This document shows, piece by piece, positions 1 to 64,000 of a stretch of 64,000 bases of DNA (positions within the stretch are counted from its first letter, which is position 1; each line of letters starts with the position of its first letter). This DNA is from Sparassis latifolia. Its lineage: Eukaryota; Basidiomycota; Agaricomycetes; Polyporales; Sparassidaceae. Position numbers and translations under genes: made by a program. The DNA lies in NCBI GenBank assembly GCA_018466975.1, contig CM031556.1, positions 682,001 to 746,000 on the forward strand, read 5' to 3'. Below the pieces are notes generated by a model. The model had not been told where the DNA came from, did no database searches, and saw only the letters and a program-made list of their open reading frames with translations.

Positions 1-1
1 G

Positions 2-304
2 AAGATTCTACCCCAGATGGGCGGTTTAATCTGTCTGCTCTTGGCAGCTGATCTTTGCTATGCAGGCAAGGTCAGAATGCCAGATGTCGATGAGATGGCC
101 AAGGTGGTTGCTCATGTGGAGAAGGGTGCTATTGCTGGTCTATCTCTTTGTTCATTGACATCTGCAGGATCTAGTGTGGAAGAAGTTGAAGAGGCATTTA
201 AGATGGCATACTCATTTTTGGATGCTCATCTTACTGTTGAACAGAAGAGACTTATTGGATTTGATCCAATTATGACAGAACATTTGCTCTGTAAGTTCCA
301 GTGA
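2..304 (+). CDS. C-terminal fragment of an A2/B2-family protein (5' end outside window)
   Basis: The reading frame is open from the first bases and ends with TGA after CKFQ. It aligns over its whole length with the C-terminus of the proteins ending at 21837 (plus) and near 5735 (minus). Shared features are a hydrophobic GGLICLLLAADLCYAGKV-like segment, a DEMAKVV..VEKGAIAGL block, a helix like FKMAYSFLD and the ending PIMTEHLLCKFQ, against PIMLEHIFCKIQ in the copy at 21.8 kb. I recognise no catalytic domain; the family is known to me only as hypothetical agaricomycete proteins. Its 5' part lies outside the window, so intactness cannot be judged. It is the third copy of this family here. Confidence 0.7.
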   Translation, partial: KILPQMGGLICLLLAADLCYAGKVRMPDVDEMAKVVAHVEKGAIAGLSLCSLTSAGSSVEEVEEAFKMAYSFLDAHLTVEQKRLIGFDPIMTEHLLCKFQ

Positions 305-869
305 GTAGATAGGGTAGCAAGTAGAAAATCTTGACCGTTGTAGGTACTTTGTAGTGGTCAAGTCAATATATACAGAATGTAATAATCACAGATAATATTC
401 TGGGGTCTCAACTGGCAGCTGCACTTTAGAATGGCTTCTTTACCCATCATTGTACATTGGAATAGCAGCAGATCAAGCCTGAGTTTGTCCATTTAGGTGA
501 GTTCTTCATCCTCCTAGCCTTTCTTCTCTTCCTGACTTCAAACTCTCTTTACAGCATTTATCTGAGCATGGATTGTAGATTTGACCTTCTTCCCATGTTT
601 TGGGGATAATGTAGGTGAATATAGACCTCTGGATTGTCCGGTGTGTCCCTGTATTCATTGTTCTCACTTATTCTCTCTGAGCCAGACAATTAAATCGAAA
701 TTATATTCTAGGCTGCCAACCAAGGGCTGTACTTTAGAATGACTGCTTTATTCATCATTGTACATTGGAATAACCTACTACTGGACACAAACACTTGAAA
801 TATCAGTTACAATACCATTGTATAGGTGTAGACTATTTGATTGTAGTACAGAAAATATAACCTGTGGCC
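305..869. other. 3' flank without a gene; short diverged duplication
   Basis: No coding signal is seen. A segment of about 70 bp (about 395-467), containing a CTTTAGAATGGCTTCTTTA-type sequence and CATCATTGTACATTGGAATA, recurs in diverged form at about 703-772. This is a local direct duplication in what may be the 3' flank of the preceding gene. Confidence 0.4.
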
Positions 870-1345
870 TTTTGCCCAAAAATCAAAATAGCTTACAAAT
901 TCATACATTTAAATAACATGTAAGGCACGTGGCTGGTCTGCGTGACAAAGAACATGATATAACACATTAAATATATATACTCCAATCAAACTACAACTCA
1001 AGAATGCATCGTAATAAGCATTAACCTGTCACAGGCTGAGATACACAAGTAAAAGCATAAATGATGGGTAAAATAATTTTCTGCTATGTGCACGTTAAAA
1101 ATATTACAAATTTATATGTTTAGACAACATATTATAAGCAGGTGGAGTCATCGAGCATGAAACACAACCACTATGAACTTAGACCATTTTACACCTCGCA
1201 TTAATGGAACAATCCTCCGCCTTTATGCTCACCTATATCCTGAGGGAAGAAAGGTCAAGCTCACCTGTATGATAAATGCAGTAAGCTTTACACTACTCAG
1301 GTATAATAATACCAGCCTATATTACACAGGTGAGTCAGAACATCG
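870..1345 (+). repeat. Inverted repeat arm, partner at 3767-4215
   Basis: The stretch reads clearly as the reverse complement of 3767-4215. It includes the CACACTACTCAGGTATAATA-type block, a short apparent ORF (DHFTPRINGTIL.LYAHLY) present in both arms, and the ATTTAAATGT/TGTAAGGC end. The arms lie on either side of the left end of the 10.9-kb element at 1741, one outside and one inside. The translated ORF matches nothing I know and may be chance. Confidence 0.75.
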
Positions 1346-1740
1346 CCAGGCTCCTCATCAGAGTCAGAGTCACTGCCGGCCCCTCCCTTCTTTTTCCAGC
1401 AAGATAAGGAATAAATGCAGCTCGAGTCTTCGCTAGATGGTCCCAAGACTTCACCGTATCGGCACGAGTAGTTTCAAAAGTCTCCAAGTATGCAGTCAAA
1501 CCCACACCAAGCTCCCAAGGGCCAGGCATAACATTTTTACCATCAACCTCCATTGAAAATGCATCCAGGAACTTGTTAACGTCCATCTTCACCTTAAGCA
1601 TGGAAGGCACCTGACAGAGAAGGAAATGTGCATACTGGGCGATGCCTCTTGTATAAAAGCGAAAAAAGGCTTTGGGATCACTCAATGCTAAGCCATCGGT
1701 CGCCCAGTTGGCCTCATTCGTATAAACAATGTTCGCATTG
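1335..1740 (-). pseudogene. Fragment of a third copy of the DSBH-dioxygenase-like gene (A1/B1 family)
   Basis: The minus-strand translation ([19 protein letters not shown], then [20 protein letters not shown]) aligns with the B1 exon starting at 16978, where the equivalents are MVTDGLVLCETHSLFNWF and FMHSFSMNMNGTRVYPDKWE. The fragment stops exactly where the TIR element begins at 1741, so its upstream exons are separated by the insertion, and its 3' side runs into the repeat ending at 1345. The DSBH motif itself is not present here; only the downstream domain remains. Its strand is opposite to the A2-family fragment at 2-304, unlike the A and B loci where both genes share a strand, which suggests rearrangement. 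Confidence 0.7.
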
Positions 1741-2938
1741 TTACGATTCCTGAGGTACAAAGGAATCGTTCTTTATGGGATAGGGCTTCCGCCAAATTTT
1801 TGAGGGACAGATCCAAGTGCCCCTATGCGTGAGAACGACTTTTCAATACAAATTTGTATGCATCAGATGCCCCTAGTCCTGGGTTAGGTCTAGGGTTTAA
1901 CTACAAACTTTGTAGTGCCTGTTGTTACTGTACTACATCTTGCATACAGTCGGTCTTTCAAACTGATTGTAGTGAAAACCAATGCGACTTGTCCAAATAA
2001 TCTACAACAACAGTGCCACATTCCCTCCTCTCTATCATTACAGAACTATTCATGTGTCCCATCCTAGCTCTTCTGGTTAATTGTCAGTAGTTCATTTAGT
2101 GGAACAGATAATTATATTATTCACCTCCGAGAAGCTTAATCAATGTGTCTTGCAGCACTATCTTCCGGTATTGTTTATAAGAAATTAACTTTGGCTTTGA
2201 CCTTTTTGCCTCCGCATCTCTAGGTTTCTGCTTAGTATGTGTCATATTCATACTATTGCATGCACTCACAATACAATCTCGACACATTGTCTTCTGCTTC
2301 TCCAGTCTACAGTCCAGGTTGAAGTACTTGTATTTCTCTGCCCATTCTCAATTGACTGAAATCCTTCTTTGATTGTCAGCTCTCCATCAGTTTCGAGTCT
2401 TCTTTCATGTATATGCCATTTATCTGGATCATTTATCTCCCAATACCAGAACATCTCGTACTCGTTCAGCTCTCCATGACAAAAGTATAACTCGTGTAAG
2501 GTCGGTAGTTCTCTGAACCACATCATGACAGTAGTCTCTTTATGTTGCAACATCACATTGAAGTATTGCTGACCAGTGTCAATTCTAGTGAGTTCCACAG
2601 GTGGTGTGAATGCAAGCATCGGTGTGTCGAGATGGAATGTATGCAGGCAAGGCAGGCGGGCAAGAAGCTGTAGAAAATTGGGTTGATACTATGGCATTTC
2701 TTTTCTCTGTATGCCATTTAGTTGCAGAATTCTTAGACTGGATAAAATGCTTACTTGCACTCATGCTAATAAAGAATCCTCATTATGATATAAATGGAGT
2801 TGCTCGAGCGTACTTCTCCCATCTTTCCACCATGCAGTTATGCATTCGAGCTGGTTTGTACACACCTGATAGCTGATAGTGTACTTCAAGCTTGTCAAGG
2901 TGATTATAAGGGGTATAGCTGCCTTGGCCAATATTTGT
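1741..2938 (+). repeat. Left terminal inverted repeat of the 10.9-kb element
   Basis: It pairs with 11484-12678 in reverse complement, from the terminal TTACGATTCCTGAGG to the inner limit at CCAATATTTGT. Single-base differences are scattered along it, so the arms are not identical and the element is not brand new. It contains the terminal hairpin, a telomere-like TAGGGTTAGG tract at about 1892-1905 and the LRR-like gene fragment. Confidence 0.8.
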
Positions 2939-2979
2939 ATTTGCAGTACATTGTAGTCGAGGCAGTGCCGTAGATCCAA
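2266..2979 (-). pseudogene. LRR/F-box-like gene fragment, left TIR copy
   Basis: Two minus-strand stretches (2761-2979 and 2266-2619) carry the same protein as the right TIR at 11425-12156: LTSLKYTISYQVCTNQLECI, then PPVELTRIDTGQQYF and ELPTLHELYF. The rhythm of leucines (LEQLHLYHNED, LPTLHELYFCHGEL) resembles fungal F-box/LRR-like proteins, but no F-box is seen and the assignment is tentative. A TGA stop after DSLLA occurs at the same place in both TIR copies. The left copy has further breaks between the two stretches, so it is a relic. Confidence 0.5.
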
Positions 2980-3766
2980 TTCATAAATGTTCAGAAATGT
3001 CAGATGATTTTTGTTTGGGCCATTGCTGAGATAGCATCTGCATAAGGACTTCTCGTACTTGATAATTGCTCAAAAAAAAGCAATAAGCTGATCCTCTGTA
3101 TCGATAATGATTGTTGGAGGAGGAAAGGGAGAAATGACTGTAGCATCGAGTCAACATTTGCTGGTGAGTCACAGCTTTTGCTGCCATGTCCTGACCTCTG
3201 TCTTCCTTGCCTCTGTCTCAGCCTCCTTCACAGTAAGAACCTTCTCTGTGCTGCGGGTCAAGTGTGACCAGTCCGATATGACCTTCTTGCATATTAGAAT
3301 GCTGACTTCATTTGGAAGGGCTGGAATAATTTGATCTGGAGGTGCTGACATGACACATATAGTTCTCTGTCGAACAGCATATGATAGTTTACACATGTTA
3401 AATTACAAATCATTGCGGGATTGGTATGCTAAATATGTTAGAATAATAAGGGGGATTGTGCGCTAGCTCTACGACCTCATTCACCGCGAAAATATCTTAT
3501 GAATGTTCGTTTAGCATTAGTTTATATTATATGTCAGAATGGTATTCTTACCAACTTCCTTGGGGAGACACTCATGATACAGAGCATTGAGATTGATTCT
3601 TGTGTTGCCGACTTCAGCAATAAACTTGAAATATTGTCCAGTGATAACTTCCTCCTTCTACAAATATGTGAATATCTGGATGAATGCTCGAGAGACAACT
3701 AAACAAACATTTTCATCTTTCTCAAGATTTAATATCATTCGTGTTGTATCTGGTGCAGTGACGATG
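2980..3766. other. Stretch inside the element with no recognised gene
   Basis: Only short unrelated ORFs are seen on either strand; none has a recognised motif. It lies between the left TIR and the inverted-repeat arm at 3767. Confidence 0.4.
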
Positions 3767-4215
3767 GCGATGTTCTGACTCACCTGTATAATATAAGCTG
3801 GTATTATTATATCTGAGTAGCATAAAGCTTACTGCATTTATCATACAGGTGAGCTTGACCTTTCTTCCCTCAGAATATAGGTGAGCATAAAGGTGGAGGA
3901 TTGTTCCATTAATGCGAGGCGTAAAATGGTCTGAGTTCATGATGGTTGTGTTTTTCACATCAAGCAATGACTCCACCTTCTTATAATATGTCTAAAAATA
4001 TAATTTTGTAATATTTGTAATATGCTTATTATAGCAGAAAATTATTTTACACATCATTCACACTTCAACTTGGATATTCTAGCCTGTGACTGGTTAATGC
4101 TCACTAATGCATCTTTAAGTTGTAGTTTGATTGTATTATATATATTCAATGTGTTATGTTATGTTCTTCTTACGCAGAAAGTCACACACCTTACATATTA
4201 TTTAAATGGCTGAGT
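3767..4215 (-). repeat. Inverted repeat arm, partner at 870-1345
   Basis: Reverse-complement match to 870-1345, starting with GCGATGTTCTGACTCACCTG and ending near TTATTTAAATGGCTGAG. This arm lies inside the 10.9-kb element while the partner lies outside it. Confidence 0.75.
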
Positions 4216-4240
4216 TTAGATATCGTGTTGATAGGTCCTT

Positions 4241-4407
4241 CCTGCCATACGAAATGTCAAGTGCCTCAGAGCACTTAACGTTTCATACAGCGAGAAACGT
4301 GACTCGAGAAGCACGTGCAGTCAGGTGCACAGCAAGTCACGTTTCCCACCGTATGAAATGTTAAGCACTTTGAGGCGCTTAACATTCCATACAGCGAGAA
4401 ACGTGAC
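4241..4407. repeat. Two tandem foldback (palindromic) units
   Basis: The unit at 4336-4407 is a 72-bp palindrome beginning GTCACGTTTCCCACC and ending GAGAAACGTGAC, with the centre AAGCACTTTGAGGCGCTTAA. A partial, diverged copy lies at 4241-4303. A third copy is at 44026-44096. Such short near-perfect palindromes at dispersed sites behave like tiny foldback MITEs. Confidence 0.65.
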
Positions 4408-4674
4408 CGCCAAGTCCACATGACCTCTGGACTTTAGATCTTCGACATTCTCGATCCTCTCCTCCTCTCCTCCTACCCTCCTCTCCTCCTCCCATCTTTC
4501 ACGCTTCAAGTCCTGAGAAGATGCTCCTGGACAAAGGAGACTGGTACTCAGGTAAGCGCCACAAAATTTCCCACCCATATTTGTACTAATCTTTGGGACA
4601 TACATAACGATGTCCCTCCTCTCCCCTCCACAGATCTCATATGATCGAATGCACCTGAAGCCCCACAGAAGGAC

Positions 4675-5085
4675 ATGCCAGGGAACATGAATGAGCCCCC
4701 CGCTTCAAATGTGGGGGCTTCGTTCTTCTTCCTCAACATTTGATGTGCGGCGGCTCCACCTCCTCCCCCAGGCCATTCCCCGGTCCCTCCACCATCCTCG
4801 GATGTGGCACATGCATGGTCCCTGGCACAACCCCATGCCAGGGAACATAAACGGGGCCCCCGCTGCAAACGTGGGGGCTTCGTTCTTTGTCCTCAATGTT
4901 CGATGCGTGGCTGCTCCACCACCTTCTCCAGGCTATTCCTCAGTGCCTCGACCACCCTCGGACTTGGAACATGCATGCAACCTGGCACGTCCTCGTGATG
5001 GGGAACACAAATGAGGCCTCTGCTTTAAATGCGGGGGCTTTGTTTTTTCTGGTCGACGTTTGACGCACGGCTGCCCGACCACCTC
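4675..5085. repeat. GC-rich minisatellite, about 160-163-bp unit, about 2.5 copies
   Basis: Copies begin at about 4675, 4835 and 4998 with ATGCCAGGGAACATRAA-like sequence followed by a GC-rich block and GTGGGGGCTTCGTTCTT. The short ORFs that cross this stretch on both strands are products of the repeat. Confidence 0.8.
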
Positions 5086-5579
5086 AGTTTTGACTGACCT
5101 CACTAAATATACAACACCCTAGATTACGTTGGACCACTATCCGTACAGCACACATTAATTAATATATATTAGTCTGTTGTTTGCTCTGATGTTTTTGCAG
5201 AATTCGCTTTTTTTCTTGCTGTTTCCATAACTTGAATATATATTTTGTAAAGCACAACTGTTGAAACTCAGCCAGTCAGTGGCTGTGGCTGTTTCTCGCA
5301 GCATAGTGATGGTATCAACTCTCTGTACTCCTCTCTATGTACTCGCCTAAATGAATACCTTTAGATAATTTGGTTGGGAGATACACATCTACTTAAATTC
5401 GGGGCCTCTGATGTCACAAAAAAATTGGCAAAAAAGCTGAATGGTGTTCTATAATACCTGTATACATACATGTACATAGAAATGCCTACTGAAAAATACT
5501 TCAAGAATGCTTCTGTACCATAAACTTTATTTAAGTCAGTGATGATGCTAGTTCAATTTAAGAAGAGAGACTTACAGAC
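5086..5579. other. Non-coding spacer downstream of gene A2
   Basis: No ORF or motif of note. The sequence is AT-rich and probably includes the 3' untranslated region of gene A2, which is transcribed towards it. Confidence 0.35.
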
Positions 5580-5734
5580 TTATTTTGTATGTTCAATAGA
5601 CTTCTGAATAGCCTCCTTGGTGATCGTCAAAGGAATAGGGAAGAGCTGACCAGACAGATCACTAGCATTCACACCCATAATCCAATGATCCTGCTCTTTC
5701 TGTACTTGAATGCTTATTTTCTGAAATGTCTCTC

Positions 5735-8347
5735 CTAGACTGCAAATGAGGGATCTGTACCAAGAGACCTTGCAAAAGAAGTGTTCAAGAAACATAACTC
5801 CAAAATGAAGTACCGAGAGACCTTGCAAAAGAAGTGTTCAAGAAACATAACTCCAAAATGAAGTGTTTCCTTGTCCTCTGGAGAAAGATGGGTATCAAGG
5901 TGATCGTAAATCACAGTGAATGCTGCACGAACCCAGGGTGCATGATCTGGCTTGCTGACATTGAACCCAAGGATATTGAGACCTTGGAATCCTCCTTTTT
6001 CTCCATGTTTCAAAATAAATGCACACATCTCCTCAAGTTCTGAATCCTTGCAAATGCCATATAGTGCAAGATTGTTCGTGAACTGTAGAAGGGTAAGTCC
6101 AGAGTGTAGAAGCGGCAGCTTTGTTTCTTGAGCCCATTTGAATGTCTCACTCCAGCTCTTGCGAGGACCAGTATAGGTAGCTGGATCTTGGTCCAGCATG
6201 TCACCAAGATATGTCTCCCATGCATTTTGAGTCTTTTGCGACCAAAATGGTTTGAATTTCTCTTCTGTAGTGATTACTCGAGATGGTCCTCCTTTCTTTC
6301 CTGGTATTGTGACATGGATTTGAAAAGCATTACTGGCTTGTCCCCAACAAAACATGTTCTCATATGGCTTTCGAGGTGCATTGCTGGTACCCGGAGGATA
6401 TTGACTCTCATATGTTTTGATGGCCTTATTGAATGTAGCAACACAATCAGCCTCAGACTCAAAGCATATGTTATTGCTTTTGACAAAGTCTGTGTTTAGG
6501 CTTCCTAGATCTGCTGACATATAAGAGATTATCCATGAGAGTCCTACACGACAAGTAATCTTCTCGGGTGGTAGTGCTTCCCAAATTTGATGCGCATAAA
6601 TATTGTCTGCTCGCACAGGGTCATAAAAGTCCAGGTTCTTCATCGGCTGTCCATATCCCATAGAAGTGACTGGCAGCCCATCCAGAATATTTCGTATGGT
6701 CTCATCTCCAACAGGTTTGCCTCTCCACTTGTTGAGAGACTCTCTCAAAATCAACTCAATCTCGCCGAGGAATGGTGCACCTTCAGCATGTATGAGTGTG
6801 TCTGCAGATAGTGGACCTGGTGGGGGCTTTTCTGGTATGACCTCTATTACTCTAACCAAGCCTCTCCTGGCTGTCCGACCGACATGCTTTGGTACCTGCT
6901 GTGGTCCAAGGCGTTGTAATGTCTCAGATCTTTCTAAGAGAATCACATTTGACCATACTTGATCTCCAACTTTCCTGCACAGTTCCTGCAAATCTGGCTC
7001 TTTATCTAAGAGAGCGGTGATGCTTTCATACAGATCTTGGAGCGCTCCAACTGGATTTTTCAAAATCTTCGCTGATAGTCCTTGATCGCTCATGTTTTGA
7101 AACAGCTTGGCAGGGCTTAGCAGTATATCGACTATGTTGTTTGATGCAAATATACCATCTTCGCCAGAGAAGACACTGAGAATGGTCTGAAGAATTGCTC
7201 CTCGATTGATGCTACGGCATTTGATTCCACCACGTTCTCTTTTATTATCCTCCGATGATTTATTCTGTGCAGAGCATCGGAAATTTGACCTGTATTTCTT
7301 GTCGTGCTCGCTCATATGGTCAAAAATGAGAATTTGGGATAAAAGTTCCAAGAGAATATCAGCTGCCTGAGTATGCAACTTATTCTTCGACCGCTTTCCA
7401 GGTAGCTTTGGAATGGAAACCAAATTCGTTCCAGCATCTGGTACAAGGCCAAATAAGTTCCGAGGGATTATTGCAAGTGTTAGATCTGGTTCATTGGATG
7501 TCTGCTGACCCTCTACAGCAGGTGGTGGAATAGCAGATGTCTTTGCTCTCTTTGCTCAAGGCCTTGGAATATACGAAGCACTCTAGCACCGATATAAGTC
7601 TTCCACATACTTGAGCATATGTACAACAACATCTGCAAACTGACTATACTTTGTACGAATATCAGCTTCTCCATGTTCTCTATACCAGTCAAACACATTA
7701 TAGACCAAGTCTGGTCCAATGTCTGTGCACCAGCGAAATATGACAACGTATGCTCTGCATATCTCCCATCTGAGTGCACGATTCAGCGTGTCTGTAAATG
7801 CTTGAGCAGCTTCGAGTATAGGTAACACTTTGATTGTCTCTGTTAGCTGTTTAAAGATGACCTTGGCACTCTCAGCAGACCATTGTCCTTCCAGTAGTGA
7901 CTTGATCTCCTCATTGATCTCAGTTTGTATCGCAAGACCATGAAGCCATTGCTTTGGATTCTGAAGGTCGTTCAGCAGACATTCTAGTTTGGAGTGCATA
8001 GAACGAAGTTGTTCGAGTTCAGAGTGTAGAGATGCTGAATTAAACAGAGTCATTAAGGAAGTGTTGCCAAGATTTTTCATCGTAGGTCGACTGATAATAG
8101 TCTGAGATTCTGATGTTTGTTCATTTGACTGCTGTATATCATATTCTGGGAGACACTGAACAGTAAACTCATGTGCAGATGAGCTAACTTCGCCTATAGC
8201 TGTCTCAAGACTATTCATGGAGATGTCTTCACCCAATGAAGTATTTTCATGATCTTTCTCGTGACGTCTTCTTCGAGTACGCTCATTAGACGATAATGGC
8301 AGTGGCGGACCCTCTTGCCCTCTCGCCTGCCAGAAGGCCTGAATCAT
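5735..8347 (-). CDS. Gene A2: long hypothetical protein, B2 paralogue (two visible exons)
   Basis: Two reading frames on the minus strand join across a short intron near 7540-7584 (donor GTGCTAGA, acceptor AAAGAG) so that DLYR continues with AKTSAIPPPAVEGQQ. The first exon has a basic N-terminal patch (SNERTRRRRHEK), a helical middle (LHSELEQLRSMHSKLECLL) and a helix-rich end. The second exon has about 600 residues with PEKPPPGPLSADTL, an AWETYLGDML segment and a C-terminal block (LALYGICKDSELEEM, MFLEHFFCKV) shared with the copies at 2-304 and 20893-21837. No catalytic domain is recognised. The real start may be upstream, because A1 (ending at 8538) lies close by in the same orientation and the two may form one long gene. 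The C-terminus is disturbed by a 53-bp tandem duplication. Confidence 0.65.
5759..5864. repeat. 53-bp tandem duplication inside the A2 C-terminus
   Basis: The sequence GAGACCTTGCAAAAGAAGTG with about 30 further bases occurs at 5764 and again at 5817. A 53-bp period is not a multiple of three, so the frame changes after CKVS. One frame ends RYFILELCFL..DPSFAV; the other continues as WYRSLICSLGETFQ to a stop at 5580. Confidence 0.85.
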
Positions 8348-8537
8348 CTCACTTGCACTATAATATCAATGATCAGGTTTGTTTTTATTATAATCATATT
8401 AGAGTACTCACTGGATATCACTGGTCTTTACCCAAGAATCTTGCTGAGTATCATATCCCAGCCAACGAACATGGTATTGGTTGTTCTAGACATTTGGATA
8501 AGCATGTTAAACAATTATATATTAGTATAAAACAAAC

Positions 8538-10776
8538 CTTTGCATCAAAATCCAGGATCTCCGACAGCTCTTGCTCTGAGTCAGACTCTTCATTATTAAA
8601 CTCCTCTGGAAGTGTGGTCAAATTAGAGTCTAGGCTTGACCGTCCTCTTTTGTGTCACTTCACTGTTCCTGTACTACAGAGTTGTGTGTTATCCTGACGA
8701 CTGGAAGATGTCGCCTTCGGATCAAACATGGAAAATGCTGGACGAGATGGCATAGTTTTGAAAGCAGGTTGACTTGAGCGAGTAGCAAGTTTACAATCTT
8801 CTGTAGAATGAACTGGCAACATGGAGGAGGATTCTGCACTTCCAGTTATTGCAAGCTGAATGTGTGAGCCACGTACCAGATCCCGCGTAAGATTCATATA
8901 GTACTTGTTAGCGATGTTGAAGAATCGCTGTACACGAGACCGCATCTCAGCAACAAAAGCTTGGTCGTCTCTTGGATTTCATTCAAGTGGCAGACAAGCA
9001 TGTGTTTCTCCATTCTCATCTTCATAACTGTGACTAGCCAAGTAGGCATTGATGTCTATGAGCACATTCCGAAGCTTGAATGTAACATTCCAGTTGTGCA
9101 TCGCTTGCTCCCATATCATCCTATTGTAGAACGAATGAGCAGTTCCCAAGAAGATTCAACCATGCTCAACAAAGTTTAGACATGAACTCTGCTCAGAATT
9201 TGCTAAAATAGGCTCATTTTCAAAGCCCACTGGAGGTGAAACAGACAGGGCAGAAGTACGCTTAACCCCTACTGTTGATGGGTATGAAACATATCCGACA
9301 CATTTGACCACACCAAAGCGTGTTCCAATCTCCTTCAGAATTTCAGCTTCCCACTTTCGCATCTCTTCTGGTGGAGCATAGGGAGCACTTCCACCATGTA
9401 GATCATTGCCTTTGAATGCAGCAAATAGGGTTAACTCTTCTGTCTCACGAATATATGTTCCAGGTCGAGCAAGCAGAAAAGCACCTGGGTCTGCACCTGT
9501 TGGAAACATGTAAGAATTTGTTCAAATATTATCATACTTAGTCAACTTACCAGGGGGAAGCCTGAATAGCAGTGTGAAAAGTGTCCAAAATTTATGAGCA
9601 TCCTTGCCATCAGCATGGAGAGTCCCTTGTATTCCAATGGACATGATCATTTCTCCTCCGTTACATTCTGAAGACACGTTCATTTGCAAGCTTGTATTAT
9701 TAGGATCCAGTCCACCGAAACCAATAACATTGTTGTCAATTTGATAGAACTTCATGCAAGTCCATTCTTCACAACTGATGCATTTCGGTATAATTAGAGA
9801 GAAGAGAGCATTTAGCGCCTGTGTGATCGCAGATATGGAGAGTGCAGCAGCAGCTCCTGTTGTTTGAACAGCTGGTTTGAATATACCCAGGCCATTTCCT
9901 TCTTCTACTGTTGATGCCAAACTGTATGATCCATTCACAGAAACTGTGCCCTCAGAGTTTAGTAAAGCATTCGTGCACGCCTTCCTGGTCTCTTGATCGG
10001 TTCGGTTATTTAACTTCAACCCTGGAAGTGCGTAGACTGGAGGAACTGCAGGTTCATCATTTTGAGCTGGACAGCCTTCCCAAGTATACTTTCGAAGTAT
10101 ATCAACATATTTCTGAATTTCGTCAAAGTCAGGATAGTGACTCAAAGACTCCATAGTATGTAAACATGCTACAGTTATCGTATCGTGAGGATTTCCATCC
10201 AAAGTCTGAATGAATGGAATACCGGCAGGCATTTTAACCATTCCCAGTATAGGATCTATCTTCATGACTCCATCCTCTATATATGGATCTACCTTTGGTC
10301 TGGCAGTCTTCAGTATTCTTGGACGCTCCTCTGTCAGAATGCGCGAAGTATTAAGGTCTGATGTGAAGACCCAACCAGCGGTATATTGATTGTCTCTCTC
10401 GACATTCAATTTCCATACTGGCAATTGCGGGTAGGCATACAAAGGGTCTGGAGGTGGTGGCGGTGGTGGACACAGTTCATCATTTTCTATCACAGGACGC
10501 GGCTGCTGTGATCGAACCTCTTGCTCCCATGTCGGAGGTGGATTCTCTTCTGAAAACGGAGATGCTGGAGTTACGAATCTTGGCATACCAAACTGATATC
10601 GCTCCCAGTCCACATTTCTGGTTTGGAGTCCTTGTTGCAGCCATGACAAATGAGAACTCTGTGTTGATGGTATTTGGCCGGAGCCTGCAAAAAAATAATT
10701 TTATAAGCGAACAATTGAAATAATGGGTAGCGGAGAACTAACCAGTTGTGGTATTTATATTACTCCTAGTCGTCAT
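8538..10776 (-). pseudogene. Gene A1: putative Fe(II)/2-oxoglutarate dioxygenase-like (DSBH) protein, with three in-frame TGA stops
   Basis: The start ATG is at 10776 (MTTRSNINTTTG). Intron 1 is 10685-10742 and intron 2 is 9497-9550, both GT-AG. After a proline-rich linker (PPPPPPPDPLYAY) comes a region ending LHADGKD; its HxD codons are at 9609-9617. About 55 residues later is NDLHGGSAP, with the distal His codon at 9396-9398, then an Arg 13 residues on (EEMRKW). HxD...H plus a basic residue is the metal and co-substrate signature of DSBH oxygenases. The TET/JBP branch, which is expanded in mushroom genomes, is my best guess but unproven. Reading continues in frame through TGA at 9156-9158, 8979-8981 and 8655-8657 into an acidic tail (NNEESDSEQELSEILDFDAK). 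Homology with B1 continues past the stops, so they look like CGA-to-TGA mutations. Confidence 0.6.
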
Positions 10777-11424
10777 ATGTTCCTTCAAAAATGCAGAGTT
10801 TCTGTTTGATCGTACTTAGTTTATATTTAAAACATAAATACTGTCATATAAATTTATCTGAATGATTACGACTACACGCTATACTGGTCGGGTGCCTTTT
10901 GCTCGAGTCAAATGTAGTCTGCACCTGAATTTATCAAAAGTTAGCTTGTATAACAAAAATATAATAAAGGAACTTACTCGATATCACACAACACACCACC
11001 GGTGAAATTTTAAAAAAAGAATACACAAGGCTCTAGTACTTCAGAACAAGCCCAGTCGTGAGCTTTAGCCAGAAACACTGATTGCAGTGAACTCACCTCC
11101 CAGCTAGTCGGGATAGCCAAGAGTTGAGTGAGAATCAAAAGGAATAAGCTCCGACCTAAGTGAATCTCTAGACACTAAGTTGTGTCCAAAGTCTTCTGAT
11201 ACACCTTCTTGCTGACTGCTTAAGTGGTTACCTCAGCCTCCTCGGCCTTTTGGTCTCTCGGAAAGCCCCTCCCTGAAGGTTAGTTATCAGGCGATCCCCT
11301 GCGGCAACCTCGGTTCACTTTCGTGACCTCAAATGGTACCTGGCAGTCGAACTGGGTGTATCAGAATATGAAATGTCAACGCCTTGCAAGGTGAGTACTG
11401 CAATGCAGAGTGATCTAAAACAAG
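10777..11424. other. Probable promoter side of A1; no gene recognised
   Basis: The space between the A1 start and the right-hand LRR-like fragment has no ORF of note. It is likely to hold the A1 promoter, but no specific motif can be assigned. Confidence 0.35.
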
Positions 11425-12156
11425 GTGTATTGTGGTCTTGGAGTGTGGCGAGCTTGGCAGTGCAAGGCAGCTGTAAGTAGATCACAAATATTGGCCAAGG
11501 CAGCTATACCCCTTATAACCACCTTGACGAGCTTGAAGTACACTATCAGCTATCAGGTGTGCACAAACCAGCTCCAACATATAACTGCATGGTGGAAAGA
11601 TGGGAGAAGTACACTCGAGCAACTCCATTTATATCATAATGAGGATTCTTTGTTAGCATGAGTGCAAGTAAGCATTTTATCCAGTCTAAGAATTCTGCAA
11701 CTAAATGGCATACAGAGAAAAGAAATGCCATGGTATCAACCCAATTTTCTACAGCTTCTTGCCCGCCTGCCTTGCCTGTATACATTCCATCTCGACACAC
11801 CGATGCTTGCATTCACACCACCTGTGGAACTCACTAGAATTGACACTGGTCAGCAATACTTCAATGTGATGTTGCAACATAAAGAGACTACTGTCATGAT
11901 GTGGTTCAGAGAACTACTGACCTTACACGAGTTATACTTTTGTCATGGAGAGCTGAACGAGTACGAGATGTTCTGGTATTGGGAGATAAATGATCCAGAT
12001 AAATGGCATATACATGGAAGAAGACTTGAAACTGATGGAGAGCTGATGATCAAAGAAGGAATCCCATTGATTGAGAATGGGCAGAGAAATACAAGTACTT
12101 CAACCTGGACTGTAGACCGGAGAAGCAGAAGACAATGTGTCGAGATTGTATTGTGA
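11425..12156 (+). pseudogene. LRR/F-box-like gene fragment, right TIR copy
   Basis: One plus-strand frame is open except for a single TGA at 11659-11661 (DSLLA-stop-VQVS). Around it leucine-rich segments follow each other: LTSLKYTISYQ, STLEQLHLYHNED, ILSSLRILQLNGIQ, LARLPCLYTFHLD, LLTLHELYF. This periodicity suits the LRR half of a fungal F-box-like protein. A short additional sequence (VWRAWQCKAAV) precedes the TIR boundary at 11484. The same fragment in the left TIR shows it was copied as part of the TIR. Confidence 0.55.
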
Positions 12157-12678
12157 GTGCATGCAATAGTATGAATATGACACATACTAAGCAGAAACCT
12201 AGAGATGCGAAGGCAAAGAGGCCAAAGCCAAAGTCAATTTCTTATGAACGATACCGGAAGATAATGCTGCAAGACATATTGATTAAGCTTCTGAGTGAAT
12301 AATATAATTGTCTGTTCCACTAAATGAACTACTGACAATTAACCGGAAGAGCTAGGATGGGACACATGAATGGTTCTGTAATGATGAAGAGGAGAGAGTG
12401 TGGCACTATTATTGTAGATTATTTGTGCAAGTCGCGTTGGTTTCTACTACAATCAGTTTGAAAGACCGACTATATGCAAGCTGTAGTATAGTAACGACAG
12501 GCACTACAAAGTTTGTAGTTAAACCCTAGACCTAACCCTGTACTAGGTGCTTCTCACACATACAAAATTGTATTGAAAAGTCGTTCCCACACCTTGAGGA
12601 AAAAGTGCATGTCCTCCCAAAAGTTGGCAGAAGCCCTATCCCATTAAGAACGATTCCTTCGTACCTCAGGAATCGTAA
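11484..12678 (-). repeat. Right terminal inverted repeat of the 10.9-kb element
   Basis: Reverse complement of 1741-2938. It ends with AACGATTCCTTCGTACCTCA then GGAATCGTAA, which forms the terminal hairpin. A CCCTAGACCTAACCC tract lies about 150 bp inside the end. The last 280 bp also resemble 44477-44744. Confidence 0.8.
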
Positions 12679-12849
12679 TCACTGATACTGCAGGCTCAGA
12701 TCTCATAAAGTTGTGTGCCACCATGCTTGGCTGTAATAAAGATCATATAACTCAAACCCTTGTCTGCAAGCATTGTGAGTATCAACATGAATCAGAATCT
12801 GACATTTGGGACTGCACCAAGTCTATCTGGAAAGAATCAGGACTGAAAA
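12679..12849. other. Short unique spacer between two element termini
   Basis: 171 bp lie between the right end of the 10.9-kb element and the next terminus, both ending in the same TTACGATTCC-type motif facing outward. No gene is recognised. The spacer could be the remains of the gene or element into which both inserted. Confidence 0.4.
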
Positions 12850-13260
12850 TTACGATTCCTGAGGAGGTATGAAGGAATCATTCTTATACAGGATGAGCTC
12901 TAGAGGGCGCTTATCCTGTCACGACGTTTTCCCCAAACTGTGGGAACGGTTTTTCACTACAACTTTTGTATGTGTGACCTAGGGTTAGGGCTGAGTTTAT
13001 AGGAATGCCACAAGGGTTAGGGTCAGGCTTCATCTACAAATTTTCTAACAGCTACTTACTCAACTACAATGTAACTACGGGCGGACATTCAAAAAAAGTT
13101 GTATTGAAAACTGACACGACTTGTACAAATCACCATCAACAGATCGGTGGCTAGGGCACTCAGATTAGATAACCGATGGCACTCATGATTGCGATATGTT
13201 GAGATTAGCCTCGACATCCTATTTTAGTCAATTTGACGCTTTCAGACCATTGCATTCAGG
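12850..13260 (+). repeat. Left terminus of a related element family (type 2)
   Basis: It starts TTACGATTCCTGAGG, followed by a TATGAAGGAATCATTC hairpin arm and CAGGATGAGCTC. It runs in parallel with 48536 onward: GCGCTTATCC, GTGGGAACGGTTTTT, TAGGGTTAGG, TACAACTT..CTACGGGCGGACATTCAAAA. Its matching right end is not found in the window, so the extent of the element, and whether it carries the five-gene cluster to the right, is unknown. Confidence 0.6.
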
Positions 13261-13308
13261 CCAGTATTGTTTGCGTATTGTCCAAAAACCTTGTCTACGA
13301 CCCTTATA

Positions 13309-15248
13309 TTAAATAACTCGACGTGGCAGTACAGGAGCTCTCTCAAAGGTATTGTAAAATGTCTGACAGTAAAACTGAATAATTGATCGCTCTGAAGCCA
13401 TGTTGTCAACCTCTGCTCGCTTTGGTTCTACTGGTATATCTAAGATATCCGGGTGTGCAGGCCATCGTACCAATACGCGCCTCAATCTCTCTACGAGTCG
13501 GCCTCTATCATTAAAGTGATTTGATACTAGTCCAATGTTCAGCGATGGTATGACCTCTGGTCGCATATTGCATAGCATGCCTATACTGCGATACACTACG
13601 TCATCTTCCAAAGCAGCCATTTCCACTGATGCAGCATTGCGTGGGATGATGGTATGATCCAATAGTAGGAGCTCAAATCGATAGCTCAACTCGTGAAGCT
13701 CCCATATGATCTGTTGCATAACGCGAGTGTCAAGTATCGTGTATTGGTGTTCAAACCATGTAACGACGTCGTTATGGTCTGTCGCAATCGCCCTGTCGTA
13801 AAAGCAGGTACCCAGAATCTGCGTAATCTTGTTTCTTCGAGCATTCGCATGAGAGCCTTGAGACGTATTCTCCTTCGATGCCGATTGGTTCAAGATGTCC
13901 CGCCAGAGTTGGCTTGACACCTGCCTTGCCACGGGTTGGTCGCTCATCAGAATGACCAACCATGGCTCACGTAGCCGAAGCCAGTTCGTGAAGTATCATT
14001 GCTGATGATCTCCTTTTGGTAGAAGCAGTCGGGGATTAGGAAGCAGGTACGTGAGATGTCCGGCAGTTGGGGGTAATCGGGCATGGTTGACCATTCGAAG
14101 TGCGTCTGTCCAAATCGGCATGGCAGGAGGCATTAGCTCGTGCATAATATCGTCAAAGTAGTCGCCGACTCCTTGTTTGGAGCTTTTCCCATGCATTGGC
14201 ACATTGGTAGTTGGGTTTGCAGACCCTACATTTTAAGTTAGTGATAACGTGAATGTATGCATGTAATGATATCCACCTACCGACATGTTGTACTTGCAGT
14301 GCCCCGGGATCATCTATATTCCTCTCATGTCCTGTTGTTGCTGCTTGACCCACGTCACGATAAGTGCATCGTGCACGTCCTACTTGGAGTGTATGTTCGG
14401 GTCCTGCCATACCCCGATATAATGGTTTAGGCTGGTGGCCGTGTTCGTCACTTGTAAACATAATTATTCCCATTTGTTTGGGCATGTTGAAGTCCACGAT
14501 TGGCGTAATCACATAACCATTATTCCCATTTGTTGCACCTGGGCATGTTATTTGAAGTCCACGATATGGCGTATGATCAGACCATGAACCATCGAGGTAA
14601 GCTCATTGTACGATGACTATTTGAGCCACCATGTCTCGATGGCGAAGCAGATGGGAACCATACTGGGAGATCAGTTGGACGACCTGTGTAGCCATAACCT
14701 GAGCCTCGATCGTCAATTTTCTGGATCATGCGAGTCTAGCCACGTCCACACGTATTGGCTGAGTGCCCGTGCCCAGCGCATTAACTCATCGTGCAATGTC
14801 TGGTTGGGTAATCCAAGCGTGGTGACCGACGATTGTTGTATTAGAACCCAATCTTGGAGCGTACATGCATGCCACATCGGACAGTTTGTTGGGTCGTGTG
14901 ACAGCTTCCGCGGTATGGCAGCAAGGTAAAGGAGGTCCTCATTACACACTTGAGGCCATTGAACATAATCTGCTGCGCTGTATCGTTCATCTGAGCATTC
15001 GCAAACAGTAATTGGGCCCACGATGGGCTTCGGTATATAGCGGACATTTGGTGAGGTAATTATCCAGTTGCCGTTGACGGATTCTGCAGCGCATAGGCCA
15101 TCGAGATGCGACAGTATGCGTGCCGGCTTAACACATTGGCAACCGATTTATTGATACGTAGTATTATAATACATACCATCGGTATGATGCTGCGCCTGTA
15201 GTACGTATTTCCCCTCTGACCTTTGTGGCAGACTATGCATATTCGCAA
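13309..15248 (-). CDS. Gene 3: multi-exon hypothetical protein of an agaricomycete repeat-like family
   Basis: The C-terminal exon is a long minus-strand frame (QLWRDILNQSA, VVTWFEHQYTILDT, IIWELHELSYRFELLLLDHT) ending FYCQTFYNTFERAPVLPRRVI. The frame is open upstream across a TGA at 13996-13998 (DHQQ-stop-YFTNWLRLREPW), which would read Arg as CGA. An earlier exon joins by an intron at about 14226-14280 (QVQHVG to SANPTTNVPMHG). A further exon reads IITSPNVRYIPKPIVGPITV, then LLYLAAIPRKLSHDP. I recall proteins with these blocks as abundant hypotheticals in mushroom genomes; function is unknown to me. Upstream exon boundaries are unresolved. It is divergently oriented to B1. Confidence 0.6.
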
Positions 15249-16284
15249 TGTAAATTATTCAACGATGGAAATGTTACTATGTCTGATATGCTCACCGGTC
15301 AACTCTCCCGTCTGAACTTTCATTCCGGTTGATTTCCGTCATTGGCGGTGTTGCGTCCATGCTAGAGGATCGTTCGAGTGTTGCAAACTGCTTGGATTGG
15401 TGAGCCATAATGTATCTGTATTACGATATAAACACTCACCTCAGGTCTATGCATGGCACGATGGTGATACGATCTGTGTAATCCTACTTCAGTAATAGTG
15501 AGTGCAGCTCAAAAACACGGCGACGCAGAGTCGAACCGTGCTGGGTGTTGGCCCGATGCAGAGTCAAAGACCAACAGAGCGTCATAGCCTGGTGTGAGTA
15601 TACTCACCTTTTCCCTCGACCTTCCATCGTTAGACCATGTTGCTTTTCTAGTATCTCTGTGGGGAGGTGGTGCGTCGGCGTGGATAGTGAGGTTCGGCAT
15701 GGATAGTGAGGTACGGCGTCAGTAAAGTATGGCGTTGGCGAGTCCGGTGTCATGTAACATGTGTTTAGTATATTGTATCAGTAACGAGTAGGGGCCGATT
15801 ATACTCACCTGAGGTTGTCGACGCAGATCGCACCGATAAGTGTACCTACTCACTCTGATTGTGTCAGCATAACGGCGGCAGCTAGTGAAACGTACCGTAT
15901 GTTGTGCGCGTTCGCCAGGGTCTTCAAATGATGCAGATCGTGTCAATAATGACCTACCCTCACAGGTTGTGTCAGGATAATGTGGGCAGCTACTGGAACT
16001 TACCGTATTTTGGGCGCGTTTGCTGGGGCCTTCAAACATCGGTTGGAGATCGATTGTTGCGGAAAGAAGGTTGCTGGAGTGGGACTGGGCAGTAGGAGGA
16101 GAGCACAATAGCAGGAGAGGGCAGGAGGATGGGATCAGTCGAACTGTGGCTGAAGATCTGGGAGCAGAAATGCTAAGTCTCATTGCACGTGAGTTATCGC
16201 ATCACGTGAATTCACGTGAACACGTTTTGGGTTATCTTATTGATTCACGCACGATTCGATCTTGCTGTGGCATGGCTGTTCTGA
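15249..16284 (-). other. 5' region of gene 3, possible small exons with a local tandem repeat
   Basis: Short minus-strand stretches between GTGAG-type donors look like small exons, for example PPPHRDTRKATWSNDGRSRE (15600-15680). Two related blocks at about 15850-15930 and 15940-16030 (FEDPGERAQHTV and FEGPSKRAQNTV on the minus strand) indicate a duplication of about 110 bp. CACGTGA motifs near 16187-16222 occur three times and could be regulatory between the divergent genes. Exon assignment is uncertain. Confidence 0.35.
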
Positions 16285-17919
16285 CTTTCATTCGCCCCTC
16301 CTACATCCTTCCATTCTCCCTCAACACCGGCGATCATTTGGCGTATTCGCGGCACTCATCTTGGTATAGAATCCCTTGAACAGGGCCCTGAACATTTATG
16401 CGTCCATCTCAAGAGGCAGGCAGATCTTATAAATTTGCCACACCTCAGTTTCGATGGTAATTATGCATTCCCCAACATGCAACTCAACATTGCAGCTACT
16501 CAGCTGCGCGAGTCTGGTACGAGGGCATTTAGGTCGAATGAACCAAGCTGACGAGTTGTTTAGCCACCGATCTATCCAGTCAGCTGGGTACATTTGGCGG
16601 GGCCCATATAGATGGCCATGATTCACGCGGTGGTGTTACGAGTATGACCGCGTATTCTGACCTGTTGCCGGAGGACCATCCCGGTCTATTCTTCCTGCTC
16701 GAGTTGGCCATCTTTGTTGCTTTACACGGTCTCGTATGTCTGAACTTCTGTGGTTTGAGATATCACGGCAGTACTCCCCCGACCATGATAGATCCCAAAC
16801 TGTGGTCTTATTATTTCGTCGTCATCTGCTATCCTCCGGAAGTTATACTGAGCCACACAGCATTATACGGCTTCGCTCCCTTGCCTAACGGTGAGTTACT
16901 CACTCTACCTCTGGAAATGATTGATCCCATGTGAGTGCATTGCCGTGTAGCTTGATAATTTGCTCACCTGTGTGTAGATATGACGATCGCCATCTTCGTC
17001 CGTGGATCACGCATTCCAGCATGGTGACGGATGGACTAGTTCTATGTGAAACCCACTCGTTATTTAACTGGTTCTGTCAAGCCATGCACCAATTCGGATC
17101 CTATTTGGTACGCCAGATGCCCGAGAAGATGAATGTTCAAGTTGATGGTGATGCGTTTATGCATTCATTTTCGATGAACATGAATGGAACACGTGTATAC
17201 CCAGATAAGTGGGAGTTGGCACCTGGTCCATCTGCGACAGCGGCCCACCTGGAAGCTTCACGCGCATGGGATTCATTAAAGGCTGCACACAGCAAGTTTA
17301 TTCCGTTGGTGATCGGTAAGCCGGCGCAGTCAGGCATAACTGCTTGTAAGGGTCCGCGTCCCGGTATGTGGTATTACCTCTTGGTGCTCTCATGCCTTAA
17401 GAGTAATATTTGTGTAATGTAGCTCATGCCGCTGCTGCGCCTTCTAAATGGAAGGCCAGAATCTCCGCGGATCCTCCGTGTAAGTGCCTCTTTTAGTTAA
17501 TGTACGGCTGTGTTTTAATTGTAATTTTTGCACTTTAGTAACTCGCGGTCAAAAGCAGAAGGCAGCTGAATTGACAGGTACGATCGGGTCGATTTCTCGC
17601 ATTAATAGTGATCGTCCTGGTGCGTGTAATTCCTTCATATGTATGTTGATATCTCTAATATTTTATTGTAGTCTAGATAATCTTCATAAGCATGCTCGAG
17701 TTTTGGTGAGCGTTGATGTGCACGCTACAGGTGTACTAGCTCGTTCGAACGGATCGAAAGAGAGCAGTGTGACGTCTGGTAAGTGTTGTGTATTTATTGG
17801 ATATGATTCAAGCTAAGATTCATTTATTGCAAGCCGAGCCTCTTGCGCCGAACACTATACCTATAACCGCGAAAGGACGATTGGTGATAGTGGACCAATT
17901 CCGGCCTGGACTCAAATGA
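16285..17919 (+). CDS. Gene B1: putative Fe(II)/2-oxoglutarate dioxygenase-like (DSBH) protein, A1 paralogue
   Basis: The frame opens near 16285 (5' end unresolved) and runs HLGIESLEQ, FDGNYAFPNMQLNIAATQL. The intron at 16517-16563 brings QLRES to ATDLSSQLGTFGGAHIDGHD. HxD (HID) is at 16605-16613. 53 residues on is LRYHGSTPP with the distal His at 16764-16766, then Lys 11 residues later. The intron at 16931-16977 gives DPIYDDRH. Further GT-AG introns link exons at about 17423-17479 and 17540-17620, then 17668-17778, and 17834 to TGA at 17917-17919. The spacing matches A1, supporting a DSBH fold acting on a nucleic-acid base or other substrate; TET/JBP kinship is inference. The region after the HxD domain (MVTDGLVLCETHSLFNWF) is shared with A1 and with 1335-1740. 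The final TGA may also be a mutated CGA, since the frame stays open beyond it. Confidence 0.6.
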
Positions 17920-18772
17920 ACTCGAGCTTTCTCGAGCGCCGCGCTTGCAACTCGATCTATTCGCGAAACTTATCATACGAGATTGCAAGGAGATTCCAAT
18001 TGCAGGAGCAGCCACCGGATCACGCATAAGCCTGTGTACCGTGTGTATCGTTAGTTCTCTGTATAGCATTTGTAGTTTTAACATGCCTTTTTTTCCGTAT
18101 TATCTCGTGTTTGGAGCATATAAATCTCTTGACTGACGACGTTGTAACTTCCGAAGAGGATGAATGGGAAGATGTCCCCCTAGAATCTGAACAAGAAATG
18201 GGTGAAGGTGGTGGCACTCCTCCGACGCATTCGGACAATGTGTCTGTTTCTGAGGGTTCAATTTCGTCACGTGCGATTATCACCGAGGTGCGATCAATGC
18301 TCGAGGCTGACTCGGTGGGCTCCTGCGCAGTCCGTGGATGATCCATTGGACATCGATATGCCTCGTATTCTTCCTCCGTCCGTTAACACAGAGGGTAGTT
18401 TTCATTTTGTATGTTCAATATTGTGCTGATCCAGATATACAGGTATTGTACCGGATCGAGTGGTGTTGTCGTTCGCGAATTCAGTTAGCTCTGTATCAAC
18501 TGCTGTGGATACGGTGCTTTTGGTTCAGTCAAGGTGTCCTAGTCTGCCCTGTCGCGATTCCGTTCTTGCCTTGTTCAGGGTAAACAACTTGGTGGAAACT
18601 TGAAACACATACCAGGCCGCCGTCAAACACCTGAAGACAGCCCATGATCAATCTGTGTGCTCGTTTGCACAACATGCGGACTTCAGCAAATTCTTGTCAG
18701 TTTTTGCAACCGCGCAAGTTTCACCTGACTTTGCATTGATGATCTCGAAGATCTGGCGGCCTATAATTGCCC

Positions 18773-18780
18773 TTACGAAT
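18773..18780 (+). repeat. Target site duplication TTACGAAT (left)
   Basis: The 8 bases directly before the element recur directly after it at 20144-20151. Confidence 0.9.
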
Positions 18781-20143
18781 CACTTCAGGGTACCCTTCCG
18801 ACCTAGCTCTTAGCTTCAACATAATCTATATTGTGTAGTGGCTAAGAGCCTCTCAGGTGTCAGACAGACCATGGTACCAATACATGTCCCAGGGCATTAT
18901 ATGGGATTACCCAGGGCAAAGGCAGGGCAAAGGCTGGTCCAATGGCACAATTATCATATGGGGTGTCCTATAGTACTAGGACATTGATATTTATATCCCA
19001 GTATTACTGGTTGTCCCATGGTGTCAGGGGTACATAGGGATGTCCCACTATTAGTAAAAGATGTATTTTCTGGCTATTGTATGGTAGTTTTTTTATACTT
19101 TATTCCACTATCATATTATCTAAGCCTTAATTATAAAAACAGTGACTATAGTGATATAAACAAGCACTTTATTTGCATATTATATAAGGTAGGATCTCCC
19201 ATTTTAAGGACATCCTAAGATGTTATTTTAAGATTCACAGATATTTAGTCTCTTCTTTAGCCTGAAGTTTCTATTTAACTACTATAATTATCTAGAGATT
19301 TATACTAACAGTTGAATTACTAAGGTTTAAGAGTGACAGGTCCTTACAAGGGATATCCCATCACATAAAGGGACATTCCATAATACAAAGGTGTCATTCA
19401 GTGAATGCATTTCTGAGCGTAACTTGACTGAAGTCTTAGGTCAAATGCCTTTCTTTTTTCATTCAAATACAGTATATGATAGGAGACATGACAAGAATAT
19501 ATCTCCTTTGCTAGTATATTAGTAGACTGAGTAGTTCTATTTCTTGAGACACTTGGTGAAAGTTGTAGTATAGCTATGATACATACTATATGCTAAAGAT
19601 TATATCATATTAGTCTGAACATTATGTCAGAAAATGTAAAATTGATTTTAAAACACGAGAATAAACATTATTGTTTGACCTGTCTTAGTTGTTATATGAG
19701 CCAATGAAGTTGTTGTACATGCTACCAATAGTAATATAGTCTTTATAACATTACAAATGCATACACAATACTTGATATGGGATATCCTGCTTTCTATAAA
19801 TATTTCACCATATATAAAGTGCAAATAAGGCACTTATTTACAGTATTCTAGTCACTGTTTTTATAATTAAGGCTTAAATAATATGATAGTGGAATAAAGT
19901 ATAAAAAAACTACCATACAATAGCCTGAAATAAATATTAATGTCCTAGTACTATAGGACATCCCATATGATAATTGTGCCATTGGACCAGCCTTTGCCCT
20001 GCCTTTGCCCTGGGTAATCCCATATAATGTCCTGGGACATGTATTGGTACCATGGTCTGTCTGACACCTGAGAGGCTCTTAGCCACTACACAATATAGAT
20101 TATGTTGAAGCTAAGAGCTAGGTCAGAAGGGTACCCTGAAGTG
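18781..20143. mobile_element. 1363-bp non-autonomous TIR transposon with 8-bp target duplication (hAT- or Zisupton-like)
   Basis: It begins CACTTCAGGGTACCC and ends GGGTACCCTGAAGTG. Homology between the arms continues inward for several hundred bases, including AGGCAGGGCAAAGGCTGGTC and a TTTTTTTATACTTTATTCCA block. Short insertions interrupt the left arm (about 18990-19060). Flanks are perfect TTACGAAT duplications. Eight-base duplications are typical of hAT and P elements and also of Zisupton in the KDZ group; no transposase is encoded, so the superfamily is undecided. It lies in an exon of gene B2. Confidence 0.88.
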
Positions 20144-20151
20144 TTACGAAT
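20144..20151 (+). repeat. Target site duplication TTACGAAT (right)
   Basis: Perfect repeat of 18773-18780; the B2 reading frame resumes here. Confidence 0.9.
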
Positions 20152-22055
20152 GACGACACTTTGCAGGCCTTGCGAGTTTCACTCGAGCGACAACAGGTCA
20201 TGTTGTCAAATGCGGCTGCCTGGTATTGGCTTGACACTCAGTGTATGTCGCATGCTCACTCCATCTTGATCGAGTCTCAAACACTGCCAGATGAAGCGCG
20301 ACTGAACAGACAAAATGACTGGTTAGCCGACCTGGTTTTGACAATTTTCGAGCATGTCAATACAAATCATACACTGGAGCTAGTCCCATCACATTTCATC
20401 CCTGGTTTAGACCACGGGGATCGTGTGTGGACCATGCTCGCGCGGCATCCTGAGCATCCTGACAGACTTCATGCCTACGTCTTACGTCTCCTGCATGGAG
20501 TTCTGCGCGAATGGTTGGGTTTTCCAGCCGGCGTGTCTCACATACAGGCCTGTTTTGTGCTTCTTCTGCGTGAAGTCTTTCGAACGGACGACATTCTCCT
20601 TCTTCATGGACTTTGGGACGCTTATCGGCATATACGGGCCAGAGTTTTGGAAAAGCGGACCAGCCGGAATGATGCATTACATTCCAACATGTTACAGTCC
20701 TGCACGAATGATGTATCCGTGTTGCCCCTTGCGCGGAACGAGTCCACGCACCGCAAAATTCTACAGGAGGTTATCGAAGCCATTAATGAATGTATAGAAT
20801 TGTCACATGCCCCTGCAGATGAACCTGGTCCATCAATATCTCACCCATCGACGTCAGTGGTATATACGGCCTTAATGTAAAGCACATCTGAAATGGTCCA
20901 GACTATGCATCAACCACGAAAGCGAAAGACGCGATCCGGCAAAGTACGCAAGACGATTATGTCTGATGCTCAAATGAAATATGCGGGGTCATTGGATGGG
21001 CTGGCTTCCTTTGTCTTTGATCTGTTGCCACTACTGGATGATAATATTGATCGCTCCAGGCTCTCTGCGATTCAAGCTGGAGTCTATGACAATGGCGACA
21101 AGTTCCTTCCGTTTCGTGAATGTGCACCTTCACGACTGCGAATGGGGGAGACAACTGGTCCACTGAATCCCCTTAATATCGACAAACCCGGCGCCTTTGC
21201 GAGTGTTCTCATATGGAGAGGCGTTACTTTCACCGCCCCTGTTGTCCGAGAAAAGCCAGTATGGTTTAGAACATTGGATGATTGGAAGGCAATGGTGGAT
21301 GGGTGCGTGGGAGTCAACGACGATTACTTCTCGGATGTGCGAGCATATAGAACACCCAACAGTCATCGGAGTCCCTCTCTTGCCCCACAATACTTTGAAG
21401 CGGAACAAGAATGGAAGGTTTTCTTTGATGCTAGCAAGGGCAAGGATGACAAAGTGGGTTTCCTGGATTGCTACCAGTGGACGCAGAGTGTGCGTGCTCA
21501 GAAGAAGATTCTCTGCAATATTGGTCCTCTTACCGGTATGCTCTTGTGTGGTGATTTGTGTCATGCACAGAAAGTACGCGAGCCAAGCGTTGATGACATG
21601 GCTGATATTATTTTTACCATGCGGAAAGGCGCAGTGAAAGGAATGCAATTTGCAGGTCTACTTCGTGTTGAGGGAGCAATCACTCGGGAGGAAATACGGG
21701 ATGCTTTCCGACTGGCGTATCGGACCCTCGATTTACGTCTCACGCTGGATCAAAAGGAGCGAATGCATTGGGGTCCCATAATGCTGGAGCATATATTTTG
21801 CAAGATTCAGCGAGACGTGCAGGATATATCATTCTAATTGTTACTGTTCCATATATGTTACCTTTGTTAGGCTCGATGTTATGCCTGCTTTTTCTTAGGA
21901 GGGGCTCTCAGTCACGTGAAATTGACCGTGTTGGCCCTGGCATGGGGCTAGAATGATATATCTGCTTTATGGTTTTCATGTAACTTTGTTTATTCGATAC
22001 CATCCTGTTAATACCGTGATGTTGGTATTCGTACGGTACTTCTCTATTACGAACT

Positions 22056-23239
22056 TCAAGCGGGTGGAATTTCAGGATCGTGTATTCCCAGCCTGGCGGT
22101 GGATGATCCTATGTCCTCTACTGGAGAGTCTACGTGTTGTCGCTTCCCATGATCTTCATCATCCTCCATGTCATCATCTTCATCGTAATCGTATCCGACC
22201 TTACGTTTAATATTACGCGTGGGCGACAACTGTGGACGAACGATCTGTTCCATGAGAACGTGGTTAAAATCCTAAGGCGAGTCGATATCGACTTTAATGA
22301 TCTATATCTTCAAAGTGCATACCACTCACCGATTGTACCCTTCTATCCAGTATGCATATCGATCTTAACTTGTGCAATAATCGGTACTTCCCCTTAGATA
22401 TGGGTACTGCACAGAAGGACACTTGCAATTCGACCATATGACCTATCTGAATCGCCACCAGTTATATCAGAAGTGTACGACTGGTTTTGTGATCAGAGTT
22501 ATGTACGTGGATAATATTTCATGGCTCACCTTCTGCCATACTCATTCGGGCTCAGTCTTCATAGTATTGCACTTGGTTGTCCGATGCATGTATGTATCCT
22601 CCCATTTGGTTTTTCAGTATTCCAAATGGGTCGATGTCAGCAGTTAACTCGACTTCCTGCTCTCCGGCAACCTCCTCTGGTGATGAGAGGTATCGATTCC
22701 CGAAGTCCAGTATTAGCTGGCCCTGAATACGTCGCGGCATCCAGGGAAAAAGTGTGGCGCCGTTCACCCTCTCTGACATAAGCTGATGAATATTGATTAT
22801 CGCTTTGATACAGTTATCGAAAGGCATTGCGCCAAGCCCTGCGAGTGATATGGATTGCTTTGCAGACCGGATCCGTGTCGGCAGTCTACCATTTGATAAG
22901 GGGGGAAACATACGAAGGTCGAAGGGTACATACTGGTTACGTCGGATAATTGGTGGTAGCATCTTCTCCCATACGTAACCCTGGATGTAAAGGACCATTT
23001 CGTCGTGCACCTCTTCGATGCCGCGATCATGAGGCCAGGTAAAATCAACTCTTTTGCCCATGCTGGGACTGAATGTCTCGGTGCATATTCTGGGGCGCTC
23101 GGGCTGCATATGATAAGGGAAATCAGTTATATGTTACTCCACGTATCCGCCAGCACCAAGAGCTCACATCGGCCATAAAAACCAACTGCTGGCTTTCTTT
23201 ATTTCCCTTCGACCGGGCCTCCATCATAGCGACCAACAT
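22056..23239 (-). CDS. Gene 4: hypothetical protein with HASDNQVQYYE and GHMVELQVSF blocks
   Basis: Probable start at 23239 (MLVAMMEARSKGNKE). An intron at about 23112-23176 joins FMAD to PERPRICTETFSPSMGKRVD. The main exon ends DPFGILKNQMGGYIHASDNQ, then VQYYED. Further on, the frame IQIGHMVELQVSFCAVPISK, then LHKLRSICILDRRVQS is open. A last intron near 22275-22329 leads to an acidic and basic tail (KRKVGYDYDEDDDMEDDED) ending at TGA, 22056. I recall this block order from many mushroom hypothetical proteins; biochemical role unknown. The junction between YYED and IQIG is not resolved and contains stops, so the gene may be broken there. Confidence 0.6.
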
Positions 23240-23286
23240 ATCGCCTGTATGTTATATCGCCTGTATGTTATATCGCCTGTATGTTA
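23239..23286. repeat. Three tandem copies of a 16-bp unit
   Basis: TATCGCCTGTATGTTA begins at 23239, 23255 and 23271. It sits exactly at the likely start of gene 4 and could alter its 5' end. Confidence 0.9.
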
Positions 23287-23287
23287 T

Positions 23288-24198
23288 GTCAGTGGATTTT
23301 CCTTTAATATGATAAATCAACTGACAATATTGTACTCGCTTCTCCATCATAAGTTGGGTGGCCATCGCGTTATAAGGAGAGGTTTGAGACGGGATGGGAA
23401 CTTAGACAGTATGGGTTTTTAGTATTCTGAGACAGTGCTCGTGATCGCCTGAGCATCGGGAGAGTCATGGCAGCTTATTCCAGCAACCGTCTGCTCTAGG
23501 TTCAAGGTGCCTAGTGACCATGAAATTGTTTTTTTAATGCCTAGCACGGTTCATTATCAACTGGAGCCGTTACCCGACTGTCGATCACTAGGGTTCATAT
23601 CGGTGAAGTTCCAAATGTTGATACATTACTGTGAAGTCCATTGTCTCTCCCTTTCGCCTTTGAACACTGAATGGCGTAATGATTATTTCTATCAATATAC
23701 CAAGGGAGGAAAACACCTACAGGCCGTTCAAAGGTATTCATACCGGATCTAATGATTTGGATCTTGATCGACAAAGATCGATAGATCCAATGACTTTGAA
23801 ATTCTTTTTTTTTTGATCATTCCGAATGAGGGATGACGGCGGCAATTTGATAATATTATTTATAATCATTTTGAATCCTATGTAAATGAAAGCGGTAGGT
23901 GATTATTCCAATGTTGCGACTTGGATCGTTCATTATTGATGATCGTGGGCTTGTACAATCTCAGTGATAGCCATGTTGCCCGTGTGTATAGGCTATCACT
24001 TGCCTTTTGGTTTCTAGATAATTTATATCTTCATTTCTGCATATATAAATGACAAACCCAGCCAATATTGTATCATCACATGTTGATTATTCTTTCAGCT
24101 CATCTAAATGGTCATGACATGACTACATCTCTGGCCTCTGGTAATATATCATCCCGCTCGGCGTTGTCACTTAAGACAGGTCTTGTCGCTTTTGTGAA
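23288..24198. other. Intergenic region between genes 4 and 5
   Basis: No supported gene. The divergent promoters of genes 4 and 5 probably lie here. A CATCACTT / AAGTGATA-type pairing near 23965-24000 (CTCAGTGATAGCCATG, GGCTATCACTTGCC) forms a short hairpin of unknown meaning. Confidence 0.4.
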
Positions 24199-24910
24199 GT
24201 TCATCCCCCACATCTTCGTCCCATATCTATTCGTATCCATGTCGACACCTCGACGAGGCTCAAAGTCATAGGCATATTGCTATTATTTACTGTTTGACTT
24301 ATTGTGTGCTTCTATATTCATGTAGAACACGACGCGGCAGAGGTGGAACTCGCAAAACCCCAAAGTCTAAAGCTGTAATCTCCGATGATTCTGAGTACGT
24401 GGCAGTTCTCGAATATATTGTCTGCGCTGCTGATAACAGCAACAATTCTTATCTACAAAGTATTGAAATTGTCGACCCCCCTTCTCAATCTGAGCAGTAC
24501 GTTTACGACTCTTATTCAATGGATAGCTGTGTATGAAGGTATCTTTTCCACTGGGTTCATCCCCCACATCTTCGTCCCATATCTATTCGTATCCATGTCG
24601 ACACCTCGACGAGGCTCAAAGTCATAGGCATATTGCTATTATTTACTGTTTGACTTATTGTGTGCTTCTATATTCATGTAGAACACGACGCGGCAGAGGT
24701 GGAACTCGCAAAACCCCAAAGTCTAAAGCTGTAATCTCCGATGATTCTGAGTACGTGGCAGTTCTCGAATATATTGTCTGCGCTGCTGATAACAGCAACA
24801 ATTCTTATCTACAAAGTATTGAAATTGTCGACCCCCCTTCTCAATCTGAGCAGTACGTTTACGACTCTTATTCAATGGATAGCTGTGTATGAAGGTATCT
24901 TTTCCACTGG
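24199..24910 (+). repeat. Perfect 356-bp tandem duplication at the 5' end of gene 5
   Basis: Unit 1 is 24199-24554 and unit 2 is 24555-24910. I find no difference between them, and their translated exons are identical. The unit includes the ATG (MSTPRRGSKS), an intron and the exon TRRGRGGTRKTPKSKAVISD. The start codon and first exons of gene 5 are therefore present twice. Confidence 0.92.
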
Positions 24911-27900
24911 ACAGGACTCGAAAGTCTACGCGCACGGTCGCTTTGAAGAAGAAGTGAGAGTTACTATAAGTCACGTTCACGCATGTATCTTAAAGGTCGT
25001 ATGCCGATGATGATGACGATGATGATCTGGGAGGAATCAAGGTAGAAAAAGGCAGTGATGTGGACCTGGATTATTCCAGTGTTATTGAAATTGAAAGGTG
25101 AGTCCCGATGAATGACGTCTATGATTGTGATTGTAACAGCTGTTTGAAGCGATGCAGCTCTTCCGGTAACAGACCCTGGGGTACTTGGTACACCTAAGAA
25201 AGGGTGCATGTATTGATTACATTGCCAATGGACTGCACTTACATACTATATTTGAACAAACGTAGGGACATTTTCTCTCCACAGCCAACCCCTAATACTT
25301 CATCTGTGTAAGTCTTATATACAGTGGCATACCAAAATGTAACGTTATTTGATTTACAGGAAGTCTAAATCGTCTACCGCATGTACCCCAGGAAAGTGTG
25401 CTCAACGGTATGTTCTAATATCTTTCGTTTACTGTTTTACCTAATGAGCTATATAGTGGCTCTGATGCTAGTGATATAGCACCATTGTATGTTGCTTTAC
25501 TAATTATCTGAATATGTTGACAAGGTGTTTTGTAGTGCATCTCCTACAAAGAAGTCGCAGTGAGATCGTCTCTTATGGGTTGACCTGCAACTGCGTTGAA
25601 TATATGTTATAGGGTTCTGCAAAGTCGATAGCGAACCACGGTGGGTTATATCGTTATGTTATTTTTTCCATATGTGGCAACTCATACTACTGTCGGTTAA
25701 GCACACCTACTAAATTCACGCCTATACCCATTGCTAAGGTATCTAAGGGAAAGTTGGTTTTGAGGCATGTCGCTTCCTCATAACATTATGAGTGTCTAAT
25801 CTGACATTGCTTTTGGTATCGTGCAGGCCATCCGACCACAATGGAGATGTGGCTGAGCACGTTTTCTCAGTTTGGTTTGGCTGAGTAATGCTAACATCAA
25901 CTTAGATCAACCCCTGTAAAGCGTACTTGGGCTGCGTGTGTTTCCACCTCATTTATTTACCTTGGTATATTATAACGGTTCCTTAGATTATCTAAGGCCA
26001 CCTTAGCTGACAAAGATGATAACGAGGAGACTGACGATGATGCTATGCTGTTCGTATTTTTTTTTGTCCATATCATGCAGTTTTCATTGTCGTTACTTAT
26101 ATTTGATACAGTGTATCGCCGAAGTCAATTGCAAACATGTCACCGAATGAGCTGCACGCACTTATGGCTATGATTGATGCAAGTATGCAGACTCCAAAGT
26201 ACGCACAAGGTTCTTCTATATTATATAATACACTGATTCCTTGACAATCAGGACGAAAGTCAGTCAGTACATGGAGAAGAATGTGAAGAACGTACAAAGG
26301 TAAGCTTATGCTTGCACTTCAACTCTTATGATGCTGACTTTCTTAATCACAACAATTTGCATAAGCTCCGATGAGGAATCAGAGGACGACATATTACCCG
26401 ATGAGAATCAGAATTACGACAAGAAGATGAGGAAGGGTGAAGTGAAAGGGAAAAAGACATCTAAGTATCTTGATGATGATGGTGATGAGGACGGCAATTT
26501 GAAAGTACGTAAGAGTGGAGCAAAAGGTGAACGGGCATTGAGGGAAGAGGTCGAGGACGAGGAAGAGGATGTGGATGAGAAGGTGTGGAAGAATGAAGGA
26601 AAAGGCAAAAGGATGTCCACGACGACCACGAGTGCTGAGGTCGATACAGTTTCAGATGATATCAAGAAGCTGATGCGAGCGTATGTTCATATATTTTGTT
26701 TGAGCTCTTGCATTCTGATTTAGCGATATAGCGCCAGCAAAGGAACGGACAAACACGAAAATATTATGTACGTCTTCATGTCGTGGTAGTGAGGTCGTTG
26801 CAACTAACCCCGATTAAAGCATGGATTACTCGCTTCCACCTGCCCCCAAGTTTAAGTGTGAGGTGATCGTTCCAGAGCTCCTTGAAGTGCTTTACAAGGA
26901 ACCTATGAAGGACTGCCTCCGCTCTGGTACGTTGATGCAAATCTTGATGCGTTTTATTATATGCTAACTCAACTTCGCAGGAAAGCCAGTTTCTTGGTCT
27001 ACAATGAGGGTGATCTTACGACTGTTCCACTCAGCTTTGTTTATAAACAACATGAGAGGTTTCTACCATATAAGAGGCGCGTCTTCTTTATATTAAATTG
27101 AACGTGTGCTGATAGTTATCGCTTAGCGCTATCCACGACTTTGTTACCGTTTCTATGAAGCATGGGCTGTTTCTTAATCCTTCATGAGGGGATCCACGTT
27201 TCTTTGAACCTGGGCCTGTTGGCGACATTGTCAGCCAAATGGGCACTCATCAGATCTGCTTGATGTTTGGGTTTTCGGGGAGGAGCAAAGTTGCAGAGGC
27301 TGAGGCTCGTCCCGATGGTGAGAAGTATTATAAGTATATCCGACTTCTTCCCCTCAACCAAGAATGGGAATGGTACATCGCGTTTATGGGGACATATATC
27401 GGTCAAGATGGGTTTTATGTGCCTATGGGGAAGAAGCAAGCGAGCTTGGAGTTCTCTACAAAGTGGGGGAAGATGGGAACTGGTAATGGTGAACATGACA
27501 ATGAGGACGAACTATTTACAAGTAAGTTTATACCTTCATGTGATAGTCCTTCACTTTTATCTTACGTCTTGCCAGTGTTGAAGGGCGCAAAGTTTAGCAA
27601 GTCTCAAAGTGGACATGCCAGTAGTTCTCGTACACCAGGCAATATCATCACTGGGCATTCAACCACGCCTCTTGCGCTCAATCATTGGGACCAAAGTGAG
27701 TAGTTTCTTATCAATCGTATGAAACAAGGGCCTTAATGGATATGCAGTTGCAGTATATAATTGTACCAGGTTCTTTCAGGGTAAGGATAGTCGAAAGCTC
27801 GAGGAGTCCTTTGACTTGGCAAAGGTTCATGTGACTTGTCCTTTGTGGAAGAAGGAGGTACCGGTCGGCTCGTTCGTTTGCGTTCTTCACTCACCAGTCA

Positions 27901-27989
27901 AATGGACGGCTGCAGCTAAGACTGACAATCCCAAGTTATCGTTGTCATTGAATTTGCTCGCTATTTGTATCATCATATCACGACTGTAA
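24239..27989 (+). CDS. Gene 5: many-exon acidic/basic hypothetical protein of an agaricomycete family
   Basis: Numerous tiny exons encode a basic N-terminus (TRRGRGGTRKTPKSK) and low-complexity charged stretches. The largest is exon 26328-26680 (SSDEESEDDILPDENQNYD, KKTSKYLDDDGDEDGNLKVR). Then follow PPAPKFKCEVIVPELLEVLY and SWSTMRVILRLFHSALF. The C-terminal part from 27127 reads LFLNPS-stop-GDPRFF, ICLMFGFSGRSK, LLPLNQEWEWYIAFMG and, after two introns, LEESFDLAKVHVTCPLWKKE with final TAA at 27987-27989. The TGA at 27185-27187 fits a mutated CGA; I recall an NPSR-DP motif at this place in relatives. SP/TP-rich short exons look like a disordered, chromatin-style tail. Function unknown. The 356-bp duplication repeats its first exons, either of which could provide the start. 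Confidence 0.6.
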
Positions 27990-28199
27990 TTTCAGTAACG
28001 TACCAAGCGTCTTCAAAGTAGACCCAAATATCAAGTCTATCGCATAGCGATGCCAAACGATTATGACAATGTGGTCATGATATACCTGGTATATTTGCCA
28101 ATTATCTGACTGAATTTATGGGGTCTACTTAGTTTGTGCTCTTAGATCAAATAAATTAGATCTCCGAATAAATGTGAATCGGTCTCACCTGAAGCTTGA

Positions 28200-31100
28200 T
28201 TGTCGACATGCTCGAAGACTCCTTCAAGCCCACAATCTATCAGCGTTGCAGTCATGCATTTCTGGGCAATTTTCCATTTGCTTTATGCAGTTGCTGTGCT
28301 AACTGAATTATTACGTGCATTAAATTCACAGGATCCAACGTATATATCGTCTGAATCTCTTATTGCTGATACTCTTCAGAGAGTATCCGTACCGTTGAAT
28401 TTCAGGGTATGGACGGGCACCCTTCCAGAAAGTCCTGGGCCTCCTGGGCCATTTGACGGCAGGGTATTGCTAAACACCCTCCCTGAAAGTTTTATGCTGC
28501 AATATTTGGGTTATATACCCTACAAAAACTTTGCGCACATCATCTGTGATGTGGCTATGAGGCTTGCACGACATCTATATCGACATTATGACTTTATTGC
28601 ATTGACTCGTAAGCCAACCTCTTATTGTGAAAGTCCTTATTATGTGGGAGGTTTGACACTAAACACGGGCAAGTCTATGCACTTAACAGTAAAGTGCAAG
28701 TTTGACAATTCTTGTCTAAATCTCGTAGGAGGTGGTGCATCTTCTAAAAAACCCAAATTCTGGTCTATGGATGAGCTTCGGCCTTACACTTCAGTTGACA
28801 GTAACTACGTAGAACGATCAGTGAGATATACATACTGGAATTATACCCTGGCTTCTCTATTACAAACATCAGATGACGATATACTGTCTGTAAAAATACC
28901 ACTAACCAAGCTCACTCCGCACTTACCGGTCGCTACTTTGCGAACCATTTGCAAGCTTCATGTGATCCAGGTGTCTTCTGGTAATCGTCTCAGGGCAAAT
29001 GATTTGTGCATTTTATTGTCTAACCATTCGTGTGAACATTACCCAGATTTCGTAGCACAATTTAAATGTCCCCCGATGCAGACAGATGTAGCACATCAAC
29101 AAAAGCATAGGCGAACTACTGAAGGGACACAAAAGCCTGAACAGACTCGTGTTAAAATGCATCCCTCTCTCTTGAATCAATCAACAAATGCACATGATTT
29201 TCCACCACGTCCACTCTCTTCGATGGCTGTAATACAGCTTATGCAAGGATATTGTGATGATATCACCAAAACCAAACTAATTGAAGAGGGTTGTGCGGTA
29301 TGTGCTCAACTTCACACGGTAGCTGAGATGCGGCCACTTTATGATATTAGGTCAAATCTATCACTACTTATGGATGCCGACGGTCTTATTACCAGACGAG
29401 AGCGTAAAAATGATGAAGATGATATCCAGGCTCGATCAGGACCAATAATATTAGACAATAACAATCAAGTGTGTTCCGATTATTATAAATTTTTGCAAAA
29501 GGGAAGGTTACCTGATGATGCTCTTGCTAATGGCCTTTGGATAGGTGATATTCCTCCTGAGCTGCAAGGTTTATCATGGACTGAGAAAATGCTAATATCT
29601 AGGGTTAAACATAACTACTGTGTGGTGCATGTTGCTTCATCTCACATGCATAAAATGAGGGCTAATGCCATATGTCATTCCATGCCAATGCCTCAGGTAT
29701 ATAGTGTGCTGCCACCAAGTCGAGAAGAGCTCGATGAAGTTCTCACCTTCCTATATATTGGTCCTTCAAAGCCTACACCCCTGGAGTACGCACGAACACC
29801 TTTTCTTGTGCATCAAAACAAGGTTGCCAAAGCACTTGATTGGCTTAAGTTAAATCACGTTGACTATGCTGACCTCATTATATCAAAAAAGAATCTTGCA
29901 GAGTATCCAGAGGACGTTCCACCAGTTATTGTGGATTATCATCAGTCATATGATGGTACCAAAGTACCAGAAGCCTCTGCAGTTAACGATATTGAGGAAG
30001 ATGATGGCACTATTGAAGGTCCGTGTCCTTTTGTTGTACATGGTCTCACTGGTGAGACCATGATCAATCTTATGACCATGAAACCTTTAGAAATGCGTGC
30101 ACAAGCAATTGAACACTTCAAAAAAGGAAAGGTACTTGGTATAGGACAAGATGCGACACCTCAAAGCCTTTATCATAATCCACAACTTTATCTGATGATG
30201 TTCCCTTGGCTTTTCCCCTATGGTCTTGGTGGCCTTGACAATATTAACGGCAAGACTCATATATTGGAACACAGATGTAAGCAGCAGTTATTAATGTATC
30301 ATGATAAACGATTTCAGCTGGAGCCTTTGTTTCCACTTATCGCCTTCAATCATGAGCAGATTAAGAATTGCACGACAGCTGGATATCTTTTGGCAGATAA
30401 ACGTAAGTTTGATGGCATTGCAGAAAGGCTTGTAAACCTAAGTGACAGAACTCTTGAAAATCTAATCAAACGTTTGTCAAAAGGTCATGTTAAGGCCGAA
30501 ACAGAAGAAGAAAAAGCCTGTTTTCAAATCATCAATGACTTAGACCATGTTGGATATAAAGTTCATGGTTCAATGACAAACCGAAAGTGTATGCGAAATG
30601 AAATTTGGGCTTTAACTTCTTATCTCGGTGCCCCTTCATGGCCGATCTAAATCATCCTATTGCATTATATTTTGCAGACACTCAACAGACTTATTTTCTG
30701 TGAGTTTCGCTCCTATGAAGAGCGCTATAAGCTTATAGCTGACAATCCTGTGGCAGGTGCACAATTCTTTAAAATGATGGTGGAGTTATTCATAAAACAT
30801 GTGCTCAGTGTTGGCCTGGATCGACTTGGTCTATACGGTAAGACATCGGGATACTATGGTACCGTTGAACAACAAGGTAGATTGACCTTGCGTATGCACA
30901 TATTGCTATGGATTATAAATGCATTAACACCGCAGGAGATTCACGATCGTATAATGGATCCTAACTCTGACTTTCAGCGTGCAATGGTCGAGTATTTGGA
31001 AAGTGTGCATATTGGCGAGTTCTTCAATGGAACAATGGAAGATGTTAGACAGCGACTTGACAAACTAAAGGAGGACAACCCCAATAGGATACCACCTACA

Positions 31101-31343
31101 GAAACCTTACAAGAGAGACCACCTAATCCCTGTACATGCAAAGATCCTGATAACTGTTCTACATGTCAGGCGGTGAACACATGGTGGGTAAAGTTTAAAC
31201 ATACCGTTGATGAGCTTCTATATCGTTCCAATCGACATATGTGTCACAAGGGATGTACAAACCCAAAGTATGGTACCTGCAAAGCTCGTTTTCCACGAGA
31301 AACATTCAAAGAAACTTCTGTTGACCCAAATACGGTGCTTTGA
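28200..31343 (+). pseudogene. Helitron N-terminal and Rep-like coding region, frameshifted
   Basis: The first 816 codons are intact and include the DUF6570-like segment (ALANGLWIGDIPPELQGLSW, EKMLISRVKHNYCVVHV) and FPWLFPYGLGGLDN. They continue to the Helitron region (LMYHDKRFQLEPLFPLIAFN, SYLGAPSW). At about 30640 sequence is lost and the frame changes: ADLNHPIALYFADTQQTYF is in another frame, and EFRSYEERYKLIADNPVAGA, then FIKHVLSVGLDRLGLYGKTS returns to the first frame. This resembles a Rep nuclease with FKMMVELFIKHVL. A TGA then ends the frame at 31343 (TKFKHTVDEL region before it, cysteine-rich CTCKDPDNCSTCQ). Confidence 0.8.
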
Positions 31344-32649
31344 ATATGAAGAAAGGTGACGCTTGGATTAATACTGCAACACCAATTCTAACATATCTAT
31401 TGCAATTCAGATGTTACCAGTCTTCTCTCGGGTACGGCGATTAGGTCCGTAATTGCATATGTGACCGACTACATAACTAAGACTCCTCTCAAAACACATG
31501 TGATGTTCTCAGCCATTCAGAAGATATTTGAACGGCATCCGGAGTTGCTTGGAAGCAGAACTGACAACAAAATGCGCGTGTCCTTATAACAAAAATTGTG
31601 AATCCTCTTCTGAACAAAATGCGCGTGTCCTTATAACAAAAATTGTGAATCCTCTTCTGAAATTGGTGGACCTATGGCAGCATTGTATTTGCTTGATCAT
31701 GAAGACCATTACACAAGTCATGATTTCAATATCTGTTATTGGAGGAGCTACATATGAGAGGTTCTATCTGCTTGGGATCACTTTACATCTGATGTTGCAG
31801 GTTCGTCGCTACCCTCCAACCGGCAGTCAAAGGACAAGGTTGTATTGGGTAATGTTAAAGGCCAATATGTGGCCCTCTCACTGGTATTGGATTATATTTA
31901 TCGGCCCAGAAAGTATGACGACATAACATTATATGATTGGATTCGGCGTAGTCACAAGGATATCCTACCCAAAGGCAAGAAAAAATCACGTAACACAAAG
32001 CCCTCTGCAGTTTCTACAAAAGATAATGTGAGCTCTAACCTTGACCAAGGGCTACTTCATAGTGATGAAAGCTTTGAAAAGCCATTAAATCTTCGGAGTG
32101 AGGATAAAGCAGTTACTAGTATTGAACAGACACAGATAATAGCTTTGAGAATGACTATCATGTTGATGAAACTGCATTTGATGCTTTTATAGGTCTGCGA
32201 CAGGAAGAAGAATCTGGCAATGAGTCATTTGAGTCAACACATAAAATGGCAGGTCGTCCACTGGCATCAATCGAAGAGGCGTCAGAAGCAGTTAAAGAAG
32301 AAGAAGATGATGATGATGACGAGTTGCTACTCACCACAGAAGGCGCGAAGAAAACTGTGCAGCAGCAGGTAAAACAAATGGAGTCAGAGTTAATGAAACC
32401 GGGAGAATTCATAGGTAAACACCCACAAAAGGAAACACATCGAATAAGACTACTGGCGGAAGAACGAAGTAAGGTACCTAACTTTGTAGGTGGTTCATTG
32501 CCACGTCTGGAGACCGAGAAGAATACTGTGTTACCATGCTAACTCTGTTCAAACCTTGGCGCAGTGGTAAAGACCTCAAGTCCAACAAAGATATGTCCTG
32601 GCATGACACCTTTGAGAAGCATCCGTTCACACCTCGTTAGATAGAGATC
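31344..32649 (+). pseudogene. Helitron middle part, heavily frameshifted, with a 44-bp tandem duplication
   Basis: Short frames with acidic low-complexity sequence (EEASEAVKEEEDDDDDELLL) lie between the Rep and helicase parts. Near 31570-31660 a unit of about 45 bp (ACAAAATGCGCGTGTCCTTA with about 25 further bases) is present twice in a row. Confidence 0.6.
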
Positions 32650-33997
32650 ATGAAATACTTTCACATTCGATATGAATGTAATGACGCTCAAGATGATTTC
32701 TTTGCACAGCACAAATTAGGTAAATTTAATGGTAATCTACCCTTTGGTCTGGGTTCAAATGAGTTGGATGACCTAGATGAGCAGAAGAACTATGATGATA
32801 CCTTCAACGGTCTTCTCAATGACACAGACCTAATGTCAGATTCAGCAGAATGGGACCAAATTGGAGACAAGATGCTTGCCAAAATGAGTCATACGTATGA
32901 TGCAAATCGAATGTATATTGCAAACTTCTGGCTGGTTAGATGGTTTAGATGGCATTACAGAAACAACAAAAGCTACCACAGAGCATATTCATGGAGATAG
33001 TCGAACAGCCATCGCGTGGCGTAATTTGCTGGCTGAAAAGCATCAACAGATTTTACGTGGTCGAGAAGAGCAAGCAGCAGACCGTTTACCAGAAGCCTCA
33101 AAGTTTAATGAAGGTGCGATCAGGGATGTCAATGTAGTCAAAATTATTGACCAGTCTTATCTTGATAAGACATTCAAAGCTAAGCTACAAAGTAATCAAG
33201 AGCTGATCGATGACAGTGTAACTAAATATGAACTGAACGCCGAACAGGAACGAGCCTTCCGAATCATTGCCAATCATGCTACTGATCCAAGTGGAGAACA
33301 ACTTAAAATGTATTTAGGTGGAATGGCTGGTACAGGAAAGTCTCAAGTTATCAAGGCCTTGATACATTTCTTTGAGCAATGACGTGAAGGCTATCACTTT
33401 ATATGCATGGCACCCACTGGCTCTGCAGCTGCCCTTATCGCAGGGTCTACATACCACTCTATGCTTGGCTTTAGTAAATATGGTGATTCACAGACATCTT
33501 TAATGCAGGTTTGAGCACGCCTTCAGAATGTTGACTATTTGTAGATGAAGTGTCAATGGTTGATTGTCACAGTCTTTATCGTATCAGTTCTAAGATGTGT
33601 CAGGCACTAAAAAATGAAGGACAGCCTTATGGCGGAGTGAATATGATATTTGCTGGTGATTTTGCTCAGTTACCACCTGCAGGCATGAGTTCTCCATTAT
33701 ATTCACATAAGGTAGCCACATCTATTCACACAACGAACTCATATATTGAGCAGGAAATTATTATAGGCAAAGCACTGTCGCATCAAGTTACGACTGTAGT
33801 TCTTCTGCGTGAAAATATGAGACGGTGCCAACAAAATCCCAATGATGCTAAGCTATGCAAAGCTCTAGAGAACTTGCACTTTAATTCTTGTACGATAGCG
33901 GACATAAAGCATCTCCAAACACGCATTGCAGGTCGTGGTGCCAATAAGCCAAAGTTAAATCAGCCTAGATTCAGATATGTGTCAATGATAACTTCAT
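32650..33997 (+). pseudogene. Helitron PIF1-like helicase fragment
   Basis: ELNAEQERAFRIIANHA leads into a Walker A motif (GGMAGTGKSQVIKAL). PTGSAAALIAGSTYHSMLG follows, then a Walker B-like VDEVSMVD and GVNMIFAGDFAQLPPAG. In-frame TGA at 33380-33382 and at 33512-33514 break it; both would be Arg codons as CGA. The chain stops after KLNQPRFRYVSMIT, short of the last helicase motifs, because copia sequence begins there. Confidence 0.85.
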
Positions 33998-34845
33998 GGA
34001 ACTCCCTCCCTGAACCCACTCATTTTACTACATCCCAATGTTCCTCATCACGTGATTTAGACTTGGATGGATGATCAGCTTCCATCTCACTCATCATAGA
34101 TGCAAGGTTATTCAAACTGCTGAGTGGTGAAGTGCAGAGAGTGTCACCGGATGTGTGCATGAGGTGGCACAGCTGGGTGAACTAGCATGCAATGGGACGG
34201 TTGATTCAATGCCAGAATGGTGATGCATTCCAGTTCGATGTCGAGCGGGGGTGGTGCCGGCCAGATACGTGTGATGACATAGTAAAATGAAAGGAGGATA
34301 ATTGCAGGGAAGAGTGTCCCTGCAGTAATAAGAAGGGCAAGAGCGAATGTTTTCATAGTGATGAATGGTGCAAAGAGCACATTCAGAAAGATCTGAGGGT
34401 TTGGTGATTAGATCTTTAAGTCCATCATCTCACAGCAGTAGATAATCTTTGCCGCTGACAAGGGCTTTGTTAAAATGTTCACTACCATCTCTGCAGTGGG
34501 AATATATACAGGTGCAATTCGACCAGTCTTCACAGTGTCTTGAAGCCAGAAGAAGCACAGATCCAAGTGCTTCATTCTCTCATGATGTTCTCAATATTTA
34601 GAGCTGATCACATACTGATTGTCTATGTAAAGTATACAGGCTTTGGACACTGTATACCCCAGTTCTGTGAGAAGATTACACATTCAGAGAATTTTCTTTC
34701 CAGCTTCAACTGCAGCAATATACTTGACTTCTGTGATGGATTGAGCTGAAGCTTTCTACTCCAGCTGATAGCACCTGTGCCCACTTTTATAAGCTCACCA
34801 GTAGAGCAATGGTTATCCCTGTCATGACCAAAATATAAGACAGAC
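33998..34845 (-). mobile_element. Ty1/copia 3'-region fragment, minus strand
   Basis: The DNA runs parallel to 55170-56040: CCTGAACCCACTCATT, TGGATGATCAGCTTC, GTGAAGTGCAGAGAGTGT, TTGACTTCTGTGATGGATTG. In that copy it is downstream of a copia RNase H. No frame is open here. It abuts the Helitron on the left and the terminal motif at 34846 on the right. Confidence 0.65.
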
Positions 34846-34885
34846 CTCAGGAATCATTCATGCCATGCGAAGCAGTGGCCCACTC
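34846..34885 (-). repeat. Terminus-like motif of the type-3 element family
   Basis: In reverse complement it reads GAGTGGGCCACTGCTTCGCA then TGGCATGAATGATTCCTGAG, the same order as at 37523, 60899 and (inverted) 53130. It faces left. Confidence 0.65.
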
Positions 34886-34894
34886 CTCACAAGT

Positions 34895-34989
34895 GAGGGT
34901 GGATGCTAGTACCCTGCCATTACATGACACGTCTCTTTTTGCGAGGGTGGATGCCTGTACCCTGCCATTACATGGCACGTCTCTTTTTG
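34895..34989. repeat. Two tandem copies of a 48-bp unit
   Basis: GAGGGTGGATGC begins at 34895 and 34943, each followed by ACCCTGCCATTACATG and CACGTCTCTTTTTG. Confidence 0.9.
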
Positions 34990-34993
34990 GGAG

Positions 34994-37426
34994 AAAAATC
35001 AAGCGCATTGACACTTTTATCGTTCTCAGCGCTCTAGTGGCTAAAGAATTACTAAATGCAGCAAAATGTTCAAAGTCAGCAGTTCTGTTTCTGGACTAAA
35101 GAACTGTTCACCAGGTATACCCGGGACCACTATAAAGCTTGGCTTCCAGGTTATTAGCTTCATTAGTAACTGTTGTAGGGCAGCTTTTAAGCACTACAAG
35201 CTCGGACTTTTGGTATAAGGTTATGACAACAATTGTAACAGATCTTGCAAGTCTGAGCTATTGTAAGGTCTCTACAAACCCATACTAGGTGACATTTCAG
35301 ACTATTGTAAGGCCTTTACAAACACAAACTAGATAACATATCTGAATATTGTGAGGCCTTTACAAACTGATACTGGAGGGTGTACTAGAATTCAATAAAC
35401 AGTATAATAAGGCATTATAACTATAAGTCAGAAGAGGCTGCGAGGATGTGTGCAAGACACTCTCAGCTCACATTCAAGCTGCTGATAGGGAGGCTCTCAA
35501 TGGTCGTTCACTTTATTGAGAGGCCGAATACGAGGTCGAGAGATATTGATCTAATCTCCAAGAAAGGCAGTCAGCACTTGAGCTTCTGAGCAGCTGCATC
35601 CACATCCACACTGTGCACACACAAGAATTAATTAATTTTGTGAAACCCTCATGTGTGGGTCATTGAGCAGATATCACATCTCGCAGATGGCAGAATACCA
35701 ATACACCCACTGGCTGCTCTCATCTGAGTCGGCAAAGGTCCCAGTGTGGGTAAGGGTTTCCAGAACAGCAGGCATCAAGGAGAAGTACTTCGTGAAGCTG
35801 CTACCCACAATGGCTGAAATGAGTGAAGTGGCACAGGTGCACAAGAAAGAACTTGACATGATGGAGGTGGACATATTGCCTGAACTGTTCGATGAGGAGG
35901 CTCTACCTCACCACTTCAGAGGGCAGAGAGGCAAGGAGTTATAGCAGGAGTTCATGGCACATCGGAAGGCACATAATGCGAGCTTGTGGGCAGAGGTGTT
36001 GCAGCTGATGGCCGCAAGGTGGGGTGCCCATAAGGGTGCATTTAAGATGAAAAAATTTCCAAGGTATGCACCACGCAAGTGTTTGAATGGATTCAAGACA
36101 TCAATTTGAGCCACATTTGAACTTGAGTGGACTATGACACTTTCTCTTCACATATGAAAGATTCAGTCAGTGCAAGTACAATAAGGTCCTCAATGAATAT
36201 GACCTTTGCTCAAAGTTCGAAGATCCAGTACCCACAAGAGAAGACCCAAGCGATGAGCCGGATAGCTCAGTTGATATCAAATTCAGCTTTAAGAATGCTT
36301 ATAAACAGCCTGCAGACTTTCACAACTATCCAGCTAGCCAGAATGGAAAAATCCACGAAAGAACAGAAAGAAGAAAGCTGCTTGAGTCGAGATGCGAGGT
36401 GTGAATGCATCCTCCACCACTATATTGCATGATGTGCATTCAAGGCTGGTCCTTCATGACATTGAAGCAAAATCTATGTCAGAGGAATTGATGCCAAAAC
36501 ATGGAGGTGAAGAAATCCCACCACTCAATGCAGAGGCCAAGCCATTGGAGCCCATAGTGTCAGACAGCAGAACCGAGGTCACAGAAGGGTTGGCAGAGAA
36601 TGACCTGAGCTCTTTTAGCAAAGAGCTGCACAAAGGGAAAGTGGCTGATGGGGTGCTAGAAATCCTTCTTCACGAGCATTACAGTTTTATTCACAGTACA
36701 ATATACAAGCCCATCATGAACAAACTCCTGGAACCCAAGCTAGTCAAGGGTGCACTAGCTGAGAAAGACTTTGAACCCAAGGACGAACAAATGAGCGGTC
36801 TAGTTACCCATTTCATCTCGAGCGTATGGTACATGCAGAACCTGAAGGGCAATGGGACCTGTGTCCCAAATGTCACGTATGTGCTGAAAATGCACACAGC
36901 CATGTTCAGAATCAAGAACTACCAGTTTGCAGAAAAGTTGTGAGGGTACGCATTCACACCATTGGAAGAGCAGCTCGCAAGAGCATGGCAAATCGTCATC
37001 CATAATGCCATGGCTGTGGTGCAATGCATCCAGTGCAAATGGGGCCCATCATTGGAGAGCCTAGCTTCAGAGTACATCTGCATAAGCATAGCATTCCAGA
37101 TGCTGACAATAATGCCGCTGGCCCGTGCAGTGTGGATGAATCCGAAGGCTTCTCTGACCATTTAGCGCTGGTGCAAAGGACTCAAAGCCAGTGTGCAAGA
37201 GTATAACACATACATCTACCACTGTGATCAGTTTCTGTCACAGTCACAGGCTCAGCCGCCATGCTTAGGGGAATACTCTGGCGGCTCAGCTGAGAGGTAA
37301 TGGAGCATCACAGTAATGTGACTTTTGGGCCATCTCAGGAGTTGGGTTCATGCAGATTGGTGGTTAAATATGAATTGGGCATGCTGGATGATGCTCTCAT
37401 GGAGGACAAGATAATGATCATCCATG
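34994..37426 (+). repeat. Left arm of a large, nearly identical inverted repeat
   Basis: About 2.43 kb matches 57241-59676 in reverse complement with only isolated differences, for example single-base indels near 36385 versus 58280. It runs from AAAAATCAAGCGCATTGACA on the outer side to GATAATGATCATCCATGG on the inner side. Flanks differ on all four sides, so the boundaries are sharp. Confidence 0.9.
35651..37270 (+). pseudogene. Decayed gene of unknown family (in the left arm)
   Basis: Much of one frame is open but contains stops. MAEYQYTHWLLSSESAKVPV and MSEVAQVHKKELDMMEVDI precede a TAG at 35942-35944 (CAG as source). Other frames then take over, and the first frame resumes as ILHDVHSRLVLHDIEAKSMS and IYKPIMNKLLEPKLVKGALA. 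A TGA at 36941-36943 is followed by LEEQLARAWQIVIHNAMAVV. I do not recognise the family. It could be the coding part of an unknown transposon. The same stops occur in the other arm. Confidence 0.55.
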
Positions 37427-37522
37427 GCATGTGGAGTTAGATAGGCTGAGTCTACAAATAATACAAATATTTGCTGAACACCTCCACAGAATATGATCAG
37501 GTACTCATCACCAACTTATGGG

Positions 37523-38499
37523 GAGTGGGCCATTGCTTTGCATGGCAGGAACGATTCCTGAGGTTCTGTGTTCTTGCCTTTTTCTCATCATCTAGTTGTT
37601 CCCACATGCATTAATCATCTTGTATTACTCCTTAGTAGTTGATTACTTGTGAAGAGTGGTCCATTGCATTACATAACATCTTGTATTTTTATTCGGTATC
37701 TATTTAAAGGTTTCACTATATATATTCACTCAAAACAGTCACTTTAGACAAAAATCCTAAAATTTGATGCTATACTAATAAGTATAAAGAACTGAAGTCT
37801 TTTTTGTTAGTGTATAATTTTTTGAAGCTCTGAAACTCTGTTTTTATTTCAACTAGATTTATGTAAAAATTTATTTTATACAGATATTTTAAACAAAACA
37901 AAGTATTAGAATGACTTGTAGTATTTTTTAGATACTCCAGGTATCATTAACAACTGCATTACAATGTTTTAGTATGCTATTCATCTAATATTTCACTTAA
38001 AAATATTTAGTAACAGTTAGTCCAGCATGTCATTTATATGTCTATACAAAAAAGTTGCAAAAAAATGCTAGTGCTTTGTAAATAAAAGCACTATAAGAGT
38101 TTATAATGTTATTCAACAACTGGTATATTACTTAGTAATATATAGTAAACTTCTAATAATATCATACTCTTGACTTATTTATAAGATGTCATCTGATTGT
38201 AGTTTATAAAAATCTTATAATAGTATATAAGAGCATGTAACACACTTTATAACAATAATATGTTATGATATCACATGAGTCTTACACATCTGCTATATCG
38301 CCTACCAACCTTTCACATACCATTTAATATTTGTTGACAATGTAGTATAATGTAGATAATAATTTATTTGTTCTTGCCTGATAATAGTCTAACATATTGC
38401 TAAGTATCCCAGAGTAGAATTATCTAAAATATGATTTTAAAATAATATTACTCTGTCCCTTTATCAAAATCATATAAGAATATTACTAAAAATTGTTAG
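37523..38499 (+). repeat. AT-rich left part of the type-3 element, repeated at 60899-61850
   Basis: Parallel sequence includes TTACTCCTTAGTAGTTGATT, GAAGAGTGGTCCATTG and TATTCACTCAAAACAGTCAC. No gene. Confidence 0.8.
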
Positions 38500-39290
38500 T
38501 ACGCCTCTCCTAAAAATCACCTTCAAAATCACTTTAAAATGATATGACTATGTTGTTCTGCAAAAAGTATACAAAAATATTACTAAAAAGTGACTAGTAT
38601 GCATTCTAAAAGACTCAGTTGTTAAATGGCTTCAAAATGATGCTACTATGTCATTTCATAAAATCTATATAAAAACATTACTATAAAGTGACTAGTATGA
38701 ATTCTAAAAGATTGAGCTTCAAAATGGCTTCAAAATGATATTACTAGGTCATTTTTCAAAAAGTATATAAAAACATTACTACAAAGTGACTAGTATGAAT
38801 TCTAAAAGACTGAGCTGAAAAATGGCTTCAAAATGATATTACTAGGTCATTTTGCAAAAAGCATATAAAAACATCACTAAAAAGTGACTAGTATGAATTC
38901 TAAAAGACTGAGCTGAAAAATGGCTTCAAAATGATATTACTAGGTCATTTTGCAAAAAGCATATAAAAACATCACTAAAAAGTGACTAGTATGCATTCTA
39001 AAAGACTCGGCTGAAAAATGGCTTCAAAATGATATTACTATGTTGTTTTGCAAAAAGTATAGAAAAACATCACAAAAAAGTGACAAGTACGCAAAAGACT
39101 CAGCTGAAAAATGACTTCAAAATGGTGCTACTAAGTTGTTCTGCAAAAAGTATAAAAATATTACTAAAAAGTGACTAGTATGCATTTTAAAAGATTCAGC
39201 TGAAAAATGGCATCCAAATGATATTACTATGTCATTTTATAAAATTTATATAAAAACATGACTAAAAAGTTATTAATATTGATTTTACAA
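38500..39290. repeat. Tandem array, about 98-bp unit, about 8 copies
   Basis: The unit contains GCTGAAAAATGGCTTCAAAA, TGATATTACTA, a TTTTGCAAAAAG block and AAAAAGTGACTAGTATGCAT. CTGAAAAATGG occurs at 38815, 38913 and 39011. The copies diverge. The same array is found at about 61850-62450. Confidence 0.85.
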
Positions 39291-40205
39291 GGATTACCTT
39301 AATCGCCTACTATGTCATGTACCTACTCCAAGGTAACTATCTCATAGAAGTTTCTTAGAATCTTAGATTCTATAGTCATGCTATAATTTTTCTGATATTT
39401 TTATAATTGTTCTGACTTTATTTGTAAGTGTTTGGCCTAATAGGCACCTATTTGGCAGCAAAAATAAGTTGAGTCTCACATGACTCAAATCAATTTCATC
39501 CTACAAAAAAATGTCTCAAAGTGTTATATATATAATAGTCTACTATGTCATCAGATTTCTAGTACGACATCTAATATTCATTTCTAAGTGTCTTACAGTA
39601 GTCTGACATACTATCTATTATTTTTAATAGAGGCCTTATAATGCCCTATAATGTGATCTGGTAATGTCTAGTAAGCTCCTATAATATCTTACTACATAGT
39701 TTACCAACTTTTACCAAGTCGCTTAGTATTGTAATAACCTTATAATAGCCTGGTATGTCACCTAGTATTTATGTGTAAGGCCTTATAATAGCAAGAGCCC
39801 TTCGGGCAAACCTAGCCACGAAGTGACAGAATGTAATTCAAGCTTCACATCCTTTATAAAGGGGCTTATTCTGAACATGCTAATACTATAAAAAAACATC
39901 TTGTATGTCACATAAACTTTTATTATTATTCAGATAACACAATAAACTTAGTGAATTCAGCTGAATTATTCAAAAACTTAGAGTTGTCATAGCTAAAAAT
40001 TAGGTCCTGCTTATTGTCATCAACAGTGCTGATACCTGTCAGCTCATCCTGAAACCTCTCCTTACATGTTATAGAAGTAAGCATTTAGTAGTTTCAAATT
40101 AATCTATTATTTGTGATAGCAGTGCTCTCCATGTTCTTTCTACTTGTCTGTCTTTTTCTGAGGCTCAGGATTTAAGACTGCATGGTTCTCATGGTGATGG
40201 TGTCG
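39291..40205. other. AT-rich non-coding DNA
   Basis: Short motifs of the TAATAGCCTGGTATGTCACC type, shared with 62860-63060. No gene. Confidence 0.5.
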
Positions 40206-40980
40206 TGTGTTACTTGGGGGAGAAACAATCACTTATTAGCTGTTAATACTAAACAACTAAATAAAACTAGTCATAGAGAGGAGTGTGCTGATGGACTAGT
40301 GCTCCAAATTATACTGAATGTAGCAGTAGTTATCATTTCGCGGCCAGAGAGTTTGTTTAAAAATAACTGTGCTGCAACTAATATTTTAACTTACAATATA
40401 CTTGCTTGTGCTAGTTTTCTTATACTAGCTTCAATTGCTTATTCAGATTGTAGTCGAATGTATTCTTCAAGAGATTGTTAGTAAGATCTGATAGTATTTC
40501 TCTTATCTTGTCTGAATATTAAATTTTGCTTTAGTTTCCTTGTCACTAGAGAATTGTTCAAGTTACTTCACACAAAAGTATACAGTCAAATTCTAGGCTT
40601 TGCCTGAATTCATTACTATGTAACTAAGTCTTACTAAGACTATTACAAGTTTGACTATGCCATAGTGTAAGCTGAAGTGAAGTTTTAGGGTGTGTAGTAA
40701 GTCTGAGTGACTTATTGTCTCTTTTTTTCTTGTCTCTGTGTCTGGTGTGTCTATGTCTGGTGTGTCTTTCTGCTAGTAAATTTATACTATTAGCACTCTG
40801 ACTTATGCATTAATTCTGTAGGCATCATTATTATAGTGACTAAGGTTGTCACTGTTACTGAGTGTATATCTGTTGTCATAGTAACATGATCTTGAGGTGA
40901 GTACATTTATATACTTGAATAAGGCTGAAATTGCACAGAAAGTGTTTGTCCATATACCAAACACTTTTAGTGCATGACAT
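40206..40980 (+). repeat. LTR-like direct repeat, copy 1
   Basis: It begins TGTGTTACTTGGGGGAGAAA and ends GTGCATGACA. The same order of sequence occurs at 41730-42765, with TGTGCATTACTTGGGGCAGA at its start. TG...CA ends suit an LTR, but no primer binding site or purine tract is convincing. Confidence 0.5.
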
Positions 40981-41729
40981 ATTGAAATCACCAGTAGCAT
41001 AGTAAATATTTCAACCAAGAATGAGCATGTTTGACCCCAAGAGACAAGTGAGGATGGGGCAATCACATAAGAAATATAAACACAAAAGCATGACATAAGT
41101 ACTTGATTGACAAACTCTAACCCTCTTCAGCTTGTGAGCTCACTCAACATCCAGAAATTCCAACAAATAATGGCCTAAATGAGCATGCACAGACAGCACT
41201 GGGCTCAAAACTATCAAAGGTATGTGTTTCTATCATTCTCATGACAGAAACTAACTACTAACTACATCTTGTCATTGTATGTTACAGGCAGCATGTGCAC
41301 AATTCTCAGTGTACACTGTTTCTGACTTGGGCACATAATATTTGAACATAAATATAACAGGTAACTGGATGTCATGCATCAAGTCTATATGGTATGACTG
41401 CATTCATTCAGTGGGTGGGCACTAATGTTAGAGGGCTCAAGTTGTAGCCTCTGGTACATTATAATTTCATTTTCTGACTTGTTTATATTCTATTGTCATC
41501 TTTTACATTCTAGACTCCCATTACATGCAGCCACCACTTCCTCAACATTTCATTTGCATGGACTTTAAAGCATGCACGTTGTATGTAATTTGTTGATGGA
41601 ATTATATTTGGACAATAAGTATATTCTTAGATTACTATTCAGGCATTGAAGTTTGTTATGTGGACATTATAGGGCATGCATGCTATCCAAGGTTAGTTGC
41701 AGCGACAATTGCATCTCTGAGAAGTCATT

Positions 41730-42765
41730 GTTGTGCATTACTTGGGGCAGAAACAATCACCTGTTAGCTGTTAAATACTAAACAACTAAATAAAACTAGT
41801 TGTAGAGAGGAGCATGCTGATGGACTGATGCGCCAAATTATACTGGGTGTAGCGGTAGTTATCGTTCCTTGGCCAGAGGCTCGTTCAAGAATAACTGTGC
41901 TATAACTAATATTTTACCTTACAATGTACTTGCTTGTGCTGGTTTTCTTATACTAGCTTTAATTGCTTGTTCAAATTATAGTTGAATCTATTCTTCAAGA
42001 GGTTGCTAGTAAAACCTGATAGTATTTCTCTTACCTTGTCTGAATATTAAATTTTGCTTTAGTTTCCTTGTCACTGGAGGATTGCTCAAGTTACTTCACA
42101 CAAAAGTATATAGTCAAATTCTAGGCTTTGCCTGAATTCATTACTATGTAACTAAGTCTTAGTAAGACTATTACAAGCTCGACTATGCTGCAGTGTAAGC
42201 TGAAGTGGAGTTTTGAGGTGTGTAATCAATCTGAGTGTTTTATGAGATATTTGTGAGATGTTTCTTAACTAACTCTCTGAATTGTCTGAATGACTAGGAG
42301 TAAGAGATAAAAACACCAGCTTATATACTGCTGCTACATTAATCACTAAGCATGATTATACATATTACTAATCAAATCTTGTGTATTAGTAAGCTAACTC
42401 TCAATATTAGTAAGCTAACTTCCAATATTACTAAGCTAAATGTGAATATTACTAAGCCAAAGCTCAGAATCCTCCAGACAGTATGGTGACTAAGCAATAT
42501 CTTTGTTACTAAGCAAAATTGCATAAGAACTTTGAATACTATAAATATGGCTGTTCTTCTGCTAGTGAATTTATGCTGTCAGCACTTTAACTTGTATATA
42601 ATTTCTGTAGACATTATTGTCACAGTAACTAAGATTGTTACTGTCGCTGAGTATGAATCTATTGTCATAGAAACATGATCTTGAGATGAGTATGTTTATA
42701 TGCTCAAGTAAGGCTAAAATTGCACAGAAAGTGCCTGTTCATGTACCAATCACTTTGGTGCATGA
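41730..42765 (+). repeat. LTR-like direct repeat, copy 2, with internal insertion
   Basis: Same sequence order as 40206-40980, but with about 300 extra bases at about 42236-42545 that hold several AATATTACTAAGCTAA-type units. It ends GTGCATGACATT. About 750 bp without ORFs lie between the copies, so a non-autonomous retrotransposon (TRIM-like) or two separate insertions are possible. Confidence 0.5.
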
Positions 42766-43199
42766 CATTGTGAGCCCTCTAGGTGAGTCACATCTATTTA
42801 TTTATTTGTCTCACAAGCTAGCATCTTGATTTTACAGCAGTTGTCCTCCTCTCACTCATCTTCAGGTGTGTTAGTAGCTCAGGTAAGAGTGCAGTATGGG
42901 AAACTTCACATTTAGGGCTTAGCCCCTGTTCGGGATCCTAATAATTATTATAAACTCGCGCTAGCAACGTCCCAAAATGGCACAGAGATTATCGCACACC
43001 TGTTGTGTGATGAAAAGACCATTGGCCCAGAGCCTCTAACCCTAGCTTAGGTGCCCAAGCCTTAACCAAACTCTGACCGACGTCTTCATGGGGAAGGGGT
43101 GTGACTTGTGGAGCAACCAATTAGCTAATTCCACATCAGTCTCAGTCTGTCGTGACCAGTCTTGACTTTAACACGTGAGCGGCAAATCCTGATGCTGTG

Positions 43200-43960
43200 C
43201 CTATATGAATCACTACAAAAAATGACCCCAGAAACTGTTACAAATGTGCCTATAACAATATATTAAAATGTATACAAGAAATTGTTATGGTATTCTCTAC
43301 TAACTCCTAGTGTGTGATTTAATAATGTGTAGTAAGTGTCCTATAACATCTCACTACATTGATAAGTTGTGTGGGTTGATAAGGGCTATACTATTAAATA
43401 GTCTACAAAGTCGCCTACTGACTCTTAGTATATTGTCTAGTAATGTTAGCAAGTCAACAACACCCTATGATACTGGCTCCTGATATATTCTATAGTATCA
43501 GTTTGTAATGAGCTTACAATAGTTGGAAATGTTACCTGGCATCACTTTGTAAGAATCTTCAATAGTCTTTAATAATCTCTCGTAAGTGCCCTAGTGAACA
43601 TGTTTACGATGATCCTACAATAGTTAGATATGTCATTTAGTGTCACTTTGTAAGATGCTTACAATAGTCTAGTAGACTGACCACTTTGATAAAGGCATTA
43701 CAATAGCCTACAAAGTGTTATATTCACTCCTAGTATGTCTAGTAGTGTTTAGTAACCCTGCTTCAATGCCTTATTATACCATTTTTTGAATTCCATTACA
43801 CCCTCTAGTATTGGTTTGTAAGGCCTTACAATATTCTAATATGCCATCTAGCATGGATTTGTAAGAACTTTACAATGGCTTACAACATTGTCTAGTTACT
43901 TCTACAAGTCCACTATCATCAAAGGGCCATGCCATAATTTTTCTGGTATTTTTGCGATTT
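43200..43960. repeat. Non-coding repeat, inverted relative to about 51190-51540
   Basis: CACTACAAAAAATGACCCCA followed by GAAACTGTTACAAATGTGCC is one unit of the 49-bp repeat in reverse orientation. The following stretch (TACTAACTCCTAGTGTGTG, GTATAATGAGCTTACAATAG-like) has partners near 51.2-51.5 kb and 63.55-63.9 kb. Confidence 0.65.
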
Positions 43961-44025
43961 GTCTGCATTTTATTCTGCATATTTATCTTCAGCCACAAGC
44001 ATGTGCACGTCACATGCCCTCCAGA

Positions 44026-44096
44026 TCATGTTTCCGCCATATGGAATGTTAAGCACCCTAGAGTGCTTAACAATTCATACAGGCGGGAAACGTGAC
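44026..44096. repeat. Foldback palindrome, third copy
   Basis: TTTCCGCCATATGGAATGTT pairs with AACAATTCATACAGGCGGGA around AAGCACCCTAGAGTGCTTAA. It is homologous to the units at 4241-4407. Confidence 0.7.
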
Positions 44097-44099
44097 TCG

Positions 44100-44744
44100 T
44101 CGCACGTGACATCACCGGCTTCAAGCACTTGTTACCACACTTCTAGCCAAACTTGCTAAGCTTGTAGTTCACTCGGATTTGAATAAACCCGATAGCCATT
44201 CTAACCTATTTATGCTGAATCCGACGGTGTTATTCTTAGAACATCAGAATTACTTTCTGGAGTGTTACAATCTATTTTCTCAGTTTTTTCTCACTTCACC
44301 TTGTTTCTTCAATGTGCACTGCTTGATATCTCAGCCAGTTTTACTCAGATTTACTTGAATTAAGAGAGCATTATGCTCCATTTCCTTCACAGATTTCAAT
44401 GGTACTCTTTTTATGTGTTGGAATTAGTATATGCATTTATAATTTCACTGACTATGATGCATTGGTGCTTTGTGGCTGCTGTGGCACTTCTATTGATCAC
44501 TATTTGTGCAAGTTGCATTGGTTTCTACTACAATCACTTTGAAAGACCGACTGTACGCAAGGTGTAGTACAGTAACAACAGGGACTACAAAGTTTGTAGT
44601 TAAACCCTAGACCTAACCCAGGACTAGGTGCAGCCCATGCATACAAATTTGTATTGAAAAGTTGTTTTCACACATAGGGGCCATTTCATCTGTCCCTCAG
44701 GATTTTGGCTAAAGAACGATTCCTTCATACCTCAGGAATGGTAA
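44100..44744 (-). repeat. Right terminus of a type-1 element relative
   Basis: The end AAAGAACGATTCCTTCATAC then CTCAGGAATGGTAA matches the right end of the 10.9-kb element. The 280 bp before it (ACAATCACTTTGAAAGACCG, AAACCCTAGACCTAACCC, TACAAATTTGTATTGAAAAG) match 12400-12678. Its inner side (44100-44520) also matches 59710-60273, so this terminus has different inner sequence from the 10.9-kb element. Confidence 0.7.
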
Positions 44745-47700
44745 TAATGTTCTGGAAAAGTGGTGGGCTGATTGTAGGGTATTGGATGTCTGGCACCAGA
44801 AGAGGCTCGCAAACATCTAGTCAGGAGTTGGTGCTCCAATGACTCAAACACTGGAGGTCTGATCTTTGCTTCTTCAAGAAAGAGTCCAATGCGATGATGA
44901 GGCATATGGAATGGAAGTTGGCCGAGGTTGTGACACAGCTGGTAGTATAGGCGGACTGTTACAAACATGACAAATATGCGCCCGGACGTGCTGTATATAA
45001 TTTGACCCTGCAAAGGTAAGTGCAAGACCCACATGCTCTTTCCCCTTCCTGCCAGTGCATTGCGCAGCAATAACCATGTCAGAGCACCCCTTATTGAATG
45101 GTACACAATCATACCAGTAAGAGGATGATGCGACTGACAATCAATGCAGATTACTATACATTGTTCAGTAAGCTGTTGACTGTCTGTATAAATGGTAGAG
45201 GTTCCAAGAGACATGTAGGCAATCCAACCACAGACTCCGAGCAGCTAACAGTGCTGCAATCATATGACAGCAAGTCCAACCCTTTGGAGCCATGCAAGAA
45301 CTCATCACAGCCCATCACTTCTGCATTAGTTAGGTCACCTGACCTGCCTATGAAGGACTTTGATCCAGCGCTTGCAGACAAAGGTGTAAGTGATGATGTT
45401 TTTTGAATTATCAGTAACTTATTTATTCTCAGAAATACTTGGAGGCCATCTCGCTGACTTGTGAGAGATACTGTGATGTAGAATCCTTGATGTGACATTT
45501 AGGACAATATTTTTACCATGACATTGAGATTGGCAGGGTGAGTGTGCAATTACCACAGGTATAGAACATCCCTAACTAGCTGTAGGTCCACATCGTAGAA
45601 AGTGTGTGCAGGATAGACCTGGAGACTAAGAAGGGGCCACTATCAATTCAAATTGAAGATGATACTAGGCACTATGTTAAGATGTGCATCATGGATATAG
45701 AAGACTTCACGGACATTCTGGATACACTCAAAGAAAAGGGCATATGGTGCAGCAGAGTATGTCATACACATACAATGATTCAACCTAATGAAGGACAGTG
45801 TGAGGATGTTCATAGCCATCACTGGCTGTTATTGCCAGTATGTCAGCAGAATCAGAGGTAACAGCAGGGTGGATCGAGTGCTTTTGATGAACATCTACAA
45901 TGTCGAACAGAAGGATGAGGAATATATGTTAGAGCATGCCATCCTAGCAGACATGGAGATGACAAATCTGATTATGCAGTGGGCATCAGAGGTGAGCATA
46001 CCACACAGCGAGCTTCACTAAGGAAGGGTCAGCAGTGACAATACCATCAAATTGTGAACATAATGGACACACTAAGTGCAGAAGTGTGCAGCAGAACTCC
46101 TGCTACTACAGCAAATATCCAGGAGTGCACCCAAATTGTGTTCAACACAGCTCACAGCCTGAATCTTGATGTCAGAGTTGACAGGCTGGTCAATGTCTTT
46201 ATGATCCTACAAGATAGTCAGGACAGCCTCATCAAGAAAGGATACTGACACCCGGAAATCTTGAAATGAGCACACTCCCTTCTGCTCCTGTAAAAATACT
46301 GACTAGAATTCACTGGCAGCTGGTCAATAAGCTCTCCAGACATGCCACGTGCGAGTTTTCCAGCAACATATTGATGTGCTGGAGGGTTTTGTATTGAAAT
46401 AAATGGTACCATTTTCTGTCGATGAGATTATATACTATGCAGTGAAATAAATGATATTGTCAATATTTATCTCGTTATGTTCACTCTAAGTGTCATGATG
46501 AAGAATATTCACCTCCTCCACTTGCTGCACCCAGCCAGATGTAATCACGTGATTTAGTATATAGAGGTTTTCACACACAAACTGAATTCATGCACTGCTA
46601 CTGTACTTTTCCACTGGGCTCTAAGAGAGTCTCATCTCCCTATTGGTTGTGATACATTATCCTCCAGATGACTCTTCTCACCTTTGCTGTCTGCTGCAGA
46701 TATGCATGGTGGAAGGACTGAGGAATGATGAGATCCAGGCAGCTGCTGCCCACAGAACTCTCTGACCTCAGTCAAAAATCCTCACATGCAGCTTTTCATG
46801 GCCTTGTCAGATTTTTCTCTGGAAAACAAATATCCATTCACCAACCAGTGTTTAACTTTCCTCTATTTAATGAGAGCACTACTGACAGCAGTGCTGGCCA
46901 CATTGCTACTAAGCATAATGGCCACCACCCACTATTAAGCATAATGGCTCTGCGACTGAGCATAATGCACCATCATTAAGCATAATGTCATATGATGTGT
47001 CACATTCTCATCTTCCACCACCATCACCACCACAACTATGCTCATCATATGGCAGTCACAATGCATAACTAACTCTCTTCTGTGCACAATGTGATAGAGG
47101 CTAAAGTTGGCCATCCACAGAGTGCAGCAGAAAAGGAGTTTTGGGAGCAAATATTGTCTGGCCCCCATACAGCTTTGCAAGGCTCCAGTAGTAATATTTG
47201 AGGGGTTCCGCCCTGCATCAGAGCTTCTATTGCTGCATCCATCACAAGGTATGCTGGCACGATACAGTGCCTGTTAGATTTGCACTGATATAGCATCAGG
47301 TTTATGGGATTCCGTTAGTAAGTATATGTCCTGGGACTCAAAAACTGTGGTGCTGAAATAATTTTGGAAATGAGGAAAGCATCCTCAAAGCTTTCAATAG
47401 GGTTGATGGGAGAATAGTCTTGGTGGTCTGGGCTGCTGGTGACAGAAATGTTAAGAATCATCCTCAATGGACATCAGGAAGATGATGACGAAGGATCAGC
47501 AGGTTTGAGTGAAACATCTGTTCTATGGGCCAGCCACAGTGAGTATCCAATGCTTGTATATCACAACATCTGTCTAATACCATCTAGTCGACTGGTCTGT
47601 GAACTCACCGGAATTACCGCCACTCATGACATTTGAACACACATTTGTTGATGAATTAAAAAACAAGGAGAGTACCACTGACAACCTCTTCACTAGTTTG

Positions 47701-48535
47701 TCCTCATCGTGGTGCAGCATCAATGGCTATCCAGAAATGTTCTATGTAGATCAAAACACAACTCAATATTTGAAAAAGGTGGCACATGACAAGGTTAAAC
47801 ACTTTGTATGCATGGGCATAATTGTAAAACAGCTGACAATGTTTCATTCTTCATAGCTGCCTTACCAAAATTAGTTCAGTTGTGGGTCATAGGGCATATC
47901 ACCAGGATAAGAAATAATGGCATGTATAGCATCATGTCAGTGAAAGATGAAAGGAAGGTCTTTATGGTGGTGAAGAAACAGCAGGAGAATTGAGAGCACC
48001 CATACTTACAGCGGAAAAATGAAGAAATATAGTAAGTCAAAGGTCTTACATTCAATAATCTCCTAACAAGTATCAACGAGAGCACGCTGGTAGCTATCAT
48101 TGCCAATGGTTTTAAGGAGAAAGTCTCAGATGGGAAGTCAGAGGTTTGGATGCTGCCTGCCTGCATCATTGCAATTCATAGTCCAAAAATGGTGAAAATG
48201 ATCAAAAAACATGAGGATTGAGTTGCACAGGATAGAGAGACAAGCAAAGAGTGCTTGAGAGTGGTAAGTACAAGAAATGATATCCGGCAAGGTACTCATC
48301 AGCACTATAGAGATGTCTGATCATCCTTCATGAGCTGTACAATCTGCACGATCTGCAAGGTGCACAAGGGTGCAGTAAAATCGATGAGAATGGGAAAGAT
48401 GTCTTCAATGTGATTGAGCACATCACAGAAAAGATGAAATCATTTGTGGCGCATGATACCAAGAAGTTAATCTCTATTCATAAGGTGTTGTCGATGTCGA
48501 ATCTGAGTTTGGATGCATGCTGCTTGAACAACATG
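44745..48535. other. Region with decayed, unrecognised coding sequence
   Basis: Short plus-strand frames of protein-like composition appear, such as KMCIMDIEDFTDILDTLKEK (45604-45861), MTFEHTFVDELKNKESTTDN (47599-47856), VKDERKVFMVVKKQQEN (47808-47993) and IEHITEKMKSFVAHDTKKLI (48410-48535). The last is cut by the terminus at 48536. They could be parts of one old gene or transposon; I cannot assign a family. Confidence 0.4.
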
Positions 48536-49570
48536 TTACGATTCCTGAGGTACGAAGTAATCGTTCTTATGCAGGATGAGCCCTTAATGGGCGCTTATCC
48601 CGTGACGAACTTCTGACCAAACCGTGGGAACAAATCTTGACTACAACTTTGTATGGGTGACTTGAGGTTAGGGTTACCTCGAGTTACAAATTTGTATTGG
48701 TGACCTGAGGTTAGGGTTATGCTCGAGCTAACTGCTTTGCTTACTTGACTACAACTTAACTACAGGCGGACATTCAAAACAGTTGTATTGAAAACCGACG
48801 CGACTTGTACAAATAGCTATCAACAGATGGGTGGTTGGGCACTTAGATTAGATATCAGATATCAGCTATACTTCAATATACAGCGTAACCACAAGGGCAC
48901 GTGGATGTCTGTATTAAGTGCGAGTATGCCAAATGTGAAATGCTCCTGTAGTCGTGACCGTTAGCTGTGGGCATAACCACAGGGACACACAGATGTTTAT
49001 ATCGAGTGCAATGCGGGTATGTCAAATGTGGCACATCTCTGTGGTTGTGACTGTTAGTTGTGGTCATGATCACAGGGGCACATGAAAGGAGGTGTCCTTA
49101 CTGTGCGAATACCTATCTGGAGTGCAATGTCTAAATGGTTGAAAATGTCTCATGTGGCACGCACCTAGGGTTGTGTCCCTTGGTTGCAGTTGTGACCATA
49201 GGCATGTGGAAATGTGCATATTGCCTGTGGGGACCTGTATTATAGCAGTCGGTGTGATTGCAATTAAGAAGGGCCCATGATAACAGATGGGTTGCAAAGC
49301 AGCAAGGTGAGAAGGGGATTTTTTTGACGGTGCATGAAGGGTATTGATATAAGTCACCATTTAAGGGAAAGTGAGAGATACAAAAGGGGCCTATCTCCTG
49401 CTCCTGTGTATTGATCATCTGCCAAGTGTAGGATGGCTGTAACAGTTAGATTAGATAACAGATAACAACACTACTTCAATATACATTAAGATTAGCCTCC
49501 ACAACTTGTTATAGTCAAATCTGTGCTTTGAGACTATCACCATTGAATTCAGGGCAAAAATTAGACCTAA
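48536..49570 (+). repeat. Left terminus of a type-2 element, with an internal minisatellite
   Basis: TTACGATTCCTGAGGTACGA starts it; the order of blocks follows 12850-13260 (GGGCGCTTATCC, GTGGGAACAAATC, GGTTAGGGTTA, GGCGGACATTCAAAACAGTT). The homology is interrupted by 48870-49450 and resumes (GATTAGATAACAGATAACAA, ATTAAGATTAGCCTCCACAA, TTGAATTCAGGGC). Confidence 0.65.
48881..49300. repeat. Minisatellite, unit of about 90-120 bp, about 4 diverged copies
   Basis: Copies start near 48881, 48971, 49069 and 49190 with AACCACAGGGRCACRTGGAT-like sequence and continue with GAGTGCAATGC, CAAATGTGGCACATCTC-like blocks. It sits within the type-2 terminus. Confidence 0.7.
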
Positions 49571-49689
49571 TTCACACCCTGAAACATTAAATTCTGTTGA
49601 GGTTTGAGTGAGAAATGACCTCGACAGCGAGATAAACCAAAAGAAAAATGCTTTGTCAGCATCCCAATCAGGCAACTGACTTACATAAG

Positions 49690-50010
49690 GTACCCATGAC
49701 TCCCCGAGTCATGCTCCCATTTTTTGGGCATTTTTCCGCATTTATTTGAGGTTTCTAACCCCTAAATACACTTGCCTATATCCGGAAAGCCAGTTGCCTT
49801 TGAAGGGCTTCCGCGTGCCCCTGTGGTCGTGCCCACAACTTACGGTCACGACCACAGGGGCACCCTCATTAGGGTGTTTCGCCGGAACTAATCCAAATTA
49901 GGCCACAATAAACCCAAATTTATTTGCCCTGGCCCAGGATTGAACCAAAACCTTGTGAAACACAAATATTTGCGAGCACCCAACTTAACCACTTGACCAC
50001 TGGGCTGTCC
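49690..50010 (-). repeat. Candidate tRNA-derived SINE
   Basis: On the minus strand from 50010: GGACAGCCCAGTGG, then a box A-like TGGTCAAGTGGTTAAG (49984-49999) and a box B-like GGTTCAATCC (49937-49946). The spacing suits an RNA polymerase III promoter of tRNA origin (Leu/Ser-like with long arm). A non-tRNA body follows to about 49690. It is not an intact tRNA because the acceptor stem does not close well. Confidence 0.6.
49815..49863. other. Perfect 17-bp stem hairpin
   Basis: GTGCCCCTGTGGTCGTG at 49815-49831 is the exact complement of 49847-49863, with a 15-nt loop. The arm resembles the repeated CCACAGGGGCAC core of the minisatellite at 48881-49300. Confidence 0.85.
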
Positions 50011-50149
50011 CAACTCTGGCAACTTCAGCTTACAAGTCATTTCACTGGTTCATTACCTCAGGTAAGGCCAAAAGTGCGGACTTCTAATTCCTTCTAATGG
50101 GTACTGATAAAGCTAGAAAGTCGGACTTACTTCATGCATTTGTAATCAA

Positions 50150-51000
50150 TTCTGATTAGTCTACAAGTCTGGATTATTAGCTTTCTTAGCAACTGTTCGA
50201 GGGCAGCCTTCAAGCAATATATGTTCAGACTTTTGGCAGATCTAATAGGTGCTGTGACCTCTAACTAGGCTACAAGCCCAGCTTACAGCAACAATTGTAA
50301 AGCATCTTACAAGTCTGGGTTTCTTTATCATTAAGATCTCTAGTAGAGCATTACAAGTTCTGATCTACTTGGAGACTTACTAGTTTACAATTCCGGTTTA
50401 TTAACTTGGTTAGTAACCATTGTAAAGCTGCCTTTAAGCATTACAAATCCGCACTTTGAGCTTACTTAGTAGGCATTGTAGCAAGTTGTAACTACATTAT
50501 AAAGTCACTCATTTGGCATACTTAGTAGGCATTCTAACAATTTCCAACTGCCCCACAACTCCGAGTTTCTAACTAGTCTACAATTCCGGGTTATTAACTT
50601 TGTTAGTAACTACTGTAGAGATGTCTTGAAGCCTTACAAATCCGCACTTTTAGTGCACTTAGTAGGCATTGTAGCAACTTGTAACTAGACTATAAAGTCA
50701 CACCTTTGGCATACTTAGTAGGCATTGTAGCAACTTGTAACTAGATTATAAAGTCACACCTTTGGCATACTCAGTAGGCATTCTAACTGCCCTACAACTC
50801 CGAGTTTCTAACTAGTCTACAATTCCGAGTTATTAACTTTGTTAGTAACTACTGTAGAGATGCCTTAAAGCATTACAAATCCGCACTTTTAGCTTACTTA
50901 GTAAGCATTGTAGCAACTTGTAACTAGATTATAAAGTCACTCTTTGGTATACTTAGTAGGCATTAAAAACAATTTCTCACTGCCCTACAACTCTGATTCT
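50150..51000. repeat. Diverged tandem repeats with TCCGCACTTTTAG and TTAGTAGGCATTGTAGCAAC
   Basis: Blocks recur at irregular distances of roughly 190-240 bp (TCCGCACTTT at about 50448, 50639 and 50880), each with AACTACATTATAAAGTCAC-like and CTACAACTCCGAGTTTCTAA-like parts. Confidence 0.7.
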
Positions 51001-52060
51001 TATAAGCACATTTGTAACAGTTTTTAGTATTATTTTTTGGAGTGATTCTTACAAGTGCATTTGTAATAGTTTCTAGTCTCATTTTTTGTAGTGGTTCTTA
51101 TAAGCAAATTTGTAACAGTTTCTAGTCTCATTTTTGTAGTGATTCTTATAAACTCATTTGTAACAATTTTTAGTGTTCTTACTAGTGATTACTAGACACT
51201 ATTGCAGGTTACTGGAGATTCTTACAAGTGACATCAGGTGACATATACAGACTGTTGTAAGCTCAATACAAACTGATATTAAGGAGTATATTAGGAGCCA
51301 GTATAATAGGCTATTGTTGACTTGCTGAAATCAACAATATACTAAGAGTTAGTAGACAACCTTGTAAACTATTGTAAGGCCCTTATCAACTCACAGGACT
51401 TAGTACAGTGTGACATTGTAGAACACTTACTACATATTATTAGATGGCATACTAGGAGTCAGTAGAGAATATAATTTCTTATATACATTTACATCCAATG
51501 CTATAGGCACATTTGTAACAGTTCTATCATTTTCTGTAGTGATTCTTATAAGCAAGTTTGTAACAGTTTCTAGTGTCATTTTTGGTAGTGATTCTTACAG
51601 GCATGTTTGTAACAGTTTCTAGGGTCAATTTTTGTAGTGATTCTTATAGGCACATTTGTAATAGTTTCTAGTCTCAATTTTTGTAGTGATTCTTATAAGC
51701 AAGTTTGTAACAGTTTCTAGTCTCAATTTTTGTAGTGATTCTTATAGGCACATTTGTAACAGTTTCTAGTCTCATTTTTTGTGGTAGTTCTTATAAACAC
51801 ATTTGTAGCAGATTCCAGTCTCATTTTTTGTAGTGCTTCTTATACATACATTTTTTGTAGCGATTCTTATAGACACATTTGTAACAATTTCTGGTGTTAA
51901 TTTTTGTAGTGATTCTTATAGGCATTTGTAACAGATTCCAGTCTCATTTTTTGTAGTGATTCTTATAAGCACATTTTTTGTAGCAATTCTTATAGACACA
52001 TTTGTAACAATTTCTAGTGTTAATTTTTGTAGTAATTCTCATAGGCACATTTGTTCTTGA
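51001..52060. repeat. Tandem 49-bp array, two blocks
   Basis: The unit is close to CATTTGTAACAGTTTCTAGT, CTCATTTTTTGTAGTGATTC, TTATAGGCA. Block 1 is about 51001-51180, block 2 about 51485-52060, separated by non-array repeat DNA. The array also occurs in the opposite orientation at 63165-63560. Confidence 0.85.
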
Positions 52061-53090
52061 AGTCAAAGTAAGTGATCTCAAAACTGTTATTACAACAAAA
52101 AAAACTGAAAAACAAGTTGTATAGTTTTCATTAGTAGGTGAATTATAATATACATTTTAAATTGAACTTGAGCAACAGTGAGTCTTCTAAGGCTGATAAA
52201 AATTGTAAAAACTGCCAAAAAATTGAGAGACTAAGAAACTTTTTAGTTATTACCAGTAGACATTTTAAGGCTCAAGAGAATGCCTATTAATCTGAAAAAT
52301 TGGTGGAATAACAACTTTCATAGTTCTGACTATTATTGGTGAAAGTATGACACTTTCTAGTACTTAAGATGCACTTCAACTAAATTTAAGTTAAAACATA
52401 GTGTTTTAAGATTCAGAAACATGAAAAAAAAAATAGAAAAATTTGTCAGATGGAAAAGTTTATAGCTACTCTCACCAAACATAGTACAAAATCCTTTTTA
52501 AACTGAAAGTGGGTGCTTTAAGCTTCACCAAAATGACAGAATAAGATACTTTATAACAGACAGATTATGTAATGTACTCCAAGCAAAAGTGAGAGTTTTC
52601 AGGCTTAGGAAAATTTTTAAAATGCATTTGCAAGGATGACATGCACAGAGGGCAGACAATGACAGTAATGAGTTTGTCAGATGCTATCTGATTGTAAGAG
52701 TGCAATAGGTGCATGAGTGCACTATGCATATACGGGAGTGGTTATATTGATAAGAGCAGCATGTGCTAGCAAGAGCAATGTGCATGGGCAATAAGGGAGG
52801 TAGGCTGATGAAAATAATGCAATATTGTGCATATATAAGTTTGATCCTATTGTCCATCTCTCTCTACCTTTTCTGATCTTCTGAAAACTTCTTCTATAAA
52901 GGACATGTGTCTGTGAAGATTGCATGTCTGTGATCACCTGTACCCCTGTGTGTACTGGTACTGGTCTCTGCACAGGTTAGCCCCACCCATACTCTACTCT
53001 GGCTATTATAAGGGCAATGGTAAACTAGGCTATTATAAGGGCAATGGTAAACTAGGCTATTACAGTCTTAAAGACATCTTATTATAACCT
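52061..53090. other. AT-rich non-coding right part of the type-3 element
   Basis: No gene. A duplicate CTAGGCTATTATAAGGGCAA then TGGTAAA occurs twice at about 53000-53055. Confidence 0.45.
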
Positions 53091-53130
53091 TTCAGGAATC
53101 GTTACTGCCATGCGAAGCAATGGCCCACTC

Positions 53131-54640
53131 TAAACTAGTATTTTGTGAAATAGGTATTTGTTGATAATGATGTGTAAGCAAACTCCTTGTGTTCCAGTCA
53201 TTCAGAAGCCCCTTGTGTTACAATTATTATGTAAGACAGTACGCACTATATTGTCTCTGCACACTCTTCTTGTAGGTTGCATTCTGATGTTATGCATGCC
53301 CTTGTATTAGTACGTCATCTGTCAATGACAATAATGTGAGATTAAAGACATGATTCTTGACTATGAATTGTTCAGTTTTTATTACCCTTTACCATCACCA
53401 TAGAAAGGTGAGTGCTGCCTACTATCAAGGTGCAGTACATTGACCAGGTCGAACAGCATGCTTCCAAATTTCTCAGAACATCTGGCATGCCAGATGCATC
53501 AGCCTCGAGCACCAAAGGCTCCTGCACTTCAAAGGATAATGGACAAGGCATTCGATGAGAAATCACTCTTCGGTCAGGTCACAATCACAGAGACAATGTC
53601 AATGGGCGACAGCCATCTGGACCCAATCCTGAAAACATTGTACATATTGGACAGATGTGATGGAGGGCCAGAAGCTCCACCCACATTTTCAATGCTGGAG
53701 ATTCAGGATGAACTGACGATAAGCAGCTAGTGCAGTATATAACAAGAGCAGAGGAGACACCTCAGGAGCATTGAAGAGATGATAGTGAGGAAGAATGTCC
53801 TGAAAAAGCAAAGTGGTAGATATCTTGTTGTGAGCGATAACTTGCTATTGAAAAGTGGCAGCAGATCTAAGAGAAATACTGAACATTGCATTTTATGTGG
53901 GGCCTACCATCAGCTTAAGAAACTCATTGATCATGCTAGGAAGAACTGCAGTATGTGCATCCAGACAATCATTCTTTAGCCTAAACAACCTAAGTACCAT
54001 AGCCATTTTCTTAAGCTTCAACTATCAAGAAGTTATATACTAGGAAACAAAACACTCATCTCCCATGACCAAGTGGACTGATCGGCAACTGCACTGTGCT
54101 GTAAGTGCAGATGGGAAAGATCTAGTATACATCATTCCCCTGTTTCTCAATGAGAAAGTTCACATATGCTCACTGCATACATTGTCCAAGTGGCTGAAAA
54201 CTCATCAGTTGTATATGCAGTAAGAAAAGGCAAGCTTACGGGGCTCATCAAACTTGTAAACAGTTGGCATGCAGTGGGTCATTTGGTATGCCACATTTTG
54301 TTCAATGGCAGGGTCACTCTGACATGGCTTCAAGCATGATGCCACTATGATCTCCTCTGACATACTGGGTTCTAGTTTAATGCATCACTTCATCTCATAT
54401 GCTCACTCCGTCTTACCTCAAAATGTATTAATTATGCTTTTAGTCTTATCGATCCAGACCAGTACAAAGTGCTGCAGGAACTCCACAAGAGATGTACAGC
54501 CAAGTATGTGAGCATGCAAGCCTTGTCTTTAATTGACCCACTACTTCTCAATTATGTGCAATCGAACATGCCTCTTCATCACCCAGTGGCTGGGCAGCGA
54601 TACTAACTCTTGGGAATTTTTCTCAGTGTCGACTTCAGTT
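53131..54640. other. Decayed, unrecognised coding remnants
   Basis: The plus frame at 53440-53730 (LACQMHQPRAPKAPALQRIM, GQVTITETMSMGDSHLDPIL) looks protein-like but matches no family I know. Later short frames are shifted. It may be part of a transposon. Confidence 0.3.
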
Positions 54641-54699
54641 ACTCATTCAATTCGACTCGTGACACCATTATTCAATTTGACCCGTGACACCATTTAGAT

Positions 54700-55114
54700 C
54701 AGGGGGAAGATTCTACCACACGAGGTTACACTTTGGGGTGACAAGACATGGACTCAGAGGTAGTAAAGTTGCAATATGCAGAACTTTGTAGGAAACTCAA
54801 ATAACAGGACAGAAGAGCTGGGCAACACAGCTAGAGTCCAGAAGTGAGTCACTAAATAATATTGAGGACCAAGTACTCTACTCAGAAGTGAGTTACTGGG
54901 GACTTTTATATCTACCTAGAGTGTGGCTGTACAAACCTGTGTAGTAACACAGGATTGTGGCTATAAACACAGGTAGGAATAGCTATGCATAGCCTTTACA
55001 TGGCCACGTATAGCACAGCCTACCCTGACTAATCAACAGGTATCTAGGTGCACAGCACCTTGCATTGCTTTGAGTCTAGACCTTTGGGAGACTGATAGAT
55101 TATCTAATCTAACA
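54700..55114 (-). repeat. Putative 3' LTR of a Ty1/copia element (minus strand)
   Basis: On the minus strand TGTTAGATTAGATAATCTAT starts at 55114, directly after a purine tract (AAGGGGGAG, 55115-55123). That is the usual order of polypurine tract and LTR. The distal LTR limit near 54700 is uncertain. Confidence 0.6.
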
Positions 55115-56224
55115 CTCCCCCTTAATCTAACCAGTCTTCCCTCTTCAACACAATGCAAGAACTCCATATACCTCCCCTGAACCCACTCATTCCAATGTTC
55201 CTCATTGTGCAATTTAGACTTGGATAAATGATCAGCTTCTATCTCACTCTCATGCAGCATCATAGATGTAAGGTCATCCAGCTTGTCGAACTGCTGAGTG
55301 GTGAAGTGCAGAGAGTGTTGCCAGATATGTGCATGAGGTGGCACAGCTGGGTGAACTAGCATGTGATGGGATGGTTTATTGGATGCCAGAATGGTGATGT
55401 GTTCCAATTCAATGTCAAGTGGAGGTGGTGCCAGCCAGACATGAGTGATAACATAGTAAAAGGAAAGGAGGAGGATAGCAGGGAAGAGTGCACCTGCAGT
55501 AATAATAAGGGAAAAGGGGCAAAGAGATGATTTGAACTGCAGCAGTGAGAATTACATATATGGCAGACATATGATCTGAGGAAACACTGATCCAAGAATG
55601 TTCAAGTCATATTTTGGCAAGATCTGGGTTTTTGACGATCAGATCTTCAAGCCCATTATCTCGCAGCAGTAGATAACCTTTGTCACCAGCAAGGGCCTTG
55701 TCAAAATGTCCACTATCATCTCTGCAGTAAGAATATATACCAGTGCAATTCAAACAGCCTCCACAGTGCCAGAAGAAGCACAGATCCAAGTGCTTCATGC
55801 TCCCATGATGTTCTGGATTTATAGAGACACTGGTCGCAGACTAATTGTCCATGTAAAGCATAGAGGCTTTGGCCACTGTATACCCCAGTTCTGTGAGAAG
55901 ATTATGCACCCAGAGGATTTTCTTTCCAGCTTCAACTGCAGCAATGTACTCGGCTTCTGTGATAGATTGGGCAATAAGGGACTGAAGCTTTCTACTCCAG
56001 CTGATTGCACCTGTGCCCACTTTTACCAGGTAACCACCAAAGTCTGAGACTGTGTAGATTAGGAAGAACTCCTGTACATTACTAGGACCATGGTGCAGTC
56101 TTAAGTCCAGGATTGGCACAAGACAACCAATGGCAAACATGATGTCTGCCTGCTTACTCTCATCCTCAATCTGCTCCATTTCTTCCTGTGCTACTTTGAG
56201 TCCACTACTGGCTAGTTCTCTCAC
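55115..56224 (-). mobile_element. Ty1/copia 3' end with RNase H
   Basis: At 55841-56224 the frame reads VSDFGGYLVKVGTGAISWSR, KLQSLIAQSITEAEYIAAVE and GKKILWVHNLLTELG, the classic copia RNase H end (ISWSR.KQ..V..S.TEAEY). The rest of pol is missing on the 5' side and the downstream part has stops. The fragment at 33998-34845 is a diverged copy of the downstream part. Confidence 0.85.
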
Positions 56225-57240
56225 ACCATAACAAAAGGTAAGTAAGCTCTCTCCATTTGAACTGGGCGCAATAACAGATTTATTTGCAGGGAATGTGCAG
56301 CATTACAATGTTCATGTATAGCTGTGGGCACATGGAGGTTAGGCTGATCTCTATGCGATCACCACAGTCACTGGTACATCTCCGAAACAAAGTGAGTTTG
56401 ACACCATTGTGCCCTGGTCACTGAAGTATCAATCACTGGGCAAGTTTGGTGCAATTATTGCATGCTGGAGGAGCCAGAAGATAAGGAAGCTGAGCATGCA
56501 GAAAGCCCTACATGCTTCTCCAATTCGACATCTTTGTCGCGATAACATTCCTTAGAGCTTGAGCGGCTGGGGACTGAATAATTGGGATTTCAGATCTAAT
56601 GGGTTAGAATTACATTGTCATTGTTTGTTGTCATCGACAGTTCACGATCTATTCCTAATGTAACACCCCTCGCACAGTACAACCAGACATGGACTTGGAG
56701 GTCCAGGTCTGTGGTGGTTCCCTGCACTATTAAATGAAAAAAGTTTGATGGTGCATTCATTCTGAAGGATTGGAGAGGGCCCAGGTGAGTAAAAATCAGC
56801 AATTTTTCTTTGTTTTAGCCATGCTAATCTTCTACAGCACATTTGACATTGTGTTCACCATCTGTGGTGAATAACAACCTCTCAGACATCGAGCATTGTA
56901 CAGCTCAAACTTTCTCACTCACATTTCAGTGCATGTTTACCAAACAGTGCTCAGGCAATATAGATGAGAAAAAGAATTAAATTTTCAATCTTTTTTAATG
57001 GTGCTAACAACATCTAGAAGACCTGACACCGATGCAGGGAATGTAGAGCAATACTGGTCCACATAGTACAATGGCCATGCACATCTGTTGCACCCCACTC
57101 AATGCCTGTCATACTCATCCGCGTGATCCAGCCAACATGCACAGCAACAGCATGCAGGCATCCCAGTCCTCTTGAATGTGACTGTGTCTACACAATGCAT
57201 CACCATCCTCATGTGTGCAATGCAAGTAATGGAACATGAC
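56225..57240. other. No recognised gene
   Basis: Only short frames of no clear family lie between the copia fragment and the right arm of the inverted repeat. Confidence 0.4.
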
Positions 57241-59676
57241 CATGGATGATCATTATCTTGTCCTCCATGAGAGCATCATCCAGCATGCCCAATTCATATT
57301 TAACCACCAATCTGCATGAACCCAACTCCTGAGATGGCCCAAAAGTCACATTACTGTGATGCTCCATTACCTCTCAGCTGAGCCGCCAGAGTATTCCCCC
57401 TACAAGCATGGCGGCTTGAGCCTGTGACTGTGACAGAAACTGATCACAGTGGTAGATGTATGTGTTATACTCTTGCACACTGGCTTTGAGTCCTTTGCAC
57501 CAGCGCTAAATGGTCAGAGAAGCCTCGGATTCATCCACACTGCACGGGCCAGCGGCATTATTGTCAGCATCTGGAATGCTATGCTTATGCAGATGTACTC
57601 TGAAGCTAGGCTCTCCAATGATGGGCCCCATTTGCACTGGATGCATTGCACCACAGCCATGGCATTATGGATGACGATTTGCCATGCTCTTGCGAGCTGC
57701 TCTTCCAATGGTGTGAATGCGTACCCTCACAACTTTTCTGCAAACTGGTAGTTCTTGATTCTGAACATGGCTGTGTGCATTTTCAGCACATACGTGACAT
57801 TTGGGACACAGGTCCCATTGCCCTTCAGGTTCTGCATGTACCATACGCTCGAGATGAAATGGGTAACTAGACCGCTCATTTGTTCGTCCTTGGGTTCAAA
57901 GTCTTTCTCAGCTAGTGCACCCTTGACTAGCTTGGGTTCCAGGAGTTTGTTCATGATGGGCTTGTATATTGTACTGTGAATAAAACTGTAATGCTCGTGA
58001 AGAAGGATTTCTAGCACCCCATCAGCCACTTTCCCTTTGTGCAGCTCTTTGCTAAAAGAGCTCAGGTCATTCTCTGCCAACCCTTCTGTGACCTCGGTTC
58101 TGCTGTCTGACACTATGGGCTCCAATGGCTTGGCCTCTGCATTGAGTGGTGGGATTTCTTCACCTCCATGTTTTGGCATCAATTCCTCTGACATAGATTT
58201 TGCTTCAATGTCATGAAGGACCAGCCTTGAATGCACATCATGCAATATAGTGGTGGAGGATGCATTCACACCCTCGCATCTCGACCAAGCAGCTTTCTTC
58301 TTTCTGTTCTTTCGTGGATTTTTCCATTCTGGCTAGCTGGATAGTTGTGAAAGTCTGCAGGCTGTTTATAAGCATTCTTAAAGCTGAATTTGATATCAAC
58401 TGAGCTATCCGGCTCATCGCTTGGGTCTTCTCTTGTGGGTACTGGATCTTCGAACTTTGAGCAAAGGTCATATTCATTGAGGACCTTATTGTACTTGCAC
58501 TGACTGAATCTTTCATATGTGAAGAGAAAGTGTCATAGTCCACTCAAGTTCAAATGTGGCTCAAATTGATGTCTTGAATCCATTCAAACACTTGCGTGGT
58601 GCATACCTTGGAAATTTTTTCATCTTAAATGCACCCTTATGGGCACCCCACCTTGCGGCCATCAGCTGCAACACCTCTGCCCACAAGCTCGCATTATGTG
58701 CCTTCCGATGTGCCATGAACTCCTGCTATAACTCCTTGCCTCTCTGCCCTCTGAAGTGGTGAGGTAGAGCCTCCTCATCGAACAGTTCAGGCAATATGTC
58801 CACCTCCATCATGTCAAGTTCTTTCTTGTGCACCTGTGCCACTTCACTCATTTCAGCCATTGTGGGTAGCAGCTTCACGAAGTACTTCTCCTTGATGCCT
58901 GCTGTTCTGGAAACCCTTACCCACACTGGGACCTTTGCCGACTCAGATGAGAGCAGCCAGTGGGTGTATTGGTATTCTGCCATCTGCGAGATGTGATATC
59001 TGCTCAATGACCCACACATGAGGGTTTCACAAAATTAATTAATTCTTGTGTGTGCACAGTGTGGATGTGGATGCAGCTGCTCAGAAGCTCAAGTGCTGAC
59101 TGCCTTTCTTGGAGATTAGATCAATATCTCTCGACCTCGTATTCGGCCTCTCAATAAAGTGAACGACCATTGAGAGCCTCCCTATCAGCAGCTTGAATGT
59201 GAGCTGAGAGTGTCTTGCACACATCCTCGCAGCCTCTTCTGACTTATAGTTATAATGCCTTATTATACTGTTTATTGAATTCTAGTACACCCTCCAGTAT
59301 CAGTTTGTAAAGGCCTCACAATATTCAGATATGTTATCTAGTTTGTGTTTGTAAAGGCCTTACAATAGTCTGAAATGTCACCTAGTATGGGTTTGTAGAG
59401 ACCTTACAATAGCTCAGACTTGCAAGATCTGTTACAATTGTTGTCATAACCTTATACCAAAAGTCCGAGCTTGTAGTGCTTAAAAGCTGCCCTACAACAG
59501 TTACTAATGAAGCTAATAACCTGGAAGCCAAGCTTTATAGTGGTCCCGGGTATACCTGGTGAACAGTTCTTTAGTCCAGAAACAGAACTGCTGACTTTGA
59601 ACATTTTGCTGCATTTAGTAATTCTTCAGCCACCAGAGCGCTGAGAATGATAAAAGTGTCAATGCGCTTGATTTTT
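57241..59676 (-). repeat. Right arm of the large inverted repeat, with copy of the decayed gene
   Basis: Reverse complement of 34994-37426. The decayed gene is repeated on the minus strand (59019 down to 57450) with the same stop positions, including TGA before LEEQLARAWQ. The flank at 57240 is unrelated to the flank at 37427, and the flank at 59677 to that at 34993. Confidence 0.9.
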
Positions 59677-60270
59677 TGGATTGCATCGACACTTTTTACG
59701 TTGTCCGCTCAAACCTTAACCAATTTAGGCAAGTCTCTAGCAACTGGTTCCCACACTTTCAGCCAAACTTGCATGGTTTGTAGCTCACTCAATTCTACTC
59801 GGATTTTGACAAAACCAGTAAGAATTCTGACCGGATTTTTGAGCCAAATCCGATGGTGTTACTTTCGAAACATCAGCATTACTTCCTGCAGTGCTATAAT
59901 CTATTTTCTCTGTTTCCTCTCACTTCTGCTTGTTTCTTCCAGGAAAAACAAATGTGCACTGCATGTAATAAATAAGGCGCCCTATATAGGATGTTTATGT
60001 GCATTATATGGTGATTCTCCAATTTAACTGGCATTTTTAGGATTTTTTACACTTTATGCTGAGCATTCTAATCCAAAACTGAGATATTTCAGCCAGTTTT
60101 ACTCAGATTTACTTGGTTTAAGAGAGTATTGTGCACTATCTTATGCATAGATTTTAATAATACTGAGGTTTATATCTTAGAATTTCTATGTGCTTTCCTC
60201 ACTTCACTAATTATGATGCATCAGCCTCCTGTGGCTGCTGTATCCCTTTTGTTGAGCTCTATTTGTGTAA
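59677..60270 (+). repeat. Repeat shared with 44100-44520
   Basis: Parallel order: CACACTTTCAGCCAAACTTG, TCCGATGGTGTTACTTTCG, ATCTATTTTCTCTG, CAGCCAGTTTTACTCAGATT, GTGGCTGCTG. It ends abruptly at 60270 at the gypsy fragment. No gene. Confidence 0.7.
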
Positions 60271-60898
60271 GTTGATGCCAAGTACATTAAGGATATACTG
60301 AATAATCCTGATCTACAACCGAATGCTACAATCAATTGATGGATTCAAGGGATCCTTTTATTTACATTTGAATTACAACATATGCCTGTGGATAAGCACA
60401 AAGGCCCAAACACTTTGTCATACTGCAAGCCCATGTCTGAAGATCAGTTAGAAGTAGAAGAGTCTGATGATTGGCTTGACGATATCGCCTTGCTTAGTAC
60501 CTACATCAGGACTATGCCACAAGATCCAGACTCTGCTTCACTCTGCGTAACATACATCATTTCCTTCGCACACTCGAAACACCATCCTTTACTTCCATTC
60601 AAGCAAAATGTAGATTTCTTCAGAAAGCAACTCAATTCTTCCTAAAGGGTCCCTCCATGTTTAAGTGTAACAAAGGTAAGACACCCTTGTTAGTATTACT
60701 GGAGGCAGATAAACACCTCTCTATTCTCACTCGTGCACATGAAAAGTCAGGACAACACGAAACTTATGGAGTATTCTATCATGTGAGAGACAGATTTTTC
60801 TGGCCCGTATGTCCCAGGATGTAAGGCATTATGTAGGAAGTTGTCACCAGTATCAAATATGGAGTATGCAGAGAGTAGAAATATCATCTACTTGTGGG
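60271..60898 (+). mobile_element. Ty3/gypsy fragment: RNase H end and integrase zinc finger
   Basis: VDAKYIKDILNNPDLQPNAT, TIN-stop-WIQGILLFTFELQH and VDKHKGPNTL match the RNase H-to-integrase linker of fungal Ty3/gypsy (in-frame TGA at 60337-60339). Then EESDDWLDDIALLSTY. After a frameshift, HLSILTRAHEKSGQHETYG, RDRFFWP, MSQDVRHYVGSCHQYQ form the integrase H2C2 zinc finger. The fragment ends where the type-3 element begins at 60899. Confidence 0.85.
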
Positions 60899-61849
60899 GA
60901 GTAGGCCACTGCTTTGCATGGCAGAAACGATTCCTGAGGTTTAATGTTTCTACTTTTATCTTATTATCTAATTATTTTCACATGCTTTAATTATTCTATA
61001 TTACTCCTTAGTAGTTGATTATTTGTGAAGAGTGGTCCATTGTATTGCATTGCATAGCATCTTGTATTTTTATTAGACACCCATTTAAAGGTTTCACCAG
61101 TTGTATTCACTCAAAACAGTCACTTTAGATGAAAATCTACTAAAATTTCATGTGATACTAATAAGTATAAAGAACTTAAGTCTTTCTTGTCAGTATATTT
61201 TTTTTGAAGCTCTAATACTCTGTTTTTATTTCAACTAAATTTATGTGACAATTCATTTTATACAGATACTAAAGAAATAAAGTATTAGAATAACTTACAA
61301 TATTATTTGGATACTCCAGGTATCATGAACAACTGCATTACAATATTTTAGTATGCTATTTATCTAATATTTTACTTACAAATATTTGGTAACAGTACTG
61401 CAATAGTCCAGCATGCCATTTATATGTCTATACAAAGTAGTTACAAGAAAATGCTACTGCTTTCTAAATAAAAGCATTATAATAGTGTACAATCTTATTC
61501 AATAACTGGTAGATTGCTTAGTAATATATAGTATGCTTGTAACAATATTATACTTGTGACTGACTTATAACATGCTGCCTAATTATAGTTTATAAGAGCC
61601 TTATAATATGTTATATTATCACATGAGTCTTATATGTCTACTATATCATCTACCAACTTTTTCAATACCATTTAATATCAGTTAATAAGCAGTATAATAT
61701 AGATAATAATTTATTCATAGCTGCCTAATAATAGTCTAACATATTGCTAAGTATCTCAGAGTGAGATTATTTAAAAGATGACTTTAAAATGATATTACTC
61801 GGTTCTTTTATCAAAACTGTATAAGAATGTTACTAAAAATTGTTAGTAC

Positions 61850-62450
61850 GCCTCTCCTGAAAATGCTCTTCAAAATTGCGTTAAAATATATCATGTTGTT
61901 CTGTAAAATGTATATAAAAACATTACTAAAAAGGTCCTAGTATGCATTTTAATAGACTCAGCTGAAAAATGGCTTTAAAATGAGATCACTATGTTGTTTT
62001 GCAAAAAGGCTATAAAAATGTTACTAAAAAATGACTAGTATGCATTATAAAAAGACTCAGCCAAAAAATGGCTTCAAAATGATATTACTATGTTGTTTTG
62101 CAAAAAGTATATAAAATATAAAAAATCACTAAAAATGACTAGTATGCATTCTAAAAGACTCAGCCAAGAAATGGCTTTAAAATGATGCTACTTTGTCATT
62201 TTATGAAATTGATATAAAAACCTTACTAAAAAGTAACTAGTATGCATTCTAAAAGACTCAACTGAAAAATGGCTTCAAAATGATATTACTATATTGTTTT
62301 GCAAAAAGTGTATAAAAATGTTACTAAAAAGTGATTACTATGCATTCCAAAAGAATTGGCTGAAAAATGGCTTCAAAATGATATTACTATGTCATTTTAT
62401 AAAATCTATATAAAGACCTGACTAAAAAGTCGTTAATATTCATTCTGTAA
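61850..62450. repeat. Tandem array, about 98-bp unit (second copy)
   Basis: Same units as 38500-39290 (GACTCAGCTGAAAAATGGCT, AAAAAGTGACTAGTATGCAT), about six copies, diverged. Confidence 0.8.
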
Positions 62451-62497
62451 GGATCACCTTCATAGCCTACTATGTCATGTACCTACTCCAAGGTAAC

Positions 62498-62777
62498 ACT
62501 GGATGCAATTTCCAATAAATTGGTGGGAGTACGTGAATATTATTTGAAAGATAGAGTGAATAAATTTAGTGTAAGTGGCACAGCTTACAAGAGACTTATC
62601 TGAAAGTTATTTGAAACCTATTTTAAAGTAGAAATAACTTCATAATAAGTTTTTCATTTCTAGGATAACTTTCAGATAAGTCTCTCCTAAGCAGTGCAAC
62701 TTACACTGAATTTATTCACTCTACTTTTCAAATAACTTTTGCATAGTCTCCCCAACTCATTGGAAATTGCATCCAGT
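62498..62777. mobile_element. 280-bp foldback MITE with 5-bp target duplication
   Basis: It starts ACTGGATGCAATTTCCAAT and ends ATTGGAAATTGCATCCAGT. Inner parts also pair (GAGTGAATAAATTTAGTGTA with TACACTGAATTTATTCACTC). GTAAC flanks it at 62493-62497 and 62778-62782. The paralogous site at about 39330 reads CCAAGGTAACTATCT without the insert, which gives the empty site. Confidence 0.92.
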
Positions 62778-63164
62778 GTAACTATCTGATAGAAGCTTTT
62801 TAGAATCTCAGATTCTATAGTCATGCTACAATTTTTGTGATATTTTTATAATTTTTCAGGATTTTATAATGTCTAGTAAGCTCCTACAATATCTTACTAT
62901 ATACTTTACTAACCTTTAGCAAGTTGCTTAGTATTGTAATAACCTCATAATAGCCTGGTATGCCACCTAGTATTTATTTGTAAGGCCTTATAATAGTCTG
63001 AAAGGCCACCTAGTATCAGTTTGTAGGGGTCTTACAACAATCTACAATGTTATCTACTGAATTTATACCACCTAGAAACTATTAATAAGCTCCTTATAGT
63101 CTAATATATTCTCTACTGACTGCTAGTATGCCATATAATAATGTCTAGTAAGCATCCTAGAACC

Positions 63165-63560
63165 ACTACAAAAAATGATGCAAGAAACTGTTACAAATGT
63201 GCCTGTCTACAAGGATCACTACAAACAATGACCCTAGAAACTGTTACAAATGTTTCTACAAGAATCACAATAAAAAATGTTACCAACGGCCTATAAAAAC
63301 CACTCCAAAAAAAGGTTACCAACATGCCTATAAGAACCACTACAAACAATGACACTAGAAAGTGTTACATATGTGCCTATATGAACCACTACAAAAAATG
63401 ACACTAGAAACTGTTGCAAATGTGCCTACAAGAATCACTACAAAAAATGTTACTAATATGTCTATAAGAATCACTACAAAAAATGACCCTAGAAACTGTT
63501 ACCAAAGTGCCTATACGAACCACTACAAAAAATGACACCAGAAACTGTTACAAATGTGCC
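63165..63560. repeat. 49-bp array in reverse orientation
   Basis: CACTACAAAAAATGACACTA, GAAACTGTTACAAATGTGCC and TATAAGAAC repeat about eight times. It is the complement of the array at 51001-52060. Confidence 0.85.
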
Positions 63561-64000
63561 TATAGCAAGGTATCTGTATACTCTATAGTATCAGTTTGTA
63601 TTGAGCTTACAATACTCTGTATATGTTACCTGATGTCACTTGTAAAAATCTCCAGTAACCTGCAATAGTGTCTAGTAATCTCTAGTAAATATCCTAGTAT
63701 GTGAGTTTATAAGGGCCTTACAATAGTTAGATATACCATCTAGTATCAGTTTATAAGATGCTTACAATAGTCTAGTATACCACTTAGTATCCATTGGTAG
63801 GGGCCTTACAGTAGCCTACAAAGGGATATATTGACTTCTAGCATGTTGTATAGTAACACTTCGTAAGCCTCCTACAATGCCTTATTATACTGTTTATTGG
63901 ATTCTAGTACACCCTCTAGAATCAGTTTGTAATGGCCTCATAATATTCTGATCATCTAGTTTGTGTTGTAGAGGCCTTATAATAGTTTAAAATGTCACCT
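63561..64000. other. AT-rich repeat DNA, no gene
   Basis: Motifs of the type GTTTGTAATGGCCTCATAATA recur, shared with 43.4-43.9 kb and 59.2-59.4 kb. No coding signal. Confidence 0.5.

What the first reader, a model, noticed from the sequence alone, without database searches (positions are those of the whole stretch)
1741..12678. Long-TIR element with a dioxygenase-like gene and a partner gene as cargo, and no visible transposase
About 1.2-kb TIRs with exact TTACGATTCCTGAGG ends enclose genes A1 (HxD...H DSBH signature) and A2. The same gene pair in the same order occurs at 16.3-21.8 kb, and fragments of both families occur at 2-304 and 1335-1740, so the pair multiplies as a unit. It is known that TET/JBP-type oxygenases are expanded with KDZ transposons in mushroom genomes. 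Here the pair lies in an element whose ends and partner gene I cannot match to a described type. Mobility by these TIRs and TET/JBP kinship are inference.
Basis: partly seen in the sequence, partly recalled or inferred. Interest (0 to 1): 0.85.

Follow-up and report, generated by a model that had tools for sequence, protein, structure and literature searches.

The report
Chromodomain TET-like gene in fungal Helitrons
A fungal genome, probably of a mushroom relative, carries a decayed gene for a TET-like DNA-oxidising enzyme fused to a histone-reading domain; it appears to ride in rolling-circle transposons called Helitrons, perhaps to undo their silencing, rather than in a long-inverted-repeat element as first thought.

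The parts
1741..1773 (+). Helitron2-type 5' terminus: ATIR TTACGATTCCTGAGG with 5' hairpin (ACGATTCC / GGAATCGT)
   Evidence: z -4.5 for this sequence, -3.9 for the other form folded
1741..4207 (+). 5' body of the A-bearing Helitron2-type element, colinear with A on C5 and C9, with matching spacing on C7 and with an insertion on C12
5750..10776 (-). Gene A (the finding's A1+A2): exons 10776-10743, 10684-9551, 9496-8538, 8485-8412, 8357-about 5750; decayed (stops at codons 503, 562, 670, 992, 1001)
   Evidence: full-length relatives
9397..9619 (-). HxD ... H facial-triad signature of the dioxygenase domain (crosses an intron; coordinates approximate)
8340..8557 (-). Chromodomain (crosses introns; coordinates approximate)
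   Evidence: Pfam PF00385 E 2.8e-9 on a hand-spliced piece
5736..7555 (-). Conserved C-terminal region of gene A (the finding's A2), fold untested
11484..12678 (-). Second, inverted copy of the 5' terminal 1,195 bp, ending abruptly at its inner edge
12850..34894 (+). B element: Helitron2-type element with 5' end, genes X, B, Y, Rep/helicase and 3' end
13309..15147 (-). Gene X (unknown; probably several exons)
16542..21837 (+). Gene B: diverged relative of A (HxD...H at about 16.6-16.8 kb, conserved C-terminus), split by an insertion
22552..23133 (-). Gene Y exon (unknown), next to B on C5 and C3
28200..34074 (+). Helitron Rep/helicase gene (DUF6570, Helitron_like_N, PIF1), interrupted by stops (introns not excluded)
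34845..34894 (+). Helitron2-type 3' terminus: subterminal ATIR (one mismatch), hairpin, CCCACTCC..ACAAGT
48536..53139 (+). Gene-poor Helitron2-type element, 5' end to 3' end, same terminus family
37514..44744 (-). Gene-poor Helitron2-type element, 5' end at 44744 (1 mismatch), 3' end at about 37514
2..304 (+). C-terminal end of a third family member (continues leftwards to C5:681444)
1335..1740 (-). Fragment of a family member, broken off at the 5' terminus at 1741

Best explanation
The interval is part of a nest of Helitron2-type rolling-circle transposons. They carry a single large gene that encodes a TET-like Fe(II)/2-oxoglutarate dioxygenase, a chromodomain and a long conserved C-terminal region. 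In the B element (12850-34894) a diverged form of this gene is encoded together with the Helitron Rep/helicase, which most likely moves that element and, acting on the shared ends, the A-bearing and gene-poor relatives. The A element begins at 1741; its 3' end is lost in the window, where a truncated inverted 5' end of the same family (11484-12678) now abuts it and imitates a long-TIR element. Most likely mechanism (inferred): the chromodomain takes the enzyme to H3K9-methylated chromatin, where the TET-like domain oxidises 5-methylcytosine, so that the silenced Helitrons can be expressed. Shown here: gene architecture, predicted TET-like fold of a relative, Helitron2 termini, linkage of B to Rep/helicase on two contigs, CpG-type decay. 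Inferred: chemistry, histone mark, benefit to the transposon, mobilisation in trans.
For: Termini: 13-bp ATIR within TTACGATTCCTGAGG, part of a 5' hairpin, and subterminal CCTCAGGAATCGTT (0-2 mismatches) plus hairpin at four places in the window, the features that PMC3627910 gives for Helitron2. Insertion without visible duplication at R|T in three junctions compared by eye with related uninserted sequence (two against six copies of a repeat; one in an A copy on C2); first flank base a pyrimidine in 37 of 43 listed ends. B element: 5' end, X, B, Y, Rep/helicase in one order on C5 and C3, spacings 459/460, 715/721 and 5067/5027 bp, but 6886/9165 bp for X-B; identities 94, 92, 93, 92, 87%. A plus 5' end colinear or equally spaced on C5, C7, C9 and, with an insertion, C12. 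Fold. Chromodomain in A and in most full-length relatives: (several below Pfam's cut-off); aromatic residues at the HP1 positions in P0001 and P0002 (sequences; positions recalled). Decay: 792 of 961 differences between A and seven stretches of other copies (two overlap) are transitions, 413 of these in CpG/TpG context (no chance expectation computed).
Against: The 5' and 3' flanks of the B element do not rejoin to one target: the right half of the target of 12850 is not in the window. The left half of the 12678 target is not left of 1741. No 3' terminus was found for the A element in the parts of C12 and C7 held. On C7 an inverted pair of 5' ends is 98.2% alike over 1,532 bp, as a TIR element would be. 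The window's arms are 95% alike over the shared 1,022 bp, little below the 96% to C7. Foldseek alone gave no PDB match below E 1e-3 and lists FTO first; model pLDDT 75 from 17 sequences. The A copies on all five contigs show stops (some may lie in introns), so activity today is doubtful. No chromodomain was detected in B (17.4-18.8 kb not scanned by Pfam).
Confidence: 0.7

Rival explanations
1. A true long-TIR (cut-and-paste or foldback-like) element carries gene A, moved by an unseen transposase.
For: Arms of 1.2 kb with exact ends; a second inverted pair on C7, 98.2% alike over at least 1,532 bp.
Against: The right arm of the window stops at 1,195 bp where C7 and C12 copies run on; the split in the arm tree puts the left arm with C12 and the right arm with C7 (support 0.935); C12 and C7 copies of A have other DNA at the place of the right arm; no target duplication seen by eye in the seven possible pairs read; the same ends bound Helitron-type elements with 3' hairpins.
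Confidence: 0.12
2. Gene A is not cargo: it belongs to another, unidentified unit, and Helitron2 elements merely inserted beside and into it in a shared centromere-like region.
For: 5' ends interrupt A copies on C2, C7 and C9; 39 of 45 exact ends lie in one 110-kb stretch per contig, so insertion into each other is common; A has repeats of its own on both sides in C12.
Against: The same 5' end lies downstream of A, in the same orientation and spacing, on C5, C7 and C9, and with an insertion on C12; the related gene B is linked to Rep/helicase on two contigs.
Confidence: 0.2
3. The dioxygenase domain does not act on 5mC but on another base or on protein (FTO/AlkB-like or a new chemistry), or it is a scaffold.
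Confidence: 0.3

Closest known systems
TET+ transposons of fungi, in particular TET+ Helitron2 of Agaricus bisporus (Kojima 2025, PMC12730594; abstract, sections 1, 3.1, 3.2, 3.4, 4.2 and the figure legends read, other passages by search)
   Same: A TET-like gene inside DNA transposons of Agaricomycetes, including Helitron2; suggested role against methylation silencing
   Different: The paper's PE type has HxE and its AG type is close to CcTET; here HxD without detectable similarity to TET/JBP models, a chromodomain and a long C-terminal region. 'chromodomain' occurs 0 times in that paper (listings); its supplements were not readable here
Helitron2 group (Bao and Jurka 2013, PMC3627910; FoHeli elements, PMC5148889; passages read)
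   Same: 5' ATIR with hairpin, subterminal 3' ATIR followed by a hairpin, Rep/helicase protein, no target duplication seen
   Different: Long subterminal arrays of 49- and 98-bp repeats, extra genes X, B and Y; insertion point seen here R|T, whereas PMC5148889 gives TTTT|T or C for Helitron2
NgTET1, CMD1, TET2, CcTet (solved structures)
   Same: Predicted double-stranded beta-helix fold
   Different: 8-12% identity; fused to chromodomain and C-terminal region
Chromodomain retrotransposons (chromoviruses) (PMC2864245 seen in a search listing only; targeting role recalled)
   Same: A mobile element that encodes a chromodomain
   Different: There it is on the integrase (recalled); here on a dioxygenase

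Membership tests
Helitron2 (rolling-circle transposon) | Short ATIR at the 5' end, part of a 5' hairpin | tested here: met
   definition
Helitron2 (rolling-circle transposon) | 3' ATIR 20-30 bp from the end, immediately upstream of a hairpin | tested here: met
   B element at 34845-34894 and three others in the window; hairpin z only -1.6 to -1.7; not found for the A element
Helitron2 (rolling-circle transposon) | Rep/helicase protein within the element | tested here: met
   for the B element; none seen in the A element as far as held
Helitron2 (rolling-circle transposon) | RepHel falls in the Helitron2 clade of the protein tree | not tested
   no tree made; reference sequences not at hand
Helitron2 (rolling-circle transposon) | Insertion without target duplication | tested here: inconclusive
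   single junctions fit, but no insertion with both flanks and its empty site was found
TET/JBP dioxygenase | Facial triad HxD/E ... H | tested here: met
   Searches (20 proteins; 17 proteins): HxD nearly invariant, second H nearly invariant or invariant
TET/JBP dioxygenase | TET-like double-stranded beta-helix | tested here: met
   predicted model of relative P0015; FTO-like proteins not far behind
TET/JBP dioxygenase | Sequence match to curated TET/JBP models | tested here: not met
   no Pfam TET/JBP match; no PDB sequence match. Hence 'TET-like', not filed as AG, PU or PE type
TET/JBP dioxygenase | Oxidation of 5mC | not testable with these tools
   needs protein
Long-TIR DNA transposon | Both arms recur together around the same interior with target duplications | tested here: not met
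   the C7 pair is an exception for the arms alone

The most novel reading that the evidence does not exclude
A widespread, unannotated family of mushroom Helitron proteins couples a histone-mark reader to a TET-like enzyme, i.e. a transposon-encoded, chromatin-guided DNA demethylase (or DNA hypermodifier) that homes to heterochromatin and frees Helitrons from silencing; the centromere-like clusters of each chromosome would be its playing field.
Probability: 0.45. Interest if true: 0.85.

Novelty: new variant of a known kind. Interest (0 to 1): 0.6.

Why it matters
[quoted passage not shown] A chromodomain in the same polypeptide gives a directly testable targeting route. The dioxygenase and C-terminal parts match no Pfam model, so annotation pipelines miss them. 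The case also warns that two Helitron2 5' ends facing each other look like a long-TIR element.

Tried and rejected
Long-TIR element: rejected for the window by the arm comparison and by other A copies. A1 and A2 as two genes: rejected, as the seven longest relatives with both halves are single proteins of 1,440-1,742 aa with the chromodomain between. Helitron-coding element with two TTACG ends (L046): rejected; its 5' 553 bp and its Helitron part are separate repeats that meet at query 556-559 (40 of 155 candidates scored). Target duplication by flank symmetry: none seen; of its 43 flanks several rest on matches with up to two mismatches that may be internal; none was dropped. Bridge from the dioxygenase to a named family by sequence: 81 relatives at E <= 1 among the 7,998 candidates scored, none with a precomputed Pfam domain. 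A loose pattern for HxD..H matched 23 of 95 returned proteins; many of the rest are partial, others escape the pattern, so I rely on the alignments. P0001 lacks HxD, by a gap in its gene model or sequence. Papers: none holds chromodomain+dioxygenase+Helitron+fungi; the listed parts of searches showed no title or abstract start that describes the fusion; passages of PMC13297926 and PMC4289320 did not either; the 2014 PNAS paper on fungal TET/JBP is not held.

Full report
Setting. The window is C5:682001-746000 of an unnamed 41.4-Mb genome of 22 contigs. The best protein match for gene A is from Grifola frondosa (50% identity over 46% of the query), so the host is probably an Agaricomycete; this is inference.

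Observation. The arms and the exact ends are there. The 15-mer is found 45 times exactly in the genome; 39 of the 45 fall into one 110-kb stretch per contig, a pattern that suggests centromeres, which I could not test.

One gene, not two. Splicing by recognisable introns joins A1 to A2. The join holds a chromodomain (Pfam E 2.8e-9). Relatives of 1,440 to 1,742 aa from Grifola, Crepidotus, two Panaeolus species, Agrocybe and Favolaschia are single proteins with the same order (the Chromo match of several lies below Pfam's cut-off). Two relatives have extra domains in the gene model: P0009 with DUF6532 and P0013 with RdRP and a trace of a Pif1 domain (E 0.0065); the latter may be a neighbouring Helitron helicase, but such fusions may also be annotation errors. 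The gene in the window has five stops before its 3' end and a tandem duplication near the end (seen).

A large unannotated family. A profile of five relatives found 81 proteins at E up to 1, all below 1e-45, none with a precomputed Pfam domain; 73 of the 81 come only from the jgi, ena or lgn sources, presumably environmental.

The ends are Helitron2 ends. PMC3627910 (passages read) defines Helitron2 by a short asymmetric terminal inverted repeat at the 5' end that takes part in a 5' hairpin, and a 3' copy placed 20-30 bp inside the 3' end just before a second hairpin. TTACGATTCCTGAGGTACGAAGGAATCGT folds as such a 5' hairpin, and CCTCAGGAATCGTT (0-2 mismatches) followed by TGCCATGCGAAGCAATGGC-like hairpins and CCCACTC occurs at 34845(+), 53090(+), 37563(-) and 60939(-). 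One-ended copies outside the clusters are explained by this asymmetry. Three junctions could be compared by eye with related uninserted sequence: 12678 and 12850 against six copies of a dispersed repeat and an A copy on C2. All fit insertion between a purine and T, read towards the 5' end, without visible duplication. Among 43 listed ends 37 have a pyrimidine as first outer base (two-sided binomial p 1.6e-6, relatedness ignored).

The B element. Starting from the end at 12850, genes X(-), B(+), Y(-) and the Rep/helicase(+) follow, and a 3' end at 34845-34894. The same series lies on C3 in mirror orientation: 5' end 827624, X, B, Y and Rep/helicase at 807610-810054. Spacings agree: 459/460, 715/721, 5067/5027 bp; X-B differs, 6886/9165, with a 1.36-kb insertion in the window's B. 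C8 holds Y-like and Rep/helicase pieces in the same arrangement (1104436-1105006 and 1098733-1099522, about 4.9 kb apart) without a B match. Other Rep/helicase matches are pieces on C1 (73-91%) and places at 66% or less (a list that may be incomplete). So B belongs to a Helitron2-type element that encodes its own replicase; that gene is interrupted by stops in both copies. The flanks do not rejoin, so I cannot show one intact insertion.

The A element. From 1741 rightwards the sequence up to 4207 and on through gene A is colinear on C9 (652834 back to 644422) and evenly spaced on C7; C12 has the same parts with an insertion; the C2 copy is cut by another 5' end. So on four of five contigs A travels with a Helitron2 5' end, about 4.0-4.5 kb beyond its 3' end on three of them. 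Beyond 11481 the window departs: C12 and C7 continue with DNA related to each other (72-77% alike), while the window has the 1,195-bp arm. That arm matches both C7 ends at 96% and the left arm at 93%; the left arm matches the C7 copies over 1,534 bp, the right arm only over 1,195 bp. Over the 1,022 bp shared by five copies the figures are 96 and 95%, and the tree separates left arm plus C12 from right arm plus the C7 pair at support 0.935. I conclude that the TIR look is made by two insertions or a rearrangement. Against this, the two C7 ends are inverted and 98.2% alike over 1,532 bp, so some inverted pairs may arise in one event.

Function. About half of the transitions between A copies are in CpG/TpG context (413 of 792; no chance expectation computed), which fits methylated and deaminated transposons. 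CpG observed/expected is 0.53 for the A unit, 0.85-0.99 for the cargo part of the B element, 0.61 for its Rep/helicase and 0.27-0.28 for the gene-poor parts at 35-64 kb. The high value of B may mean youth or recent arrival as well as protection. A chromodomain with aromatic residues at the HP1 positions in the Grifola and Crepidotus proteins (positions recalled) next to a TET-like domain suggests an enzyme led to methylated chromatin. This remains inference.

Novelty. TET+ Helitron2 is in print (PMC12730594, section 3.2.1). I found no description of a chromodomain-fused TET-like enzyme (searches, listed parts only), within an open-licence library that lacks the main 2014 paper.

Noticed in passing
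window 18781-20143: Insertion inside gene B with 222-bp inverted ends (97%), CACTTCAGGG...CCCTGAAGTG, flanked by the 8-bp repeat TTACGAAT: looks like a hAT- or KDZ-type non-autonomous element (recalled); a near relative lies in L100 (96.6% over 1,164 bp).
   Followed up: partly
C3:827595-827623, C2:654022-654050, C8:1113540-1113568, C12:508473-508501: The loop of the 5' terminal hairpin occurs in both orientations (flip and flop) among related elements; four exact flipped copies. Could record hairpin handling during transposition or a template switch.
   Followed up: partly
window 50.3-52.1 kb, 61.8-63.7 kb, 38.4-39.3 kb: Subterminal arrays of 49- and 98-bp repeats in the Helitron2-type elements, mirrored between neighbouring elements.
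   Followed up: no
C7:890432-916483: Inverted pair of Helitron2 5' ends, 98.2% alike over at least 1,532 bp, 26 kb apart, enclosing only the 3' half of an A copy.
   Followed up: partly
window 12850-28200 versus 34900-64000: CpG observed/expected 0.85-0.99 in the cargo region of the B element against 0.27-0.28 in neighbouring gene-poor Helitron DNA.
   Followed up: partly
L046:2237-4273 (minus): The Helitron protein itself holds a chromodomain-like stretch by eye (with WEPYTSYKDL); Pfam did not call it at E 0.01.
   Followed up: no
window 13309-15147 and 22552-23133: Genes X and Y accompany B on two contigs; Y-like exons also occur on C1, C8, C12 and C10. The four exons scanned match no Pfam family.
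   Followed up: partly
window 2266-2688 and 11662-12156: The 1.2-kb arm holds an open frame of 140-164 codons that looks like an F-box/LRR-type fragment by eye; no Pfam match for the right-hand copy.
   Followed up: no
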